From Anabaena lutea FACHB-196 (GTDB taxonomy: Bacteria; Cyanobacteriota; Cyanobacteriia; Cyanobacteriales; Nostocaceae): a stretch of 64,000 bases of DNA. Under the pieces are notes generated by a model. The model saw only the letters and a list, made by a program, of their open reading frames with translations. It did not search any database and was not told where the DNA came from. This document shows, piece by piece, positions 1 through 64,000 of the stretch. The translations under genes were made by a program, and so were the position numbers. The stretch is from the NCBI RefSeq assembly GCF_014698305.1, contig NZ_JACJST010000020.1, forward strand, positions 1 to 64,000, given 5' to 3'. Positions within the stretch are counted from its first letter, which is position 1. Each line of letters starts with the position of its first letter.

Positions 1-93
1 ATTTATTTAACATTAATTTCAGAAAAATATTTTAGCGATGCCTGTTTTTAACTTGGCGATCGCACTTTTTTTGCCCCACCTCACAAAATCGCG

Positions 94-585
94 TTGCTCC
101 CAGTTGATCTCAGTGGTGCTAACTTGAGTGAAGCCACGCTGCGTTATGCTGATCTCAGTGGTGCTAACCTGAGTGAAGCCATTTTGAATAGGACATCTGT
201 GAGCGACGCTAATCTAGCAGGTGCTAATTTGAAAGGTGCTAACATGATCAATGCTAGGCTAGAGCGGTCAAATCTGAGTGATGCCGAACTTACAGGTGTG
301 AACTTGTATGGTGCAATTATGGCAGATGTGAAACTGCCTAGAGCCAAATTAAGTCACGCAAACCTGAGTTTTGCCAGGTTGAGTAGAGCAGATTTAAGTC
401 GGGCTATCATGCGTCAGGCTAATCTCACCGAAGTAGATTTGGTTGATGCTTATCTTGCTAGAACAGACTTGACTGGTGCTAATTTAAGTAAAGCAACTCT
501 AATCAGAGCAGAAATGAGTAGTACAAATCTGACGGGTGCAAATTTGCGTGAAGCGATAATGCCTGATGGAAAAATTAACTACTAA
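94..585 (+). CDS. Pentapeptide-repeat protein
   Basis: Almost the whole 163 residues consist of A(D/N)LSxA-type pentapeptides beginning within the first ten residues, which in this family fold into a right-handed quadrilateral beta-helix. There is no signal peptide, membrane segment or extra domain. Cyanobacterial genomes carry many such proteins, mostly without a known role, so no function is assigned. The start is uncertain: the frame opens after a stop at 49-51 and the first usable codon is TTG at 94, with no clear ribosome binding site. It may be an intact short protein or the C-terminal part of a decayed longer one. Confidence 0.7.
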   Translation: MLPVDLSGANLSEATLRYADLSGANLSEAILNRTSVSDANLAGANLKGANMINARLERSNLSDAELTGVNLYGAIMADVKLPRAKLSHANLSFARLSRADLSRAIMRQANLTEVDLVDAYLARTDLTGANLSKATLIRAEMSSTNLTGANLREAIMPDGKINY

Positions 586-794
586 AAACATCAGACAGTT
601 TTTCAGTAATTTATTTTTTGGTGTTCCCCAACATACCGTAAACTTATGAAAATGGTGGGTTACGCTGTCGCTCTAGCGTTCGCACAGCCTGTGCTTTGCA
701 CTTAGCCATGCCCGCAAGGGCTTTACCCACCCTACTAAACATTATTGATCACTAATAAATGCGGCTTACTTTCTTACTATCTGGTGAAAATATC

Positions 795-2135
795 TTACTC
801 TCCAGTAATCGAAAGTTCATTCACCCAAATTCTGGGAGAAACTCCCCCTGGTGTTAACTCCACCTCTTTCTCTACATAAACAATTGACTGCAAGACTTCC
901 AAGAAATCACCAGCTACAGTTGCCGACTCAATACTGGTTTTTTCACCTTTGTTAATTAGCCAACCATCAAACGGCAAAGAGAAGGAACCTTGTAAAGATT
1001 TTACACCTGCATGGAGAGCTTGTAAATCATCAATCAAAATCACATTTTCCGCAGTTTCCAAACTCAATTCCTCCGCAGGTGTTCCGGCTGCAAAAACGTG
1101 ATAAAAATTGGGACTAACGCTCACCTTTGCGCCAATACTAGCATTACCAGTAGGTGTAGTATTGAACCTTTTAGCAGTTCCTGAACTGTGCAGAAAGCTG
1201 GTTAAAACACCATTTTCTATCAACTTTACCTGACGGGTAGGAGTACCTTCACCATCAAAAGTTTCTGCACCAACATTAGCTGGATGTAAAGCATCATCAT
1301 AAACTGAAAGTAAAGGTGAAGCAATTTGTTTACCGATATCTTCAGCTTTAGATAAACTTTGATTGTCAAGAATACTTTGAGCATTGAATAAATTAGAAAA
1401 AGCACCTAATAAACTCAAGAAAGCTTCCGGTGAGAAAACAACTCGATATTTACCAGTTTTGATTTTTTCATAGTTCAAATGGCTGATAGTTTTCTGTGCC
1501 GTTTCCTGAATACAACCAGCAATATCTAAATCAGCTAAACTTTCCTTAACTCGATAAGCACCTGCACTGCGTGGTTTCTTATTTTCTTCCTCTGTTTTGG
1601 TGTAAAGATAAACCGAAGCTAAAGAATGAGATTCTGTTCTCACAGCACCATCACTATTAACATAAAACCTGTCAATATCCCTTTGAGCCAAACCATTATA
1701 AGGCACACTAGTAATAGCAGGATGAGTAGCTAGAAGTTGTTTTTCTGCTACTAAAAGTTTCTCTATCAGTTCAGAAACTGGGGCTTGGGGAGCTTTCTCA
1801 TGACGTGTATTATGAATAGGAATAGTTGCTTCTGGACTAAAATCAGGGATATTTTCCTTCACGCCAAAAAAACTAGCTTCATAAGCAGTTTTTAAAGCCA
1901 ATTCTAACCCCTTGGGATCTACATCTGTAGTGCTAGTCACACCCATTGTATTGTCTTCATTCCAGACTCTAACAGTCACTCCAGAACGATTAGAAGCCTT
2001 AACTTGTTTGGGTTCACCTTGGTCAACTTGCACACTTGTATCATCTACAGTTGAACCGTAAATATCAAACTTTTTAATGCCCAGTTTAGCGGCATTTTCT
2101 TGAGCGTAAGTTGCGATTTCTTGTATTTTTGTCAT
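795..2135 (-). CDS. pmbA: TldE/PmbA family protein, partner of TldD
   Basis: This 446-residue protein has the TldD/PmbA architecture: an N-terminal alpha/beta part and a C-terminal beta-rich part with a NASIGAKVSVSPNFYH stretch. Like other PmbA/TldE subunits it lacks the HExxxH metal site carried by the TldD neighbour. In characterised bacteria TldD and TldE form a heterodimeric zinc protease acting on unfolded peptides, including peptide-antibiotic precursors and the CcdA antitoxin. It lies downstream of tldD on the same strand, separated by about 215 bp containing a dispersed repeat. The assignment is firm at family level; the substrate here is unknown. Confidence 0.9.
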   Translation of the reverse strand: MTKIQEIATYAQENAAKLGIKKFDIYGSTVDDTSVQVDQGEPKQVKASNRSGVTVRVWNEDNTMGVTSTTDVDPKGLELALKTAYEASFFGVKENIPDFSPEATIPIHNTRHEKAPQAPVSELIEKLLVAEKQLLATHPAITSVPYNGLAQRDIDRFYVNSDGAVRTESHSLASVYLYTKTEEENKKPRSAGAYRVKESLADLDIAGCIQETAQKTISHLNYEKIKTGKYRVVFSPEAFLSLLGAFSNLFNAQSILDNQSLSKAEDIGKQIASPLLSVYDDALHPANVGAETFDGEGTPTRQVKLIENGVLTSFLHSSGTAKRFNTTPTGNASIGAKVSVSPNFYHVFAAGTPAEELSLETAENVILIDDLQALHAGVKSLQGSFSLPFDGWLINKGEKTSIESATVAGDFLEVLQSIVYVEKEVELTPGGVSPRIWVNELSITGE

Positions 2136-2167
2136 ATTTCAATTCACAATGAAAATCTCAGAACATG

Positions 2168-2303
2168 GTAGGTTGGAGAGCCACCGTTGTGGACGGGTTT
2201 CCCGGCTTGAGACGAGTGGCGTTTGACGCAAGGAAACCCAACACAAATAATTCAACAAAACGAACTCTTTTGTTGGGTTGCGCTGTCGCTTAACCCAACC
2301 TAC
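2168..2303. repeat. 136-bp dispersed repeat with GTAGGTTGG/CCAACCTAC ends
   Basis: The tldD-pmbA gap contains a block bounded by a perfect 9-bp inverted repeat, GTAGGTTGG at the left and CCAACCTAC at the right. A related beginning (GTAGGTTGGGGAACC) occurs near 27,590, and similar ACGCTGTCGC and ACCCACC fragments lie near 660-735. This is a common type of cyanobacterial intergenic repeat; no coding potential is visible. Confidence 0.55.
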
Positions 2304-2350
2304 ATAAATTTTTGATCATTCACAATCCAAAATCCAAAATCTAAAAGTCC

Positions 2351-3823
2351 TTACCGTCCACCAACAGTAATAGAATCAACCTTAATATGAGGCTGTCCAA
2401 CTGTGGTGTAAATGCTGCCACTAACAGAACCACAGAAGCCGGGTGCAAGTGCTAAATCTTGGGAACACATGGAAATTTTATTCATAATTTCCTTAGCTTC
2501 ACCAATTAGCGTAGCGCCTTTTAATGGTTTGGTAAGTTTACCATTTTCTATTAAATAAGCTTCATCAACACTAAAGTTAAATTGACCTGTAGCACCAACA
2601 CTACCGCCACCCATTTTTTTACAGTAAATACCTTTATCAACAGAGGCAAATAAATCTTCATTGGTGTATTCGCCTGTATCAATATAAGTATTCCGCATCC
2701 GACTAGCGGCGGCAAAAGTGTAATTTTGACGGCGGCCACTGCCGGTTCTGGGATGTCCGGTGCGAACTGAACCTGTTCTATCAGCTAAGAAATTTTTGAG
2801 AACACCTTTTTCAATTAATAATGTTCTTTGGGCTGGCATTCCTTCGTCATCCATATCAATTGTCCCGAAGGCATTATCAGCGCGTCCTTCATCCCAAGCT
2901 GTCAGACTTTCGTGGGCAATTTTTTCGCCTTTTTTATCAGCAAAGGGTGTGGTGTTACGTTCAATTTGGGTAGTTTCTAACAGGTGTCCGCAGGCTTCAT
3001 GGAAAATTACGCCGCCAAAGTGATTGGCCATGATAATGGGGTAAGTTCCTGATTCTACGTAATCTGCATAAAGCATTTTACCAGCTGATTCGGCGATTTG
3101 TTCAGATGCTTGTTGATAATCCCAAGTTCTCAGGAAGTTAGCATCACTGGTGTTACCTGCACGTTCAGCAATGGAAGCACGGTTAGCACCGTCAGCACAG
3201 AGAATATTAAATCCTACGGACTGGGTAAGGCGAATATCACGAGCAAATGTACCATCACTGGCAGCAACTAAAACTTCTTGCCAGTCACGGAAATAGGAAG
3301 CGCGGCGTGATTGGACGTGGGTAGCTTTTTTGTGGAGTTGGGCAGTACCATCAAGGAGAACTTCTCCCATTTCGCGGATGGAACTACATAGAGGTAGCCA
3401 GCCATCTTTGCCGCGTTTGGTGGCGTAGTCTCTCAGTAATTCGAGGTTAATTTCGGGGATGAAAGCATTAGCTGTAGGTAGTTGTAATCCTAAGATAGAA
3501 AGACCTTTTTCTAAGGCTGCTTTTAACCCGGAAAATGTCAGGTTATTGGTGCTGACGTAGCAGTCAGCTTTGCCACGAAATACTCTAACTCCTGCACCTG
3601 TGGCTAAACTGGGAGAAATGCTGGTGATGATGTCGTCTTCTGCTAAACAACTGATGTAGTTACGACGTTCTAAATAGAATTCGATAAAATCAGCACCAGC
3701 GGCGCGTCCTAGTCCTAAAAGGGTTGCCAGCGGGGCTTCCCAGGTTTCATCAAATCGTTCTGAGGTGGATGAATACTGGAGGGAGGGGAGTTGATTGGAG
3801 AGAAGTAGGGTATTTGTAAGCAT
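2351..3823 (-). CDS. tldD: TldD family zinc metalloprotease subunit
   Basis: This 490-residue protein carries the HEACGH signature (residues 275-280) within the phrase [14 protein letters not shown], the HExxxH zinc-binding and catalytic motif of TldD. The C-terminal half has the matching beta-rich [15 protein letters not shown] region. TldD is the active subunit of the TldD/TldE protease, and the partner gene lies directly downstream, so the pair probably works as the usual cytoplasmic heterodimer. The ATG at 3823 opens a leader of about 30 residues before conserved sequence, so the true start could be slightly downstream. Confidence 0.92.
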
Positions 3824-4085
3824 GAATTGCCTCGTCTGCTGGCGTTATCTACAGATGTGACTGAAAAAATCCTGGTGTGTTCAGTCTAACAAATCCATGG
3901 AAGCGGCTGTTGGCAGTTAGGCAGTAGTGGTTTCCCCACATCTTATCTTTCAACACCAGAAATGAAGTGAGGAAATAATGTAACTTTTCACACTAAAAGA
4001 GCTTTGTCATCTTTTGTTTGCACCTTGGCTTTGTCTGGGAGAGGCGATTTCCTGTTTGCTCATTTTGGGTTATTTATCAATGATT

Positions 4086-7000
4086 TTACCGATTTACCAC
4101 TTCGGCAGCGCTATGGGTTTTAATCATCCGATTTGATAGGATAATCGCGTTTTCTTCCCAGTAATTTTCTTGTGCTTGCTCTAAGCAAACCTGCAATTTT
4201 TCTGCTAAAACCTGCACATTGGGTTCATCTAACATCCCTAAATGTGTACCTGGTACATCATAGATATCTAAACCTTTCTGAGCTAGATGTTTCCAGCCTC
4301 TATCTGTTTCATAGCGACACCATCTCAACATTTCCTTAGTAGTAAATAGAGTTACTCGACCAGGATAAGCCTGAGGAACATAATCTGCCATTGTTGCCCG
4401 TTTTAGAGTTTCTATGAACTCCATATTGTCAGGGTTGCTATCTTCAGAAAAAGTGTAATTATTCCACAGGTCATACTTGCTATGAGGATTCCCAGTTAAG
4501 AGTGACCGCAACCAGTCCATCTTAGCTAGAAAATAGTACCATTTAGCTCGTAGCGATAGTTGTAACAAGGTACGCCCGTAAGCATACATGGTATGGCTGA
4601 GGGAGGGATTTTCGATATACAGCCTGGGGTTATAGGTATCGAACATTGCTAATAGAGCCACCTGCTCACCTTGGGCTGCCAACTGCTGACCCATCTCAAA
4701 AGCAACTATACCACCACTAGAGAAACCAGCTAATAGATAGGGTCCATGAGGTTGGACAGTGCGAATTTCTTGAATGTAATGAGCAGCCATGTCTTCAACC
4801 CTGGTGTGAGGAGGCTGTTTACCATCTAGTCCTTGTGCTTGTAGTCCATAAATCGGTTGTTCTGAATCTAAGTAACGAACTAGGGTTTGGTAGCCAATGA
4901 TATTTCCACCAAGAGCATGAACCAGGAATAAAGGAGGTTTACTACTCCTAACCGACTGAATAGCTACTAGAGAAGACCAAGAAACGGGATCGTTTTCTTG
5001 ACTGAGAATGTTCGCTAACTCTTCTATTGTTGGTGAATGAAATAAGGTAGCCAGAGGCAGTTTTTTACCAAGTTTCTGTTCGATTTGGGTGAACAATTTC
5101 ACAGCTAATAGGGAATGTCCCCCCAACTCAAAGAAATTATCTTTAACTCCAATTGAGTTAATACCTAATACTTGTTTCCAAATCTCAGTTAATTGGAATT
5201 CTATGGCGTTGCTAGGAGCAATAAAGGCTTTTTCTAAATTGGGTCGTGTTTGGTCAGGTATGGGTAAAGCCGAACGGTTTACCTTACCATTAGCTGTTAG
5301 TGGAATGTAGTTAATAGGTATCAAGGTACAAGGAATCATGTACTCTGGTAATTTCTTTTGTAGAAACTGCCGTAATTCGTTGATATTTTTGGGTGCATAT
5401 TGTTGATTTAGCACTATATAAGCCACCAGTCGCTTATATCCTGGTTCATCTTCCCTGGCGATAACTACTGTTTCTTCTACTCCGGGGTGTTGTGCGAGTA
5501 CGCTTTCAATTTCTCCCAACTCAATGCGGAAACCACGAATTTTTACTTGATGGTCAATTCTTCCCAAGAATTCAATATTACCATCTGGGAAATAGCGGGC
5601 TAAATCTCCTGTTTTATAAAGTCGTGATTCGTGATTTTTACTAAAAGGATTAGGAATAAATTTTTGTGCTGTCAGTTCTGGTTGATTTAAATAACCAGAA
5701 GCTAAACAAACTCCACCAATATACAAATCCCCGGCTACACCAATGGGACAAGGATTAAGGTAAGAATCCAGAATATAATATTGTGCATTTTGGATAGGTT
5801 TACCATAGGGAATACTCTTCCAATGTGCTTCTACTTTACCAATTGGATAATAATTAGACCAAACTGTGGCTTCGGTTGCTCCTCCTAAACTAATTACTTC
5901 CACTTCTGGAAATGTAGTTTTTAGTAAGTCTGGTAATGTGACTGGTATCCAATCACCACTCATAAATACCAACCGCAACAAGGGATGACAATTACTAGAT
6001 TTAACTGTGGGGAACAAGGAAGCTAACTGTTGTAATGCTGGGGGTGCTGAATCCCAAAAAGTAATCGGTTCATGGCAAAGAATGTTTAATAAAGCTTCTG
6101 GATCTCTAACATCTTGATTAGACACAACCCGAATAGAACCACCTGCGGCTAGAAGTCCGAAAATGTCATAAACTGATAGATCAAAACACAAAGATGTGAT
6201 AAACAAAATTCTGTCAGAGGAATTAACATTAAATGTTTTGTTAACCCAGGAAATCAGATTGATAACAGGTTGATGACGCACAACTACACCTTTTGGTGTT
6301 CCTGTAGAACCTGATGTAAAAATTATGTAGGCAATATCATCAGAATTAACAGATGTGTTTAAGTTTTCTTTAGGTAATTGATCTAGATAGGAACGATTCC
6401 ATATTTGCTGATTTCCCCATTGTTTCGCTGCAACTTTATCTAAACAAATTAAGTGTTGTAGTGCGGGAAGTTGTGTTTCTAATTCCTGAATGTTAGATAA
6501 TAACTTAGTTTGGGTAACTAAACAATTAATTTGCAGTGAAGACAGGAGTAATTGAATACGTGCTTGGGGAAAACTGGGTTCTAAGGGTACATAAGCACCG
6601 CCTGCTTTTAAAATTCCCAAAATGGCGGGAATCATCTCTAAGGAACGTTCTAGATAAACTGCAACCAGTACGCCTGGTTTGACTCCTAATTCTTTAAGTT
6701 TATGAGCTAATTGATTCGCTTGAAAATTAAGTTCTTGGTAAGTTAGTTGCTCCTGCTCAAAGACAACAGCAACAGCTTCTGGTGTTTTTTCTACCTGTGA
6801 TTCAAATAGTTGATGGATACAAATTTGTTGATTAAAATCTGCGGCTGTGTGATTCCACTCTATTAATATTTGATGTTGTTCATCTGCTGTTAATAGGGGT
6901 AATTCTCCTAGAGTTTGCCAGGGATTTGTGGCTATGCTGGATAATAAGGTTTGCAGATGTCCCAGCATTCGCAGAATTTTATCGTCGTTAAAACTGCGTT

Positions 7001-8207
7001 GATCATATTTTATTTTTAGTAAAAGTTCGGTTCCTGCATTACCAACTAATGTCAGAGGATAATTTGTTTGTTCTTCTAGCTGTACTTCCCAGTTTTTCCA
7101 TTTTTCATCATGGGAATATAAAGCCTGATTTAATTCGTAATTTTCAAATACGACAAGACTATTAAATAATGAACTTCCACCAGCAACATCACTCCAACCC
7201 TGAATTTTTACTAGGGGAGTATGTTCATATTCTCGCAAGGTTAACCACTGCGATCGCAATTCTTTTAACCAAGGAAGTACAGGTGTTTCTCCTGATATTT
7301 TTACTCGTATTGGTAGGGTGTTGGTTAATTGTCCTACCATTGATTCTGATCCAGGTACAGATGAATAACGACAAGCTCTAGTTGCACCGAAAACAACATC
7401 ACTTTCACCACTATAACGACTCAATAATATAGCCCAAGCTGCCTGTATTAAAGTATTGAGAGTGAGTTGATGTTGCTTTGCTAAATCTTCTAATATCTGA
7501 GTGTTTTTTGCTGATAGTCTAATTTCTTGCTCTCCAAAACCGCTTTTTTGATGGGGATTTTGGTCTAATAATAAAGGAGTTGGTGCAGTAAAACCTTTAA
7601 GTAATTGCTGCCAAAAACTTGCACTTTTTGACCAGTCTTGTTGATGTAACCATTGAATATGATTTTTATAAGAATGCGGTTGCATGATTTCTATATCCTT
7701 TCCTTGATAAAAAGCTTGATAAAAAGTAAAAACTTCTTTGAGAATGATGAGTAAAGACCGACCATCTAGCAAAGCATGGTGAAAAGTCCAAACAAATTGG
7801 TACACAGATTCACTTAACTGAAATAATGCTAAACGCATTAATGGTGCTGTATTTAGCTGAAATCCTAGTGTGCGATCGCTCTGAAGATAAGTCCGCAATT
7901 TATGCTTTTGTTCGGTGTCAGATAAGCTACTCCAATCTTGTTCTTCCAGAGAAAGAATTACTTGTTTATGTACTAGTTGTAGTGGTTCATTTTCGTTTGA
8001 CCAATCAAAGCTACTTCTTAAAATTGCGTGTCTTTCTACAACTTTAAGCCATGCTTGTTGAAATATATTAACATCAAGCTTTTCCTGCACTAAACAAATA
8101 ACCTGCTCAATATCAACTCCAGACTGTTGAGCAATTAGGCTATTAAACAACATTCCTTCCTGTAGAGGTGAAAGTTGGTATGAATCTTCTAGATTTGTTG
8201 ATTTCAT
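4086..8207 (-). CDS. Single-module non-ribosomal peptide synthetase (C-A-T-TE)
   Basis: The 1373 residues hold one complete module. An N-terminal condensation domain has the catalytic HHALLDG (about residues 143-149); the adenylation domain shows FTSGSTGTPKGVV, GGATEAT and YKTGDL core motifs; a carrier domain has GGHSLL with the phosphopantetheine serine near residue 1031; and a C-terminal thioesterase has GFSSGG near residue 1163. Such a protein activates one amino acid, condenses it with an acyl or peptidyl donor and releases the product. Reading the selectivity pocket by eye gives roughly D-L-Y-(D/S)-F-S-L-V-W, nearer Cys/Gly-type codes than large hydrophobic ones, but this is tentative. 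No MbtH, other NRPS/PKS, phosphopantetheinyl transferase or exporter gene is adjacent, so the product is unknown. Confidence 0.93.
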   Translation of the reverse strand: MKSTNLEDSYQLSPLQEGMLFNSLIAQQSGVDIEQVICLVQEKLDVNIFQQAWLKVVERHAILRSSFDWSNENEPLQLVHKQVILSLEEQDWSSLSDTEQKHKLRTYLQSDRTLGFQLNTAPLMRLALFQLSESVYQFVWTFHHALLDGRSLLIILKEVFTFYQAFYQGKDIEIMQPHSYKNHIQWLHQQDWSKSASFWQQLLKGFTAPTPLLLDQNPHQKSGFGEQEIRLSAKNTQILEDLAKQHQLTLNTLIQAAWAILLSRYSGESDVVFGATRACRYSSVPGSESMVGQLTNTLPIRVKISGETPVLPWLKELRSQWLTLREYEHTPLVKIQGWSDVAGGSSLFNSLVVFENYELNQALYSHDEKWKNWEVQLEEQTNYPLTLVGNAGTELLLKIKYDQRSFNDDKILRMLGHLQTLLSSIATNPWQTLGELPLLTADEQHQILIEWNHTAADFNQQICIHQLFESQVEKTPEAVAVVFEQEQLTYQELNFQANQLAHKLKELGVKPGVLVAVYLERSLEMIPAILGILKAGGAYVPLEPSFPQARIQLLLSSLQINCLVTQTKLLSNIQELETQLPALQHLICLDKVAAKQWGNQQIWNRSYLDQLPKENLNTSVNSDDIAYIIFTSGSTGTPKGVVVRHQPVINLISWVNKTFNVNSSDRILFITSLCFDLSVYDIFGLLAAGGSIRVVSNQDVRDPEALLNILCHEPITFWDSAPPALQQLASLFPTVKSSNCHPLLRLVFMSGDWIPVTLPDLLKTTFPEVEVISLGGATEATVWSNYYPIGKVEAHWKSIPYGKPIQNAQYYILDSYLNPCPIGVAGDLYIGGVCLASGYLNQPELTAQKFIPNPFSKNHESRLYKTGDLARYFPDGNIEFLGRIDHQVKIRGFRIELGEIESVLAQHPGVEETVVIAREDEPGYKRLVAYIVLNQQYAPKNINELRQFLQKKLPEYMIPCTLIPINYIPLTANGKVNRSALPIPDQTRPNLEKAFIAPSNAIEFQLTEIWKQVLGINSIGVKDNFFELGGHSLLAVKLFTQIEQKLGKKLPLATLFHSPTIEELANILSQENDPVSWSSLVAIQSVRSSKPPLFLVHALGGNIIGYQTLVRYLDSEQPIYGLQAQGLDGKQPPHTRVEDMAAHYIQEIRTVQPHGPYLLAGFSSGGIVAFEMGQQLAAQGEQVALLAMFDTYNPRLYIENPSLSHTMYAYGRTLLQLSLRAKWYYFLAKMDWLRSLLTGNPHSKYDLWNNYTFSEDSNPDNMEFIETLKRATMADYVPQAYPGRVTLFTTKEMLRWCRYETDRGWKHLAQKGLDIYDVPGTHLGMLDEPNVQVLAEKLQVCLEQAQENYWEENAIILSNRMIKTHSAAEVVNR

Positions 8208-8858
8208 TTTAGGTTAATTGATAAATCCTGGCAACAAAAAGTTGATTTGATTAGCATTCGCTCGATAATACCAGATGTTTTTATAATGAGATGAATAGTT
8301 ATTTAACTTACTACCAACCTCAATGTCAACTACATCAAATTTATTTGGCAAACTACTATTTTAGTGATGGTAGATATGTTTTGCCATGATTAACACCAAC
8401 TCATTAATACAGCACTTAAGAAAGTTCTGCCCGTTACCTGTAACTTTAAGTTATTTTTTTGTATTTTTTGTATTGTTTTTGTATATTTTTGATTAATTAT
8501 TTTCCTTGTATAAACTTTATACAATTTACAATAAATACTTTGTTTGATTTGTAGCATCTATTTAGTAAATAGGGATACATTTCTGAAAAATAAAGTATAA
8601 ATCAGGACTTACGCGAAACCAAATTAAAGTAGCGGTAATTCATGAATTACCACTACGCAAGAATTAGGTTTTCAGTTACATCTTCCGTAAGTCCTATAAA
8701 TAAAGATTTGATGAGGGAAACTGTCTGATAGCGTTCACGTAGTGTGCCGTAGGCATAGCGTGGCGTAAGCCATATCAGGATTTCCAGGATTTAAGGATGA
8801 ACAGGATGAAGTCTGGGATTTGATCACCAATTACCCATTACCATCCTCAACTAGATAA
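8208..8858. other. AT-rich non-coding region upstream of the NRPS gene
   Basis: No convincing gene is present. The part next to the NRPS start is strongly AT-rich (poly-T runs near 8453-8495) and must hold its promoter, although I cannot fix -10/-35 boxes. Around 8605-8695 lies an imperfect inverted pair (AGGACTTACGC ... CCGTAAGTCCT), and around 8730-8800 are dispersed GCGTGGCGTAAGCC-type repeats. Confidence 0.5.
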
Positions 8859-8970
8859 CTAGTACAACACGGCGTAAGTTAAGCAACTATTAAAAATACT
8901 GAAAAAGCCTGTTTAATCTACTTTTTAAATTTTTAATTGTTAATTTTTAATTCCGAGAAAGCGGTACTAG
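8859..8970. mobile_element. MITE-like element, copy 1 (112 bp)
   Basis: The block begins CTAGTAC and ends GTACTAG, a perfect 7-bp terminal inverted repeat. It matches the block at 21,463-21,574 over exactly 112 bp with about three substitutions. It has no coding capacity. Same length, shared ends and unrelated flanks argue for a non-autonomous transposed unit rather than a conserved regulatory region. No clear target duplication is visible. Confidence 0.7.
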
Positions 8971-8986
8971 CAACTTGGGTAAATAA

Positions 8987-11731
8987 TTAAAGTCCTTCTC
9001 GCAAACCCATAGCAATTTTACTATGCTTTTCAATTTGTCCCATTACCTGTTTTGCCCGTTTGATTACCACCGCCGGTAAACCTGCTAATCTTCCTGCTTC
9101 TATCCCATAGGATTTATCAGCGCCACCGGGTTGAACTTGATGTAAAAAGATAATTTGATCAGGTAACTCTTTAACGGTTACTTGATAATTTGCAACATTA
9201 GAAATAATAGTAGCCAATTCATTTAACTCATGATAATGGGTAGCAAAAATCGTCCGCGATTTAATATCAACGGCTAAATATTCAGCCACAGCCCAAGCAA
9301 TTGATAAACCGTCAAAAGTTGCTGTCCCGCGTCCAATTTCATCTAATAAAACCAAAGATTGAGCAGTTGCATGATTGAGGATATTTGCAGTTTCATTCAT
9401 TTCTACCATAAACGTAGATTGACCAGTAGCTAAATCATCTACAGCCCCAACACGAGTAAAAATGCGATCGCAGATTCCCAACTTAGCAGAACGCGCCGGC
9501 ACAAAACTTCCCACCTGCGCCATTAACTGAATCAAACCCACCTGTCTTAAATAACAACTCTTCCCACTAGCATTTGGCCCCGTGAGAATCACCAAATCAG
9601 GATAGGAAGATGGGGAGGTGGGGAGATGGGGAGGTGGGGAGATGGGGAGTAAATTCTTCTTCCCTTCTTCCTTCACTTCTTTCTTCTCTTCGAGACGCTG
9701 CGCGAACGCGTCCTTTCCTTCTCCTGTCGGAGACGCTGCGCGAACGGAACGCTGCGCGAACGCACCTTCGCGGTTCGTTTCCTTCCCTCCTAACCAAGTC
9801 GAATTCGGGACAAAAAACCCAGCAGGTAAAGACTGTTCCACCACCGGGTGACGACCATCAATAACCGCAATTTCCCGTCCTGTCAGCATTTCCGGGCGAC
9901 AGTAACCTTGATGTACAGCCAAATCAGCCAAACCACATAATACATCTGCGGCGGCGACAGCGCGAGAAATATTGCGGATTATTTCGGCATGATTACCCAC
10001 TTCATCCCGTAATGCGTCAAAAATCTCATATTCCAACTGATTTAAATCATCTCGCGCTGTGAGAATTCGCGCTTCTCGTTCTTTCAAATCAGGAGTAATG
10101 TAACGTTCCTCATTTGTCAGGGTTTGTTTGCGAATGTAATTATCGGGAACTTGGTCAGATTTACTGCGGGAAATACTGATATAATAACCAAAACTCTTAT
10201 TAAATCCTACCTTCAAAGTCGGGATTCCCGTTCTCACTCTTTCATCAACTTCTAAATTCGCAATCCATTGTTGATCACTTTCTACAGTAGCTTTTCTTTC
10301 ATCCAAAAGCGCATTGATTCCTGCCCGAATTAAACCACCTTCTTTTAAATGTATAGGTGGTGATTCAACGATATGAGCGTGTAACTTTTCTGCTAGTTCT
10401 TCTAGGATAGGAGGGACTTTTTGTAAAGCTTTCAAGAAAGGTGATCGCGCATCTTCGACTAAGCGAGATAATTCAGGTAAACGGGAGAAAGAATCAGCTA
10501 AAGCCACTAAATCCCGTGCATTAGCTCTACCAGAAGCTGCTCTGACCGTTAAACGTTCTAAATCGTAAATTTGCCTTAATAAATTCCGCAAATCCTGACG
10601 CAAAGGCGTATTTTCTACTAATTCTTGAATGGTATCTTGGCGAGATTTAATTCCTTTAATATCAAGTAGCGGTTGTAACAACCATCTTCTTAAAGCCCTG
10701 CTACCCATTGCGGTGCGAGTTCTATCTAAAGCCCATAATAGAGAACCGTGAAATGTGCCATCGCGGACTGTTTGAGTAATTTCCAGGTTACGGCGGGTTT
10801 GATGATCGACAATTAAATAATCAGTCAGGGTATAGGTGCGTAATAATTGCAGGGAGACTGGATTGGCTTTTTGTGTATCTTCGATGTATTCTAAAAGACC
10901 ACCAGCGGCGCGAACGGCGAGAGGGAGATGTTCACAACCTAAACCTTCAAGCGATCGCACTTTGAATTTCTGCAATAGTTTACTTCTAGCTTCGGCTTGG
11001 GAAAAGGGAACTTGCGATCGCAAACTATAACAAAATGTAGGTGGTAAACATTGGGGAAGAGAGGGCGAAGTTTCCCCTGGACGCAGTAAACTACCTAAAT
11101 CTGGGGCGTTAGTGGGAAACAGCACTTCGGAAGGTTGTAAACGCATTAACTCCTGCGTCAGGTGTTCTAAATCACTACCTTGAGATGTGAGAAATTCCCC
11201 AGTTGAGATGTCTGCATAAGCTAAACCCCAATGATTGACAGCAATTACCACAGCCGCCAGGTAATTATTACGACTAGCTTTCAGCATTCCCTCTTCTAAT
11301 AAAGTCCCAGGTGTGAGAATGCGCGTTACTTCTCGCTTTACTAAACCAATAGCATCAGCCGAGTCTTCCACTTGGTCGCAAATCACCACAGCGTAACCTT
11401 TTTCCACCAGCAGGGTTGTGTAGCGTTCCCAAGCGTGATGCGGTACACCAGTCATAGCGACGCGTCCGACTTCACCACCGTGTTTACTGGTTAAAACTAA
11501 TTCTAGTTCTCTGGAGATAGTGACAGCATCTTGGAAGAAAGTTTCAAAAAAATCACCTACTCGGTACAGTAGCAACGCATGAGGATATTTATCCTTGACT
11601 TCTACGTAGTGCTGATACATTTTACTCAGTTTGCTACGGTCTTCTACCAGATTTGTATCGGTAAGTGGTGTGTTTGGGGGATTTGGTTCTGGTGTGGAAG
11701 TCGTCATGGTAGATGCTGAGAATTTAGGCAC
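8987..11731 (-). CDS. mutS: DNA mismatch repair protein MutS
   Basis: This 914-residue protein recognises mismatches and uses ATP to recruit downstream repair factors. The mismatch-reading motif GDFFETF lies near the N-terminus, the lever/clamp region follows, and the C-terminal ATPase has the Walker A sequence [22 protein letters not shown] and ATHYHEL. It is longer than usual because about 60 residues are inserted between the core (after [12 protein letters not shown]) and the ATPase domain; these are encoded by repeats and listed separately. Conserved blocks on both sides remain in frame, so the gene is probably functional. The gene stands alone. Confidence 0.96.
9602..9786. repeat. Repeat-derived insertion inside mutS
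   Basis: This stretch inside mutS consists of a GGGGAGGTGGGGAGATG purine-rich tandem run followed by three copies of a CGCTGCGCGAACG repeat. The same repeat types occur in cyanobacterial intergenic DNA. Here they are in frame and encode a charged and proline-rich linker with two GAFAQR/DAFAQR-like copies just ahead of the MutS ATPase domain. The insertion adds about 60 residues without breaking the frame. Confidence 0.75.
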
Positions 11732-11860
11732 AGATTAGGCACTCTATGCGATCATAGCTTGATGTGGGGTGCGATCGCGAAGCGCTCCGCAGGAATCGCT
11801 TAAGGTTTTTTAATTTTTTTCTCACGCAGAGGCGCAAAGGCGCAAAGAGGAAGAGAGAGA

Positions 11861-12379
11861 TTATGATTTTCTGCGATCACTACGACGTGTAAGTGGAGGT
11901 GTAGCTGGTTCATAAGCTTTCAATCCTTTATCACCTGTAAAAATTTCTACTTCAAAACCAGTGTTAGCGTAGAATTGAGCTACATTTTTAATTGTGGCAT
12001 CCCCTAGAGAAATGTTACAAGACGCTAGTGTAGGCCATTCTAAGGCTAACTCTTTCAGCTTTTCTTTGCTCCAAAGTTCATCTAACTCAGTAGTAAAAAC
12101 AGCCCAAGGTATGATTCCATCAGCTACTTTTACTAAAATATCAGCAAAAGCTTGAGCAATTTCATATCGCATTGAATTAGCTTGGGCAATATGATTGCCA
12201 GTTTCTATAATAGTTGCTAAAGGTAATATAAAATCTGTTCCTTGTTTTTCTTCTTCTTGAAACCGTATTTCAACTCTTTTTTTATCCCATTTGTCATTAT
12301 CATTACCACAGGTTTCTTTACCTGGAACACCTAGATAAACACAAAGTATTGATGTATCAATAATCAGAATCTTTCTCAT
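11861..12379 (-). CDS. PIN-domain-like nuclease paired with an AAA ATPase
   Basis: The 172 residues show a PIN-type arrangement of acidic residues: D8 in IIDTS, E59 in IIETGNH, D127 in SLGDATI and D150 in FTGDKGLKAY. PIN domains are metal-dependent RNases or DNases, often toxins or effectors. The ORF follows the AAA ATPase gene (12388-13575) with an 8-bp gap, so the two are almost certainly co-transcribed. A non-VapC PIN protein behind an SMC/OLD-like ATPase suggests a two-gene defence or toxin module. No antitoxin-like gene is adjacent. The role is inferred from motifs and context only. Confidence 0.7.
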   Translation of the reverse strand: MRKILIIDTSILCVYLGVPGKETCGNDNDKWDKKRVEIRFQEEEKQGTDFILPLATIIETGNHIAQANSMRYEIAQAFADILVKVADGIIPWAVFTTELDELWSKEKLKELALEWPTLASCNISLGDATIKNVAQFYANTGFEVEIFTGDKGLKAYEPATPPLTRRSDRRKS

Positions 12380-12387
12380 AATATGCT

Positions 12388-13575
12388 TTACTTTTGATTA
12401 GAAAGACTCTTTTCAATTGCGCCTTTAGTGGCTAATCTTCCCAAAGTACCTGATGCTAGTAACAGGGGCAGATTTTCAATATCTTCTAAAAGTGTAAGTT
12501 TACTTTCTCCGGTTTCCGAATCTCGATGTGCAACAACTACAAAGGGAACTATTTCTGAACCGAAAGCATCAAGTAAAGCTGGGTTATGGGTAGTGAGTAA
12601 AATATCAATATTGCGTTTACTGCCAATTTCTTTTAATATTTTTACCAGTAATGCTGCGCGGGAAGGATGTAAACCATTATCTATTTCTTCAATTACAATT
12701 TGACTACCTTCTGGGCGTGTGAGTAATGCTGTGAGAATGGCTAGAAAGCGCAATGTTCCATCTGACATACTTCTAGCATCAATTTCTGTGATTTCTCCTG
12801 GTTTCCATTCTTCTTGGCAATATAGCATAGCATCATTTCTGAATCTACCAACTTTTTCAGCCCATACTTTTTTAATATCACCTTCCGGTAAATATTTTAT
12901 GTATTCAGATAAAGTTGATTCTACTTGTGCTTTTTGTTCATCAGTTAATGCTGCTATTACACCGGCGATATTTGAAGAATCACTTTCTAGAGTTTCAGAT
13001 AAGTGTGAATAATCACGCATCTTAGAAGGAATAGGATTGAGAATAAAAATATTTTGAATTGCTTCTAATATTTGAGTAATATTGTTATCTGATTCGCCAG
13101 ATTCTTCATCTAAAAATTCCAACTTCATGGGAATAGTTTTATTTTGTGATAAACTATATCCATAAGTCAATTTATACAAGTAATAACTATCTACATAGTT
13201 CTGATTATTATTTTTATACTCTTGAGTTAATATAGAATTTTCTAAAATACGAGCCAAAGGTTGTGTCGCTACTTCTATATTATAAATATAATCAATGTCA
13301 CTATCTTTTAACTGAACTGAAGCTTTTAGTGAGAATTTATTTTCAGGTTTGTGTGCTGCCCATTCTACTCCACCACGAATAGCAGGAAGCATTTTATCGC
13401 CTGCTAAAGCAGTTTTAACATCTTCACCTCTAGCTATTCTTTGTAAAAATTCCAAAGCTTCAACCACATTAGATTTACCACTTGCATTAGTTCCAATCAG
13501 AACCGTCAAAGGATCAAGTGGAAGTTCAGCATAACGGAAACTTTTCCAATTTTCGAGAATGAGTTTTTTCAGCAT
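12388..13575 (-). CDS. AAA (OLD/SMC-like) ATPase, defence-type
   Basis: This is an ABC/SMC-like ATPase of the AAA_15/AAA_21 group. Walker A GTNASGKS lies at residues 28-35, the signature-like SMSDGTLRFLAIL in the C-terminal half, and the Walker B region is IVIEEIDNGLHPS, followed by LLTTHNPALLD. The start chosen is ATG at 13575; an in-frame TTG lies 12 bp upstream. It leads a two-gene operon with the PIN-like protein downstream. ATPases of this class act with nuclease partners in systems such as Gabija, PARIS, Septu and RloA-type modules. A second ATPase pair of similar design follows upstream, so the region looks like a small defence island. Confidence 0.82.
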   Translation of the reverse strand: MLKKLILENWKSFRYAELPLDPLTVLIGTNASGKSNVVEALEFLQRIARGEDVKTALAGDKMLPAIRGGVEWAAHKPENKFSLKASVQLKDSDIDYIYNIEVATQPLARILENSILTQEYKNNNQNYVDSYYLYKLTYGYSLSQNKTIPMKLEFLDEESGESDNNITQILEAIQNIFILNPIPSKMRDYSHLSETLESDSSNIAGVIAALTDEQKAQVESTLSEYIKYLPEGDIKKVWAEKVGRFRNDAMLYCQEEWKPGEITEIDARSMSDGTLRFLAILTALLTRPEGSQIVIEEIDNGLHPSRAALLVKILKEIGSKRNIDILLTTHNPALLDAFGSEIVPFVVVAHRDSETGESKLTLLEDIENLPLLLASGTLGRLATKGAIEKSLSNQK

Positions 13576-13608
13576 AATCAACACCAAATATATTTTAGTT
13601 TAATCAAG

Positions 13609-13704
13609 CAGGGAATTAATTCCCTGTCTCATAGCTGAAGTCGGTTCAAACCGACTATTTCTATCTCCATAAATTATAATATATATAGTAGGTTTTAACC
13701 TACT
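13609..13704. repeat. Cluster of three short palindromes
   Basis: The gap between the two ATPase modules holds three near-perfect palindromes: CAGGGAATTAATTCCCTG (13609-13626), AGTCGGTTCAAACCGACT (13639-13656) and AGTAGGTTTTAACCTACT (13687-13704). The last two follow one pattern, AGTNGGTTNNAACCNACT, with compensating changes in both arms, as expected for a maintained hairpin or a symmetric binding site. Confidence 0.65.
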
Positions 13705-13791
13705 TGAACTATTAGCAAGGAAATTCATTTCCGGGCGGGTGTAGCAGCTAACAGAAGAATTGATATATTTATAATATGAATCAAATTGTCT

Positions 13792-14436
13792 CTATTTTGC
13801 GTCAGTGTTACTAGTTGATTCAGTCATTTTTGATATGATAGTTTTAAAAAGGCGATCGCAATAAGGGGAAGCTTGACAAACCTTAGATACATCTAGCAAT
13901 TCTAACAGTTTATAGGCGTGTTTTATTTTGTGATATTCTCCCTTAGTGGTATTAGCCGTAGCAGTTTTAAGAGTAGGTTCTAAATTATCTTTTGCAATAG
14001 TTTCCACATTAGCATTTTTGGGAATAGCATTTTCTTTAAATCCCTGTCCATAAAATTTTTTCAGAGTTTCAATATCAGCAATAAACCAAGCTTCCATTGT
14101 TTGTACCATTAAATGGCAATTATCATCATCAACTCCTGCTGGTTTATCCCAATTATCCCTAAATTTCAAATGTTCCCAAGGAGAGTTTATTTTCACAGGT
14201 GCTTCTGCATCAACTAGTAATACATTAAAAGCATCGGGATGAGATTTTAAAGCATTTTTAAAGTCACGGAAGGCATTATTACGAGTACCGCAGATAGTGA
14301 TATTCCATTTAATCTTCTTGCTTTTTGCCAATTCTACTAATGGTTTGAAAAACTGACTAAATCCCTGTCTAATTAAAGATTTTGTTTTTTGGCTATCACC
14401 ACCACCTTCTATATAAATACGAACTTCTTTTACCAT
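13792..14436 (-). CDS. DUF4276-like (TOPRIM-type) protein paired with an AAA ATPase
   Basis: The 214 residues resemble DUF4276/RloB-like proteins: YIEGGGDSQ near the N-terminus, a central VLLVDAEAPV strand, and the typical MVQTMEAWFIAD phrase. The glutamate and aspartates fit a TOPRIM-like nuclease fold. The ATG at 14436 overlaps the end of the upstream ATPase gene by 7 bp, indicating translational coupling. In known analogues (OLD and TOPRIM nucleases, PARIS) an SMC-like ATPase controls a TOPRIM effector, and I infer the same arrangement here. The family call is by eye and moderately sure. Confidence 0.68.
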   Translation of the reverse strand: MVKEVRIYIEGGGDSQKTKSLIRQGFSQFFKPLVELAKSKKIKWNITICGTRNNAFRDFKNALKSHPDAFNVLLVDAEAPVKINSPWEHLKFRDNWDKPAGVDDDNCHLMVQTMEAWFIADIETLKKFYGQGFKENAIPKNANVETIAKDNLEPTLKTATANTTKGEYHKIKHAYKLLELLDVSKVCQASPYCDRLFKTIISKMTESTSNTDAK

Positions 14437-15623
14437 CTATTTCCCCCTATTTCACCCATCCGCCATAAATCTCCTAAAGTATAATTTTCTAACCAATTTT
14501 TTAGTTTATCAGGTTCAAGCCGACGGAGGTGAGTTCCTGTATCATCTCTTTCACAAACTATCACTGATTCAGGATATTCACTCAAAGCAGAAACTAAAGT
14601 ATCAGAGTGAGTAGTTATAATTAATTGTGTTCTCTGAGATGCTTCTATTAACATTTCTGCAATAGTTGGTAAAATATCTGGATGTAAACCAATTTCTGGT
14701 TCTTCAATACAAATTAAAGGTGGTGGAGTTGGATCTAAAAGTAAAGCCATTAAAAATAAATAACGCAGTGTTCCATCAGATAAACGATTTGCAGAAATTG
14801 GTTGAATCAAACCTTCTTCCCGAATGAATATTTGTACCGTACCACCATATATTCTTACATCTAAGTCTTCGGCTTCTTCATAGAATTTTTGCAAACATTC
14901 AATAATTTTTCTATTACCTAATTTATATTTTAAATCATTTAAAACTAGACCTAAATTACTCGCATCTTCTAATAAAGGATGTTGTGGTAAATCAGCTTTT
15001 TGAGCATTTCTTGGTTCTGAATATCGCCCCATTTGCCAATGACGATATAAACCTATTTTAGAAAATTCTGTACTCAGATAAGAAAGTTCAGGATATAAAT
15101 CAGGATCTTTCCTCTGAGATAAAACTGACTGATCTGGAATTAAATCTTCTCTGCGGAGATGTCTTTCAAATCTCTCACTATCATCCTTGATTTTGTTGAT
15201 ATTTAAAACAGGACGACCATTTTGATAACGATAATAAAAATATACATCTTTTTGACCTTCATAAGCTTGTTCATTTTGTAGGAATTCATCCACTAATTCT
15301 AGTCTTTGTCCTACTTCTGTGAGACTTAATTGGTAATGTAGATTTTTCTCGTGTCTTTCTGGATAATTTAAGATCACATCTATATTAGCTATAGAACTAC
15401 CTTTCCATAAAAATTCATTGATACCTCCACCTTGACGAAATGGTGCTGGTAAATCTGTCGGTGTTGCTTTTAGAATACTAATAGCTTCTATCAAATTAGA
15501 CTTACCAACAGTATTACGACCAATTAACAAATTTAGCGGTTCTAATTTTATTTCTTCCCCCTCACTTCCATAGGAAAGAAAGTTTGTTAATTTAATTTTG
15601 TGAATAAATCTTTTACCGTCCAT
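14430..15623 (-). CDS. AAA (RloA/OLD-like) ATPase
   Basis: This 397-residue SMC-like ATPase has Walker A GRNTVGKS at residues 35-42, RLSDGTLRYLFLMALLL as signature region, and Walker B LICIEEPEIGLHPD followed by QLIITTHSDTLV. ATG at 15623 has a good GGAGAAGTAA ribosome binding site. It is the first gene of a two-gene operon whose second gene encodes the DUF4276-like protein. It is only distantly similar to the neighbouring ATPase at 12388-13575, so the two pairs are not a recent tandem duplication. Confidence 0.82.
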   Translation of the reverse strand: MDGKRFIHKIKLTNFLSYGSEGEEIKLEPLNLLIGRNTVGKSNLIEAISILKATPTDLPAPFRQGGGINEFLWKGSSIANIDVILNYPERHEKNLHYQLSLTEVGQRLELVDEFLQNEQAYEGQKDVYFYYRYQNGRPVLNINKIKDDSERFERHLRREDLIPDQSVLSQRKDPDLYPELSYLSTEFSKIGLYRHWQMGRYSEPRNAQKADLPQHPLLEDASNLGLVLNDLKYKLGNRKIIECLQKFYEEAEDLDVRIYGGTVQIFIREEGLIQPISANRLSDGTLRYLFLMALLLDPTPPPLICIEEPEIGLHPDILPTIAEMLIEASQRTQLIITTHSDTLVSALSEYPESVIVCERDDTGTHLRRLEPDKLKNWLENYTLGDLWRMGEIGGNRW

Positions 15624-15680
15624 TTACTTCTCCTATTTACTCATCTAAACTTTATCAAAATTCTCACCCTCAAACAAACC

Positions 15681-16775
15681 TCAGCGAACCTCTGCGTTAA
15701 CCTCAGCGCTCCTCTGCGTTTCAATTACCTCCTCAACCTTCCTCAACTCACCCACGCGCCAACTATCAGCAAGATCCTTAATAAAACTAGCGATAGGAAT
15801 AGCCACCAACAAACCCAAAACACCGCCCAACTTCGCACCCAACAACAAAGAAATCACCACCCAAACAGGATTTAAACCAGTCAAACTTCCTAAAAGACGT
15901 GGTGCGACAATATTAGAATTTACTTGATCAATAGCCACAGCAATAGCCGCAACTTCTACCCCTTCCCAAAAATTTTCTAAAGCCACCAACAAACTAACAA
16001 TACCAATACCTATCCCTGTACCAAAAGGGAAAAGAGAGAAAAAGCCAATAGCAATTCCAAAAAGTAAAGCTAAAGGAACACGCAGCGCCACAAATGCTAA
16101 TGTCACTGTCACCGCTAAAACAGCGCCTAATGTTGCTTGTCCGATGAAATAATTTTGGAAATCTTCTCGGAGTAATTCTCTCACTTTTGTACCGATTTGG
16201 GGCGGAAACCATTGATAAATTCCATCCCACAAACGTTCACCATTTAATATCAGGTAAATAGTTAATACTACCGCCAGCACAATATTAACTAAAACGCCAA
16301 TAGTATCAAAAGCAAAACCCAGAATTTTACCAGTAAAAGACTGAAATTGATTAGAAATTCTTTCTAAGATTTGAGTAGCTAAACCACTGACATTTACAGG
16401 TAACTGTTGTGTAGCTGCCCAATTGAGGAAAGCTTCTAATTGTTGATTCCCTGAATCAATCCAAGCAGGGAGAATATTAACGAATTCATTCAGTTGTGCG
16501 AAAATTAGCGGCAGCAAGATAACTCCTACAGCCCCTAAAATAACTACAGCTAATAGTAATACTCCGACAATTGCTAAGTTACGCGGTACTCCCCGTTTAT
16601 GAAAAAATTTAATCGGATAATCCAAGACAAAAGCTAGTAAAATAGCACTAGCAACTAAACTTACCAAAGGTTGAAAATACTGTACAACCTGAATTAATAA
16701 CCAACCGTTAAGAATGGCAACGGGAAAGGCTAATCCCACACTTAACCAGCGGGGTAGTTTGTTGACTGTTTGCAT
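15681..16775 (-). CDS. AI-2E/PerM family membrane permease
   Basis: A polytopic membrane protein of about 364 residues with the AI-2E transporter (PerM/TqsA-like) pattern: paired N-terminal helices, a long central amphipathic region (residues about 110-170), and C-terminal glycine-rich helices such as LLGAKLGGVLGLLVAIP. Substrates of the cyanobacterial members are unknown. ATG at 16775 is chosen because GGAG sits 8 bp upstream; a GTG lies 9 bp further up. The last 20 or so residues are encoded by the intergenic repeat type CTCTGCGTT/CCTCAGCG, so the native C-terminus was probably altered by repeat invasion. Confidence 0.88.
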   Translation of the reverse strand: MQTVNKLPRWLSVGLAFPVAILNGWLLIQVVQYFQPLVSLVASAILLAFVLDYPIKFFHKRGVPRNLAIVGVLLLAVVILGAVGVILLPLIFAQLNEFVNILPAWIDSGNQQLEAFLNWAATQQLPVNVSGLATQILERISNQFQSFTGKILGFAFDTIGVLVNIVLAVVLTIYLILNGERLWDGIYQWFPPQIGTKVRELLREDFQNYFIGQATLGAVLAVTVTLAFVALRVPLALLFGIAIGFFSLFPFGTGIGIGIVSLLVALENFWEGVEVAAIAVAIDQVNSNIVAPRLLGSLTGLNPVWVVISLLLGAKLGGVLGLLVAIPIASFIKDLADSWRVGELRKVEEVIETQRSAEVNAEVR

Positions 16776-16883
16776 TAGATTCACTCCACCACAGTTATAA
16801 GTTTATTGGGGTATCAGATGACTGCTTCTCTGTGTAATATCATTGTTTTATTAACTTAACCTCTCCCTCTTGCAGCAGATTCT

Positions 16884-17327
16884 TTAATTGCTTTCGGGAA
16901 AACTTTTGTTAATAAAGTCCAGCATAATGCGTTGGTGCATATCTCCAAATGGCCGCACTTCACCGGCTATGGAAGAATAACAACTACCCTGACGAATATC
17001 ATCTGGTGTCAATAAACCCATATCCCAGCCTTCGTTTAGCACTAATTGATCTAATCCCACTAATAAAGGTGCTTGAAAAACATGGCGAACGGCTTTTTCA
17101 TTGGGATAAACGCCGAATTTGGTAAAAGAAGGTAACTCATAACCGATTTCTTCGATAATTTCTCGGACAAGTGCTATCTCTGGGGTTTCACCAGGTTCGA
17201 GATGTCCACCAAACAGCCCCCAAGATCCAGGATAGTTAATACCGGGAATGTCGTCTCGCAATTGCATGAGAAATTTGCCGTTTTGGTAGAGAATAGCGAT
17301 CGCAACATGAGGTACTTGATTACTCAT
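16884..17327 (-). CDS. NUDIX hydrolase
   Basis: A 147-residue protein with a complete Nudix box: GGHLEPGETPEIALVREI continuing into IEEIGYEL (Gx5Ex7REUxEExGU). These enzymes hydrolyse nucleoside diphosphates linked to another moiety. The substrate cannot be read from the sequence. It lies 2 bp downstream of the small lipoprotein gene on the same strand, so the two may be co-transcribed. Confidence 0.92.
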   Translation of the reverse strand: MSNQVPHVAIAILYQNGKFLMQLRDDIPGINYPGSWGLFGGHLEPGETPEIALVREIIEEIGYELPSFTKFGVYPNEKAVRHVFQAPLLVGLDQLVLNEGWDMGLLTPDDIRQGSCYSSIAGEVRPFGDMHQRIMLDFINKSFPESN

Positions 17328-17329
17328 AA

Positions 17330-17746
17330 TTATTCTTCTTCTAGGTAAACTTCCCCGTACTCTTTGCCGGCTAAAGGGATACTTTGGTATCTTACCTTAC
17401 CCTTAAATATTACCTGTTGTCCCACTTGGAGATTGTTTTGATGAGTGAGAACCCAGATTTTGCCTGTTGAGTCGTTAATTTGATAAGCTTTCTGCTTAAT
17501 TAGGGGAGCTTCCTTTTCTACCTTACCTTGGATGTAAACTGTGGTCTGATTCTTTGATGCTGGTTTAATTTCTCGAATCGGCGTGGCATTAGCACTAAGT
17601 ATCAGGTTACTGGTAGCAGAATTTCTCGAATTACTACAACCATAAAGTTCAAATACCAGCAAACAAGCCAATACTAGATGAAAGAACCTTAGAGAAGAAA
17701 TTTTTGCTTGTTGCCTCAAACCAAGCCATTTAAATAATTTTTCCAT
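17330..17746 (-). CDS. Small lipoprotein with OB-fold-like domain
   Basis: The first 40 residues form a basic N-region, a hydrophobic segment (FHLVLACLLVFEL) and a lipobox-like YGC, suggesting a lipid-anchored exported protein. The remaining 90 residues alternate strands in a pattern (TVYIQGKVEK..., GKIWVLTHQ..., VGQQVIFKGKVRY) like the bacterial OB-fold family that binds oligosaccharides or nucleic acids. It sits upstream of the Nudix gene and diverges from folD. Function unknown. Confidence 0.65.
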   Translation of the reverse strand: MEKLFKWLGLRQQAKISSLRFFHLVLACLLVFELYGCSNSRNSATSNLILSANATPIREIKPASKNQTTVYIQGKVEKEAPLIKQKAYQINDSTGKIWVLTHQNNLQVGQQVIFKGKVRYQSIPLAGKEYGEVYLEEE

Positions 17747-17885
17747 TTATGCTTACCTTATCGCCAGGTTCCATTCATCCTAGCCATAGATTAAGCTGTT
17801 GGGCTGACAAATTGAACTTTTCAGCAAGCTTCACTTGGGGGCTGCTAGGGATTTAAAATAAAGGCCGATCCTCTCTGCAATTGTC

Positions 17886-18764
17886 ATGGAAACAAAAACT
17901 GCCAAACTGCTCGATGGTAAAGCATTAGCGGAAAAAATTTACAAAGAACTAGCTGCGACTATTGCAGAATTAAAACCCAAAATCGGTCGTCCCCCTGGTT
18001 TAGCAGTGCTAATGGTTGGTGATAATCCAGCCTCAGCAGCTTATGTCCGCAACAAGGAAAAAACCTGCGCGAAAGTGGGTATTACCTCCTTTGGTCAGTA
18101 TTTTCCTACCAACACTACCTTCACAGAACTAGAAGCGGTGATAGCACAACTTAACCAAGATGAACAGGTGGATGGAATTCTGGTACAGTTACCTTTACCT
18201 GGACATTTAGATAGCATCGCTCTTTTACATCAAATAGAACCCGACAAAGACGTAGACGGACTACACGCGGTTAACTTAGGACGACTGGTGCGGGGAGAAG
18301 CAGGTTTACGCAGTTGTACCCCAGCTGGTGTCATGCGACTACTGGAAGAATATAAAATTCCCCTGGAGGGAAAACAGGCAGTAGTGGTAGGACGAAGTAT
18401 TTTGGTAGGTAAGCCCATGGCCTTGATGCTATTAGAGGCTAATGCTACAGTTACTATCGCTCATTCGCGATCGCAAGACTTAAAAACTATCACCCAAAAT
18501 GCTGATATTCTCATTGCAGCAGCAGGTCTTCCCGGATTAATCACTGCTGATATGGTGAAACCGGGCGCTGTTGTGGTAGATGTGGGGATAAATCGTCTCA
18601 CTGATAGCAGTGGCAAAAGTCATTTAGTCGGTGATATCGACTTTGCAGCAACTGCTAGGGTGGCAGAATATCTCACCCCAGTCCCTGGTGGCATTGGACC
18701 GATGACGGTTGCTATGTTATTGCAAAATACAGTATCTAGCTATTTACAAGCCACAAACCATTAA
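17886..18764 (+). CDS. folD: Bifunctional methylene-THF dehydrogenase/cyclohydrolase FolD
   Basis: The 292 residues have the usual FolD length and signatures: the [14 protein letters not shown] catalytic lysine region, [40 protein letters not shown] of the NADP-binding fold, and the C-terminal [14 protein letters not shown]. It interconverts 5,10-methylene- and 10-formyl-tetrahydrofolate in the cytoplasm. It is followed on the same strand by crtE and DUF212, an order seen in many cyanobacteria. Confidence 0.97.
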
Positions 18765-18944
18765 TGAGTGATAATTATTCCTAACTAACTGTGCCGATTT
18801 GAGATTTTTTTGTCAATTCCCCTAGTTTCAACTATGGAATAAATCTAAAATCCCAAATTGAATCATGAGTGAGTGTTTCTGCCCCAGCACACCGTAAAAT
18901 TGTCACACATATCTCAAGCAACCGAAAATTTTAGGATCTGAAGA

Positions 18945-19874
18945 ATGGTAGCAACGGATAACTTTCAAAAAACAGCAGAAGCCGCCAGGTTTAACCTCGC
19001 TGCCTATCTCAAAGAACGGCAAAAGCTGTGTGAAACTGCCCTAGATTTGGCAATTCCGGTCGTTTACCCCGAAAAAATTTACGACGCAATGCGCTACTCC
19101 CTTTTAGCAGGTGGTAAGCGTGTGCGTCCCATTCTTTGTCTGGCTACCTGTGAAATGATTGGTGGAACAATCGAAATGGCCATGCCTACAGCTTGTGCTG
19201 TGGAAATGATCCACACTATGTCGCTGATTCATGACGATTTGCCAGCAATGGATAATGACGACTATCGTCGCGGTAAATTGACAAATCACAAGGTCTACGG
19301 CGAAGATATTGCGATTTTGGCAGGGGATGGCTTATTAGCCTTAGCTTTTGAATTTGTCGCCACCCAAACACCCCAAAATGTCCCTAGAGACCAAGTTTTG
19401 CAGGTGATTGCTCGTCTCGGCAGGGCGCTGGGAGCCGCTGGTTTGGTTGGCGGTCAAGTGGTAGATTTAGATTCAGAAGGTAAGTCAGATATTTCCCTAG
19501 AAACTCTGAATTTTATTCATAACCATAAAACCGCCGCCCTGTTAGAAGCTTGTGTCGTTTGTGGCGGAATTTTAGCCGGGGCATCAGCTGAAAATATCCA
19601 AAAATTAACTCGTTATTCTCAAAATATTGGGCTGGCTTTCCAAATTATCGATGATATTCTGGATATCACTGCTACCCAAGAGCAATTAGGCAAAACCGCA
19701 GGTAAAGACTTAACAGCCGAAAAAGTCACCTATCCCAGCCTGTGGGGAATTGAGGAATCACGTTCTAAAGCACAACAACTAGTTGAGTCGGCTTGTACAG
19801 AATTGGCATCCTTTGGAGAAAAAGCCCTACCTCTCCAAGCGATCGCTCATTATATAGTTAGTCGCAATCACTAG
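18945..19874 (+). CDS. crtE: Geranylgeranyl diphosphate synthase
   Basis: A trans-isoprenyl diphosphate synthase of 309 residues. The first aspartate-rich motif is [10 protein letters not shown] and the second is [18 protein letters not shown] binds the allylic or homoallylic pyrophosphate. In cyanobacteria this enzyme supplies C20 diphosphate for carotenoids, chlorophyll phytyl chains and quinones. It follows folD by 180 bp and precedes the DUF212 gene. Confidence 0.94.
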
Positions 19875-20047
19875 TAGTCTGTCAAAAGGCAAAAGGCAGA
19901 AGGCCGCTATGCTGAAGGATTTCCAAAATATCTATCTGTAAGCGTGATTTCTGCTTTGCTAGGTAAATTGGGAATTTTGAGTTCTACTAAACATCGTTCC
20001 TCAACACACAACCGCTGCTCATAATTTAATCACCTAACCAAAATACC

Positions 20048-20503
20048 ATGCAGGACATAGGCGACATTTTCAACAACCGGGTGCTGCTGGTTGCCCTTGT
20101 AGCTTGTTTTGTTGCTCAAGCATTAAAACTCATTGTTGAGTTGGTCAAAAATCGCAAACTGAATGTGCGTGTTTTAGTGACAACCGGCGGAATGCCCAGC
20201 GCCCATTCAGCTTTGGTGACAGCCCTCGCAGCTGGTGTTGGACAAACTATCGGTTGGGCATCTGCTGAATTTGCTTTAGCTACTGTTTTTGCCATCATCG
20301 TCATGTATGACGCAGCTGGAGTTCGCCAAGCCGCAGGTAAGCAAGCTCGAATACTCAATCAAATGATTGATGAGTTATTTGATGAAAAACCAGATTTTAG
20401 CCAAGACAGGCTCAAGGAACTACTTGGACATACTCCCGTTCAAGTCATAGCTGGTTCTGCTTTGGGTATAACTATTTATTGGTTGGCTAGGACTGCTTAT
20501 TAG
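20048..20503 (+). CDS. DUF212 / divergent PAP2 family membrane protein
   Basis: The 151 residues contain several hydrophobic segments and the family hallmarks TTGGMPSAHSALVTALA and MYDAAGVRQAAGKQA. The SAH motif recalls PAP2 phosphatases but the family is divergent, and activity is not assured. It is conserved next to crtE in cyanobacteria, which hints at a link with isoprenoid diphosphates or lipid metabolism (inference). The stop codon runs straight into a heptamer repeat array. Confidence 0.88.
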   Translation: MQDIGDIFNNRVLLVALVACFVAQALKLIVELVKNRKLNVRVLVTTGGMPSAHSALVTALAAGVGQTIGWASAEFALATVFAIIVMYDAAGVRQAAGKQARILNQMIDELFDEKPDFSQDRLKELLGHTPVQVIAGSALGITIYWLARTAY

Positions 20504-20583
20504 TTATTGGTCATTGGTTATTGGTCATTGGTCATTGGTCATTGGTCATTGGTCATTGGTCATTGGTTATTGGTCATTGGTCA
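20504..20583. repeat. Heptamer tandem repeat (TCATTGG/TTATTGG)
   Basis: About eleven units of a 7-bp repeat fill the gap between two convergent genes. It is a short tandemly repeated repetitive (STRR) sequence of the type found in heterocystous cyanobacteria. No terminator hairpin is evident between the two genes. Confidence 0.85.
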
Positions 20584-20595
20584 ATTGATAACTGA

Positions 20596-21297
20596 TTATT
20601 TGACACTTACCACTGAGCGCAGCAACATCACTTTTTTTCCATCTGCTAAGAGGGCAAAAAAACCATTTTCGCTCAGTTTTTGTAATGTCTTGTATGCTTC
20701 TTGTTGGTTAGTCGTATAAACAGCTAACAAGTAAGGGCGCTGTCCATAGGAAACAAGACCTACATTCCCTCCTACTGTTTTTTGCACACTACTTGCTATT
20801 TCCGGGCGGTTGAAATAATCTACCAGTACGGCAAAACCATCTCCTAAGACTTTGGGATTATAGCTGACTGTCTGAGATGGTATTGTTGCTCTTGGTATTG
20901 TTGTTGTTGGTATTGTTGTTGTTGTTGTTGGTATTGTTGGTATTGTTGCTGTTGGTCTTGTAGTAATAATGGCAGACAAGCCGACAATATTGTTAACATA
21001 CTTAGCCCAGCGGTTGGCATCATCAATTTTGTTAAACCCACCAATCCGCGTTACTGTCTCGTTAAGATATTTGCAGGTAACAGTCTTGAGATCAGATGGT
21101 AAGGCGCTTCGCAACTGTTTTTGATTATTCGCTGTGGGACTGACTACTAATAAAAGATACTCTCCTGCACTGGGAGGTTGACAAGTAGGAAGGGTTTGTT
21201 GAGCAGCAACTGGACTAATCCTACCAATGAAAGGGGCTATGGCTAATAATAAAATACTGGGTAAAGTCGGAAATCTTTGCACAAAAGGTATATACAT
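20596..21297 (-). CDS. Secreted SPOR-like protein with Thr/Pro linker
   Basis: Starting from the ATG at 21297 there is a hydrophobic signal peptide ending near SPVAAQQ. A domain with VTRIGGFNKIDDANRWAKYV, reminiscent of SPOR-like repeats, follows, then a low-complexity linker of T, I and P residues encoded by triplet-type repeats, then a second similar domain (GFAVLVDYFNRPEIASSVQ). SPOR domains bind denuded peptidoglycan, but the match is weak, so only an envelope location is inferred. An in-frame start 30 bp upstream is possible. Confidence 0.7.
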   Translation of the reverse strand: MYIPFVQRFPTLPSILLLAIAPFIGRISPVAAQQTLPTCQPPSAGEYLLLVVSPTANNQKQLRSALPSDLKTVTCKYLNETVTRIGGFNKIDDANRWAKYVNNIVGLSAIITTRPTATIPTIPTTTTTIPTTTIPRATIPSQTVSYNPKVLGDGFAVLVDYFNRPEIASSVQKTVGGNVGLVSYGQRPYLLAVYTTNQQEAYKTLQKLSENGFFALLADGKKVMLLRSVVSVK

Positions 21298-21923
21298 AAA
21301 ATTGTAGGTTCTCAAAATATTTCTCAAAATCTCTGTTCTCTAGGGGACTTCCAAATCAAAAATCTTCATATCAAGTCCGGCTAATTGCTTATCAAAAAAA
21401 CTCGACCCGTCCCCGCGTCCCCGTGTCACCCCTAATGATAAGTCTTTAACCGGACATTATATCTAGTACAACACGGCGTAAGTTAAGCAACCATTAAAAA
21501 TACTGAAAAAGCCTGTTTAATCCACTTTTTTAATTTTTAATTGTTAATTTTTAATTCCGAGAAAGCGGTACTAGTTCCTTTGGGTTCAATATTCCTAGAT
21601 TTGCAGTAGCAGTAGGAAATCAATATAAATGAATATTTTTAATTGATCTCCTCTACTTAGGTAAGCGTCCAGAACATAGTATATGGCCGTGGACAGGGTG
21701 GTTAGGACATCTATTGATAATGAAACTCCCACTACAAGAGGGTTTTACTCCTGAACGGCAGTTGACGGCAGTTGCTTCAAGTCGGGAAACCCGTCCACCG
21801 CACTGCCTCTTTTATGCCGACGGCAGTTCCTCTTTGGGGAAACCACCAAGACCGGACTGCCTTGGAAACCCGTCCACCGGACTGCCTCCTCCTGACTCCT
21901 GACTCCTGACTCCTGCTATACTA
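21298..21923. other. Non-coding, repeat-rich region
   Basis: No gene is supported. Besides the MITE copy listed separately, the right part (21,714-21,916) is built of GGCAGTTGACGGCAGTTG and GAAACCCGTCCACCG repeats and ends with four CTCCTGA heptamers (21,889-21,916). A short open frame here consists entirely of these repeats and is not a gene. Confidence 0.6.
21463..21574. mobile_element. MITE-like element, copy 2 (112 bp)
   Basis: Bounded by CTAGTAC and GTACTAG and identical to the copy at 8859-8970 except for about three bases. It lies upstream of the SPOR-like gene, in the same relative orientation as copy 1 on the plus strand. The interior includes a TTTTTAATTGTTAATTTTTAATT tract that is AT-rich and non-coding. 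Confidence 0.7.
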
Positions 21924-22253
21924 TTATGAAACTGTAGTTAAAGCAGCTAAAGCATCAGGAATCGTTGCTGAAGGCGCGTTGAATTCCCCGGTAATGACAT
22001 ATTCTAGGCGCAATTTCAACCAAGTAATAAATTGCGAGTTGGTAGAAATAATTGCCACAGGAGGCTTAGGACACTTGGCTTTTATCTTTGCAAATTCCGG
22101 TGCTTCCAGAAAAGCTGGTTGCTTGACTAACCAAAAATCAATTTGCTTTTCTTGTTCGTGGTAATTACGGGTGCGTTCCTTCAAAACTTCGTGTATTGGT
22201 TCTTCTTCGAGTAGAAAGTGTTGACTAGCCAAAACGTAATAGTATGTTTGCAT
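21924..22253 (-). CDS. ycf54: Ycf54 family protein, Mg-protoporphyrin monomethyl ester cyclase subunit
   Basis: The sequence has Ycf54 features throughout: YYYVLASQHFLLEEEPI near the N-terminus, then KQIDFWLVKQPAFLEAPEF and FITWLKLRLEYVITGEF. Ycf54 is needed for the aerobic cyclase that forms ring E of chlorophyll. The ATG at 22253 is chosen because AAGGG sits 6 bp before it and it matches the usual family start; longer in-frame starts add unrelated residues that overlap the neighbouring gene. Confidence 0.92.
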   Translation of the reverse strand: MQTYYYVLASQHFLLEEEPIHEVLKERTRNYHEQEKQIDFWLVKQPAFLEAPEFAKIKAKCPKPPVAIISTNSQFITWLKLRLEYVITGEFNAPSATIPDALAALTTVS

Positions 22254-22317
22254 CTTCATCCCTTGGTTACTATTTAATAATTTATAGGGTACAGGAGTCT
22301 GACTGTACCCTAATAAG

Positions 22318-23037
22318 TTAACTTTTCTTGGATCTCTTAAACCAAGAACTGAAGGGACAGCCACCACCCTTATTTTCACTACTTACCTGTTTACCACCTG
22401 CTGTCAGCTTTTCTAAGAACAGGTTGTTGTCAAAATAGTGTTCTAAGGAAAGAACCTTTAAATCATCGGTTACATGAGCTACACTCATACCAATAATTTC
22501 TACTGTTTCTCCAGTCGGTGCAAAGTCTTTATATGCACCCTGAAAATGTCCCCAGTGTCTCCACTTGAATGTAACATTAGGTGGACCAGAGTAAACTTCC
22601 AGCAGTTCCCAGGGAAAGCCTTGCGGAAATGTACTGTGGAACAGTTTAGCTGATGATTCAAAACTTTCTTCTGAAGCTTTGTAATGTTGGGAATCAGCCA
22701 TGAAGAGATTGTAAGTACCTTGGGCAGATAAATCTGCTGCTGTATACTCCTTACCTCCGTTGGTACTGACACGAAGCTGATCATTCACCACAGATAACCA
22801 TTGCTGGGGGTTACTTTTAAAAGATACCTCCATCTCAAAGGTTCTCACCAAGTTTTGGACGATCGCTTCTAGTGTACCTTCAAGGTGATTGCGAGTACTT
22901 TCTTTAGCCAGATTTTCTTTGGAACGGCTATAATCCGGTGGTGTCTGATAACGCCATTCCGCATGGGTACTGTATGCAATCACTGTATCCCGATCCTGTA
23001 CCCAAAGAGGCAGGTTGTTAGGCTGTGTGGAAGTCAT
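22318..23037 (-). CDS. SnoaL-like (NTF2-fold) family protein
   Basis: This 239-residue soluble protein has the SnoaL/ester-cyclase-like pattern: VTFKWRHWGHFQGAY and GETVEIIGMSVAHV, with conserved aromatic and His residues in the second half. The SnoaL fold serves many functions, so none is assigned. The C-terminal tail GGGCPF followed by a basic stretch resembles peroxidase or heme-protein tails seen in cyanobacteria, which may suggest a partner interaction. It is 64 bp upstream of ycf54 on the same strand and might be co-transcribed. Confidence 0.7.
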   Translation of the reverse strand: MTSTQPNNLPLWVQDRDTVIAYSTHAEWRYQTPPDYSRSKENLAKESTRNHLEGTLEAIVQNLVRTFEMEVSFKSNPQQWLSVVNDQLRVSTNGGKEYTAADLSAQGTYNLFMADSQHYKASEESFESSAKLFHSTFPQGFPWELLEVYSGPPNVTFKWRHWGHFQGAYKDFAPTGETVEIIGMSVAHVTDDLKVLSLEHYFDNNLFLEKLTAGGKQVSSENKGGGCPFSSWFKRSKKS

Positions 23038-23103
23038 AGAAGTCTGAATTTACAAATGTGACTCTAGATTTTTCAGGATTACGCAGCTAACTTCCCTCTC
23101 GTT

Positions 23104-23165
23104 CAGTTATCAGTTATCAGTTATCAGTTATCAGTTGCTAATGACTAATGACTAATGACTAATGA
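23104..23165. repeat. Two adjacent heptamer arrays (CAGTTAT and CTAATGA)
   Basis: Four units of CAGTTAT (23,104-23,131) and four units of CTAATGA (23,138-23,165) lie side by side. The last CTAATGA unit runs into the end of pdxJ and supplies its final His codon and TAG stop on the minus strand. Confidence 0.85.
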
Positions 23166-23899
23166 CCTAGTATGGCTTCTTTCATTTCGCGGACGGCTCT
23201 TTCTATTCCTACTAAAGCTGCCCGACTGATGATAGTATGACCAATATTTAGTTCTTCCATGCCTGGAAGCGCCGCCACGGGGTAAACATTCCAGTAGGTG
23301 AGTCCGTGTCCAGCATTTACTCGCAACCCAGCTTTAATCGCTTTTTCACAGCCTTGAGCCAATAAAGCTAATTCCCGCTGGCGGGTTGTTTCGTCTTTAG
23401 CCTCCGCATACTGTCCAGTGTGCAGTTCAATAAACTTAGCTTGCACCTTGACAGAAGCTTCGATTTGTGCTGATTCGGCATCAATAAACAGACTCACGGG
23501 AATGCCAGCATTTTGCAGTTTATCAACTATCTCACCTATTCTAGCAATTTGCCCGACAATATCCAAACCGCCTTCTGTGGTTACTTCTTCGCGTTTTTCG
23601 GGTACTAATGTTACATAATCGGGTTTGATGTCGAGGGCAATTGACAACATTTCATCAGTTGCAGCCATTTCTAAGTTTAGGTGCGATCGCACCGTTTGCC
23701 TTAAAATTCTCACATCTCTGTCTTGAATATGTCTTCTATCTTCCCGTAAATGTACGGTAATTCCATCAGCACCTGCTAATTCTGCCAACACCGCAGCCGC
23801 TACAGGGTCGGGTTCTACAGTCCGTCTGGCTTGACGAATAGTTGCGATATGGTCAATATTTACACCTAGTGTAGGCACGCCTGTTTTCTCCTGTTTCAC
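23159..23899 (-). CDS. pdxJ: Pyridoxine 5'-phosphate synthase PdxJ
   Basis: The 246 residues show the family markers [48 protein letters not shown], and [13 protein letters not shown]. PdxJ condenses 1-deoxyxylulose 5-phosphate with 3-amino-2-oxopropyl phosphate to form pyridoxine 5'-phosphate. It is full-length and monocistronic. Its last codons lie in a heptamer repeat. Confidence 0.96.
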
Positions 23900-24006
23900 T
23901 GTCTTTTAAATTTTGATTTTAACCAATTCAGGGGGTATGAGTAAGTTGGTGTTAAAAATTGTCGTTATGATCAGGCAACGAGTAGCGAGTAGGGGAGAAA
24001 ATAAAT

Positions 24007-24041
24007 AATTACGAATTACGAATTACGAATTACGAATTACA
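24007..24041. repeat. Heptamer repeat AATTACG
   Basis: Five units (the last AATTACA) end 10 bp before the start codon of the Uma2 gene, so they lie in its 5' untranslated or promoter region. Confidence 0.8.
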
Positions 24042-24051
24042 AAGAGGCAAT

Positions 24052-24693
24052 ATGCTTTTAGAACTGCAACAAATTATTGTCAAACCAGGTCAACAAATGT
24101 TACTCAAAGATGTTAGTTGGCAGCAATTAGAAAATATTTTAGAAGAAATGGGAGAAAGGCGTGCTGCACGTATTTCTTATAGTGATGGTTGGTTAGAAAT
24201 CATGGTTCCTTTACCTGAACATGAAAAAGATAAAGAACTTATTGGTGATTTAGTTAAACTTTTATTAGACAAACTCGAAATTGATTTTGAACCTTTTGGT
24301 TCTACGACACTTAAAAATGAGAAAATGCGGCAAGCTGTAGAACCAGATACCAGTTTTTATATTCAAAATCAAGCTGCTGTAATTGGGAAAAATCGCCTAG
24401 ATTTAAATAATATAGATCCACCACCAGATTTAGCTATTGAAATTGATATTACTTCTCGGACTCGATTTGAGAATTATGAAATTTTAGGAGTTCCTGAACT
24501 TTGGAGATATAAACAACAAGGTTTGGAAATTTTCTTGTTACAGGAAGGGAAATATATAAAGTCTCAATTTAGTCCTAATTTTCCTAATATTCCAATTTTG
24601 GAATTAATTAATGAGTATGTGCAGCAGTGTTTAACTATTGGGAGAAGTCAAGCGATGCGGAATTTTAGGAGTTGGGTAAAGGATCATTTGTAA
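24052..24693 (+). CDS. Uma2 family (DUF820) restriction-endonuclease-like protein
   Basis: The 213 residues match Uma2/DUF820: the acidic/Gln core EPDTSFYI, PDLAIEIDITSRTRFENYEI and VPELWRYKQQGLEIF correspond to the PD-(D/E)XK-like fold. These proteins are strongly expanded in cyanobacteria; many are thought to be mobile or repair-related nucleases but roles are unproven. The ribosome binding site AGAGGC precedes ATG. It faces the caspase-TPR gene convergently. Confidence 0.88.
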   Translation: MLLELQQIIVKPGQQMLLKDVSWQQLENILEEMGERRAARISYSDGWLEIMVPLPEHEKDKELIGDLVKLLLDKLEIDFEPFGSTTLKNEKMRQAVEPDTSFYIQNQAAVIGKNRLDLNNIDPPPDLAIEIDITSRTRFENYEILGVPELWRYKQQGLEIFLLQEGKYIKSQFSPNFPNIPILELINEYVQQCLTIGRSQAMRNFRSWVKDHL

Positions 24694-24723
24694 CTATTTC
24701 CAATCTGCATGTATTGACTCGAT

Positions 24724-26811
24724 CTACTGCTGAAGTTTTTTAATTCGATTCAAGCTATCTTGGTAGTCATCTTCATTTTGTTGTTTCTTGTACAGCGTAG
24801 CAGCTTTTTTAAAATTCTCAATTGCTGCTTGCTTATTTCCTTTTTTAGAATAAGAATTAGCAAGATTATAGTATGCTAAGGCATATTCTGGCGCAATGGA
24901 GATTGCTTGATTATAATCCTCAATGGCTTTGTCATAATTACCCAATCCGTTGTAGGCACTACCCCGTGACGCATATAGCACATTGAGAGGCTCGTATTTA
25001 AGTTCGATGGATTTGCTGTAATCAGAGATAGCCAGATCGTACTTACCTTGGGCTTTATAGGCTAATCCTCTTCGGAAATAGGATAAGGCTTGTTTGGAGT
25101 TAAGTTCGATAGATTTGTTGTAATCAAGAATAGCTAGATCGTACTTATCTAATTGATAGTAGGCATAGCCTCGCTCATCATAGCCATCGATATCGCTGGG
25201 GTTAAATTGGAGATATTTGTCGAAGTCATCAATTGCTTTTGTATAGTCTTTCAGTTTACTATGGGCATAACCCCGTCTGTAGTAATCAACTGTATAATTA
25301 TTAGGATCAATCTGAAGCACTTGGTTAAAATCTTCAATTGCTCCTTTATAATCATTTTTATCATACTTATCCATTGCCCTCTCATGGAAATCCTTTGCTG
25401 ACATGGAAGGAGTAGAGGTGGGTATGGGGCTATTTATGGATGTAGATGATGTATTGGACTGTGTTGTAACGACTGGATCATGTGGCTTCGTTATAAAAAA
25501 GTAGGTAATAACTATAACAGAGATGATACCTGCTCCCGCTAGGACTGCGCGGTTTCTTAGCACTGAAATAGAACTAGCAAGTTGACTGGGAAATTTAACT
25601 TGATCAGGCGTATAATTTTCATTTTTACTTGTTCCTATAACTTCTTTTATCGGTTCAATTGTTGTTTCATCTTTGCTGTGCAATATAGTTTGATTACCCA
25701 TTAACTCTGAAATCTGATCTGGAGATGGGACTGATTCTTTTTGAGGAGCAATTCGAGCTTTAATAGGTTCTATATCTTTATCTCTCAGTCCCAAAATTTG
25801 TTGATAACGTTGCAACTCGTTTTGTGTCTCTTGACTGAGTATATTCTCTCGTCCAAGGGCATACATTAATGCTTGCTCATATTCTTGCAATTTTTGTTGA
25901 TAGTCTCGATAAGGTTTTAAAACCTCGGCTTCAATTGCAGCAGCTTCGTGAGATAGCAGTCCTAAATTCTGATATTGTGCATCTAAGATTTTGCGACCAA
26001 TCACGGAAATCTCCCCACGACTGGCATAAGTTTCAACTTCTTTGCGATATCTCAGTTTTGGATCGCCAATTGGTGCTTTAGCCAATAGGATTTTAAATCC
26101 TTCTTTGACTGCGTAGATTTCTGGTTGCATGGCGGGAGCCGCTTCTTGAACTTTCTTTTTAGCGTATTCATGCAACTCATCAACTGAAATTACACCATCA
26201 TTCCCTAAGTCTGCTGCACCTGTTTCAATACCTTCAATCAGGTAACGAGTGTAAGTTGAAAGATTTTCTCCTTGTTGCTGAAAAGAATACTGAGTTGAAG
26301 TAGAAGAAGTGAGAACTGCGCGTCCCTCTCCACCGAGTTGAGTTTGGATATCAACATAACCGTCATCTTTTGCTGACCAGCCTTCGGCGAATGCGCCACT
26401 AAAGCAACAATCAAGAATTACAACTTGGCGCTTACAGCGGCTATCGCTCATGATGTTATGGACGAAACTGGCGGGAACAGCAGTTGATTTGATCAGTTGT
26501 CCTTGAGGATTTTTGCGGGTGAGACGAGTGGCCAGGTAAAGTTTACCGCTTTCATCTTTAATACCATGACCGGAGAAGTATACTATTGCTAGATCATCCT
26601 TGTGGCGATCGCTAAATAATCCCTCAATTGCTTCGTGCATTGTTTGAGGATCAGGATTCTCTAGTTTTTGGATATCTGCTTCAGCAAAGCTACCCATTTC
26701 AGGATTTTGTAAAACTTTGGCGATCGCTTGTATATCCTTGACTGAGGCGGGTAATGGGTTCAGTCCAGGTTCATACTCGCTAACTCCGATTAGCAGTGCT
26801 ACCTTCACCAT
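24724..26811 (-). CDS. Caspase-like (C14) protease with transmembrane segment and TPR repeats
   Basis: A 695-residue caspase-family protein. The p20-like domain carries the catalytic pair: H82 in YFSGHGIKDESG and the cysteine of LDCCFSG (C135/C136, probably C136). A helical segment (about 245-340) follows, then a single membrane helix (LAGAGIISVIVITYFFI, near residue 430), and at least six TPR repeats (about 485-690) for protein contacts. Prokaryotic caspases often act as effectors of cell-suicide or conflict systems. The preceding gene is EACC1-like, 30 bp upstream and probably in the same operon, a pairing known from caspase conflict systems. I infer a regulated protease at the membrane. 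Confidence 0.87.
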   Translation of the reverse strand: MVKVALLIGVSEYEPGLNPLPASVKDIQAIAKVLQNPEMGSFAEADIQKLENPDPQTMHEAIEGLFSDRHKDDLAIVYFSGHGIKDESGKLYLATRLTRKNPQGQLIKSTAVPASFVHNIMSDSRCKRQVVILDCCFSGAFAEGWSAKDDGYVDIQTQLGGEGRAVLTSSTSTQYSFQQQGENLSTYTRYLIEGIETGAADLGNDGVISVDELHEYAKKKVQEAAPAMQPEIYAVKEGFKILLAKAPIGDPKLRYRKEVETYASRGEISVIGRKILDAQYQNLGLLSHEAAAIEAEVLKPYRDYQQKLQEYEQALMYALGRENILSQETQNELQRYQQILGLRDKDIEPIKARIAPQKESVPSPDQISELMGNQTILHSKDETTIEPIKEVIGTSKNENYTPDQVKFPSQLASSISVLRNRAVLAGAGIISVIVITYFFITKPHDPVVTTQSNTSSTSINSPIPTSTPSMSAKDFHERAMDKYDKNDYKGAIEDFNQVLQIDPNNYTVDYYRRGYAHSKLKDYTKAIDDFDKYLQFNPSDIDGYDERGYAYYQLDKYDLAILDYNKSIELNSKQALSYFRRGLAYKAQGKYDLAISDYSKSIELKYEPLNVLYASRGSAYNGLGNYDKAIEDYNQAISIAPEYALAYYNLANSYSKKGNKQAAIENFKKAATLYKKQQNEDDYQDSLNRIKKLQQ

Positions 26812-26841
26812 CTTGCTATCCTCTCCTTTAGCGATTTTTTT

Positions 26842-27219
26842 TCAGCTTGCTGCTACAAATTTTTGTGCTGCTTCCAGTGCGGCTGTTAGTTCTTGCTGAC
26901 TGCTGGCTTTAACTTTCAGCTTTTTACCGTTAGCTTCAACTTCCAATTCAATAGTTTTGTTACCCAAGCGATCGCCTAAAAAACCCAGTAATTGCTTAAC
27001 ATTGCCAATAGTTACTTCAGCTTGCAACATCCCAAACAGAAAACCTCCTAACGCTTTTGAGCCTTCAGGAATTTCTGTCACTGCAACAAGTCCAGCATTT
27101 TCTACATCTAGTTCTTTGATCTCTCGCAGCAAATTACGTGTTTCCCTCTCTTGATCCTCTGCATCTAAATCTGGATTGCAAAGAGCGATTGTAAGTTTAA
27201 CATTAGATTCAGAACTCAT
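26842..27219 (-). CDS. EACC1-like effector-associated protein
   Basis: This small alpha/beta protein (125 residues) has the layout of the effector-associated constant component 1 family: an LTIALCNPDLD strand, LLREIKEL helix, the Gly-rich middle GSKALGGFLFGML, and a terminal IELEVEANGKKLKVKASSQQEL. In known conflict systems EACC1 accompanies caspase-like or other effectors and is thought to mediate activation. It is the first gene of the operon with the caspase-TPR gene. The family call is by pattern recognition and the function inferred. Confidence 0.65.
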   Translation of the reverse strand: MSSESNVKLTIALCNPDLDAEDQERETRNLLREIKELDVENAGLVAVTEIPEGSKALGGFLFGMLQAEVTIGNVKQLLGFLGDRLGNKTIELEVEANGKKLKVKASSQQELTAALEAAQKFVAAS

Positions 27220-27423
27220 CTTGTACCTTTGAAGTTTGTTAGGCAGTTGACTATCGATTGAATTTTTGTAATTCTACTGTAGAATATCAGAAATATCTAG
27301 AAAATTTACGCAATTACCGCTAGTTTTTGCAAAATTTTATTTTTTCTAGCAAAAAATACTTAGCGGTTCTTTCGCTAAATCAAAACATTAGTATAAAATC
27401 GCAACTCGAATAATAATAACTCA

Positions 27424-27579
27424 ATAAGGAAGATGCTAAATCACAAGCATAAATCGCAGTTGCACAAGCTGAAACAGTTAAATCACGAGAGCAGGAAGCT
27501 AAATTAAAAGCAGCTAAATTGGCTGCTAGATTAAGAGAATTGGGCGCAAAATCCAGATCTGTTGTGAACTTTTTTCTGT
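27424..27579 (+). pseudogene. Remnant of a Uma2 C-terminal region
   Basis: In one plus-strand frame this gap reads EDAKSQA-stop-IAVAQAETVKSREQ, followed by EAKLKAAKLAARLRELG. It resembles the charged, coiled C-terminal tail that ends many Uma2 proteins (LAARLRELG). There is an internal in-frame stop and no upstream body of the gene, so it is a decayed fragment. Confidence 0.5.
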
Positions 27580-27639
27580 AGGCTAAATGTAGGTTGGGGA
27601 ACCATTACTGTGGATAGGTTCCCTATTCGTAATTGATAA

Positions 27640-28422
27640 CTAACTTGAAGCACTAGTATAAAAACGTAATGCAAACCGCCAAAACCAAGCGGAAACCCAA
27701 AACAACAGCACAGCTAACACTACTGCACCTATCAACCAGGTAGATTCACCTTGACCTAACATTGCTTGTGCAGGAACGGTAGTTAAAAATGCTACTGGAA
27801 CTACAAAGGTGAAAAATACGCGATAAGCGGCGGGATATGCTACGATTGGATATCTGCCAGCTTCCAAAAACCCTCGTAAAACTTCAGTGACGTTGTAAAT
27901 TTTCACGAACCAGATAGTAGTTGCTCCCAGCATAAACCACAAGCTGTAGAGAATGACTAAACTGCAAAATAACGGCAATATACTACTCAGGTACTGGTCG
28001 ATTCCTAAACCGAGGCGTTTACCTGCATAGCCAATAATGATACAGCCAAAGATTAAATCTGGTAATCCCCAGGGTGATAGGGTGTGAGTGGAAAGCCAAA
28101 ACTGACTGCGGATAGGTTTTAATAATACAAAGTCTAATGTGCCTTCCTGGACATGACGGACAATGCGGTTTAAGTTGGGAGCTAGGAAAGTGGCAGAAAA
28201 GCCTTGGAGTAATGTAAAAATTCCCAAGACTATCAAAGCTGCTTCCCATGACCAGCCAGTAAAAGTGTAGCCAGTGCGGTAGAACAAGAATAACCCAAAA
28301 ACACTACCCGCAAGATTGCCTATGCTGCTGAGGGCGGCTAAAATAAAGTTAAGGCGATATTCCATCTCTGCGGCAATAGCAGTACTCCAAAATAACCTTA
28401 GTACTTTCAAATATCTTTGCAT
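27640..28422 (-). CDS. ABC-2 type transporter permease
   Basis: About 260 residues with six hydrophobic segments. The pattern fits the ABC2_membrane_6/DUF990-like permeases: VQEGTLDFVLLKPIRSQFWLS, YPIVAYPAAYRVFFTFVVP, and AFLTTVPAQAMLGQG. A cognate ATPase and second permease would be expected but are not adjacent. ATG at 28422 has GGGAG five bases upstream and is preferred over the longer frame. Confidence 0.85.
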   Translation of the reverse strand: MQRYLKVLRLFWSTAIAAEMEYRLNFILAALSSIGNLAGSVFGLFLFYRTGYTFTGWSWEAALIVLGIFTLLQGFSATFLAPNLNRIVRHVQEGTLDFVLLKPIRSQFWLSTHTLSPWGLPDLIFGCIIIGYAGKRLGLGIDQYLSSILPLFCSLVILYSLWFMLGATTIWFVKIYNVTEVLRGFLEAGRYPIVAYPAAYRVFFTFVVPVAFLTTVPAQAMLGQGESTWLIGAVVLAVLLFWVSAWFWRFALRFYTSASS

Positions 28423-28549
28423 CTTGCTCCCATAAACCAATATCTACTAAATCTAAAATAACTTTATATAATTTTAATATTATTTTTTATTTTCTGAAAA
28501 TTTTGAACGTTAAGATGTTGGATGCAACTTCCTGAGCAGGTTAGATTTC

Positions 28550-29152
28550 ATGCATTTTGATTTACCAGAATTAATTAAATCATTGGGTTACTTTGGGGTA
28601 TGGGGAATTATTTTTGCTGAATCTGGCTTACTGATTGGTTTTTTTCTGCCTGGTGATAGTTTACTATTTACGGCAGGATTTGTCGCTTCTCAGCAATTGC
28701 TGAATATTTGGGTTCTGATTTTTGGTGCGTTTGTTTGTGCTGTGTTAGGTGATAATGTCGGCTATTTTACTGGTCATAAATTTGGCAGAAAATTATTTGA
28801 TAAAGAAGATTCTTGGCTTTTTCATAAAAAACACGTTACTAAAACTCAAGATTTTTATGAAAAACATGGTAAAAAAACGATTGTTTTAGCCAGATTTATG
28901 CCGATTGTCCGAACATTTGCCCCAATTGTAGCGGGTATTGGTGCTATGCATTATCGCTCGTTTATGTCTTACAATTTAATTGGTGGTTTTGCTTGGACTT
29001 TTGGCATTACTCTCTTAGGTTTCTTTTTAGGAAAAACTCTACCAGCAGAACAATTAGATAAGTATCTGTTACCAATAATTGGCGTAATTATTATTGTTTC
29101 TTTATTACCATCAATTATTCATGTAATTAAAGAAAATAGAGGCAGTAGATAA
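28550..29152 (+). CDS. DedA family membrane protein
   Basis: A 200-residue DedA protein: FAESGLLIGFFLPGDSLLF, GDNVGYFTGHKFGRKLF, HGKKTIVLARFMPIVRTFAPIVAGIG and GGFAWTFGITLLGFFLG are the classic motifs, including the reentrant ARFMPxxRTF region. DedA proteins are inner-membrane lipid flippase/scramblase-type transporters needed for membrane homeostasis. A terminator-like hairpin follows immediately. Confidence 0.94.
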   Translation: MHFDLPELIKSLGYFGVWGIIFAESGLLIGFFLPGDSLLFTAGFVASQQLLNIWVLIFGAFVCAVLGDNVGYFTGHKFGRKLFDKEDSWLFHKKHVTKTQDFYEKHGKKTIVLARFMPIVRTFAPIVAGIGAMHYRSFMSYNLIGGFAWTFGITLLGFFLGKTLPAEQLDKYLLPIIGVIIIVSLLPSIIHVIKENRGSR

Positions 29153-29156
29153 TGAT

Positions 29157-29200
29157 AAAATCCGTTACTTAAAGTTTATGCTTTAAGGTGGGATTTTTTT
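29157..29200 (+). terminator. Rho-independent terminator after dedA
   Basis: Outer arms AAAATCC/GGATTTT enclose an inner stem CTTAAAG/CTTTAAG and end in TTTTTTT. Confidence 0.75.
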
Positions 29201-29242
29201 GATGCATAACCTGAACTGAATTGTAATAATTTTTTGTGATAT

Positions 29243-29866
29243 ATGGCTAAACTTTCTAACGAATTACAACGCTATTTTTTTGAAGAAGAAAGACCGGAAA
29301 AAGTAACTTTAGCAGATATTTTGTTATTAGCGGGAGAAAGAATTTTTGGGTTTTTGCTGGTGATTTTATCTCTACCTTCAGCTTTACCAGTTCCTGCACC
29401 TGGTTATTCAACTCCTTTTGGTGTGCTGATTTTTCTGTTAGCAGTACAGTTAATTGCAGGTGCGAAAACCCCTTGGCTACCTCCGAAGATGTTTAATCAT
29501 CCTCTGCAACTATCTACAGTTCAGGGTTTTCTCAAAGCGGGATTGCCTTGGTTGCGAAGGATTGAAGCGATCGCACGTCCACGTTTATCCTATATCTGTA
29601 CTACTTTACCAGGAAGAGTGACTATTGGTATTGCGATCGCTCTCATGGCTATTTCCATGATGATTCCCATCCCTGGAACCAATACTCTACCAGCAATGGG
29701 CATTTTCGTGACAGCCTTTGGTTTATCAGAAGATGATGGTGCTATTAGTTTAGGTGGTTTAGTCCTCTGTGTGATGGGAGCAATTTTAACTACCTCAATT
29801 CTGTTCGCTTTGATGTGGGGTGGTTCTAGTTTGTTAGATGTGATCAAAACTTGGTTAGGAAGGTAG
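29243..29866 (+). CDS. ExoD family membrane protein
   Basis: A 207-residue polytopic protein with ExoD features: LADILLLAGERIFGFLLVILSLPSALPVPAPG and SMMIPIPGTNTLPAMGIFVTAFG. ExoD affects exopolysaccharide synthesis and alkaline tolerance in rhizobia; its biochemical role is unknown. A terminator separates it from dedA. Confidence 0.9.
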   Translation: MAKLSNELQRYFFEEERPEKVTLADILLLAGERIFGFLLVILSLPSALPVPAPGYSTPFGVLIFLLAVQLIAGAKTPWLPPKMFNHPLQLSTVQGFLKAGLPWLRRIEAIARPRLSYICTTLPGRVTIGIAIALMAISMMIPIPGTNTLPAMGIFVTAFGLSEDDGAISLGGLVLCVMGAILTTSILFALMWGGSSLLDVIKTWLGR

Positions 29867-29901
29867 GAATTAGATATTGGGAACTAGTAATTACTCTCTT
29901 T

Positions 29902-29929
29902 CTCCTGACTCCTGACTCCTGACTCCTGA
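29902..29929. repeat. Heptamer repeat CTCCTGA
   Basis: Four units lie between exoD and the ABC transporter gene. The same heptamer occurs at 21,889-21,916. Confidence 0.85.
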
Positions 29930-29976
29930 TATGGTAGCTTCAAACAAGGGAAAAATATTTTTTTGGAAGTTACAAC

Positions 29977-31701
29977 TTGAAAACACGTTCTAATTATTGG
30001 TTATTGTTACCCTATATCCGCACTCAATGGGAAACTGTCGCTAAGGGATTTGTGGGTATTATAGGATATGTACTGGCAACTTTAACGTTAATTAATCTAG
30101 CGGGTAAATTGGCAGTTCCCTTTGGACAGGGTAATGTAGTAGCGATCGCTCAATTAGCCGGAGTCTGTGCTTTAGTATTTCTGGTGCGTGGTTTTTTTCA
30201 GTCCATGCAAGATTTATACATGGCACGCGCAGCTTTAAGAATTGCTTTTAATCTCCGTCAACAGGTTTATTCACATTTACAAAAGCTCAATCTCAGCTAT
30301 TTTGAAACTGCAAAAGCTGGTGATTTATCTTATCGTCTCACTGAAGATGTTGACAGGGTTGGGGAAGTTATCAATAAGCTTTTTCATGATTTTATTCCCT
30401 GCATTTTGCAATTGGTAGCAATTCCCATTTACATGATTTACTTGAATTGGCAACTCACGCTGGCTACAGTGATTGTTGCGCCAATTATGGGAATTTTAAT
30501 TGGTTGGTTTGGAGAACGTTTACGTAAATATTCTCTCAAAAGTCAAAATCGGATTTCGGATTTATCAGCTATTCTCACAGAAGTTTTTAGCGGTATTCGT
30601 TTAATTCAAGCTTTTGCCGCAGAAGACTATGAAATTGCTAGATTTAGCCATGAAGCCGAACGCAGTTTAAGAGCTAAATATTCAGCAGAAAGGTTAAAAG
30701 CAATTCAAATTCCCATTGTGGGATTTTTGGAAGCTTTAAGTGCTTTATCTTTACTGATGGTAGGAACTTGGCAAATTTCTCAAAACAATTTAACAGTAGG
30801 AGCTTTTTTCAGTTATTTAGCAGCAGCAGCTTTGTTAATTGATCCCATCGGACATACTACTAATAACTATAATGAATTTAAACAAGGAGAGGCATCAGTT
30901 GACCGAGTTTTTGAGTTGTTAGCAATTCAACCGACAGTCTTAGAAAAGCCAAATGCAATTAGTCTTCCGGCTGTAAATGGCAAAGTTGAATATCGTGATG
31001 TGACCTTTGCTTATAAAGTCGGTGAACCTGTATTAAATAATATTAATTTATTAGTAATGCCAGGTCAAGCGATCGCACTTGTCGGTGCGTCTGGTGCTGG
31101 TAAAACTACTTTTGTCAATCTGTTACCCCGATTTTATGATCCTGAAATGGGGAAAATTTTCATAGACGGTGTAAATATTCAAGATGTCACCTTAAATAGT
31201 TTAAGAAAACAAATTGGCATAGTTCCCCAAGAAACAATTATGTTTTCGGGAACAATTGCCCAAAATATCGCTTTTGGACAAAAAGCTTTTGAACTTAGCG
31301 CAGTGGAAGAAGCCGCGAAAATTGCTAATGCTCATCAATTTATTCAGCAACTACCAGAGGGTTATAATACTTGGGTAGGTGAGCGGGGTGTGAATTTATC
31401 TGGGGGACAAAGACAGAGAATTGCGATCGCACGTGCTGTACTGTTAAACCCGCAAATTTTGATACTCGATGAGGCGACATCTGCCTTAGATTCAGAATCA
31501 GAAGCTTTAGTACAGGAAGCTTTAGAAAGATTGATGGCAAACCGCACAGTACTAATTATAGCTCATAGGCTATCGACAGTGCGGAAATGCGATCGCATTT
31601 TAGTGTTAGAAAAAGGGCAAATTGTTGAATCGGGAAATCATCAAGAATTGTTAGCTTTAGAAGGAAGATATGCGCGGTATTATGCTCAACAATTTTCTTA
31701 G
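29977..31701 (+). CDS. MsbA-like ABC exporter (membrane-ATPase fusion)
   Basis: A 574-residue half-transporter with six N-terminal membrane helices and a C-terminal ATPase: Walker A GASGAGKT, Q-loop PQETIMFSG, signature LSGGQRQR, Walker B ILILDEATSALDSES, and H-loop IAHRLST. It will act as a homodimer exporting a lipid, glycan or similar substrate; the substrate cannot be told. The start is TTG at 29977 with GGAAG upstream; the next ATG lies far into the membrane domain. The gene order DedA, ExoD and exporter suggests an envelope function. Confidence 0.93.
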   Translation: MKTRSNYWLLLPYIRTQWETVAKGFVGIIGYVLATLTLINLAGKLAVPFGQGNVVAIAQLAGVCALVFLVRGFFQSMQDLYMARAALRIAFNLRQQVYSHLQKLNLSYFETAKAGDLSYRLTEDVDRVGEVINKLFHDFIPCILQLVAIPIYMIYLNWQLTLATVIVAPIMGILIGWFGERLRKYSLKSQNRISDLSAILTEVFSGIRLIQAFAAEDYEIARFSHEAERSLRAKYSAERLKAIQIPIVGFLEALSALSLLMVGTWQISQNNLTVGAFFSYLAAAALLIDPIGHTTNNYNEFKQGEASVDRVFELLAIQPTVLEKPNAISLPAVNGKVEYRDVTFAYKVGEPVLNNINLLVMPGQAIALVGASGAGKTTFVNLLPRFYDPEMGKIFIDGVNIQDVTLNSLRKQIGIVPQETIMFSGTIAQNIAFGQKAFELSAVEEAAKIANAHQFIQQLPEGYNTWVGERGVNLSGGQRQRIAIARAVLLNPQILILDEATSALDSESEALVQEALERLMANRTVLIIAHRLSTVRKCDRILVLEKGQIVESGNHQELLALEGRYARYYAQQFS

Positions 31702-31819
31702 TCATACACCATCTAAGTAGCCATCATGAACTGCGTACACCAGGAAGAATGAAAATAAGCCCTTTCACCTTCCCCGATTTTCAAGTCAGGTTGTAGGAAT
31801 ATCTTCTCAGGGGTTGATC

Positions 31820-34744
31820 ATGGAATCTGCAAAACCTTCACTACATTATCTGACTCAAGATTGTATTCAACGCCACTTTGTTGTTGTCAATCCAGATGCA
31901 TCACTACTGGAAGCAGTACAAATGATGAGTCAAATAGGGAATACTGACTCTAGCTCAGATTCTCTGTACACCAGTTGCTTTTTTGTCTTAGATCACCAAA
32001 AATTAGTTGGCTTACTAACAGAACGAGATTTGGTGAAACTAGCTGCACAAGAGCGCAATTTCAGCACAACCAAAGTTGCGGAAGTCATGACAAGGGAGTT
32101 GATTACCTGTCAAGAATGGCAAGCAAAAGAGCCAATCACAGTCATAGAATTACTTCGACAGCATCGAATTCGCCATTTACCAGTTCTCAACGAACAGGGA
32201 CAACTGGTGGGATTAGTAACACTGAGTAGCATTCACGCTATGTTGCAGCCTGATGAGGCAGAGTTTCTAGAACACCTATCAATACAAGTAGCCAATGCTA
32301 TTCAACAAGGAACTTTACTAGAGCAAGTCCAAAAAGCGAATATAGAACTGGAAGCGAAAGTAGCAGAAAGGACTACTGAACTACAAACCGCAAATCAACG
32401 TTTGCAACAAGAGTTAATCCGCGCTCAACAAGCCGAAGCCGCACGCAAACATACAGAATCAGCCCTCCGCGACAGCGAAGAACGGTGGCAACTGGCTCTG
32501 CTTGGCAGTAATGACGGCATTTGGGATTGGAATCTGCAAACCAACGCAGTTTTCTTATCAGACCGTTGGAAAGAAATGCGTGGTTTTCAAACCCATGAGT
32601 TAACTGACTTTATGGAGAAGTGGTTCAGGCACATTCATCCAGAGGATATAGAAAACGTCAGCCAGAGGCTTAACGATCACCTCAACCGAAAAACACCATT
32701 TTTCAGCGTAGAGTACCGTGTACAGCGCCGAGATGGCAGCTATATGTGGATTCTTGATCGGGGGCAAGCACTCTGGGATCAAGCAGGTAATCTCATGCGA
32801 ATGGTCGGCTTAGAAACTGATATCAGCCATCGCAAACGAGCCGAAGCCGCACTGAGAGAAAGTGAGCAACGCTATAGAATTTTAGTCACCCATGCACCCG
32901 TTGGGATTTTTCAAACTGACAACCAAGGTAACTGCTCGTATATCAATCCCCGTTGCTCAGAATTGACCGGAATGTCCATGCTAGAGGCTCTAGGTAAGGG
33001 CTGGATTCAGGCACTTCATCCCGATGACCAAGAAAAGATTATGACTGAATGGAATAGTGCTATTCAACAAGGGCGTACTTTCTCGATGGAATATCGTTAC
33101 TGTAAGCCTAATGGAGAGATCATTTGGGTATCTGGCCAAGCGGTAGCTTTAGCCAATGAAGCAGGTGAAATTCTTCGCTACTTTGGAACTGTTATGGATA
33201 TAACGGCTCGCAAACAAGCTGAAGAAGAACTAACCCTGAAAAACTTGGCACTGGAGGAAGCAAAACGGCAAGCCGAAACTGCTAACCAAGCGAAAAGCGA
33301 ATTTCTTGCGAATATGAGTCACGAAATTCGTACCCCGATGAATGCCATTTTGGGTTTTGCCGACTTATTACAATCTGCTGTCACAGAAGCTCCTATCGCC
33401 GCTTATGTTGAAGCAATTACTACCAGTAGTAGAACTCTACTCGCATTGATTAATGATATTCTTGACCTTTCTAAAATTGAAGCCGGCAAACTTGAACTCC
33501 ACTATGAACCTATAGATTTACGGGCATTAATTCAAGAAATAATCCAAATATTTAACCCAACTGCAACCGCAAAGAATTTAATTCTTCGCTCCAATATTGA
33601 GGACACATTACCTCAAGCTATTTATATTGATGAAATTCGTTTGCGCCAAATTCTTTTTAATGTTGTCGGCAATGCGTTGAAATTCACCGAAAAAGGACAT
33701 ATTCAAATATCTATTCGCGCTCATCCCTATTGTACAAATAATGTCGGAAAAATCTGGTTAGAAATTGCTGTTGAAGATACAGGTATTGGTATTGAACGTA
33801 GTCAACAAAAGAGCATTTTTGAGGCTTTTGTTCAAAGTGCCGGACAAAGCAACCGCAAATATGGAGGTACAGGTTTAGGACTAGCAATCACTCAACGATT
33901 AATTCATATGATGGGGGGAATGGTGACAGTCCAAAGTGAATTGGGAATAGGTAGTATTTTCACTTTCGTTTTTCCAACAGTTTCACCTGCGCTTGAGTTG
34001 ACACAAATAGTTACAGAATCTTACCAAGATGACCATTTGAACCAATTCAACCCCAGTACAATTTTAGTTGTGGATGATGTAGATTCAAATCGGGAATTAA
34101 TCAAGGGATATTTTGATAACACTCATCATCTGGTTCTGCTTGCAGAAGATGGGCAAGAAGCCATTCATTTAGCTCAATTACACCAACCTGATTTGATTTT
34201 GCTGGATATAAAAATGCCCTACATGGATGGAAAAGAAACCGCCAAATATCTCAAACAGGATGAAGAAACACAAAATATTCCTATAGTGATTATCACTGCT
34301 TCATCTCAGCCCCAAGAGCAGTATGAACTTGAGAGAATCTGTCAGGGGTTTTTATGCAAACCTATTAGTCGTATCCAACTTTTAACAGAACTGAGGAAAC
34401 ATTTACAACCGCTGAGTATAGTTGAAAATCAGAATCAATCAAATAGCTTTTACAGCCATATTAATAGTCATAAATTATTAAGAGTTCCTATCAATTTATC
34501 AGAATTATTAATCAAATTAGAACAAGAAGAAGAAATGGTCTGGAATACTTTACGTAAAACTCTGAAAATTCGGCAAATAAAGCAGTTTATTCAACGATTA
34601 GAGGCATGGGGAGAAGAGTATGACTGTCAATTATTAGTGGATTATGCTAATTCTCTGCACAGTAACTTGGATGCTTTTAATATGGATCAACTACCATTAA
34701 TAATAGAGCAATTTCCATCTGTACGAAAAGCACTAAGTAGGTAG
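31820..34744 (+). CDS. Hybrid sensor histidine kinase (CBS-CBS-PAS-PAS-HisKA-HATPase-REC)
   Basis: A cytoplasmic 974-residue multidomain sensor. Two CBS motifs (residues about 8-155) are followed by a coiled coil (ELEAKVAERTTELQTANQRL), two PAS/PAC domains (about 215-460), HisKA with the phospho-acceptor H501 in MSHEIRTPMN, an HATPase domain (VEDTGIGIE, GGTGLGLAI), and a receiver domain with phospho-acceptor D796 in LLDIKMP. CBS domains usually bind adenosine nucleotides, so it may sense energy state (inference). The final 110 residues match nothing I recognise. ATG at 31820 is preferred over TTG at 31814. A REC-GGDEF gene lies convergently downstream. Confidence 0.92.
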   Translation: MESAKPSLHYLTQDCIQRHFVVVNPDASLLEAVQMMSQIGNTDSSSDSLYTSCFFVLDHQKLVGLLTERDLVKLAAQERNFSTTKVAEVMTRELITCQEWQAKEPITVIELLRQHRIRHLPVLNEQGQLVGLVTLSSIHAMLQPDEAEFLEHLSIQVANAIQQGTLLEQVQKANIELEAKVAERTTELQTANQRLQQELIRAQQAEAARKHTESALRDSEERWQLALLGSNDGIWDWNLQTNAVFLSDRWKEMRGFQTHELTDFMEKWFRHIHPEDIENVSQRLNDHLNRKTPFFSVEYRVQRRDGSYMWILDRGQALWDQAGNLMRMVGLETDISHRKRAEAALRESEQRYRILVTHAPVGIFQTDNQGNCSYINPRCSELTGMSMLEALGKGWIQALHPDDQEKIMTEWNSAIQQGRTFSMEYRYCKPNGEIIWVSGQAVALANEAGEILRYFGTVMDITARKQAEEELTLKNLALEEAKRQAETANQAKSEFLANMSHEIRTPMNAILGFADLLQSAVTEAPIAAYVEAITTSSRTLLALINDILDLSKIEAGKLELHYEPIDLRALIQEIIQIFNPTATAKNLILRSNIEDTLPQAIYIDEIRLRQILFNVVGNALKFTEKGHIQISIRAHPYCTNNVGKIWLEIAVEDTGIGIERSQQKSIFEAFVQSAGQSNRKYGGTGLGLAITQRLIHMMGGMVTVQSELGIGSIFTFVFPTVSPALELTQIVTESYQDDHLNQFNPSTILVVDDVDSNRELIKGYFDNTHHLVLLAEDGQEAIHLAQLHQPDLILLDIKMPYMDGKETAKYLKQDEETQNIPIVIITASSQPQEQYELERICQGFLCKPISRIQLLTELRKHLQPLSIVENQNQSNSFYSHINSHKLLRVPINLSELLIKLEQEEEMVWNTLRKTLKIRQIKQFIQRLEAWGEEYDCQLLVDYANSLHSNLDAFNMDQLPLIIEQFPSVRKALSR

Positions 34745-34939
34745 GTGGCAAAATTTATCGTTATGACAAGGCAGGAGGCAGAGGGCAGAAGGCAGAAGGG
34801 AATAGAGTTTGAACTAAATTTACTTTTCGTTATATACTTCTGTTTTTTGTGCCTTCCTACTTAGAAACTTTGATTTAAAGAAGTCAACCCCTAAGGGAAA
34901 TTAAAAATTAACATCCCCATAAATAATTTTCAGCAAACC

Positions 34940-35887
34940 CTAATTATCAGCAATTACGCGGTTGCGTCCTTGATTTTTGGCTTGATAAAGTGCCTTATCG
35001 GCCCGTTGAATGATAGTATCAATAGTCTGGTCTGCCGAGTTATAGCTGGCTATCCCAATACTGACTGTAATTGATACTTTTTTTTCTCCGACCAAAATAT
35101 ATTGATTGTTAATATTTTCTCGGATACGTTCAGCTACTATTATGGCTGCATTGATATCCGTTTCTGGTAATAATACTACAAATTCTTCACCTCCAAATCT
35201 ACCAAAAAAATCTACTTGACGCAAATAACTGAGGACAGTTTTGGTCATGAATATAATGACTTCATCTCCTATACTATGTCCAAATGTATCGTTAATTCGT
35301 TTAAAATAGTCAATATCTATTAAAAGAACAGCAAAAGACAAATAATATCTTTGACTACGCTTTATTTCTTGTTCTGCTATCATTAAAAGATAACGACGGT
35401 TCCAAACCCCAGTTAATGGATCTGTATTGGCTAATGTTTCTAATTTTTTGACCAATTCTCCTTGTTCATGTAATAATTTTTTCAATTTTTGCCGTGAATA
35501 TTTTAGTTCTAAATGCATTCTCACACGTGCTAGAAGTTCTGCTGCATAAAAGGGTTTTGTAATGTAATCAACTGCTCCTTTTTCAAAAGCTTGCAGTAAA
35601 TGCTCTTGTTGTTTACTAGCAGAAATAAAAATAATCGGAATTTCCGATAATTCAGGATTATTTTGAATTTGTTCACATACCTCTAAACCATCCATTTCTG
35701 GCATCATTAAGTCTAATAATATTAAGTCTGGACGAGCCGATTTGGCACGTTCTAAAGCTTGATTACCATTGGATACTAAGGTATATTCATAGCCAACTTT
35801 ATCTAGAATATTGGCTATAACTTGCAAATTTAGTTTGACATCATCGACTACTAAAATTAAACAATCTTCTGGATTAAATAATGTCAT
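34940..35887 (-). CDS. Response regulator with diguanylate cyclase domain (REC-GGDEF)
   Basis: The 315 residues comprise an N-terminal receiver domain (DDVKLNL, phospho-Asp in LILLDLMMPEMDG, FISASK), a coiled-coil linker (LELKYSRQKLKKLLHEQGEL) and a GGDEF domain with intact RFGGEEFVVLLPET active site. It should make cyclic di-GMP from two GTP on phosphorylation. There is no RxxD inhibitory site before GGEEF that I can identify. It is a plausible partner of the neighbouring hybrid kinase, but this rests on location only. Confidence 0.93.
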   Translation of the reverse strand: MTLFNPEDCLILVVDDVKLNLQVIANILDKVGYEYTLVSNGNQALERAKSARPDLILLDLMMPEMDGLEVCEQIQNNPELSEIPIIFISASKQQEHLLQAFEKGAVDYITKPFYAAELLARVRMHLELKYSRQKLKKLLHEQGELVKKLETLANTDPLTGVWNRRYLLMIAEQEIKRSQRYYLSFAVLLIDIDYFKRINDTFGHSIGDEVIIFMTKTVLSYLRQVDFFGRFGGEEFVVLLPETDINAAIIVAERIRENINNQYILVGEKKVSITVSIGIASYNSADQTIDTIIQRADKALYQAKNQGRNRVIADN

Positions 35888-36240
35888 AATATTCTGATGT
35901 TGTGAAAATAAGGTTAAAAAGCAGATAAGCTGTGGAGCATGAAGAAAAAATAATTATGACCACATGATTAGGAAAAAACTTGAATTTTTATCTAAATTAG
36001 CTTAATCAGCAAAATATAGATTATACAATTTTGTTGGGTATGCTAACTGTCGAATATCAATTGCAGACTGTCTAGTTGAACCGATTAGTTGGAACGCTTT
36101 AGTTTGGCAGCCCCTAATCCGCCATAATTATTCATATTTAATAATATTTATTTTTATGAATAAACTAGTCAAGTTGATGTTTGATTTTGTTAAACTTATC
36201 AAAAGGGCAGAATTAAAAATTAAAAGGTTCCTAAAAAACA
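35888..36240. other. AT-rich intergenic region
   Basis: No gene is supported. The region separates divergent genes and should contain both promoters, but no strong boxes or hairpins stand out; a weak run of ATTAAAAATTAAA-like repeats precedes the downstream gene. Confidence 0.4.
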
Positions 36241-36726
36241 ATGATTCATCACATATCTATTTCTGTTCAAAATCCCCAGCACGTTGCCGAAGTTCTGGCT
36301 GAAGTCATCAATGGTAAATCTTTTCCTTTCTTCCCTCATCCCGGTAGTTATATGGTTTTACCTCTGGATGAACACGGGACAGGGATTGAAGTTTACCCTT
36401 TTAAAACTGAGTTAGTGCCTGGAAGAGGAAACGAACAAGTTCAGTTTGTAGAGACTGCAAACTCTTCTGGGTTTACAGCTACTCATGCAGCAGTTTCTGT
36501 ATCTTCAAGTCGGGAAAAAATCGAGGAAATTGGCAACCGTGAAGGTTGGAGAACTATTTTTTGTAACCGGGACTCCTTTTTTGATGTCATTGAGTTTTGG
36601 ATAGAAAACAAAATCATGATAGAACTGCTCACCCCAGAAATGGCTTCTCAATATTTAACAGTTATGCAACCAGAAAGTCTAGAAAAGATATTTACCCAAG
36701 TTGCTGGTACCGCAGGGCAGAATTAA
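36241..36726 (+). CDS. VOC/glyoxalase-fold protein
   Basis: A 161-residue protein beginning MIHHISISVQNPQHVAEVLAE, the typical first beta-alpha unit of the vicinal-oxygen-chelate fold, with a second unit around ATHAAVSVSSSREKIEEIG and a late glutamate in KIMIELLTP that could be a metal ligand. No specific enzyme activity can be assigned. The gene is monocistronic. Confidence 0.6.
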   Translation: MIHHISISVQNPQHVAEVLAEVINGKSFPFFPHPGSYMVLPLDEHGTGIEVYPFKTELVPGRGNEQVQFVETANSSGFTATHAAVSVSSSREKIEEIGNREGWRTIFCNRDSFFDVIEFWIENKIMIELLTPEMASQYLTVMQPESLEKIFTQVAGTAGQN

Positions 36727-37131
36727 AAATTAAAAATTAACAAAGCAGATTGTATAAGCTTTTCAGGAATTTTCAATAGTTGGTTGACGGCTACCGTTGT
36801 GTACTAGTCATCTAGTTTAGGCTGGGAATGGGTAATTGGGAAAAAGGTTTAATTCTTGATTAAACTCTGTTGTCTTTCTGTCAAGATTCACCTGTGCTGA
36901 TTCAAAAGTGACAACTTCATCCACCTAAGTATCAGCACATTTAAATACATTCCAATATTAGTGAAAGCGATTTATAGATTTAATCCTCGCTTTGTAGTGA
37001 CATGGATTGGGCAGGAAGCATATTCAAAACCTCAAAAAATTGGGGATTGGAAAAAAAATTTTACCCATTACGTCTTACCTATTATCTATTATGAAGAATA
37101 ATTAAGAATAAATGGTATCAACAAAAACGTG
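36727..37131. other. Intergenic region without a recognised gene
   Basis: Contains a short inverted motif (GGTTTAATTCTTGATTAAACTC near 36,850) that could act as a small hairpin, and otherwise AT-rich unique sequence. No open frame with good codon pattern is seen. Confidence 0.4.
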
Positions 37132-38355
37132 ATGAGACTGGCTGAAAGCTTAACAATTGATTGGGTTTTAGTAAACACCTGCGTGCAGTTTGCAGCTTGG
37201 GGGTTATTCTCCCTATTACTCGCAGAAATATTAAGGGACAGCTACCATGCTTTGTGTCACCAGGTAACTTGGCTGGCTAAATGGCACAATAAGCACCACG
37301 CGGCTTATCGTCGGGATTTATCGTTAGTTTCCCAGAAAGCTTATCTAGATTCCCAGCTTTACCATGACATATTAGAGTCGAGTTTACTGGTAGTCATATT
37401 AACAGCAGTTGCCTTACTCGCCCAGCAATGGGGGTTATGGTTGGGAGTCGTCTATGCTGTAACTTTTTTGTATGGTGCATCTGGGCGCTATTTCCAAGGA
37501 ACAATTGATACAGACTACAACCACCTACCTGGGGCTTTAGAGACAATTCCTTCTGTTTGGTTTGTGAATAGAACTTATCATTGGCGACATCATTTTGATG
37601 ATGTTAACGCTTATTACAGTGGTGTCTTTCCCTTAGTAGATAAAATTTTGGGAACAGGACTTTCTGTCAAAGGTAAAACCGTGGCTTTAACGGGTGCGTC
37701 TGGTGCTTTAGGACAAGCATTAGTGGCTCAGTTGCTGAAGCATAATGCTACAGTTGTGGCATTAAGCACCAATCCCGACAAAATACAACCGCAAGCTGGC
37801 GTGAAAGTGCTGGCTTGGGAATTGGGTAATGAAGCGGAACTACAAGCCAGATTAGAGAAAGTGGATATTCTAATTATCAATCATGGCGTGAATGTTTATA
37901 GCGATCGCACTTCGGCAGCAATTCAAAATTCCTATGAAGTGAACACCTTTTCGGCGTTGCGGTTGATAGATATATTTTCTGCAACTGTTACAGGCCCATT
38001 CGCCAAAGCAACTAAGGAAATTTGGGTTAACACTTCGGAAGCGGAGGTTTCCCCAGCCTTTAGTCCCCTGTATGAACTCAGTAAAAGAGCCTTAGGGGAT
38101 ATTATTACTCTCAAGCAGCTAGATAGAGTTTGTGTAATTCGCAAGTTAATCTTGGGACCGTTTAAGAGTCAACTAAATCCTTATGGTGTGATGTCAGCAA
38201 CCCAAGTAGCGCGAGGGATTTTGTTTTTAGCCAAGCGGGATTTTAGAAATATTATTGTCACGGTAAACCCGTTGACATATGTGTTGTTTCCCATCAAGGA
38301 ATTTACTACTTGGTTGTATTATCGCATTTTTAGTAAAGCCTTAAAAACTGACTGA
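37132..38355 (+). CDS. Fatty-acid hydroxylase/desaturase-SDR fusion protein
   Basis: The N-terminal 180 residues form a membrane di-iron domain with His clusters HALCH, HNKHH and WRHH (sterol desaturase/fatty acid hydroxylase superfamily). Fused to it is a Rossmann short-chain dehydrogenase starting at VALTGASGALGQALVAQLL, with NHGVN in the middle and a YELSKRALGD motif carrying the catalytic Tyr-x3-Lys. Such bifunctional proteins are annotated in cyanobacteria, but the substrate is not established; lipid or sterol-like modification followed by oxidoreduction is inferred. The start may instead be the adjacent GTG at 37129. Confidence 0.85.
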   Translation: MRLAESLTIDWVLVNTCVQFAAWGLFSLLLAEILRDSYHALCHQVTWLAKWHNKHHAAYRRDLSLVSQKAYLDSQLYHDILESSLLVVILTAVALLAQQWGLWLGVVYAVTFLYGASGRYFQGTIDTDYNHLPGALETIPSVWFVNRTYHWRHHFDDVNAYYSGVFPLVDKILGTGLSVKGKTVALTGASGALGQALVAQLLKHNATVVALSTNPDKIQPQAGVKVLAWELGNEAELQARLEKVDILIINHGVNVYSDRTSAAIQNSYEVNTFSALRLIDIFSATVTGPFAKATKEIWVNTSEAEVSPAFSPLYELSKRALGDIITLKQLDRVCVIRKLILGPFKSQLNPYGVMSATQVARGILFLAKRDFRNIIVTVNPLTYVLFPIKEFTTWLYYRIFSKALKTD

Positions 38356-38514
38356 TTTTCCAGCAATTAGCATTTAAATAAGCCATCTTGTAGAGAAATT
38401 TACTAATCTCTACATGGTGGTATGGCGTAAGCTATTGATAAAACCTAGATGCCAAAAGACTTTTGATACTGTCACCTGCAATACTTAGAAATTGGTTGTT
38501 CATTAATCTATTTT

Positions 38515-39396
38515 TTATTGCCAAAGAATATGCTTTTTTTGCGATTCTGAAAAATTTTCTGCTAATAAAGTTAAGTCTTCATAGGGCAAGGATATACTAC
38601 TATAAAATGAATGCTTTTTACTTCGGGGTGTATAATCAAAAAAGAGAGTAAATCTATCTGATGTTATGGGGATTTTCCCACGATGAAATATACTGTCTGT
38701 AGCAGCAAATATCACTGTACCCTTAGAACCAAGACATGAATTATAATTTTCCGCAGATATAACCTCTTGCATGGTTTTGTCGAGAATATAACCACATACA
38801 TATTTTAAAGAATCAGCTATGTGTGAAGTTAAAGACTGAGAAATATATTGAAATGGTCCTTGGTTCTCATCAACATCATTTAAATAAATGACGATTTTCA
38901 GGACCCTTCGAGCTTCACTATCTATATGCCATAATCTTGAACCTTTCTCTAATTGATTGGTGATATCTCTGCGAAAATATACACCATGATAGGCTACTGG
39001 AAAACCAAAGTAATTCTCAACAATGTTAAGTAAACGTTGTTCTAGTCCCCACAAAAATATTTCTGGATATTGCATTATTTGCCGAGAATTAGCATGAAAA
39101 ACAAATTGTTCTTCATGATTATGAACATTTTTTTCTAATCTGGGCATAATATTTTTTACGGCATCTAGTAATCGATAGGTAGATGGTATAGCTAATTCTT
39201 CTAATGAAGTAATTACAACACCTTCCTTTTTCATTGTATTTACTAAATCAAGATCACTTTTTGAAAGATGAGGCAGATTGATAATATGTTTTTTTACTGC
39301 TTCTTGATAAGCTAATTCACCTTGATATCGTATCAATGGAATTGTATTAATCTTTTTCAAGAGTTTATTATGAGCTATCTGGTGAAATTTATACAT
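38515..39396 (-). CDS. Phytanoyl-CoA dioxygenase (PhyH)-like protein
   Basis: The 293 residues include LWHIDSEARRVLKIVIYLND, where H-x-D would be the iron-binding pair, then GPFQYISQS and the distal SIFHRGKI with the third His and the 2-oxoglutarate-binding Arg. This is the PhyH arrangement. These enzymes hydroxylate small molecules, including peptide and lipid natural products. No biosynthetic genes lie next to it. The 3' end overlaps an unlikely plus-strand frame. The substrate is unknown. Confidence 0.72.
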   Translation of the reverse strand: MYKFHQIAHNKLLKKINTIPLIRYQGELAYQEAVKKHIINLPHLSKSDLDLVNTMKKEGVVITSLEELAIPSTYRLLDAVKNIMPRLEKNVHNHEEQFVFHANSRQIMQYPEIFLWGLEQRLLNIVENYFGFPVAYHGVYFRRDITNQLEKGSRLWHIDSEARRVLKIVIYLNDVDENQGPFQYISQSLTSHIADSLKYVCGYILDKTMQEVISAENYNSCLGSKGTVIFAATDSIFHRGKIPITSDRFTLFFDYTPRSKKHSFYSSISLPYEDLTLLAENFSESQKKHILWQ

Positions 39397-39926
39397 TATT
39401 TTATATCCTCAGATTAATTTAGATGTAAATATAACTATTGCAAGCAATTTAATTATCTTTCTTTAGTCATAAAGGTACTTGATTTTGAATAAGTAATCGG
39501 CATTATGGCTGGTAATTATTGCTATTTAATACCTTCTGTGTTGTGATGTAGTTAACTACAAAATTAAATTATATGTATATAGATATGTATATGGCGATAA
39601 AAATGACACCAATTGAGAGCATAATTATCACAGAGCAATACACGCAAGGCTGATTTTGTAGATATTTCCATTCCCTTGGCATTGGCGTAGTCTATCAGTA
39701 CGACTCAACGTCAAAAATGGTATAAAATAGACTAAATTGGTTGATGCTAAATGTTCTATAAAAATAAAATATTGTTTTCCTTGGGCTGAACACGCTTTTG
39801 ATGCGGTTTTTAATGGTGTTAGTAATCAATTAGCGTTATATTACACCGAAAGGTTTTTGGCTTGGGCTTTGTTTGTCCAGTAATTTAATCATCTTGATCA
39901 TCAAATTTTAGAATTTTTAGAAGCAT
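39397..39926. other. Intergenic region with a possible decayed gene fragment
   Basis: From 39,779 to 39,883 one plus-strand frame reads PWAEHAFDAVFNGVSNQL and on to FLAWALFVQ before a stop, with a coding-like amino-acid composition, but no start and no homologous body upstream. It may be the end of a degraded gene. The rest is AT-rich with no feature. Confidence 0.35.
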
Positions 39927-40331
39927 ATGGTGCGCTTGTTTGTGACAGGGATTTTAGTTTTGTTAACTGCTTGTAGCAGTATTGTATTGCTACCGACTTA
40001 TGATTTAGTCCAGAAAGCGATCGCACTCCAAGTAGAACAAACCCAACAGCAACTTAGCCAAAAGCTAGATTTAGACTTCCAAGCATTTGACATTCAGGGA
40101 CTTTCAATTACCCAACAGCAACCCCTGACGATTGAAAATTTACCCGCTTACCGTGTGCGGGGAACCTATAATCTCATAGTCAAATTACCAAAACGCAGCT
40201 TTACCCAAGCGCAAAAACCCTTTGAACTTTATTTGCAAATTCAGAAAGAAGGTAAAAGCTGGAGGTTGCTGCTTCCAGACAAAAATAGTCAAAATACTCA
40301 CCCAAGTTGGCGTAGTTACCTGATTCTTTAG
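39927..40331 (+). CDS. Putative lipoprotein of unknown function
   Basis: A short hydrophobic leader ends in the lipobox LTAC (residues about 13-16), predicting a lipid-anchored envelope protein of 134 residues. The mature part has alternating strands (YRVRGTYNLIVKLPKRSF, FELYLQIQKEGKSWRLLLP) and resembles nothing I can name. The start codon ATG follows an AGAAGC stretch. Confidence 0.65.
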   Translation: MVRLFVTGILVLLTACSSIVLLPTYDLVQKAIALQVEQTQQQLSQKLDLDFQAFDIQGLSITQQQPLTIENLPAYRVRGTYNLIVKLPKRSFTQAQKPFELYLQIQKEGKSWRLLLPDKNSQNTHPSWRSYLIL

Positions 40332-40468
40332 TTGGTGTGTGCTACTGCAAAAACTATCACAGTTAAACAAGCTAAAATCTCAAGTTCAAAATCCCAAATT
40401 TCTATAACTACCATGTGCTATTAGAAAAACCAGCACAGGGACAGAAGTATAACAGCTAACCTGTAGCC

Positions 40469-41278
40469 ATGATGGGGATAACTGTTTTACCGAAGATAAA
40501 AAATATGTATTTCAACTTTTTTCTCAGTTCTATTGTGGGAATTGTTGTCACAGTATTACTAGCTTTTGGGGTTTTGCAATGGTTACACATACCTGCTGGT
40601 AATTTTCTCGATTGGGTAATTGGTGGTGCAAGTTTTTGGTGGTTATTAGTAATTGTCACAGTTCCCTGGAATGTGCATTTTCAAGCTAAAGAAGTTTTAG
40701 CAGAAGCAGCAGAATCAATTGAAAAAAATATTCCCGTAGATGAAAAACAAATTAAATATGTGAAAGCTTTAGCCAAGCGTTCGTTCTGGCTGGCAATTGG
40801 TTTACACTTAATCTCAGCCGTTGGTCTTTATATCTTAGCTGCTACTGGTATTAGTGCTGTAGGATATATCAGTTCTGGAGCAGCTTTGTTATTAACTTTA
40901 CTGCGTCCAGCTATCAGCGCCTATGAATATTTATATGCTCGGTTGAGAACGATTCGCCAAGCATTTATTTATCCTCGTGAAGATATTTTAGAACTTCGTA
41001 ACCGCTTTTATGAAATTGAACAAAAAATCCAATCTGTAGAAGATCAACTTAATCCAGAACAATCTTATTCTTTAGTAGCTAATCAACAACGGTTTTCAGA
41101 AGAAACCCGCCGAGAACTAGCGCGAATTATGGCTAATTTAGAGGAATTACGGGCTACAAATCAATCAGAACATGAACGTCTATCGAGAGAAGCCAGAAAT
41201 GCGATCGCACAACTTTCTAGTGATGGACAATTTCTCGATCATGTCCGGGAAATTATCAGATTCTTTAAATCAGCGTGA
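40469..41278 (+). CDS. Membrane protein with C-terminal coiled coil, unknown function
   Basis: Four hydrophobic segments (about residues 16-37, 45-65, 108-130 and 133-150) are followed by a predicted long coiled coil rich in E, R and Q (LELRNRFYEIEQKIQSVEDQ and downstream). No catalytic motif is visible. It may organise a membrane-associated structure, but that is speculative. In-frame ATGs at 40,472 and 40,505 are alternative starts. Confidence 0.75.
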   Translation: MMGITVLPKIKNMYFNFFLSSIVGIVVTVLLAFGVLQWLHIPAGNFLDWVIGGASFWWLLVIVTVPWNVHFQAKEVLAEAAESIEKNIPVDEKQIKYVKALAKRSFWLAIGLHLISAVGLYILAATGISAVGYISSGAALLLTLLRPAISAYEYLYARLRTIRQAFIYPREDILELRNRFYEIEQKIQSVEDQLNPEQSYSLVANQQRFSEETRRELARIMANLEELRATNQSEHERLSREARNAIAQLSSDGQFLDHVREIIRFFKSA

Positions 41279-41485
41279 ACATACACCAGGAAACAGCAGT
41301 AAAACCAGCTTTTTATTTACCTTTGTAACTACATCTTGTATTTAATTTGCCTGGAATACGCTGTAAATTAAATGATCACAATTATGAAAATTAATACAGA
41401 GACGTTTCAGGAAACGTCTCTATAGTATTTTCAAGTTAAAAAGATTTTAATTGATAAAGCCTATTGTGACAGAGAAATAGATGAG

Positions 41486-41977
41486 TTATTGCAGCACTTT
41501 AAAATTTTCAACTGTCACATATAATTCTTCATCTGCCATCTGTGCGCTATAATCAATGTTAATTTGAGTTGGGTAGCCAAGTTTGGGGTTGTATTTCACC
41601 GTCAAACTATCTGCTTTACGAGCGATCGCATCTTTAACTACACTAAACAGTTTAGGGATAGTATCATATTGTTTGAATAATTCTGGATCAACAGGGTTGC
41701 CAGTTTCTACAGAAATCACAGAAGTTGCCACGCCATTATTAACTTCAATAATCACAGGTCCTCTAGCTTCTGGTGTGCAGAAACAACTTCGCGTCAATTG
41801 ATAACTATATTTAGATACATTTTGACGATTCCAGAGTTTTTTATTAATGCTTAATTTTTTGATATTTGAGTTAGATGATTGTACTTTTGCTACTTGAATA
41901 GGTGGTTGAGCAATTAATGGTAAATACCACCCAAAAGAAATTAGTAATCCCGCACCGATAGCAATAGGTAAGCGCAT
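41486..41977 (-). CDS. DUF6174 family exported protein
   Basis: The ATG at 41,977 follows a GAGG site six bases upstream and opens a signal peptide (MRLPIAIGAGLLISFGWYLP). The mature part contains YSYQLTRSCFCTPE, GPVIIEVNNG and VKYNPKLGYPTQINIDY, the pattern of DUF6174. No function is known for this family. The CFC cysteines are conserved in it and could form a disulfide. Confidence 0.75.
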   Translation of the reverse strand: MRLPIAIGAGLLISFGWYLPLIAQPPIQVAKVQSSNSNIKKLSINKKLWNRQNVSKYSYQLTRSCFCTPEARGPVIIEVNNGVATSVISVETGNPVDPELFKQYDTIPKLFSVVKDAIARKADSLTVKYNPKLGYPTQINIDYSAQMADEELYVTVENFKVLQ

Positions 41978-42089
41978 AAAAATCCTCGTCTCTTGTAAAG
42001 AATATTTGTGATTTAAGTACATTGGTATAGACGAGCTTTAGGTGCAGAAGTTTCAGAAATATCTCAAATTAATATCTCAAATTCATCAA

Positions 42090-43442
42090 TCAAAGCAATC
42101 CGGCTGATTCATAAAGTCGTTTAAATAAGGCTTTAATTTTTGTACCATAATCTAAATCTGCTGACCATCTTCCTGATAGTTGATCAACTGATGGAGCAAT
42201 ACCCCTGGTGACAAATCTAAATCGGGGATCTACTTCTTGTTGTACTAAAGGTTCTAAACTGGCGTAGGCTTTCAAATGTTGAATATGCGCTCTGACACCT
42301 ATTCTGGCGCTAGGAAAAGATGCTGCTTGTGCGCCACCACCTATTGCTCCTAAACCAGCAAAGTTATTTTGCTGAGGTTTGACATCACCACCAAAACGTA
42401 AAAATCCAGTTTCTAAACACATTTGGCAAAAGGCAAGATCATGGTTTACTCCTTCGAGAGCGGCTTCTTCTCGATAAAGTTTCGGCACATCAGGAAACTG
42501 GATTAGGGCGTTGTCATTGTTGTTCTTCAAAAATATTTGTAGCTGTATTTCTGAGGTATTGCCATTGGAAATAATTTTGTCAATTTGTCCTGGACAAACT
42601 GTTAAAATTGAGCGTAATTTGAGAGTACTAGTTGCACCATCCCAGGCAATAGAAATATTAAAATCCCGAAGTTCGATGGCTTTGATGTAAACTATTCGCC
42701 GATAGGTAACACGGTTAACATTAGGTGATTTTGATAAATCAATTTGCAAGCGATCTACTAAATCAATGGGTATATAAGAGTTGCCATTAATCAGCACTCC
42801 TTGCTCTGGGTAATTTTGTCCATTGATATTGATATTGATTGGTGGATAATTTGGTTCTGCGGGAGTTCCAGGATTGGGATCAATTACTCGACTCCAAGCT
42901 ATTAATCCATCAACAATTCCTAAAGCAAAATCACGGCGACGAGTTTGTAGTAAAGTTCGATCATCTGGACTGCTGATAAAACCCACTTGTAGTAATAATG
43001 CTGCGATCGCAGTCTGACGACAAAACATCAAACTACCTAAGCCACTATCTGTATCAGGCTTAACGCCGCGATTGGGTAATTGAGGCACACGGCGCAACAA
43101 TCCCATCAGCAACATCTCTGCATTTTGTTTGCGGATATTATTGTTGGCAATATAGAAAACACTAGCTCCCCGGATACTCGGACTACTAGCCGCATCAGAG
43201 TGAATTTCTACCGCCACATCAGTGGAACGAGCGCGAGAATTAATCCAGGTAATAGTTTGAGCAGCACTCAAATCATCAGGAACAGCTAACACTTCCACAG
43301 TCCGGGATCTCAGTTCTGTAACAATCAAATCCCGTAAAAGAATCATTTCTTTCGCTTCAGTAGTACCAGCTGCGATCGCACCAGGATCAATTCCGCCCGC
43401 TTCTTTGCCCCCATGCGCCGCCGAAATAAAAATACGTCCCAT
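42090..43442 (-). CDS. N-acetylmuramoyl-L-alanine amidase with C-terminal glucosaminidase-like domain
   Basis: The first 190 residues form an Amidase_3 domain: AAHGGKEAGG with the first zinc His, TEAKE with the Glu ligand, VEIHSDA with the second His, and VGFISSPDD near the end. The middle (ILINGNSYIPIDLVDRLQI-like) resembles a copper-amine-oxidase N-terminal stalk. The C-terminal part (ICQMCLETGFLRFGG, QNNFAGLGAIGG, GVRAHIQHLKAYAS) fits a lysozyme-like glucosaminidase. No signal peptide is evident. It cleaves peptidoglycan cross-links, as in septal or filament remodelling. It is on the host side of the prophage and separated from it by dnaG. Confidence 0.88.
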   Translation of the reverse strand: MGRIFISAAHGGKEAGGIDPGAIAAGTTEAKEMILLRDLIVTELRSRTVEVLAVPDDLSAAQTITWINSRARSTDVAVEIHSDAASSPSIRGASVFYIANNNIRKQNAEMLLMGLLRRVPQLPNRGVKPDTDSGLGSLMFCRQTAIAALLLQVGFISSPDDRTLLQTRRRDFALGIVDGLIAWSRVIDPNPGTPAEPNYPPINININGQNYPEQGVLINGNSYIPIDLVDRLQIDLSKSPNVNRVTYRRIVYIKAIELRDFNISIAWDGATSTLKLRSILTVCPGQIDKIISNGNTSEIQLQIFLKNNNDNALIQFPDVPKLYREEAALEGVNHDLAFCQMCLETGFLRFGGDVKPQQNNFAGLGAIGGGAQAASFPSARIGVRAHIQHLKAYASLEPLVQQEVDPRFRFVTRGIAPSVDQLSGRWSADLDYGTKIKALFKRLYESAGLL

Positions 43443-43595
43443 TTTTGATGTTTCCCGTTGTTATGCTTCAGCTTATGCAATTTTATCGATTATTCGGGTT
43501 CTCACAACAAGAATTATAATAGTCTCTGAAGGCGGGAGTCAGGAGTCAGGAGGAAGAAGAGGATTTAGAATAATCTAGAACCTGAAAAACTATTT

Positions 43596-43732
43596 ACCAA
43601 TCACCAATCACCAATCACCAATCACCAATCACCAATCACCAATCACCAATCCCCAATCCCCAATCACCAATCACCAATCACCAATCACCAATCACCAATC
43701 ACCAATCACCAATCACCAATCACCAATCACCA
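43596..43732. repeat. Heptamer array (CACCAAT) abutting dnaG
   Basis: About 19-20 units of CACCAAT, with two CCCCAAT variants in the middle, end about 12 bases before the dnaG start codon. The array fills most of the divergent gap between the amidase gene and dnaG, leaving no Shine-Dalgarno sequence for dnaG. Confidence 0.9.
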
Positions 43733-43743
43733 TTACCTAAAAA

Positions 43744-45651
43744 ATGCAAATCCCTCGCTTACATCCAGACACAGTTGAAGAAGTCAAACTCCGTGCTGAT
43801 ATTGTTGATGTTGTTTCGGAGTATGTAGTCTTACGGAAGCGCGGAAAAGATTTTGTTGGTTTATGCCCTTTTCATGATGAGAAAAGCCCCAGTTTCACCG
43901 TCAGCCCAAACAAGCAAATGTATTATTGCTTCGGTTGTCAAGCTGGAGGTAACGCCATTAAGTTTCTCATGGATTTGAATAAACGCCACTTTACGGAAGT
44001 AGTACTAGACTTAGCACGGCGTTACCAAGTCCCTGTACAAACCTTAGAACCAGAACAAAGGCAAGAATTACAGCGCCAGTTATCTCTGCGTGAGCAGTTG
44101 TACGAGGTTTTGGCTTCCACAGCCCAATTTTATCAACACGCCCTCAGACACACGCAGCAACAAAAGGTAATGCAATATTTACAGGAGAGTCGCCAACTCA
44201 AAGAAGAGACAATTCAACAATTTGGTTTAGGTTATGCGCCTTCTGGTTGGGAAACCCTGCATCGGTATTTGGTGGAAGATAAACGCTACCCAGTGCAATT
44301 GGTGGAAAAGGCGGGTTTGATTAAACCGAGGAAAGAAGGAGGTGGATATTATGATGTATTTCGGGATAGGTTGATGATTCCTATTCGTGACGTACAAGGG
44401 CGAGTAATTGCTTTTGGTGGGAGAACACTGACAGATGAACAACCCAAATATTTGAACTCACCGGAAACAGAACTTTTTAGTAAAGGTAAAACCTTATTTG
44501 CTCTAGATCAAGCTAAAGACGGAATTGCTAAACTAGATCAAGCTGTGGTAGTTGAGGGATACTTTGATGCGATCGCTCTCCATGCTGCGGGAATTAATAA
44601 CGCCGTCGCTTCTCTGGGAACAGCTTTAAGCATAGAACAAGTCCGTTTACTCTTGCGTTACACCGATTCCAAACAACTAGTACTCAACTTTGATGCTGAT
44701 AAAGCTGGAACCAACGCCGCCGAAAGAGCGATCGGTGAAATTGCAACTTTAGCATATCAAGGCGAAGTGCAATTAAAAATTCTTAACTTACCCAACGGTA
44801 AAGATGCTGATGAATACTTGCATAGTCATACAGCCGCAGATTATCAGCAACTATTAACCAACGCCCCATTATGGTTAAATTGGCAGATTGACCAAATTAT
44901 TAAAGATAGAAATTTAAGACAAGCTACCGACTTTCAGCAAGTCACGCAACAAATAGTAAAACTCTTGCAAAATATAGTTAATAGTGATACTCTTAATTAC
45001 TACATTTCCTACTGTGCAGAAATACTCAGCTTAGGGGACGCTAGACTTATTCCTCTAAGAATTGAGAACTTACTAACTCAAATTGCTCCTACTAAGGTAC
45101 AAAGCCCAAGTGCAAGAGTACGCAAACAGGAGCCTAAAACGCCAAAGCTATCTCTAGTAAATACAGAACGTAGTCTACTAGAACGAGCCGAGGCGTTATT
45201 ATTACAAATTTATCTCCATTGTCCAGAACAGCGTCAGGTAATAATTGATGAATTAGAAGAGCGAAATTTAGAATTAAGCCTTTCTCATCACCGTTTTTTA
45301 TGGTTACAGATTTCTGAATTAACAGACGAAGCTGATTTAATTTCCAGTTTGCAAAATCGATATTTAGAATTATCAGAAGAATTAGTATTAGTTGCTCATT
45401 TATTCCATTTAAATGAGAAAACCAATAAAGAAATATTGCGTACTCCCCAAGTAGTGCAAGCAACGCTGGCTTGTATGGAAATAGTTTTGAGAGAAAAGCG
45501 TTGTCGTCACTTTATGGAACTATGGGAGAACATAGATATCCAAGCAGAACCAGATAAATATAAATATTATGCAGACGCTATGTATGCTGAAAAAACGCGA
45601 CTACAAGAACTAGACAAACAACGACAATTTTCGATTACAGAATTGTTGTAA
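43744..45651 (+). CDS. dnaG: DNA primase
   Basis: A full-length 635-residue primase. The N-terminal zinc finger is CPFHDEKSPSF followed by YYCFGCQAGG (CHC2). The TOPRIM catalytic core has VVVEGYFDAIAL with the Glu and VLNFDADKAG with the Asp-x-Asp. A C-terminal helicase-binding domain ends the protein. It synthesises RNA primers for lagging-strand replication. It is a host gene at the edge of the prophage, whose left end lies 197 bp after its stop codon. Confidence 0.97.
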   Translation: MQIPRLHPDTVEEVKLRADIVDVVSEYVVLRKRGKDFVGLCPFHDEKSPSFTVSPNKQMYYCFGCQAGGNAIKFLMDLNKRHFTEVVLDLARRYQVPVQTLEPEQRQELQRQLSLREQLYEVLASTAQFYQHALRHTQQQKVMQYLQESRQLKEETIQQFGLGYAPSGWETLHRYLVEDKRYPVQLVEKAGLIKPRKEGGGYYDVFRDRLMIPIRDVQGRVIAFGGRTLTDEQPKYLNSPETELFSKGKTLFALDQAKDGIAKLDQAVVVEGYFDAIALHAAGINNAVASLGTALSIEQVRLLLRYTDSKQLVLNFDADKAGTNAAERAIGEIATLAYQGEVQLKILNLPNGKDADEYLHSHTAADYQQLLTNAPLWLNWQIDQIIKDRNLRQATDFQQVTQQIVKLLQNIVNSDTLNYYISYCAEILSLGDARLIPLRIENLLTQIAPTKVQSPSARVRKQEPKTPKLSLVNTERSLLERAEALLLQIYLHCPEQRQVIIDELEERNLELSLSHHRFLWLQISELTDEADLISSLQNRYLELSEELVLVAHLFHLNEKTNKEILRTPQVVQATLACMEIVLREKRCRHFMELWENIDIQAEPDKYKYYADAMYAEKTRLQELDKQRQFSITELL

Positions 45652-45847
45652 TTTAGGGTTTGCTGAAAAAGTTATCTGTGTTCGCGCAGCGTGACGTAAG
45701 TCATGGGCTAGGAGTCAGAATTCAGGAGACGCTTCGCAGACCTCCGGTTCAGGAGTCAGGAGGAAGAATTAGAAGGAGAGAAGAATAGTCTTGAATCTGG
45801 TCAAGTGATAGGCTTTTGCTAGCTTCAACGCTTATTCCTTGCGCCTG

Positions 45848-46000
45848 TGTAGGATGACAGATGGATTGATAAATATCGGGATGAGCCGGGATGAGCCGGG
45901 ATGAGCCGGGATGAAGGGTTTGGGGCTTTTAGGCAATTTTCTCTAGTGACAGATGGTTTGATAAATGATGTCTCGTTAACGACAAATGATTTGATCAATA
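45848..46000. repeat. Predicted left transposon end with three transposase-binding-like sites
   Basis: Three related 20-bp sites lie at 45,855-45,874 (TGACAGATGGATTGATAAAT), 45,947-45,966 (TGACAGATGGTTTGATAAAT) and about 45,979-45,998 (ACGACAAATGATTTGATCAA). The outermost is preceded by TGT at 45,848, matching the TGT-N3-(A/G)TGACA(A/G)AT layout of Tn7/Mu-family ends. The last minus-strand gene stops 12-15 bp inside the third site, as expected near a terminus. Confidence 0.72.
45878..45917. repeat. 10-bp direct repeats GGGATGAGCC within the left end
   Basis: Three exact units (45,878-45,907) and a fourth variant GGGATGAAGG sit between the first and second terminal sites, with helical-turn spacing. 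Confidence 0.85.
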
Positions 46001-46011
46001 ATTTGGGAATA

Positions 46012-46272
46012 CTATGAGGGCATCGCTTTTATCTTGGGTATGCTTCCTAGGATAAGTGCTACCTTCTGCCCATTCGCGATCGCACCTGTGGTAATTGACT
46101 CGGCTTGATGGATAGTGCCATCAACAGTTTGCACAGAATAATAACCCAAGTCGGCATCGTAGCCAATTACAACGCCTTGACCTTGCCTGGACTTTTGAGA
46201 TGCAATTATTTTTTGCCCAAAGAGCGATCGGTTAATCCTGGACTGGTTTAACAGAGAGTTCAAATCATTCAT
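46012..46272 (-). CDS. Small virion-associated paralogue of the 712-residue protein's N-terminus
   Basis: From the ATG at 46,272 the 86-residue product reads MNDLNSLLNQSRINRSLFG; a longer frame from 46,356 overlaps the upstream gene. Residues about 10-85 match residues 12-88 of the upstream protein (GYDADLGYYSVQTVDG versus EFDADTGKYKIRNTE, AESITTGAI versus SESITNGAI, GSIPKIKAMP versus GSIPSIDAMP). The shared module therefore exists alone and as the N-terminus of a large protein. Role unknown; the context suggests tail or baseplate. It overlaps the upstream gene by 8 bp. Confidence 0.7.
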   Translation of the reverse strand: MNDLNSLLNQSRINRSLFGQKIIASQKSRQGQGVVIGYDADLGYYSVQTVDGTIHQAESITTGAIANGQKVALILGSIPKIKAMPS

Positions 46273-48403
46273 AGTAGCTTTGAGATAGAATTCTTGCAGC
46301 TTTGGGAATTTTGCGGAGTTTGACCTTTGATACTTTTTTATACTCAACGTCACCACTAGATTTTATTTCCCATTGTGTGACGTAAGCTGTATTTTTGGTT
46401 GTGTCAATAAATGTATGGTAAATTTTATTTTCAATAATAGAGACTCTCTCTAATGCCCTTTCTAGTGATTGAGCATATGGATGACGTAAATAACCAGCAT
46501 TACCAACAGATAAATTATCTTCATCGCCACGAACAGGATAATCTGTGTAGAATAAATCGCTTATAAACCTGTAATGCCATGTAAAAAGTCGAGTTGAAGG
46601 TGGTGGTATTTCACCTCCTAATGCTCTTATTGCCTCTTCATTACTTCTATAATTCAAGAAAGAGTTAGTAGGTATAATTTTATTTCCGAATACATTGATT
46701 CCAATTGTATTAATAGGTGAAATTGATTCAATAAATGAATAAAAGCTATTATTGTCACTTATTAGTCCCGTAAAATAGAAATATTCTAACTGTGTAACTT
46801 TAGTTACATTTAATGTAAGTGTAATTGGTCTTGTTATATTTTCATCAGCGTTAACAGTCGCCTCTTCAAAAGAAAAACCTATATCAAAAAATGCTATAGT
46901 TCCTTCTGCTAATATGTATTTTTTTAAAGTAGAATTGTATACGCAATATTTTACTTTAGTGTTTATAAGTGATGATAATATTGCGTTATTTGTATCTTCA
47001 AAAGGTTCAACATTATCAATTATTGAATTAATTACTCCTATTACTTCTAAATTTAAAGGTATTGGACGTAATATACTAACAATAGGGTTTATAGTCAACA
47101 AACCTACTTCTATATCTGGGTTACTAGAAACTTCAAAAACTCGCCATATTATAGATGTTTGTTGATTTAAATTTATAACGTTGTTTTTATTTTTAAATGT
47201 GTATGTAGACGCTTTACCAGAAGGAGCAGATATTTTATCTTGTTGAGTATTGGTGGCAATAATATCAAAGTCAAGTGAGATATTAGATGTTGATTCAAAT
47301 TCAACATTTACAGTTTCAATTATTTGAGAATTTAATCCTGATAAAAGAATATTATTTGCTTTATACTTAACTGTACTCGTTAAAATTCTAGTAGTTAAAG
47401 TATCAGAATAGTCGCTAGATTCAGTTTGTGTTTGTTCAAGTAAAAAATCTCCATCCGTCAACGGACTATTACCCTGTAAAGAGGATTGCTCTTCATTCGT
47501 AATACTTATATTTCCTGTGGTCAAATACTCTTCAATTAATGAAGAGTTACTGGATAGATTAAAATCAAAAATAGATTTTAATTCTCCGCTATTATTAATA
47601 GCATATTGACTACTATTGCCATTTCCAGTACCCGCTACAAGCGTAGTTCGTATTCCGTCAATATCTGTTTCCGTGCCAGGGAAAGAATATGTGTAATTTA
47701 TTCCGTTTTCTGCATCGGGATCTATTGTAAAGCCAACATCAGTTATGGTAACTGCTGTACGATGCATTCCAACCCAGGTATTATTTCCTGTGTAAAAAAG
47801 ACGTTTGGTTAATACTTTGTTTTCTTGATTTGGTTTGTAATTTAATAAATAATCTGTTGTATTTTTATTTATTTGCCGCAAATAATAATTATCTTTAAAT
47901 GAAGAATTAAAGGTTTTTAATTTATATTTGAGACAACTTTCAGTCTTGAGTTTACCAAGATTAGTAATGAATCCGTTAATTAGCACATCTCCATTATTCA
48001 GATCAATGGGTAATGTTGTTATTAAGATAGGTTTACGACGATCACCTCCTACGTAAATTCTATTGTTAATTGCAAAAAGAATAGCTACCGGATATTTTTC
48101 CTCCTCTTCTACCTTTTTAACTACAGGCTTTTTAACTTTAGGCATTGCATCAATTGAAGGTATCGACCCTTCACTTAAATCTATGCTATCACCCGCACCA
48201 ATTGCCCCATTGGTAATACTTTCAGAGTAAAATACTTGTCTTTCGGTATTTCTTATTTTGTATTTCCCTGTATCAGCATCAAATTCTAATGCTGATACGG
48301 AATTATCTTTTGGTGAAGCAGAAATTAGCTTTTGATAAAACTTGACTCGATTAATTTCTGCCTGCCTTTTGACGTTATCAAGTTCCTGAGACATAGCCTG
48401 CAT
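46265..48403 (-). CDS. Large tail-associated protein, unknown
   Basis: A 712-residue protein beginning with the module shared with the small downstream gene (about residues 12-88), then KVKKPVVKKVEEEEKYP as a charged linker, followed by many beta-strand-rich, S/T/N-rich stretches without catalytic motifs. This composition fits a phage structural or tail-fibre protein. It overlaps the upstream gene by 26 bp and the downstream one by 8 bp, so translation is coupled. No specific name is justified. Confidence 0.7.
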   Translation of the reverse strand: MQAMSQELDNVKRQAEINRVKFYQKLISASPKDNSVSALEFDADTGKYKIRNTERQVFYSESITNGAIGAGDSIDLSEGSIPSIDAMPKVKKPVVKKVEEEEKYPVAILFAINNRIYVGGDRRKPILITTLPIDLNNGDVLINGFITNLGKLKTESCLKYKLKTFNSSFKDNYYLRQINKNTTDYLLNYKPNQENKVLTKRLFYTGNNTWVGMHRTAVTITDVGFTIDPDAENGINYTYSFPGTETDIDGIRTTLVAGTGNGNSSQYAINNSGELKSIFDFNLSSNSSLIEEYLTTGNISITNEEQSSLQGNSPLTDGDFLLEQTQTESSDYSDTLTTRILTSTVKYKANNILLSGLNSQIIETVNVEFESTSNISLDFDIIATNTQQDKISAPSGKASTYTFKNKNNVINLNQQTSIIWRVFEVSSNPDIEVGLLTINPIVSILRPIPLNLEVIGVINSIIDNVEPFEDTNNAILSSLINTKVKYCVYNSTLKKYILAEGTIAFFDIGFSFEEATVNADENITRPITLTLNVTKVTQLEYFYFTGLISDNNSFYSFIESISPINTIGINVFGNKIIPTNSFLNYRSNEEAIRALGGEIPPPSTRLFTWHYRFISDLFYTDYPVRGDEDNLSVGNAGYLRHPYAQSLERALERVSIIENKIYHTFIDTTKNTAYVTQWEIKSSGDVEYKKVSKVKLRKIPKAARILSQSYYE

Positions 48404-48839
48404 TCAAAAATACGAATGGAATTATAAACGGTTGCGTTTGCCCTGCGAATATAGTTACTGGCGTATCTTCGGATGCAAATCCCACTAACTTACCAGTTGT
48501 ATCGCCAATAGTGGAATTGGCATCGGCTAAAAGCACCATTGTTTGAAACTGAAAGGAACCGCTGCTATTTGCCTCAAAATTGACGTTCAAATTAGGAAAT
48601 TCATATCTTTTATTGGTTGGATTATAAGCACCTGTGGTAAACGCAACTGCTTGTCTGGCATAGCCGTTTACTGCGGGTAATTCCGCCGCAATTACATCAG
48701 CTATCTCCATGTCTCTAGAAATTGGCGTTGTGTCGCACAGAATTGTGTAAAACTTGGCGGGATCGGGTGGGGTTTCTCCCAGCGCCATTACCTCTCCAGC
48801 GTATTGTACCCACAAATCAAACAGCATTTTAGTTGCCAT
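48378..48839 (-). CDS. Tail-region virion protein, unknown
   Basis: The 153-residue product (MATKMLFDLWVQYAGEVMALG, later YEFPNLNVNFEANSSGSFQFQ and FAGQTQPFIIPFVFLNAG) is beta-rich with no known motif. It starts in a TAATG overlap with the stop of the 943-residue gene and ends inside the next gene, so it is part of the same translationally coupled minus-strand operon. The context suggests a tail or baseplate component. Confidence 0.65.
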   Translation of the reverse strand: MATKMLFDLWVQYAGEVMALGETPPDPAKFYTILCDTTPISRDMEIADVIAAELPAVNGYARQAVAFTTGAYNPTNKRYEFPNLNVNFEANSSGSFQFQTMVLLADANSTIGDTTGKLVGFASEDTPVTIFAGQTQPFIIPFVFLNAGYVSGT

Positions 48840-51670
48840 TACAATAAATAACTCCCTTCTTGCATGATATACGTACCTGAATCTGGGGTAAACACAAGAC
48901 TATTCCCAGATGTAAAACTTGATAGAAAATCAGTGTAAATTATTCCATCTCCTGATGTAATGAAATATTTAATCGTGTCCACTGGACAAGCTTCAGGAAT
49001 AACCATAATTGTACCATCGACAAATAAAACAACTTCCCATGCCAGAGGATCAAAATCAAAATTCTTGGTGTAGCCTTCAAACCGAATTGTAAATTTAGTT
49101 GTTTCTGCTTTCACAAAGCAGGCATACCATGCCCTGTCGCCTGGATAGATAAATATACCTCTTCCAGGAAAACTTCTAGTTATTGATGCAAAGTTTGTAC
49201 TGCTATATCCAAAAGTGACGTAGCTATTGCTTCCAATGTAAATATTGGTTCGGTAATTTATCCCATAAAATGGGAAATCAAATCCGATATCTCCTAAATC
49301 GATGCTTGAATCATCTTCGTAATCGAAAATAATTTGATCCATTCCAAAGCTGCCGTGAGGCGTAGCATTTGCATTACTAAAATAGGTTTTAATGTAATCA
49401 AAGCCCATTCCCAATCCAAACTCAGCAGTAATTGACTCTTTTATAGGTGGAATAGCTTCTGGATTGAAGCCTATTCCTAAGCCAAACTCAGCAATAATTG
49501 GATGAATTAATCGTGGATTGAAGCTTATTCCTAAGCCAAACTCAGCAATAATTGGCTCTTTTTCCAACGGGTAGCTGTATGAAGTTGCATCAAATCCTAT
49601 CCCCAAACCAAACTCCACAACAATTGGCTCTAGATAAGGCTTAATTAAATCTCCTTCGGGCGCAACACCTTCACTGATTTCGGGGTTATTTGTGTAAGTC
49701 CCTACCCAGACTCCATCACACGAGAATAAGGCGCGAGAGGCACTCAAACTCCAACTGCACCCATCCGCTAAATAAGCGTGGACTGTGCCATCTGGTTCTT
49801 TGCAATTGACCGGATAAAGTGGGTAATAATTGAATAAACAATCTTGCAAGTTTGTTGCTACTTGCTGTCCTTTATCCCTTCCCCTGAGCAGCCTTCCCTC
49901 TCGAAGTGCGATCGCCTTAAGTTGCTCTTTGGCTTCTCCCCCATCAGTTTCTATTGATGATACCTCGGTCGAACTTAGAATAGGTTGCAGTTTTCCCGCT
50001 AACATATCAACCGTAAATGTGCGTTCCCTGGGTTTGAGGTTGTTGGCACAACCATCACTAAACATCTGTTCCGCCTTAATTTGTTTCGATTCCGTCGTGC
50101 ATTCTGGGGGTCTTCTTTCTGTGGCGGGGGGCTGTTCTTGCCCGGAATTGCTAGAGCGCCTGACATTATTCTCTGGATTGGGAATCAAATTTAACTTATT
50201 ACTAATAACCTCTGAACCCTCTTGGTACTTGACCAAATCCTTGTTCACCTTTACGAGTGCTTTTTGAGAGGAAGAGCTATATTCCCAAGTATTCCTATTA
50301 ATTTGCTTCCATTTTTGAGTAATTTTTTCGGATGGGACTAAAACCTCAGGTGGCAGTCCTGCGTATGCGTCCCAGTTTTCATCAGAGCCATTGAGAATTA
50401 CTATATTTATTTCTTGGGTATTAGAAATGATTTTCTCAATAATATTTTTATCGGTATAAATAAAATTTTCAATAATTTTTTTAACTAAAACTGGGCTATA
50501 TATCCCGAAAAATATTGCGTCTGGACGTGCGTCTTTTACTTCGCTTAAATACGTTGCACGAGGTTGATAAATTTCTGTAATTTTATTGATTAATTTACCT
50601 TCTTTACCCCCTTCAAATTTTGAAGTTTCAATAGATATTTCTGCGGTTATCAATCCCGATAAAGGCGATAAGACAAAACCGCTTGGTGTCTTATTCCAGA
50701 AGGTCTCTGGCACAACTAGCCCGAACGGCCTTTTGGTTGTTGTTGTGACTGTTTTTGCTTTACTAGCAGCATCCCAGTCTTCGATTTTTTGAACCGATTC
50801 TATAACAATAGGAAAATCTTCGTAATCCTTGCTCACGGATGATGCTGTACCGATTATTTCTGAATAATCAGAAAGCGTTGCGGGTGTAGGGGTAACTAAA
50901 ATTTCATCGCCTGCCGCGATAACTTTTTCTACTGGTGCTTCGGCTCCGTCCAGGCGTTTGTAGTAGAGTTCATTTTCACCAACTACGATAGCGACTCCAC
51001 CCCCACCACCTACTATATTGGCTTGTCTAACACGGAAAACTTCAAATCGGTCAATCCATCCAAAGCAGTTATTGGCGTACAAAATTTTACCCACTGCTTC
51101 CAAGTAGCTGCCAGATAAATTTAGAGGGTAATTGTAGCGAGTTGTGGGAAGTGCGCCGGAATCGACAGAGGTAATTCCGGCTTCAGCTAATAACAAAATT
51201 GACACCTGTCCGGCAGTTTTGCCTTCTACTGACTTGTTGTCGGCTTTGTCCGGATCAGTTGGTTCCTTGAAATTTAACAGCCCGATTAAATCGCTTAATT
51301 CTAAGGTCAACCGTTTAGTTTCGTCGTCATAGGTTGATTTGAGAATTCGCAGCGCGCCTCTAGGATGTCGTTGTAATTCCAAAGATGTATCTGAATAATT
51401 GATGATTACTGGCACGCCGCGACAGAAGCGGGTAGGGTTTTTGCGATCGTCTAAACTTTCGTCATAGGTATAAACATATTCCCATTCTTGGGCTGCCTCG
51501 TTCCACACCTGTGCATCTGACATTGCTCTGCCAAGTACCATTGTGCCAGAGAAGCTGATCAGCCCGGATTGATCAAGGTGATTATCACTGCCTAAGCAAG
51601 ATATCAGGCAGTCTGAGAAGTCTTTGCCACCGATGAATACTTGGGTTTTCCGGGCTGATAGGTTGAGCAT
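48839..51670 (-). CDS. Tail hub/spike-like protein with repeated EFGLGIGF segments
   Basis: A 943-residue protein. The N-terminal 220 residues (QVFIGGKDFSDCLISCLG, GALRILKSTYD, AGQVSILLLAEAGI) look like the hub region of a phage tail. A Cys-rich middle follows, then four tandem copies of an (I/V)xEFGLG(I/M)(G/S)F segment within about 75 residues, and a C-terminal beta domain (IGFDFPFYGINYRTNIYIG ... SYVTFG) of the NIDO-like adhesin type, a candidate host-binding head. ATG directly follows the preceding stop with an AGGAG site 7 bp upstream. Function is inferred from position and repeats. Confidence 0.68.
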   Translation of the reverse strand: MLNLSARKTQVFIGGKDFSDCLISCLGSDNHLDQSGLISFSGTMVLGRAMSDAQVWNEAAQEWEYVYTYDESLDDRKNPTRFCRGVPVIINYSDTSLELQRHPRGALRILKSTYDDETKRLTLELSDLIGLLNFKEPTDPDKADNKSVEGKTAGQVSILLLAEAGITSVDSGALPTTRYNYPLNLSGSYLEAVGKILYANNCFGWIDRFEVFRVRQANIVGGGGGVAIVVGENELYYKRLDGAEAPVEKVIAAGDEILVTPTPATLSDYSEIIGTASSVSKDYEDFPIVIESVQKIEDWDAASKAKTVTTTTKRPFGLVVPETFWNKTPSGFVLSPLSGLITAEISIETSKFEGGKEGKLINKITEIYQPRATYLSEVKDARPDAIFFGIYSPVLVKKIIENFIYTDKNIIEKIISNTQEINIVILNGSDENWDAYAGLPPEVLVPSEKITQKWKQINRNTWEYSSSSQKALVKVNKDLVKYQEGSEVISNKLNLIPNPENNVRRSSNSGQEQPPATERRPPECTTESKQIKAEQMFSDGCANNLKPRERTFTVDMLAGKLQPILSSTEVSSIETDGGEAKEQLKAIALREGRLLRGRDKGQQVATNLQDCLFNYYPLYPVNCKEPDGTVHAYLADGCSWSLSASRALFSCDGVWVGTYTNNPEISEGVAPEGDLIKPYLEPIVVEFGLGIGFDATSYSYPLEKEPIIAEFGLGISFNPRLIHPIIAEFGLGIGFNPEAIPPIKESITAEFGLGMGFDYIKTYFSNANATPHGSFGMDQIIFDYEDDSSIDLGDIGFDFPFYGINYRTNIYIGSNSYVTFGYSSTNFASITRSFPGRGIFIYPGDRAWYACFVKAETTKFTIRFEGYTKNFDFDPLAWEVVLFVDGTIMVIPEACPVDTIKYFITSGDGIIYTDFLSSFTSGNSLVFTPDSGTYIMQEGSYLL

Positions 51671-52132
51671 CTAAATCTCCTGAAGTGTGAAGGAGACTGC
51701 ATTATGGATGCCTTGCTCATCTATTTCTGGTGATTGAATAATAAAAGTTTGGAATTTGGCGAAATATTTAATTTGATTATTGCTAATTGTAGTTTCGGTG
51801 GAGCCTGCTGCAAGCGGCCTGGTTCTAGGAGCGTGTTCAACAAATGAGAGGGTGTTGTCTGTTAGGGTTATGAGTGGCCCGGTTAGATTTCTGCGGTTGT
51901 AATCCGATTCCGAGTATATAGCTTGAAGGATATCGGTTTCTTCTAGGTCGAGGCTTGCGTTGATCGACCACAAAAATTTTATGGGAAATATCGGCCCATC
52001 TAGAATAGATGAGCCATTTGCTGAATATTCGATTGAGGGTAGTGGGCCAATCCTGCCTCTGGGGAATCTTGGCGAAAGGAATTTGGTGATTTTTAATTCC
52101 AAATCGTTAACCGTCAGAATTAATCCGCTCAT
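51671..52132 (-). CDS. Tail-region virion protein, unknown
   Basis: A 153-residue protein (ILTVNDLELKITKFLSPRFPRG, FLWSINASLDLEETDILQAIY) without recognised motifs. It heads the minus-strand structural operon, and its stop codon is adjacent to the next gene's start. Proteins of this size before a hub gene are often distal tail or tail-completion proteins, so that role is possible but unproven. Confidence 0.65.
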   Translation of the reverse strand: MSGLILTVNDLELKITKFLSPRFPRGRIGPLPSIEYSANGSSILDGPIFPIKFLWSINASLDLEETDILQAIYSESDYNRRNLTGPLITLTDNTLSFVEHAPRTRPLAAGSTETTISNNQIKYFAKFQTFIIQSPEIDEQGIHNAVSFTLQEI

Positions 52133-52181
52133 TTTGAAGTCAAAGATAATGTTTGTTTACGGATTAAATGTTTGTTTGAGG

Positions 52182-52481
52182 CTACTGTTTGCCACCGTGC
52201 TGTGCGATGCCTTTGCCTTCTATTTGCTCGACTTTAGTTTGCAGCCGGGCTATTTGATTTTCTTGGAGTTGCAGCCTTGCGTAGGAAGCATCTAATTTGA
52301 GTTCGATTGCTTCACCTTGCTTTGTTAAACTTTTTATATTTTCCTCGGATCTTGTGACCGCAATGCTTGTAGCAGTCACAAGCTGGGCTATGTAAATAAT
52401 ACAGGCAATGGCGAGACTATTTATACCTATGCTTATACTGGAAAGCAGTTTATTTTCTTGGGGCTTGAATTGATCGGTCAT
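52182..52481 (-). CDS. Membrane/coiled-coil protein (holin- or XhlA-like)
   Basis: A 99-residue protein with one hydrophobic segment (about residues 15-40, INSLAIACIIYIAQLVTAT) followed by a long coiled coil rich in E, K and Q (LKLDASYARLQLQENQIARL). Small phage proteins with this layout include XhlA-type lysis accessory proteins and spanin-like factors. No endolysin gene is adjacent in this window. It could also be a tail chaperone. Only the membrane-coiled-coil layout is certain. Confidence 0.6.
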   Translation of the reverse strand: MTDQFKPQENKLLSSISIGINSLAIACIIYIAQLVTATSIAVTRSEENIKSLTKQGEAIELKLDASYARLQLQENQIARLQTKVEQIEGKGIAQHGGKQ

Positions 52482-52568
52482 TTTTTTTTGCGGGTTTCAG
52501 AACTTCTTTATATCTAGCTGAGTTGTGCATTGGCTTTCAGGGTGGTTAGGTGTTCTAAACTAGAATAT

Positions 52569-52582
52569 AGTACAAATGTGCT
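52569..52582. promoter_or_regulatory. LexA-box-like dyad upstream of the small plus-strand gene
   Basis: AGTACAAATGTGCT lies in the divergent gap between the late minus-strand operon and the plus-strand gene at 52,622. It differs by one position from the cyanobacterial LexA consensus RGTACNNNDGTWCB. A similar half-site (AGTACAGACGTATT, 52,991-53,004) precedes the next gene. Confidence 0.45.
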
Positions 52583-52621
52583 ATAAATGGATTGAGTTAA
52601 TCTACAAACAGGAATTTAACT

Positions 52622-52912
52622 ATGGTCACTACTTCTGAAGCTTTGGTGCAGCAGGCAGATTTATTGGAAAAGGTTGCTAGTGTGATTCTTGACTTGATCC
52701 AGAATGCCAATGCTAATGCACGCGATAGGGCTGAAGCCGAAGCTAAAATTGCTGAGTTCATTGCAGCAGATGAGGCAAATGCTGTGACTGTAGGAACAGG
52801 AAATACAAAGCTTCAAGAGTTGCTTAATGTGGCGACTGCTGCTATCTTGCCATCCAGCGAAGACATTGCACCTCCTATTGCGCCTCCTTCTGTTGATGGT
52901 GAACTAGGCTAA
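52622..52912 (+). CDS. Small acidic alpha-helical protein, unknown
   Basis: The 96-residue product is rich in Ala, Glu and Asp (LVQQADLLEKVASVILDLIQ, ARDRAEAEAKIAEFIAADE), with a proline-rich tail (IAPPIAPPSVDG). It is probably helical and soluble. It resembles small phage-encoded proteins of unknown role. A terminator follows, so it is transcribed alone. It starts at an ATG with an AGGAATTTAACT leader. Confidence 0.6.
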   Translation: MVTTSEALVQQADLLEKVASVILDLIQNANANARDRAEAEAKIAEFIAADEANAVTVGTGNTKLQELLNVATAAILPSSEDIAPPIAPPSVDGELG

Positions 52913-52946
52913 CTATTGGCGATACACTTTTGACCTGTATTCTTTG

Positions 52947-52970
52947 CCCTCCTAGAGAGGGTATTTTTTT
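52947..52970 (+). terminator. Rho-independent terminator
   Basis: CCCTC (52,947-52,951) pairs with GAGGG (52,957-52,961) around the loop CTAGA, followed by TATTTTTTT. Confidence 0.8.
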
Positions 52971-53039
52971 GTCCTAAAGTATACTATTTTAGTACAGACG
53001 TATTATTGATATAGTTTGAAATTGTAATTACAGATGCTT

Positions 53040-53056
53040 GCCCTCTTAATGAGGGC
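53040..53056 (+). promoter_or_regulatory. Hairpin that includes the Shine-Dalgarno of the next gene
   Basis: GCCCTC and GAGGGC form a 6-bp stem with loop TTAAT. The right arm GAGGG is the only Shine-Dalgarno candidate for the ATG at 53,067 (about 11 bp downstream), so the stem could mask it. Confidence 0.5.
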
Positions 53057-53066
53057 ATTTCTATGA

Positions 53067-53504
53067 ATGGATTTATCAAGTAAGAGTATGCTGGAGCAAT
53101 TTCGGAGTTTGTACCCCACCGGCTGTTTAATTTCTGAGGTTGCTCAGATTTTTAAAACTGAGTTTGTGGTTCGTGTGAGTATAGTTGTTGATGGTGTTAC
53201 TCGTGCCACAGGGTTGGCAATGGATGTTCAAGTTGCTTTGGCAGAGGATAAAGCTAGGGCTAGGGCATTGGCGGTTGTGGACATACCTAAACCAGTTGCG
53301 CCTACTCAGATAGCTAAGGTTGTTGATTTATCTGATTTGATAGCGCTGACTGATGTCCACATGGGGCGGCTTGGGTGGACGGCTGCATATGGTCAAAATC
53401 ATTTGATGAATATTTATGGAAAGCGTGCGAGAAGACTTTTGTCTCAGGAAGAGCTAGAGCATTTCCTGGAGTTTCTCAAAGCGCAGCCCGATGTTGCTGT
53501 GTGA
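53067..53504 (+). CDS. Unknown protein with ssDNA-annealing-like features
   Basis: The 145 residues contain VVRVSIVVDGVTRATGLAMD and EDKARARALAVV, a pattern reminiscent of Rad52/Erf-type annealing proteins or related cyanobacterial phage proteins, then LTDVHMGRLGWTAAYGQNHL and the C-terminal EELEHFLEFLKAQP, seen in recombination-associated proteins. The resemblance is weak; a DNA-binding or recombination role is only a suggestion. It lies in the plus-strand group between the structural genes and the repeat arrays. An internal start at residue 8 is possible. Confidence 0.5.
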   Translation: MDLSSKSMLEQFRSLYPTGCLISEVAQIFKTEFVVRVSIVVDGVTRATGLAMDVQVALAEDKARARALAVVDIPKPVAPTQIAKVVDLSDLIALTDVHMGRLGWTAAYGQNHLMNIYGKRARRLLSQEELEHFLEFLKAQPDVAV

Positions 53505-53521
53505 ATTAGGATTAACGGGAT

Positions 53522-53671
53522 ATGAAGAGAAAGAAGGTTAAATGGGCTGTTTGGTGTCCAGGTGGGAAGAATCACTGGAAAACTTTTTTTGAAAACTGTC
53601 ATGTAGAGGCTTGGCATAAAGCTAAAAAATTATCTGGCGGGTTGCCTTTTAGACTTTTTCCTGTTGAATAG
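53522..53671 (+). CDS. Small basic protein (49 residues)
   Basis: The reading frame from ATG at 53,522 to TAG at 53,669-53,671 encodes a 49-residue basic protein (MKRKKVKWAVWCPGGKNHWK and onward, with Trp and Cys). Coding-like composition and a position 17 bp after the previous stop suggest a real gene in the same transcript. Function unknown. Confidence 0.45.
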   Translation: MKRKKVKWAVWCPGGKNHWKTFFENCHVEAWHKAKKLSGGLPFRLFPVE

Positions 53672-53720
53672 GTAATTCAGTAGGGCTGAGTAAACAGTTA
53701 AGCGTTCATTGTAGGTAGTT

Positions 53721-53936
53721 ATGGAATTAATTTATTTGCTTGGAATTATAGTTGTGTCCGTAAGTCTTTTGATTCGGATGTTGCTATATTGTCTTGGTAT
53801 TTGGGCTTTATTTCATTTTAAAATTCTGGATGCGATCGCTTTTGTAGCTATTTCAGAATTTATTCGGATTTTGATGAGTTTGATTGTGGATAAAACCAAG
53901 GTTAACGAGGATGAAGGATATACGGGAAATGAATGA
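53721..53936 (+). CDS. Small membrane protein
   Basis: The 71 residues are dominated by two hydrophobic stretches (LIYLLGIIVVSVSLLIRMLL and a second at about residues 35-57). A possible role as a small phage membrane factor cannot be confirmed. It ends inside the start of the next gene. Confidence 0.5.
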   Translation: MELIYLLGIIVVSVSLLIRMLLYCLGIWALFHFKILDAIAFVAISEFIRILMSLIVDKTKVNEDEGYTGNE

Positions 53937-54177
53937 GTCTAAAGGCTTACTGGAGTCTATTCGCAAGGAACGGGAACGTCTAGCCCAAAATAATCAGGTT
54001 CCTGTAGATGATTTACGAATATTGGTATTCACTAGTTTTAGTTGCAATATGATTTCTGAAGGTAGAGCCTGTCAATTGCTTTGTACCAACAGAATTGATT
54101 TTAGGCTTGAGTGGCTCCAGTGGCTTGAAAGTCATCCGCATATGGAGAAAATCTCAGATAGCTTGGATATTTACTGA
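53929..54177 (+). CDS. Small soluble protein, unknown
   Basis: From the ATG at 53,929 (overlapping the previous gene's TGA) the 82-residue product reads MNESKGLLESIRKERERLAQ, with a charged helical N-terminus and a C-terminal EWLQWLESHPHMEKI. An in-frame ATG at 53,911 is an alternative start. AAGGA lies 10 bp upstream. No family is recognised. Confidence 0.5.
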   Translation: MNESKGLLESIRKERERLAQNNQVPVDDLRILVFTSFSCNMISEGRACQLLCTNRIDFRLEWLQWLESHPHMEKISDSLDIY

Positions 54178-54317
54178 TTTCACTTGTAGGAGTGCAGACT
54201 TAAGCTTGATCTGATTGTGGTTTATCTGGATTTTAGTAGGTTAAGTGTTTTTGCTGATGATGGTGGTTGTATCGTTGTTTTGGGATTAATTAGTATGTCT
54301 GTAATTAATTCCAAGCA

Positions 54318-54674
54318 ATGTTTAGATTTTTGAGTTTTGGACTATGCTCGATTACTGTGTTTGCAGGTTCTGCTGCTGGACAGGTGACCCTTAATCGTGG
54401 TTTTGAAAGGGCGCTTCGTGTTGGTGGTTATGATACTGCTATTGGTGATAGTTTGATTTGCTATGCTGAGACTAATACTGCCAGCACTTTTGATTTGAGT
54501 CGGTTGTGTGGAATTGTTCCGGCTCGTTCGTCGGGGAATGATGGTTATACGGGTTCTGGTAGTGGTTATTCTGGCGGGGGGTCTGATGGAGTTTGCAACT
54601 TCCCTGATGATATTGCTCGTGACGGCAGTCGTTGCGGCGGACGCGCCAGAAGTGAGAAGCCTGGAGGAAGGTAA
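54318..54674 (+). CDS. Secreted protein with C-terminal Cys-motif
   Basis: A signal peptide (FRFLSFGLCSITVFAGSAAG) precedes a short mature protein with a Gly/Ser-rich linker (GYTGSGSGYSGGGSDG) and a C-terminal CNFPDDIARDGSRCGGRAR. This CxxPxDxAxDGSRCGGRA motif is typical of small secreted cyanobacterial proteins of unknown role. Inside the prophage it could be a cargo gene. Confidence 0.6.
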   Translation: MFRFLSFGLCSITVFAGSAAGQVTLNRGFERALRVGGYDTAIGDSLICYAETNTASTFDLSRLCGIVPARSSGNDGYTGSGSGYSGGGSDGVCNFPDDIARDGSRCGGRARSEKPGGR

Positions 54675-54704
54675 TAGCCGATAATTTTTAGCTAAGTCGG
54701 AACT

Positions 54705-54738
54705 AACTCGGAACTGAAACATGAATCAGTTCCGAGTT
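54705..54738. repeat. Perfect 13-bp inverted repeat
   Basis: AACTCGGAACTGA (54,705-54,717) and TCAGTTCCGAGTT (54,726-54,738) pair perfectly around an 8-base loop. Two array-type units (CTAAGTCGGAA, CTAACTCGGAA; 54,692-54,713) run into the left arm. It lacks a T-tract, so it is either a hairpin or a binding site rather than a standard terminator. Confidence 0.75.
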
Positions 54739-54769
54739 CTAGGATACTTGATTAGCAAGGGTTTTAGAA

Positions 54770-54835
54770 CTAAGTCGGAACTAAGTCGGAACTAAGTCGG
54801 AACTAAGTCGGAACTAAGTCGGAACTAAGTCGGAA
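54770..54835. repeat. Array A: six 11-bp direct repeats CTAAGTCGGAA
   Basis: Six exact, contiguous units. The 11-bp period places units on one face of the helix, as in iteron or operator arrays. It lies upstream of the unknown plus-strand gene at 55,066. Confidence 0.92.
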
Positions 54836-54880
54836 CTAGTTCACACTTCCCGAAATCCTTATTCAATAAAGACTTTAGAC

Positions 54881-54957
54881 TTAAGTTTGAACTAAGTTTG
54901 AACTAAGTTTGAACTAAGTTTGAACTAAGTTTGAACTAAGTTTGAACTAAGTTTGAA
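54881..54957. repeat. Array B: seven 11-bp direct repeats CTAAGTTTGAA
   Basis: Seven units (the first TTAAGTTTGAA, six exact), separated from array A by 45 bp. The unit differs from array A at only two bases of the core (CG versus TT), so both arrays derive from one motif that was then homogenised separately. Confidence 0.92.
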
Positions 54958-55065
54958 CTTGGCTCCTTTGAGCGTAAATACGCTTGGCGTTTAAATTCTA
55001 ACCGTGTTAATATCTTTACATATTGTGAGTATCCATCCGTAGACATATATAAGTTGATTTTTTCT

Positions 55066-55812
55066 ATGCATCTTGAATCAATTTTTACAGAGCAGGTGGT
55101 TAATACCATTACCGCAAAATCTAAATGTGAATATCTAAAACTATGCAATATTTATTTTGAGCAGAGAAAATCGGAATTGTGCTTGGTCATAGATTGCCCC
55201 GGCGATGTCATCGATAAAGTTTGGGAATACAAACATAAAATTTTATCTGCGGCTTTCTTGCTTGGATTCAACAAAAAGTTGATACTAAAAAGAGAGGGAA
55301 GTATTTATGCTTCTGCTTCTTCTCGATTTAGTATTGAAGAAGTCAAGGAAGGACTTATGCATCTATCAGCAGAAACAATCACTAAAGGATTAGTATTTAA
55401 TGATTTACTTTTGTTTGTTGCTAATTCCCAGTATCCTACATTCGTTACAGAAGTACCAAGGAATTGGCACTGGGGGCAGCCGCAGCGACTCGTTTTAACA
55501 AATTCTCAAGTTACTAATTTTTCGGGTGTAAAGTCAACTAAGCTGCATGGTGAAGATATGACATTACTGTATGATCGCGTCATATTTGAGCGTCAGATGT
55601 CCATACTCACGCGTGAATTTGAAAAATCGCCCAAAGAGAATATTGTTAAGGATTACGCATATACTTCATACACCATTGACAAATTCCGACAAAGTTTATG
55701 CCGAGATTCAGAGCATGAATATAATGCTGATTTTAAAATGATTTACATAGAGGACTTGGATATGATTGCACGCGTTTGTTGTTGCAAAGATCGACGGCCT
55801 GTCAATTCTTAG
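55066..55812 (+). CDS. Unknown protein downstream of 11-bp repeat arrays
   Basis: A protein of about 248 residues that I do not recognise. It starts at ATG 55,066 (a TTG at 55,054 is possible), 108 bp after array B. It contains LCLVIDCPGDVIDKVWEYK and AAFLLGFNKKLILKREGSIY in the first third, a central VPRNWHWGQPQRLVLTNSQ, and a C-terminal ARVCCCKDRRPVN tail. There is no Walker, HTH or DDE motif. It is convergent with the repressor (11-bp overlap of 3' ends). Its position right behind the arrays makes it a candidate replication or partition factor or an array-binding regulator; this is inference. Confidence 0.65.
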   Translation: MHLESIFTEQVVNTITAKSKCEYLKLCNIYFEQRKSELCLVIDCPGDVIDKVWEYKHKILSAAFLLGFNKKLILKREGSIYASASSRFSIEEVKEGLMHLSAETITKGLVFNDLLLFVANSQYPTFVTEVPRNWHWGQPQRLVLTNSQVTNFSGVKSTKLHGEDMTLLYDRVIFERQMSILTREFEKSPKENIVKDYAYTSYTIDKFRQSLCRDSEHEYNADFKMIYIEDLDMIARVCCCKDRRPVNS

Positions 55813-56488
55813 CTCCATCAAGCTCATCTATCTTAAACCCCTGCCGTTGATTACTGCTGGGGTTTTTTTGTTCTAAGAAAGCCATGATCCATTCACTCTC
55901 TGTATGAGCCTCTTCATCTATATCAAGTAGAACCCTGATTTGTCTAAGTTCATCCTCGGTGACATCATTGACTAAGCCTTTTTGAATTTGCATGAATCTG
56001 TTGATGGTCATAGACGCAGTTTTGTTTTGCACCATAGACAATAGCTCCGTCTCTATATCTGATTCTGATAAATTATTTTTAGTTATAGTCGATTCTATGA
56101 TTTCTTGTAAATTCATAATATTTTCCTGAAAAAAATCCTTTGTCGCCACATAGGCAAGTTCAGTCCAGTCGCTGTAAGTAGAATTTTTGTCAATGTAAAT
56201 TTTGTCTGCAAAGCTCACTGGTTTGTATATCAGTGGTGCAATTGCTTTGAGAATCTTGTCTTCCGGCTTTGTAATTTTGGCATTTATATATTTACTAGCT
56301 GTGGATGGAGCTATATCTGCTTGTTTGGCAAATGTTCTTAGTGACCATTTTCTTGCTTTTAAAGTTGCTTGTATTAATATGCTTAACCGCTTTATCCCCT
56401 CTGCGGTGTAGTTGAAATGCTTTTCTTCCAAAGGCTCGAACAAGAAGATCTGCGATTTTACTGGATATTCTGTTGCGGTTGTCAGCAT
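55802..56488 (-). CDS. HTH repressor (c-like)
   Basis: A protein of about 228 residues with an N-terminal Xre/Cro-type helix-turn-helix: WSLRTFAKQADIAPSTASKYI (about residues 45-65, within the first quarter), followed by an alpha-helical C-terminal domain rich in acidic residues. It is transcribed away from the transposase operon and so occupies the Mu c-repressor position. It probably silences the early operon by binding operators in the divergent gap. Start is ATG at 56,488 or GTG at 56,494. Confidence 0.78.
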   Translation of the reverse strand: MLTTATEYPVKSQIFLFEPLEEKHFNYTAEGIKRLSILIQATLKARKWSLRTFAKQADIAPSTASKYINAKITKPEDKILKAIAPLIYKPVSFADKIYIDKNSTYSDWTELAYVATKDFFQENIMNLQEIIESTITKNNLSESDIETELLSMVQNKTASMTINRFMQIQKGLVNDVTEDELRQIRVLLDIDEEAHTESEWIMAFLEQKNPSSNQRQGFKIDELDGAKN

Positions 56489-56547
56489 TATCACGTGGTG
56501 TTTCCTTTGTTCCTGGCTAATTTAACAATAACTCAAAATCGTTTTTC

Positions 56548-56562
56548 TGTACCTCTTGTACA
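56548..56562. promoter_or_regulatory. Operator candidate: dyad TGTACCTCTTGTACA
   Basis: A perfect 5-bp inverted repeat (TGTAC/GTACA) with a 5-bp spacer in the gap between the divergent repressor and early operon. Its position is that of a repressor operator. Confidence 0.55.
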
Positions 56563-56591
56563 TTTTTTCTTTTGATGCTAGATTACTAAAA

Positions 56592-56618
56592 ACACCGCGA
56601 ACACCGCGAACACCGCGA
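56592..56618. repeat. Three 9-bp direct repeats ACACCGCGA
   Basis: Three exact units end four bases before the ATG of the small early gene at 56,622, so they overlap its translation start region; no Shine-Dalgarno is visible there. Confidence 0.85.
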
Positions 56619-56621
56619 ACG

Positions 56622-56807
56622 ATGAAGCTAGTAAGACCAGGTATTGACCCAAGTGTCTATGACCAGGTTCGTCTGGGAGCAGCGCTTGAGAAAATTTCGA
56701 CTCGCAAATTTATTGAGTCGTCAATTTTGGAAAAAGTAGCTAAATCCATTGGTTCCAATCAAGAAAATAAACGAGGGGAACCATGTGGATTGGAACCTCA
56801 GAATTAG
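56622..56807 (+). CDS. Small Ner/RHH-like early regulator
   Basis: From the ATG at 56,622 a 61-residue protein (MKLVRPGIDPSVYDQVRLGA, then STRKFIESSILEKVAKSIG). The second half has the look of a ribbon-helix-helix domain. A small DNA-binding protein between repressor and transposase corresponds to Ner in Mu by position. Its end overlaps the transposase gene by 25 bp. Function inferred. Confidence 0.55.
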   Translation: MKLVRPGIDPSVYDQVRLGAALEKISTRKFIESSILEKVAKSIGSNQENKRGEPCGLEPQN

Positions 56808-58960
56808 TCGGACTGCCTGGATTACCAGGATCTAAAAAGGGGCTTATAAAAAAAGCCCAGAAAGAAAACTGGCAATGGCGCGATCGCAATCAGCGAGGTG
56901 GAGGGAAGGAATATCATATATCCTCGCTTCCCCCACAAGCCCAGGCGTATCTACTTCAACAGGCAAAACCAGATCAACAGCATTCCCACCCGGAATCTGA
57001 GAACGAGGAATTGCTAATTACCCAATCCCCATTACCCATTCAGATGCCAACTGAAACCCTGGTAACGGCGATTATTCCATCTCAGCAAAGAGCAAGCGAA
57101 ACATCAACCGACGGCAGGATTAATGCCAAAGTTGAAATCTTGCGTGTTCTTGAGCAGTTCTGTGAAGAAAGACAGTTAAAAAAAATCTCCTGTCATCACG
57201 TTTTTGCAGACTCCTACAACACCGGAAAGATTCAAGTGTCGGAACAAACCAGAAGGCAGATCCCTTCTGTATCTTTCCCGACCTTGCAGCGGTGGTATAA
57301 AGCTCTGCAAGAAGGGAGTGTTCAGTCACTTGGGGGGAAATATGGAAATCGTGCTGGACAGACAAAAATAGACACAAATCCTAAAATCAGGGATTTTGTC
57401 TTAGCGATGCTGACACGCTTCCCTCACGCAACCGGAGGGCATATACTTTCGGCTCTCCAAGCACGATTTGAGGATGAAATTTTACCTTCTCAAAGAACTA
57501 TATCCCGGTGGATAGAAGGTTGGAAAAACGAGAATAAGGAATTATTCACAGCCATATCCAACCCTGATGATTGGAAGAACAAATTCATGACTGCCTTTGG
57601 CAGTTATTCCGAGGATGTAGTTCGCCTGAATCAGCGATGGGAAATGGATTCTACCTCGGCTGACATCATGCTCGAAGATGGGCGCTATCACTTGATTAGC
57701 TGCATTGATGTCTTTTCGCGCAGGATGAAACTGTTGGTTGTTCCAACTTCTAAAGCTACTGCGATCGCGGTTTTGGTAAGAAAATGCTTGCTGGACTGGG
57801 GTGTCCCAGAAGAGGTGAAAACCGACAACGGCAAGGATTATACAGCAAATTACTTAGAACGTGTATTTAGGGATTTAGGTATTAGACAGAAGCTCTGCAT
57901 ACCTTTCCATCCTTGGCAAAAGCCGCACGTTGAAAGAGGCTTCCGAAGCTTTCTCCATGATTTATTAGAGTTGCTCGATGGTTACATTGGACACAATGTA
58001 GCTGAACGTCAGGCTTTGAGAGCCAGGATTTCTTTTGCTGACAGGCTAACGACAAAAACTGAAGAGATCAGCATGAAAATGACTGCATCTGAATTTCAAG
58101 CTTTTTGTGACACCTGGACTAACCAAATCTATGCCAATAAACCTCATGAGGGGTTGGATGGTAAAACGCCATTTCAAGTTTTTACCGCCTGGCGCAGCAA
58201 TACTAAGTCCATCGATAATGAACGGATTTTGGATGTTCTCTTGGCTGAAGCACCGGGTGCAAATGGGCTACGGACTGTGCAGAAACGTGGCATTCAACTT
58301 GAAGGAACTTTCTTTATTGCTCCTGAGTTGGAAGCCTGGATTGGACAAACTGTGCAAGTCCGGTTTGATCCGCTGGACTTGGGTAAAATCTACGTTTTTG
58401 ACGGTGATTTTAAGCTTATCTGCATTGCTGAAGATCCAGTCCGAACCGGTATGAATCGGCAAGAGGTTGCAGTTCGGGCTAAACATCTACAACAGAAGCG
58501 GATTCACGAAGGTAAGCGGGCGCTGAAGCAAATCGCCAAAAAGGTGAATGTGGCTGAGGCAGTGGAGGATATCCTCCAGGAAGCTGAGGCCAATAACAAC
58601 GTGGTGGCTTTTCCTGCACCCAAGGAAATTCATACATCTAGAGGCTTGGAATCTGCGGCTGAAGTAGTAGCAGCACTTAAGCCGAAAGAATACGCACCGA
58701 TGACTGCTGAGGAATTGGCAGAAGCTGACGCGGCTTTGAGTCGAATTGAGCAGCCAGAAGTAGAAATAGTGCGGGATGAAGATCATTTCTGTCGGCTGTG
58801 GAAGCAGGTAAATGCTGGGGCATTTATTGCTAACCGTGATTGGCAGTGGATGAAGCATTACGCTACCACCCCAGAAGGCAGGGGCGTACTGCGATTTTTG
58901 GATGTTACTGAGATTGATTTCTCCAGCTTTATGAACGAGCGGGAGGCGAAAATTTCGTGA
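56783..58960 (+). CDS. MuA-type DDE transposase
   Basis: The 725-residue protein begins with a Mu-type winged-helix DNA-binding domain (TSELVGLPGLPGSKKGLIKK, with WQWRDRNQRGGGKEYH). The rve/DDE core has D289 in MDST, D348 in TDNGKDY and E384 in HVERGF, with 35 residues between the second D and E. A Mu_transpos_C beta-barrel follows (GIQLEGTFFIAPELEAWIGQ). It should cut and join element ends for integration and replicative transposition. ATG at 56,783 has GAGG upstream. The DDE triad and C-terminal domain are intact. Confidence 0.93.
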   Translation: MWIGTSELVGLPGLPGSKKGLIKKAQKENWQWRDRNQRGGGKEYHISSLPPQAQAYLLQQAKPDQQHSHPESENEELLITQSPLPIQMPTETLVTAIIPSQQRASETSTDGRINAKVEILRVLEQFCEERQLKKISCHHVFADSYNTGKIQVSEQTRRQIPSVSFPTLQRWYKALQEGSVQSLGGKYGNRAGQTKIDTNPKIRDFVLAMLTRFPHATGGHILSALQARFEDEILPSQRTISRWIEGWKNENKELFTAISNPDDWKNKFMTAFGSYSEDVVRLNQRWEMDSTSADIMLEDGRYHLISCIDVFSRRMKLLVVPTSKATAIAVLVRKCLLDWGVPEEVKTDNGKDYTANYLERVFRDLGIRQKLCIPFHPWQKPHVERGFRSFLHDLLELLDGYIGHNVAERQALRARISFADRLTTKTEEISMKMTASEFQAFCDTWTNQIYANKPHEGLDGKTPFQVFTAWRSNTKSIDNERILDVLLAEAPGANGLRTVQKRGIQLEGTFFIAPELEAWIGQTVQVRFDPLDLGKIYVFDGDFKLICIAEDPVRTGMNRQEVAVRAKHLQQKRIHEGKRALKQIAKKVNVAEAVEDILQEAEANNNVVAFPAPKEIHTSRGLESAAEVVAALKPKEYAPMTAEELAEADAALSRIEQPEVEIVRDEDHFCRLWKQVNAGAFIANRDWQWMKHYATTPEGRGVLRFLDVTEIDFSSFMNEREAKIS

Positions 58961-59175
58961 CTGACGAGGAAATGCTTAACCTCACTGACGCAGATAGGTG
59001 GAATCCTAAACATTTTGGTGAACCACCACCATTTTTACAGGACGGCGATCAACTAACTATCTTTTTTGATCGCAGAGAGGAGCCACCACTACCTGAAGAA
59101 TTTTTGAATTTAGAGCAATTTAATGAGGCTTGGAAATTATGGATGGAAAAGTTCCCGCACCTAGCAGCGACATAG
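58957..59175 (+). CDS. Small protein of the transposition operon, unknown
   Basis: A 72-residue acidic protein (WNPKHFGEPPPFLQDGDQLT ... FNEAWKLWMEKFPHLAAT) starting at a GTG overlapping the transposase stop (GTGA), so it is translationally coupled. GGGAGG lies upstream. No motif recognised. Confidence 0.6.
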   Translation: MTDEEMLNLTDADRWNPKHFGEPPPFLQDGDQLTIFFDRREEPPLPEEFLNLEQFNEAWKLWMEKFPHLAAT

Positions 59176-59417
59176 TAAATGTCTACGATTTGTTGGCCCT
59201 TTTGGCTGGTGAAGGGTATTCCAGGGAAACGGCAATTGAACACATAAAAATCTTAATGGAAGTATCCCGCAGCCCTTATATTTCTACGGATTTGAAACGG
59301 GCTATCGGTTTTGTTCAAAGCTTTACTTTCAGCCTTTCAAATCTGAGTCCTAACCAGATGACTGAGTTGGTTGATGTTATCGAAAAACAGAGAAAGGCTT
59401 TAGCAGAAGGTTTTTGA
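59139..59417 (+). CDS. Small helical protein, unknown
   Basis: A 92-residue product from ATG 59,139 (MDGKVPAPSSDIVNVYDLLA), overlapping the previous gene by 37 bp. It is largely helical with hydrophobic SFTFSLSNLSPNQMTELVDV. A TTG nine bases upstream is an alternative start. No family is recognised. Confidence 0.55.
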   Translation: MDGKVPAPSSDIVNVYDLLALLAGEGYSRETAIEHIKILMEVSRSPYISTDLKRAIGFVQSFTFSLSNLSPNQMTELVDVIEKQRKALAEGF

Positions 59418-59418
59418 C

Positions 59419-59802
59419 ATGAAGGATTCTGCGCTTGTTTCACTTTGCTGGTTAACCGCCCAAGACAAACACCTAATCGAGTATTTATTGGACAACGAAT
59501 TTTGGCATCATCAAACTCATTTTTCATCTTACTCGGAAGAAGATCAGCTTTGGTGGTACACCGATATTTGTGAAATTGGAACCTACAAATTAGGAATTTT
59601 AGAAGATGAGTGCGAATACGGTGAAGACGATGAAGAGTTATCTGGGTATGTGATTAGCATCATCATCAACGGGGTTGAATTGCTGACTGATGGTACTTTT
59701 TCGTGGGGATTAAGACTACGTCAAGTTGAGCTAGAAGTCAAAGAATTTCTTCGGACTTATGAGCTTGAAAGTTCATTTCACAAGCAATTGTCTTTTTGTT
59801 AA
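59419..59802 (+). CDS. Acidic protein, unknown
   Basis: A 127-residue protein, one base after the previous gene. It is strongly acidic and aromatic (FWHHQTHFSSYSEEDQLWWY, ECEYGEDDEELSGYV). An acidic aromatic surface may mimic DNA or bind a basic partner, but this is speculative. Confidence 0.6.
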   Translation: MKDSALVSLCWLTAQDKHLIEYLLDNEFWHHQTHFSSYSEEDQLWWYTDICEIGTYKLGILEDECEYGEDDEELSGYVISIIINGVELLTDGTFSWGLRLRQVELEVKEFLRTYELESSFHKQLSFC

Positions 59803-59869
59803 TAGCATTCCCTGAAGTAGGAGTACAAGCCTTTCTAGGGATGAGTAGGGTAATAAATTTGGAGGCAAA

Positions 59870-60085
59870 ATGTCAGATCCTCGTTTAGTGAAATACGTGA
59901 TTTTCGACAAGGTAAAACGTCTTTACCTGTCTAGAAATGGGATTGGTTTTGGATGGTCATTCCATCGAGTTAATGCGGCTCGCTTGAATTCTGAACAGGC
60001 AGTATTTTGGACAAATCAACTCATCCAAATCAATCAACGCAGAGGATTTGTAGTACAGGAGGTAGGTAATGCTAGAGCAGTCTAG
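59870..60085 (+). CDS. Small protein, unknown
   Basis: A 71-residue product (VKYVIFDKVKRLYLSRNGIG) with a strong GGAGG site upstream. It overlaps the next gene by 17 bp. No family recognised. Confidence 0.6.
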   Translation: MSDPRLVKYVIFDKVKRLYLSRNGIGFGWSFHRVNAARLNSEQAVFWTNQLIQINQRRGFVVQEVGNARAV

Positions 60086-60371
60086 CCCCACACCTGAACA
60101 ACGGGAAGAGTACGTCAGGCGATACCGGGAATTGGCGCAGGGCTATCACTACGATTACTCAAATTCCAGGCTTGAGGAGTTGGTTAAGTCTCCGAATTGG
60201 AGCGACATCCAGAAACTACTAACTCCATCAGCTAGAAAAGCCTGTAAAAGCTATTTCCGTTATATAGGCGATCGCAGCTTTGGCTGTCTCGATATGGAGA
60301 TAAAGACTTGGGAGGCACTGGTAGAGAGCATCCAAGTAGCACAGAAGAAGCTCTCTAAGTGCAAAAAGTAA
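60069..60371 (+). CDS. Small helical protein, unknown
   Basis: A 100-residue basic/acidic helical protein (EQREEYVRRYRELAQGYHYD) with an excellent AGGAGG site inside the previous gene. The short overlap suggests coupled translation. It precedes the intergenic hairpin and the ATPase gene. Confidence 0.6.
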   Translation: MLEQSSPTPEQREEYVRRYRELAQGYHYDYSNSRLEELVKSPNWSDIQKLLTPSARKACKSYFRYIGDRSFGCLDMEIKTWEALVESIQVAQKKLSKCKK

Positions 60372-60376
60372 AAGTT

Positions 60377-60408
60377 TTGGTAGTTGAGATTGCTCTCTCA
60401 ACTACCAA
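60377..60408. promoter_or_regulatory. Perfect 13-bp hairpin upstream of the MuB-like gene
   Basis: TTGGTAGTTGAGA pairs perfectly with TCTCAACTACCAA around a 6-base loop. It lies in the 66-bp leader of the ATPase gene. No T-tract follows on the plus strand, so it may be a processing site, pause signal or translational regulator rather than a terminator. Confidence 0.65.
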
Positions 60409-60437
60409 CGAAACAAAACTCTCTAGGATTGTACACG

Positions 60438-61145
60438 ATGAAAAATCAATTAGCAAAAGTCAAGAATATCCGCAAGCTGTCACAGGCGTATGAATCGCTG
60501 GCGCAACGAGATATCAACATTCCCCGAATGGGTTTAATTAGCGGTTTCTCAGGGGCTGGGAAGAGTCAAGCCATTGGTTGGCTTATTTCTCAGGTTGATG
60601 GGGTTCTGGTACGAGCCAACGCTTGCTGGACTGTGAGTTCAATGCTGGCGGCGATTGTGGTTGAGATAGGCACTACTCCTGTCAGTCGGAATGCGCTGAT
60701 GCTGAAGCAGATTGTAGATAGCCTCGCAGCCAGTCGCAGACCTTTAATTATTGACGAGTGCGATTATCTGCTACGTGATCCGCGTATGGTGGAAACCCTG
60801 CGAGACATTCATGATTTAGCGGGTGTGCCGGTGATCATGGTGGGCATGGAGGGCATAGAGAAAAAATTGGCCCACCGCAAGCAATTATCACGCCGAATCT
60901 CACAATTTATTGAGTTTGCACCTTTGGATTTGGAAGATGCTGAAACTCTGGCGGAAACAGTATGTGAAGTGGCTGTAGCGCCGGATTTGCTACAAAAAAT
61001 CCACAAGGATGCTAGGGGCAGCATTGGACTGATGATCGTGGGTTTAGCTCAGGTTGAAGCACTAGCCAAGACTCAACAGTGGAACGTGATTAATTGCCAG
61101 CAGTGGGGCAATCGCAAATTATTTTTATCGGCAAAGGTGGGGTAA
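60438..61145 (+). CDS. MuB-like AAA ATPase, transposition target selector
   Basis: From ATG 60,438 (AGGA nine bases upstream; an in-frame TTG at 60,384 is unlikely) the 235-residue protein has Walker A GFSGAGKS (residues 36-43) and Walker B PLIIDECDYLL (D106-E107), with MVGMEGIEKKL and RRISQFIEFAPLD downstream. MuB-type ATPases form filaments on target DNA and deliver it to the transposase. Length is close to the AAA core only. Together with the MuA-type transposase it completes the transposition core. Confidence 0.88.
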   Translation: MKNQLAKVKNIRKLSQAYESLAQRDINIPRMGLISGFSGAGKSQAIGWLISQVDGVLVRANACWTVSSMLAAIVVEIGTTPVSRNALMLKQIVDSLAASRRPLIIDECDYLLRDPRMVETLRDIHDLAGVPVIMVGMEGIEKKLAHRKQLSRRISQFIEFAPLDLEDAETLAETVCEVAVAPDLLQKIHKDARGSIGLMIVGLAQVEALAKTQQWNVINCQQWGNRKLFLSAKVG

Positions 61146-61147
61146 TT

Positions 61148-61408
61148 ATGATGCCAGCGATTTTGCGTAGGTACGAAATCAGCTTGATTGATGCAATTGA
61201 TGCATTAATTACAAAATTAATGACTTGGGAAGATGGGCAATTTTCAGCTTCTGAGGTGAGTTTGAGCCGTAGAGAAGCTCAGGAGATTGCAGCTTGGGTA
61301 ATTAATAGTGCAGCAGATCCCTTTGGATTTTGTGGTGCGAGTTTGAATGGGGATAGATTGCTAGAGCTTCTGCGAAATATTCGGGAGGAAGGCAATGATT
61401 CAGTTTGA
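61148..61408 (+). CDS. Small protein downstream of the ATPase, unknown
   Basis: From ATG 61,148 (GGTGGGG upstream), immediately after the ATPase stop, the 86-residue product reads MMPAILRRYEISLIDAIDAL and later FGFCGASLNGDRLLELL. A longer frame exists from TTG at 61,094 but overlaps the ATPase. Helical, no motif recognised. Confidence 0.55.
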   Translation: MMPAILRRYEISLIDAIDALITKLMTWEDGQFSASEVSLSRREAQEIAAWVINSAADPFGFCGASLNGDRLLELLRNIREEGNDSV

Positions 61409-61718
61409 ACAAATGTGGTCAAAAATTCGGAGACTTGAGGTTTTCTGTTTGCACGAATTAGCTGAGTTTTGTGATTTTGAGGTTTCAATTCCGCTACTGG
61501 CAGCTTATATTTTGGCTCTAACAGAGAGCGGGTATCTGGTGGAGTTGTCGGGGAAACGAACCCATAGGCGATATCGGTTAGTACGGGATTTGGGACAATT
61601 TGCACCGATATTGCGTGAATCAGTTCCTATTCGAGTAATGGGGCGATTAGTTCAGGTTCAGTACGCGATGTACGACCCCAATGAAGATTTTTATTTTCCA
61701 CTTATTAAGGAGGATTAA
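61395..61718 (+). CDS. Winged-helix-like protein
   Basis: A 107-residue protein (FCLHELAEFCDFEVSIPLLA, ILALTESGYLVELSGKRTHR, RYRLV) with the arrangement of a winged helix: helix, helix, then a hairpin. GAGGAAGG lies before ATG, which overlaps the previous gene. A DNA-binding regulator is likely but unproven. Confidence 0.6.
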   Translation: MIQFEQMWSKIRRLEVFCLHELAEFCDFEVSIPLLAAYILALTESGYLVELSGKRTHRRYRLVRDLGQFAPILRESVPIRVMGRLVQVQYAMYDPNEDFYFPLIKED

Positions 61719-62459
61719 ATGGTGGAATTGGAAGATTGGAAGGAAGTTTTATTGCAGGAAGTTAGTAGATCTAATCAATATCATGTTGCGATGAAGCTGG
61801 GGGTTTCACCTGCAATGATATCTAAAGTGATTCAAGGTAATTACAATACGCAAGCCAGTAAATTACCTTTGTTGGTCAAGTCTCGCTTGAAGCCTCAAAC
61901 TATGAGCCATGAAGAATCAGAATGGCTAGAAAGGCTAAAATACATTTGCTCGATTTACCGAGTTCGAGATGTTGCAAAAATCTTAGATTTCTCGGCTTCT
62001 TACCTGTATATGGTTACCGCAGATAAGATAAAAACAAATTCGTATAATCTCAAGATTGAGGTTATGGCGAAGTTGTATGACGATGAAATCTTGAAAAACT
62101 TAAAGCTTCGGCCAAAAGCTGTTAAAAAAAAATCAGCAATTAAGGTAACTGAGGATTTAACTGTTGCAGTAGCTGATGCTATCTATTGCAATGGGATAGC
62201 TTCTTACGATGACTTAATTGAAAAGTTTCCGCGACATGGCTTGAGTCGAAGTTTAAGCATCCTTGAAAAGATGGGGGCTATTAATGTTATTAAGCCATCT
62301 TTAATAGGGCGCGGTAAAGGGACGCTTCCGAGAAGTAAGTACGGCATCGCTTGCAAGTGTTCGGCTCCGGGGAATACCGATAGATGCGCTGAATGCCCTC
62401 TGGGGAAGATGATTATATCTGTATGTGGCTTGGACGATGATGGAGAGGAGTTTGACTGA
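61719..62459 (+). CDS. Multi-HTH regulator with C-terminal zinc-binding cysteines
   Basis: The 246 residues contain an N-terminal Cro-like HTH (YHVAMKLGVSPAMISKVIQG), a second HTH-like segment (RVRDVAKILDFSASYLYMV), a C-terminal winged-helix-like segment (SYDDLIEKFPRHGLSRSLSI), and a four-cysteine cluster (CKC ... CAEC near residues 218-232) suited to bind zinc. A textbook AAGGAGG-type site precedes ATG. In Mu-like phages regulators between the early and middle genes activate later transcription, so this may be such a switch protein (inference). Confidence 0.68.
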   Translation: MVELEDWKEVLLQEVSRSNQYHVAMKLGVSPAMISKVIQGNYNTQASKLPLLVKSRLKPQTMSHEESEWLERLKYICSIYRVRDVAKILDFSASYLYMVTADKIKTNSYNLKIEVMAKLYDDEILKNLKLRPKAVKKKSAIKVTEDLTVAVADAIYCNGIASYDDLIEKFPRHGLSRSLSILEKMGAINVIKPSLIGRGKGTLPRSKYGIACKCSAPGNTDRCAECPLGKMIISVCGLDDDGEEFD

Positions 62460-62893
62460 TGCTTGCTGAAACTCCTGCTTTATGTTTTCAGGAATTGCGT
62501 AATCATTGCCATCAATATTTTCGGTATCTACCCTATCTAAATTTGGAGCATTTTAATAATCCAGATGTAGGCTGGCTGCATGAAGTTTTTGGCGATATTT
62601 GTCGGAGACTTGATGGCAATGAAGCTAATTTCTTGGGTATTGATTTAATGAATGCTTTTTACTCAGTAGTTTATGAGCTTGAGTTTAAGCAGATTTTTCA
62701 TCCTAACTCTTTAGTCGTTCACAAGTCTGAAGTTTTTAAGAAATCGCCAAAATTATCACGAATTGTGAGATTTTCTCACGATTATCCAAGTGTTGTTGTT
62801 CGCAATTACAACGGGTCATTTTTGCTTGGAGAACCATGTCTCAAAACGCTTACAAATTACAACTTAGTGCTTTTAAAGGACACCTTAGCATGA
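62459..62893 (+). CDS. Unknown protein
   Basis: A 144-residue product starting in a TGATG overlap with the regulator, so it is translationally coupled. It contains FQELRNHCHQYFRYLPYLNL, EVFGDICRRLDGNEANFLG and VVHKSEVFKKSPKLSRIVR. No recognised domain. Confidence 0.6.
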   Translation: MLAETPALCFQELRNHCHQYFRYLPYLNLEHFNNPDVGWLHEVFGDICRRLDGNEANFLGIDLMNAFYSVVYELEFKQIFHPNSLVVHKSEVFKKSPKLSRIVRFSHDYPSVVVRNYNGSFLLGEPCLKTLTNYNLVLLKDTLA

Positions 62894-63135
62894 CTAATCA
62901 TGACAAAAGTATGGGCGCATATCATGAAAGCAAGATTTTTCAAATCTATCTTGCAGGATTATCTGAAGCGCAACTGAAGACAGTAGCTCATGAATTATTT
63001 GTGAAGTTGCAAAATGAGCGCGCGCTAAATAATTCCCTGAAGCAAGAATGCAACTATTTAGCAATTCAAAATGCTCGGTTAAATAGCGTTTGCATCTCTC
63101 ACGTGCAAGGTTCGTTGATGGATTTCAAGCTTTAG
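62890..63135 (+). CDS. Small helical protein, unknown
   Basis: The 81-residue product from ATG 62,890 (MTNHDKSMGAYHESKIFQIY) has a Lys/Gln-rich helix (ALNNSLKQECNYLAIQNARL). An ATG at 62,836 with GGAG upstream would add 18 residues and overlap the previous gene by 58 bp, so the start is uncertain. No family recognised. Confidence 0.5.
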   Translation: MTNHDKSMGAYHESKIFQIYLAGLSEAQLKTVAHELFVKLQNERALNNSLKQECNYLAIQNARLNSVCISHVQGSLMDFKL

Positions 63136-63171
63136 TTTCCGCCTGATGAGTCTGTCTGACCCGCAGACGAA

Positions 63172-63250
63172 ATAGGGGCTTAATGCCCCTATCGCGGATT
63201 GGGTCTAACAATCCGTCACACACAATCAATGGGGGCTATGCCCCCTTTCC
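63172..63250. terminator. Three hairpins between the early gene groups
   Basis: GGGGC-TTAAT-GCCCC (within 63,170-63,190), GGATTG/CAATCC (within 63,194-63,216) and GGGGGC-TAT-GCCCCC (within 63,229-63,247) stand in a row. The T-tracts after them are short (TTT), so they may be terminators, attenuators or RNA-processing sites separating the early operon from the next gene. Confidence 0.55.
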
Positions 63251-63265
63251 TAGTATGGAGGAAGA

Positions 63266-63880
63266 ATGATCACACCAGAGAAAGTGCTGTTGGCACTTCA
63301 AGAAAATCAAGGCGCAAACAACGGATTGCGGGCTAAGGATTTAGTTGAACTACTTACCGGGTATGCCGCTAAACCATCCGACGAACGATATTTGCGTCAA
63401 GTGGTTTCGGCACTGCGTATACAGGGATTTCCAATTCTGGCTACTCCTGAACGTGGATATTACTGGCCAACTGATGTTAATGAGATTGAGCTTGCCTGCC
63501 TTTGGTTACGCAAACGGGCGATGACTCATTTGTGGATGGTTTCCAAGCTCAAACGGTTTGGTATCCCCATGCTTACGGGACAAATGACTTTGCCTATTCC
63601 TATCGTGATTCCGGCGATTCCTCAAATGGAACAGCCAAATGAGGAGGAGGTTAAGGAGCAGGTGAAAGCTATTTTCATGGTAGTGCCTAACGATGTTTAT
63701 GAGGCGGTTCAAGACGTTTGCCAAAAACTTGGGAAAACTGATGAGGAAATAGCTTCTACGGCTTTAGCTGTTTATGTCAGTGGTCTTCAAGCGGTGCTAA
63801 AGGATATGGAGGAGCATGAATACAGCGGTAGAGAAGCGGAAAAAGTTACTGGCACAGATTCATATACTGAAGAAGGATAA
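63266..63880 (+). CDS. Winged-helix regulatory protein with helical C-terminus
   Basis: A 204-residue protein whose first 70 residues form a winged helix (NNGLRAKDLVELLTGYAAKP, then RYLRQVVSALRIQGFPILAT and RGYYWP). A proline/isoleucine-rich linker (LPIPIVIPAIPQM) and a helical tail follow. ATG has a GGAGGAAG site. Its end overlaps the GemA-like gene. Probably a transcription regulator of the phage. Confidence 0.65.
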   Translation: MITPEKVLLALQENQGANNGLRAKDLVELLTGYAAKPSDERYLRQVVSALRIQGFPILATPERGYYWPTDVNEIELACLWLRKRAMTHLWMVSKLKRFGIPMLTGQMTLPIPIVIPAIPQMEQPNEEEVKEQVKAIFMVVPNDVYEAVQDVCQKLGKTDEEIASTALAVYVSGLQAVLKDMEEHEYSGREAEKVTGTDSYTEEG

Positions 63881-64000
63881 GGAAATTGATGATGCAACCT
63901 ATAGGTTCTTGTTGCAGGAGTATTTCCGGGTTGATTCTGCCAAAGATTTATCTGAGACGGATTTAGAAAAGTTTGTCTCTGTTTTGAAGATTTTCAGGAG
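63816..64000 (+). CDS. GemA/gp16-like regulator (partial, cut by window edge)
   Basis: ATG 63,816 with GGAGG upstream opens a frame that runs off the window: MNTAVEKRKKLLAQIHILKK, YRFLLQEYFRVDSAKDLSET. The IHxxKKD...DDxxYRxxLxxxFxxxSAxDLSxxELEK pattern is that of the Mu gp16/GemA family, whose members regulate early gene expression in Mu-like phages. Only the first 61 codons are visible, and the gene continues to the right. It overlaps the preceding gene by 65 bp. Confidence 0.75.
   Translation, partial: MNTAVEKRKKLLAQIHILKKDKEIDDATYRFLLQEYFRVDSAKDLSETDLEKFVSVLKIFR

Follow-up and report, generated by a model that had tools for sequence, protein, structure and literature searches.

A recurrent 11-bp repeat array linked to a clade of Mu-like cyanophages, most likely a protein-binding control element

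Positions 54692–54957 of the window (the whole 64,000-nucleotide stretch of Anabaena lutea FACHB-196 analysed here) hold an array of 11-bp direct repeats that recurs in related prophages, is linked to one clade of them, and most likely serves Mu-like cyanophages as a control element to which protein binds. Related viruses carry their own version of it in a similar place, so that a role as a protein docking strip is more probable than random repetition. To our knowledge, regulation and transpososome assembly are hardly known for the transposable phages of cyanobacteria, unlike those of phage Mu, and a literature search, with most subscription journals outside its coverage, found no description of such arrays. 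Being compact, variable and tied to MuA, the array gives a direct handle on whether it acts on transposition, immunity or inheritance.

Anatomy of the array and its prophage

The array is built from a single motif family in three blocks, “A,” “B” and “C,” of head-to-tail 11-bp units. Block A (54692..54713, plus strand) contains two units, CTAAGTCGGAA and, as a one-mismatch copy at 54703, CTAACTCGGAA; it has a counterpart in the related phage record L036 (103-bp match, 89%). Block B (54770..54835, plus strand) consists of six CTAAGTCGGAA units at an 11-bp period, giving seven exact copies in the window: one at 54692 and six in tandem. Block C (54881..54957, plus strand) has seven (C/T)TAAGTTTGAA units at the same period, of which six are exact copies of CTAAGTTTGAA and one, at 54881, is TTAAGTTTGAA. 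The second unit of block A starts 67 bp before block B, and the spacing from block B to block C is 56 bp. In addition, a direct unit faces an inverted unit in a perfect 13-bp inverted repeat with an 8-nt loop (54705..54738; arms at 54705–54717 and 54726–54738), and a comparable 13-nt arrangement can be seen by eye in the viral contig L096. The six- and seven-unit arrays and the inverted repeat had been described in a sequence-only reading, and exact counts, Tandem Repeats Finder (TRF) and shuffles bear them out; one small correction to that reading is the short third block at 54692–54713, the first unit of which is an exact CTAAGTCGGAA.

The TRF scores of the window arrays are 144 and 156, against a top score of 71 at any period, and a median maximum of 38, in 200 dinucleotide shuffles of window positions 45849–64000. 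The exact two-unit pattern CTAAGTYKGAACTAAGTYKGAA occurs ten times in the 6.06-Mb assembly, all ten at the array locus. The array is non-coding: stops interrupt all six frames, which rejects a coding repeat, and 11-bp units do not preserve a reading frame of triplets. An Rfam scan of 54000–57000 gave no structured-RNA match, and a promoter read by eye at ≈54984–55012 was unsupported by a consensus scan. We also rejected the array as an att end, since the prophage ends bear GACARATGGWTTGATAAAT-type sites unrelated to it.

The surrounding element is a 45,000-bp MuA-type prophage running from 45848 to contig position 90847, with its right end beyond the window, and flanked by a 5-bp target duplication, GCCTG. 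Three MuA-type sites lie inside each end. Those of the left end, TGTAGGATGACAG (45848..45999, plus strand), are at 45856, 45948 and 45981, while the right end reads ...CGCCTTACA up to contig position 90847. In three of the four other genomes of the genus (G365, G309 and G389) the two flanks of the insert that contains the prophage are close together, with sequence ending at 45652–45656 placed near sequence from ≈90960; the fourth matches the left flank only. The flanks were named by eye as the dnaG side (left) and the ureG side (right). Between the first two left-end sites are 10-bp repeats, CGGGATGAGC, at 45877–45914; G-rich 10-bp repeats (GGGATAAGCC) also occur near the left side of L096, and similar 10-bp steps are visible by eye at the left ends of the prophages in G309 (L049), G330 and Kastovskya adunca, a cyanobacterium of the same order.

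Situated 8.8 kb inward of the left prophage end, the array is 3′ of a cI-like repressor gene (55802..56494, minus strand; 230 aa; HTH_3, E 1.5e-5). Between the two is a gene for a 252-aa protein (55054..55812, plus strand) that matches no family and gives a poor structure model (mean pLDDT 51). Beyond the repressor, 9-bp repeats of a motif unlike the array, AACACCGCG (3.3 copies; 56591..56621, plus strand), are found just 5′ of the gene for a small 61-aa protein at the ner position (56622..56807, plus strand), and related repeats were seen in G330 and Kastovskya. There follow the MuA-type transposase with an N-terminal Mu DNA-binding domain (56783..58960, plus strand; PF02316 7e-13, rve 7.4e-15, Mu-transpos_C 4.2e-16, phrog_310 2.3e-109) and a MuB/TniB-like AAA protein (60384..61145, plus strand; family searches). 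MuA, the MuB-like AAA protein, the end sites and the 5-bp duplication uphold the earlier view that a Mu-like prophage carries an array resembling protein sites, with a single family of motifs.

Two further features of the prophage were observed. A minus-strand block at 46265–52132 holds unannotated genes, relatives of which are on the right arm in G330 and Kastovskya; in the window prophage these genes thus seem to occupy the opposite side of the early region. MuA-end-like sites are also found internally, at contig positions 64409 and 71064 of the window prophage, at 13502 and 22029 of the phage record L033, at 17901 and 27171 of L036, and in the G309 region, and in the window prophage and L033 they precede homologous genes (window-prophage ORFs 64982 and 71162).

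Recurrence and architecture in related prophages

Relatives were reached by two search routes. With the 252-aa protein as query, six of 388 genomes of the order matched, own genome included, and the matches led to arrays upstream of the homologues in G330, G178 and Kastovskya (7-bp units); G081 and G120 gave partial or weak matches and had no such array. The second route used MuA as query. In all, nine loci were found with MuA at least 43% identical to that of the window: the window itself, L036, L033, two in G309, and one each in G530, G330, G178 and Kastovskya (the last counted once despite several records, and the window's own viral record left out of the count). An 11-bp array of related units is present in eight of these nine, window included, as the sequence-only reading had suggested looking for, while in Kastovskya, the one left over, the repeats are 7-bp GGAACTT units instead. 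L036 (MuA identity to the window 67%), L033 (65%), the main G309 prophage (64%) and G530 (62%) all carry 11-bp arrays beside a different, shorter repressor. The second G309 prophage (L119) is decayed and has lost the repressor and most of MuA: here ≈16 units are flanked by a fragment of MuA and, opposite it, by a ParA-like gene, and a 348-aa remote relative of the 252-aa protein is encoded ≈0.6 kb from the array. Copy number ranges from ≈3 to 16 among loci.

Below this level of identity arrays become rare. The high-GC loci L082, L083 and L084 (MuA 42%) have no 11-bp array, and among 15 loci with MuA at or below 39%, a clear array was seen in L096 and a degenerate one in G098; for five of the 15, L096 included, the upstream sequence available was shorter than 2 kb. 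L096, with a MuA identity of 30%, was found by the motif pattern itself and not by the MuA search; its array overlaps the 3′ end of the repressor gene. G098 combines a degenerate 11/22-bp array with a 7-bp GGGAACT array.

The arrays are independent of the 252-aa gene, of the repressor type and of the gene before MuA. A full-length 252-aa gene is found in four of the nine loci with MuA at least 43% identical, and a full-length homologue is missing from five of the eight array-bearing loci: L036 and G530 have none, and the matches in the L033 record and both G309 loci are remote, over 128–131 residues. The repressors are of at least three kinds (230–253 aa, 111–112 aa and 79 aa) while the array persists, and the ner-position gene is of several kinds among array-bearing loci. 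MuA is the only window ORF (of at least 60 aa) that matches in all seven comparators; the MuB-like gene is missing from the decayed G330. Separately, proteins at L018 (G081) and L119:12847-13893 resemble part of the 252-aa family, with a different second half that looks PAS-like by eye.

The placement of the array is also shared. It is 3′ of the repressor in seven of the eight loci with 11-bp arrays, the exception being the second G309 locus with its lost repressor, and in L036, L033, G309, G530 and L096 the 3′ end of the repressor gene touches the array, runs into it or is separated from it by just a few bases. In all four prophages whose left end was located by end-site matches, the array is between the left end and the repressor, at a distance of ≈1.8 kb in G330, 3.1 kb in G309, 8.8 kb in the window and 11.7 kb in Kastovskya, as if cargo genes had been inserted to the left of the array. 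The units are related and non-identical (TAAGTCGGAAC, TAAGTTTGAAC, TAAGTTGGACG, TAACTCGGACG, TAAGTCGGGCG and YAAGRTSGAAC), with TAAGAGGAATG the most divergent among the relatives. In the window, L036, L033, G309 and the second G309 locus, the short block on the left has its final unit starting 66–67 bp before the long array; the spacer sequence is common to L036, L033 and G309, and that of the window looks different by eye. Spacings near multiples of the 11-bp period fit phased binding, in what are very few independent cases, and the main G309 array mixes 10- and 12-bp steps.

What the array may do

By analogy with phage Mu, we tentatively read the array as an operator- or enhancer-like array for a DNA-binding protein, perhaps the N-terminal domain of MuA or a regulator that competes with it. 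The array would then be a cis-acting element of the early-control region, next to the repressor gene, and its several blocks would offer 11-bp sites in helical phase for the cooperative assembly of a DNA-binding protein that the phage itself most likely encodes. With MuA bound through its N-terminal domain, or with a competing regulator in its place, the array could promote or gate both the building of the end-synapsis complex and the choice between lysis and lysogeny.

The operator/transpositional enhancer of Mu (O1–O2, IAS) is likewise an internal, non-end, multi-site element near the repressor gene of a MuA-type phage, and the window prophage shares with Mu the MuA transposase, the MuA-type ends and a matching N-terminal domain on the transposase. 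The Mu enhancer is ≈1 kb from the left end, whereas the cyanophage array is ≈1.8–11.7 kb from it in the four prophages measured; the Mu record, with the repressor at 339–863 and ner from 1099, is consistent with the Mu figure. The Mu enhancer is placed between repressor and ner, but the cyanophage array is on the far side of the repressor. Unlike Mu, in which positions 840–1110 read by eye contain no such tandem array, the cyanophage element has long perfect 11-bp arrays. Moreover, the sites of the Mu enhancer are shared with the early operator, while the array motif is absent between 56494 and 56622 of the window at up to two mismatches or at a PWM score of 8.5 bits. Since that interval of the window has its own 9-bp repeats, and the repressor–ner interval of L033 has TGGAAA/TTTCCA elements (by eye), neither the repressor nor the ner-position gene has the array motif as an obvious operator.

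For an enhancer speaks the Mu N-terminal DNA-binding domain retained by the window transposase; it is this domain of the transposase that binds the enhancer in Mu (PMC3362531, PMC5977238; further facts on the Mu enhancer are in PMC3820752). The recurrence of arrays among loci with MuA at least 43% identical, their persistence while repressors and ner-position genes change, the matches of MuA in all seven comparators, and the array of L096 at a MuA identity of 30% also speak for it. Other observations count against this reading. Loci with MuA at or below 42% show no 11-bp array, L096 and G098 excepted, and yet the MuA match starts within the first 15 residues in 11 of 12 aligned loci of this group, so that the presence of the domain does not predict an array. 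By labels assigned by eye, arrays go together with a small ribbon-helix-helix-like gene as well, which would point to another binder, and short arrays of the motif occur in viral contigs unlike this clade. A broader evolutionary version, in which a transposable cyanophage lineage moved its transposase-binding enhancer off the repressor operator into a self-standing, expandable array, with copy number and unit sequence evolving fast, block spacing and helical phase kept, and ParA perhaps joining in some members, is doubtful in our judgement.

Two side observations concern the Mu-type DNA-binding domain. In G330 (L015:2948-3448) it is fused to the ner-position protein, as seen with Pfam, and at L032:187-576 a minus-strand 129-aa protein matches MuA residues 2–62; from its sequence, the latter is perhaps a Mu-c-like repressor.

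Somewhat unlikely is that the array is the operator of the small ribbon-helix-helix-like protein at the ner position and serves lysogeny control. Ribbon-helix-helix proteins commonly bind tandem direct repeats. An array is present in nine of ten loci with a ribbon-helix-helix-like ner-position gene and in one of 12 without (Fisher p 0.0003), with the labels assigned by eye, the Kastovskya 7-bp and G098 degenerate arrays counted, and L119, L034, L062, L063 and L084 left out; because the loci are related, the test overstates significance. The ner-position protein of L096 is RHH by Pfam (RHH_1 above cut-off), but Pfam clearly backs this fold in just one of the eight so-labelled proteins scanned. 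The window protein, ribbon-helix-helix-like by eye alone, is unsupported in the Pfam scan, and its structure model is a single helix of low confidence (mean pLDDT 64.6); its gene, moreover, is preceded by the 9-bp repeats of another motif. Gene and array also part company in both directions: the main G309 prophage has an array and an XRE protein at the ner position, and G081 has a ribbon-helix-helix-like gene and no array. A precedent for the repeat length comes from plasmid R1, the ParR protein of which requires at least two 11-bp repeats (PMC9426499).

That the array is a functionless tandem-repeat expansion, a microsatellite grown by slippage, we consider unlikely. Its wide copy-number variation, from ≈3 to 16, and the internal homogenisation of its blocks would suit slippage, as would a host region rich in short tandem repeats (nine 7-bp TRF rows in the window) and the 7-bp arrays that Kastovskya and G098 carry at the array position, instead or additionally. 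Like the cyanobacterial heptamer repeats (STRR), the array has short tandem units; unlike these genome-dispersed 7-bp repeats, it has an 11-bp unit and a similar position among prophages, and its two-unit pattern is confined to a single locus of its genome. Diverged prophages, furthermore, have related units in a similar place with the 66–67 bp block spacing, and such repeats are scarce elsewhere: over ten sequences (345,585 bases) there are only three other TRF rows with a period of 10–12 and a score of at least 50 (in L036, G309 and G330, scores 50–54), plus two left-side 10-bp repeats (window and L096). The sequence-only reading had held that arrays lacking the adjacent gene in many unrelated loci would mark them as ordinary microsatellites; arrays without that gene do exist in related prophages, but these keep their place beside the repressor and so do not resemble ordinary microsatellites.

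A partition (centromere) or replication-iteron site, the resemblance first noted from the sequence, is quite unlikely; we rank partition low because the window prophage shows no ParA match and the ParA loci of two Nostoc plasmids have no motif array within 4 kb. Theta-plasmid iterons combine tandem direct repeats with an inverted copy, as does the array, but this is a MuA prophage, and no Rep family was found among the ten window proteins scanned. The clusters of 11-bp repeats recall parC of plasmid R1, which is described as clustered 11-bp direct repeats (PMC9426499), and a ParA-like ATPase with an HSDR_N-like N-terminus adjoins the array in the second G309 locus (L119:14835-16193) and in G530. 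In L090, a viral contig outside the clade, a ParA-like gene is likewise ≈0.9 kb away from 11-bp repeats with the motif. A search of the window prophage for this type of ParA, however, gave no match at E ≤ 1e-6, nor was there a motor ATPase with a centromere-binding family among the scanned neighbours; the two ParA matches of the genome itself are on other contigs and are 35% and 43% identical over parts. No ParA match was seen in G178 or in the L033, L036 and Kastovskya phage records, which may be fragments. A DNA search with the array gave no plasmid match and only insignificant phage matches (E 3), and a transposing prophage is inherited along with the chromosome.

The same ParA-like ATPase with an HSDR_N-like N-terminus is phage cargo at L119:14835-16193 and L079, and is also encoded on two Nostoc plasmids. 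The plasmid proteins are of the same type (62% and 54%), with a Rho-N-domain gene behind and no motif array within 4 kb. Weak 11-bp repeats of another sequence do occur upstream of these ParA genes of Nostoc sp. UHCC 0870 (L138:3808-3836 and L137:2165-2211), with 2.6 copies ≈165 bp away on one plasmid and 4.2 imperfect copies at 1.8 kb on the other; at TRF scores of 37 and 43, respectively, against the shuffle median of 38, we take them as near chance.

Least probable is that the neighbouring 252-aa protein regulates its own gene through the array. In favour of this, the array is ≈0.1 kb upstream of that gene in the window and likewise upstream of the homologues in G330, G178 and Kastovskya, and the remote 348-aa relative is near it in the second G309 locus. 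But L036, L033, both G309 loci and G530 keep their arrays although none has a full-length homologue, and G081 has a partial relative (35% over 82 residues) and no array. The protein is thus rejected as a general partner of the array, and the link with the adjacent gene once proposed is not supported.

The motif beyond this clade

A motif scan of viral contigs returned 16 stretches, four of them in phages already described (L036, L033, L096 and that of the window). The remaining 12 do not resemble this clade and have 2–5 units, some with inverted copies and some being near-duplicates of one another; a second motif pattern matched two stretches. In the genomes of the order the first pattern matched two of 368, the window genome and G309, a figure that is no survey of arrays, as the pattern misses the units of G330, G178 and Kastovskya. 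The off-clade arrays are near primase-polymerase, PhoH or ParA-like genes (Pfam), and also near terminase- or ribonucleotide-reductase-like genes (by eye). The motif is thus not private to MuA phages, and any claim of a phage-specific binder is weakened; outside the clade it may be recognised by some kind of protein that is widespread, or may represent several look-alikes. In three of these contigs, L089, L097 and L100, 11-bp arrays of the motif are near GGGGTATATATACCCC-like palindromes and a primase-polymerase gene, and an omega/56B-like RHH protein is encoded nearby in L089 (weak Pfam match; L097 95% identical).
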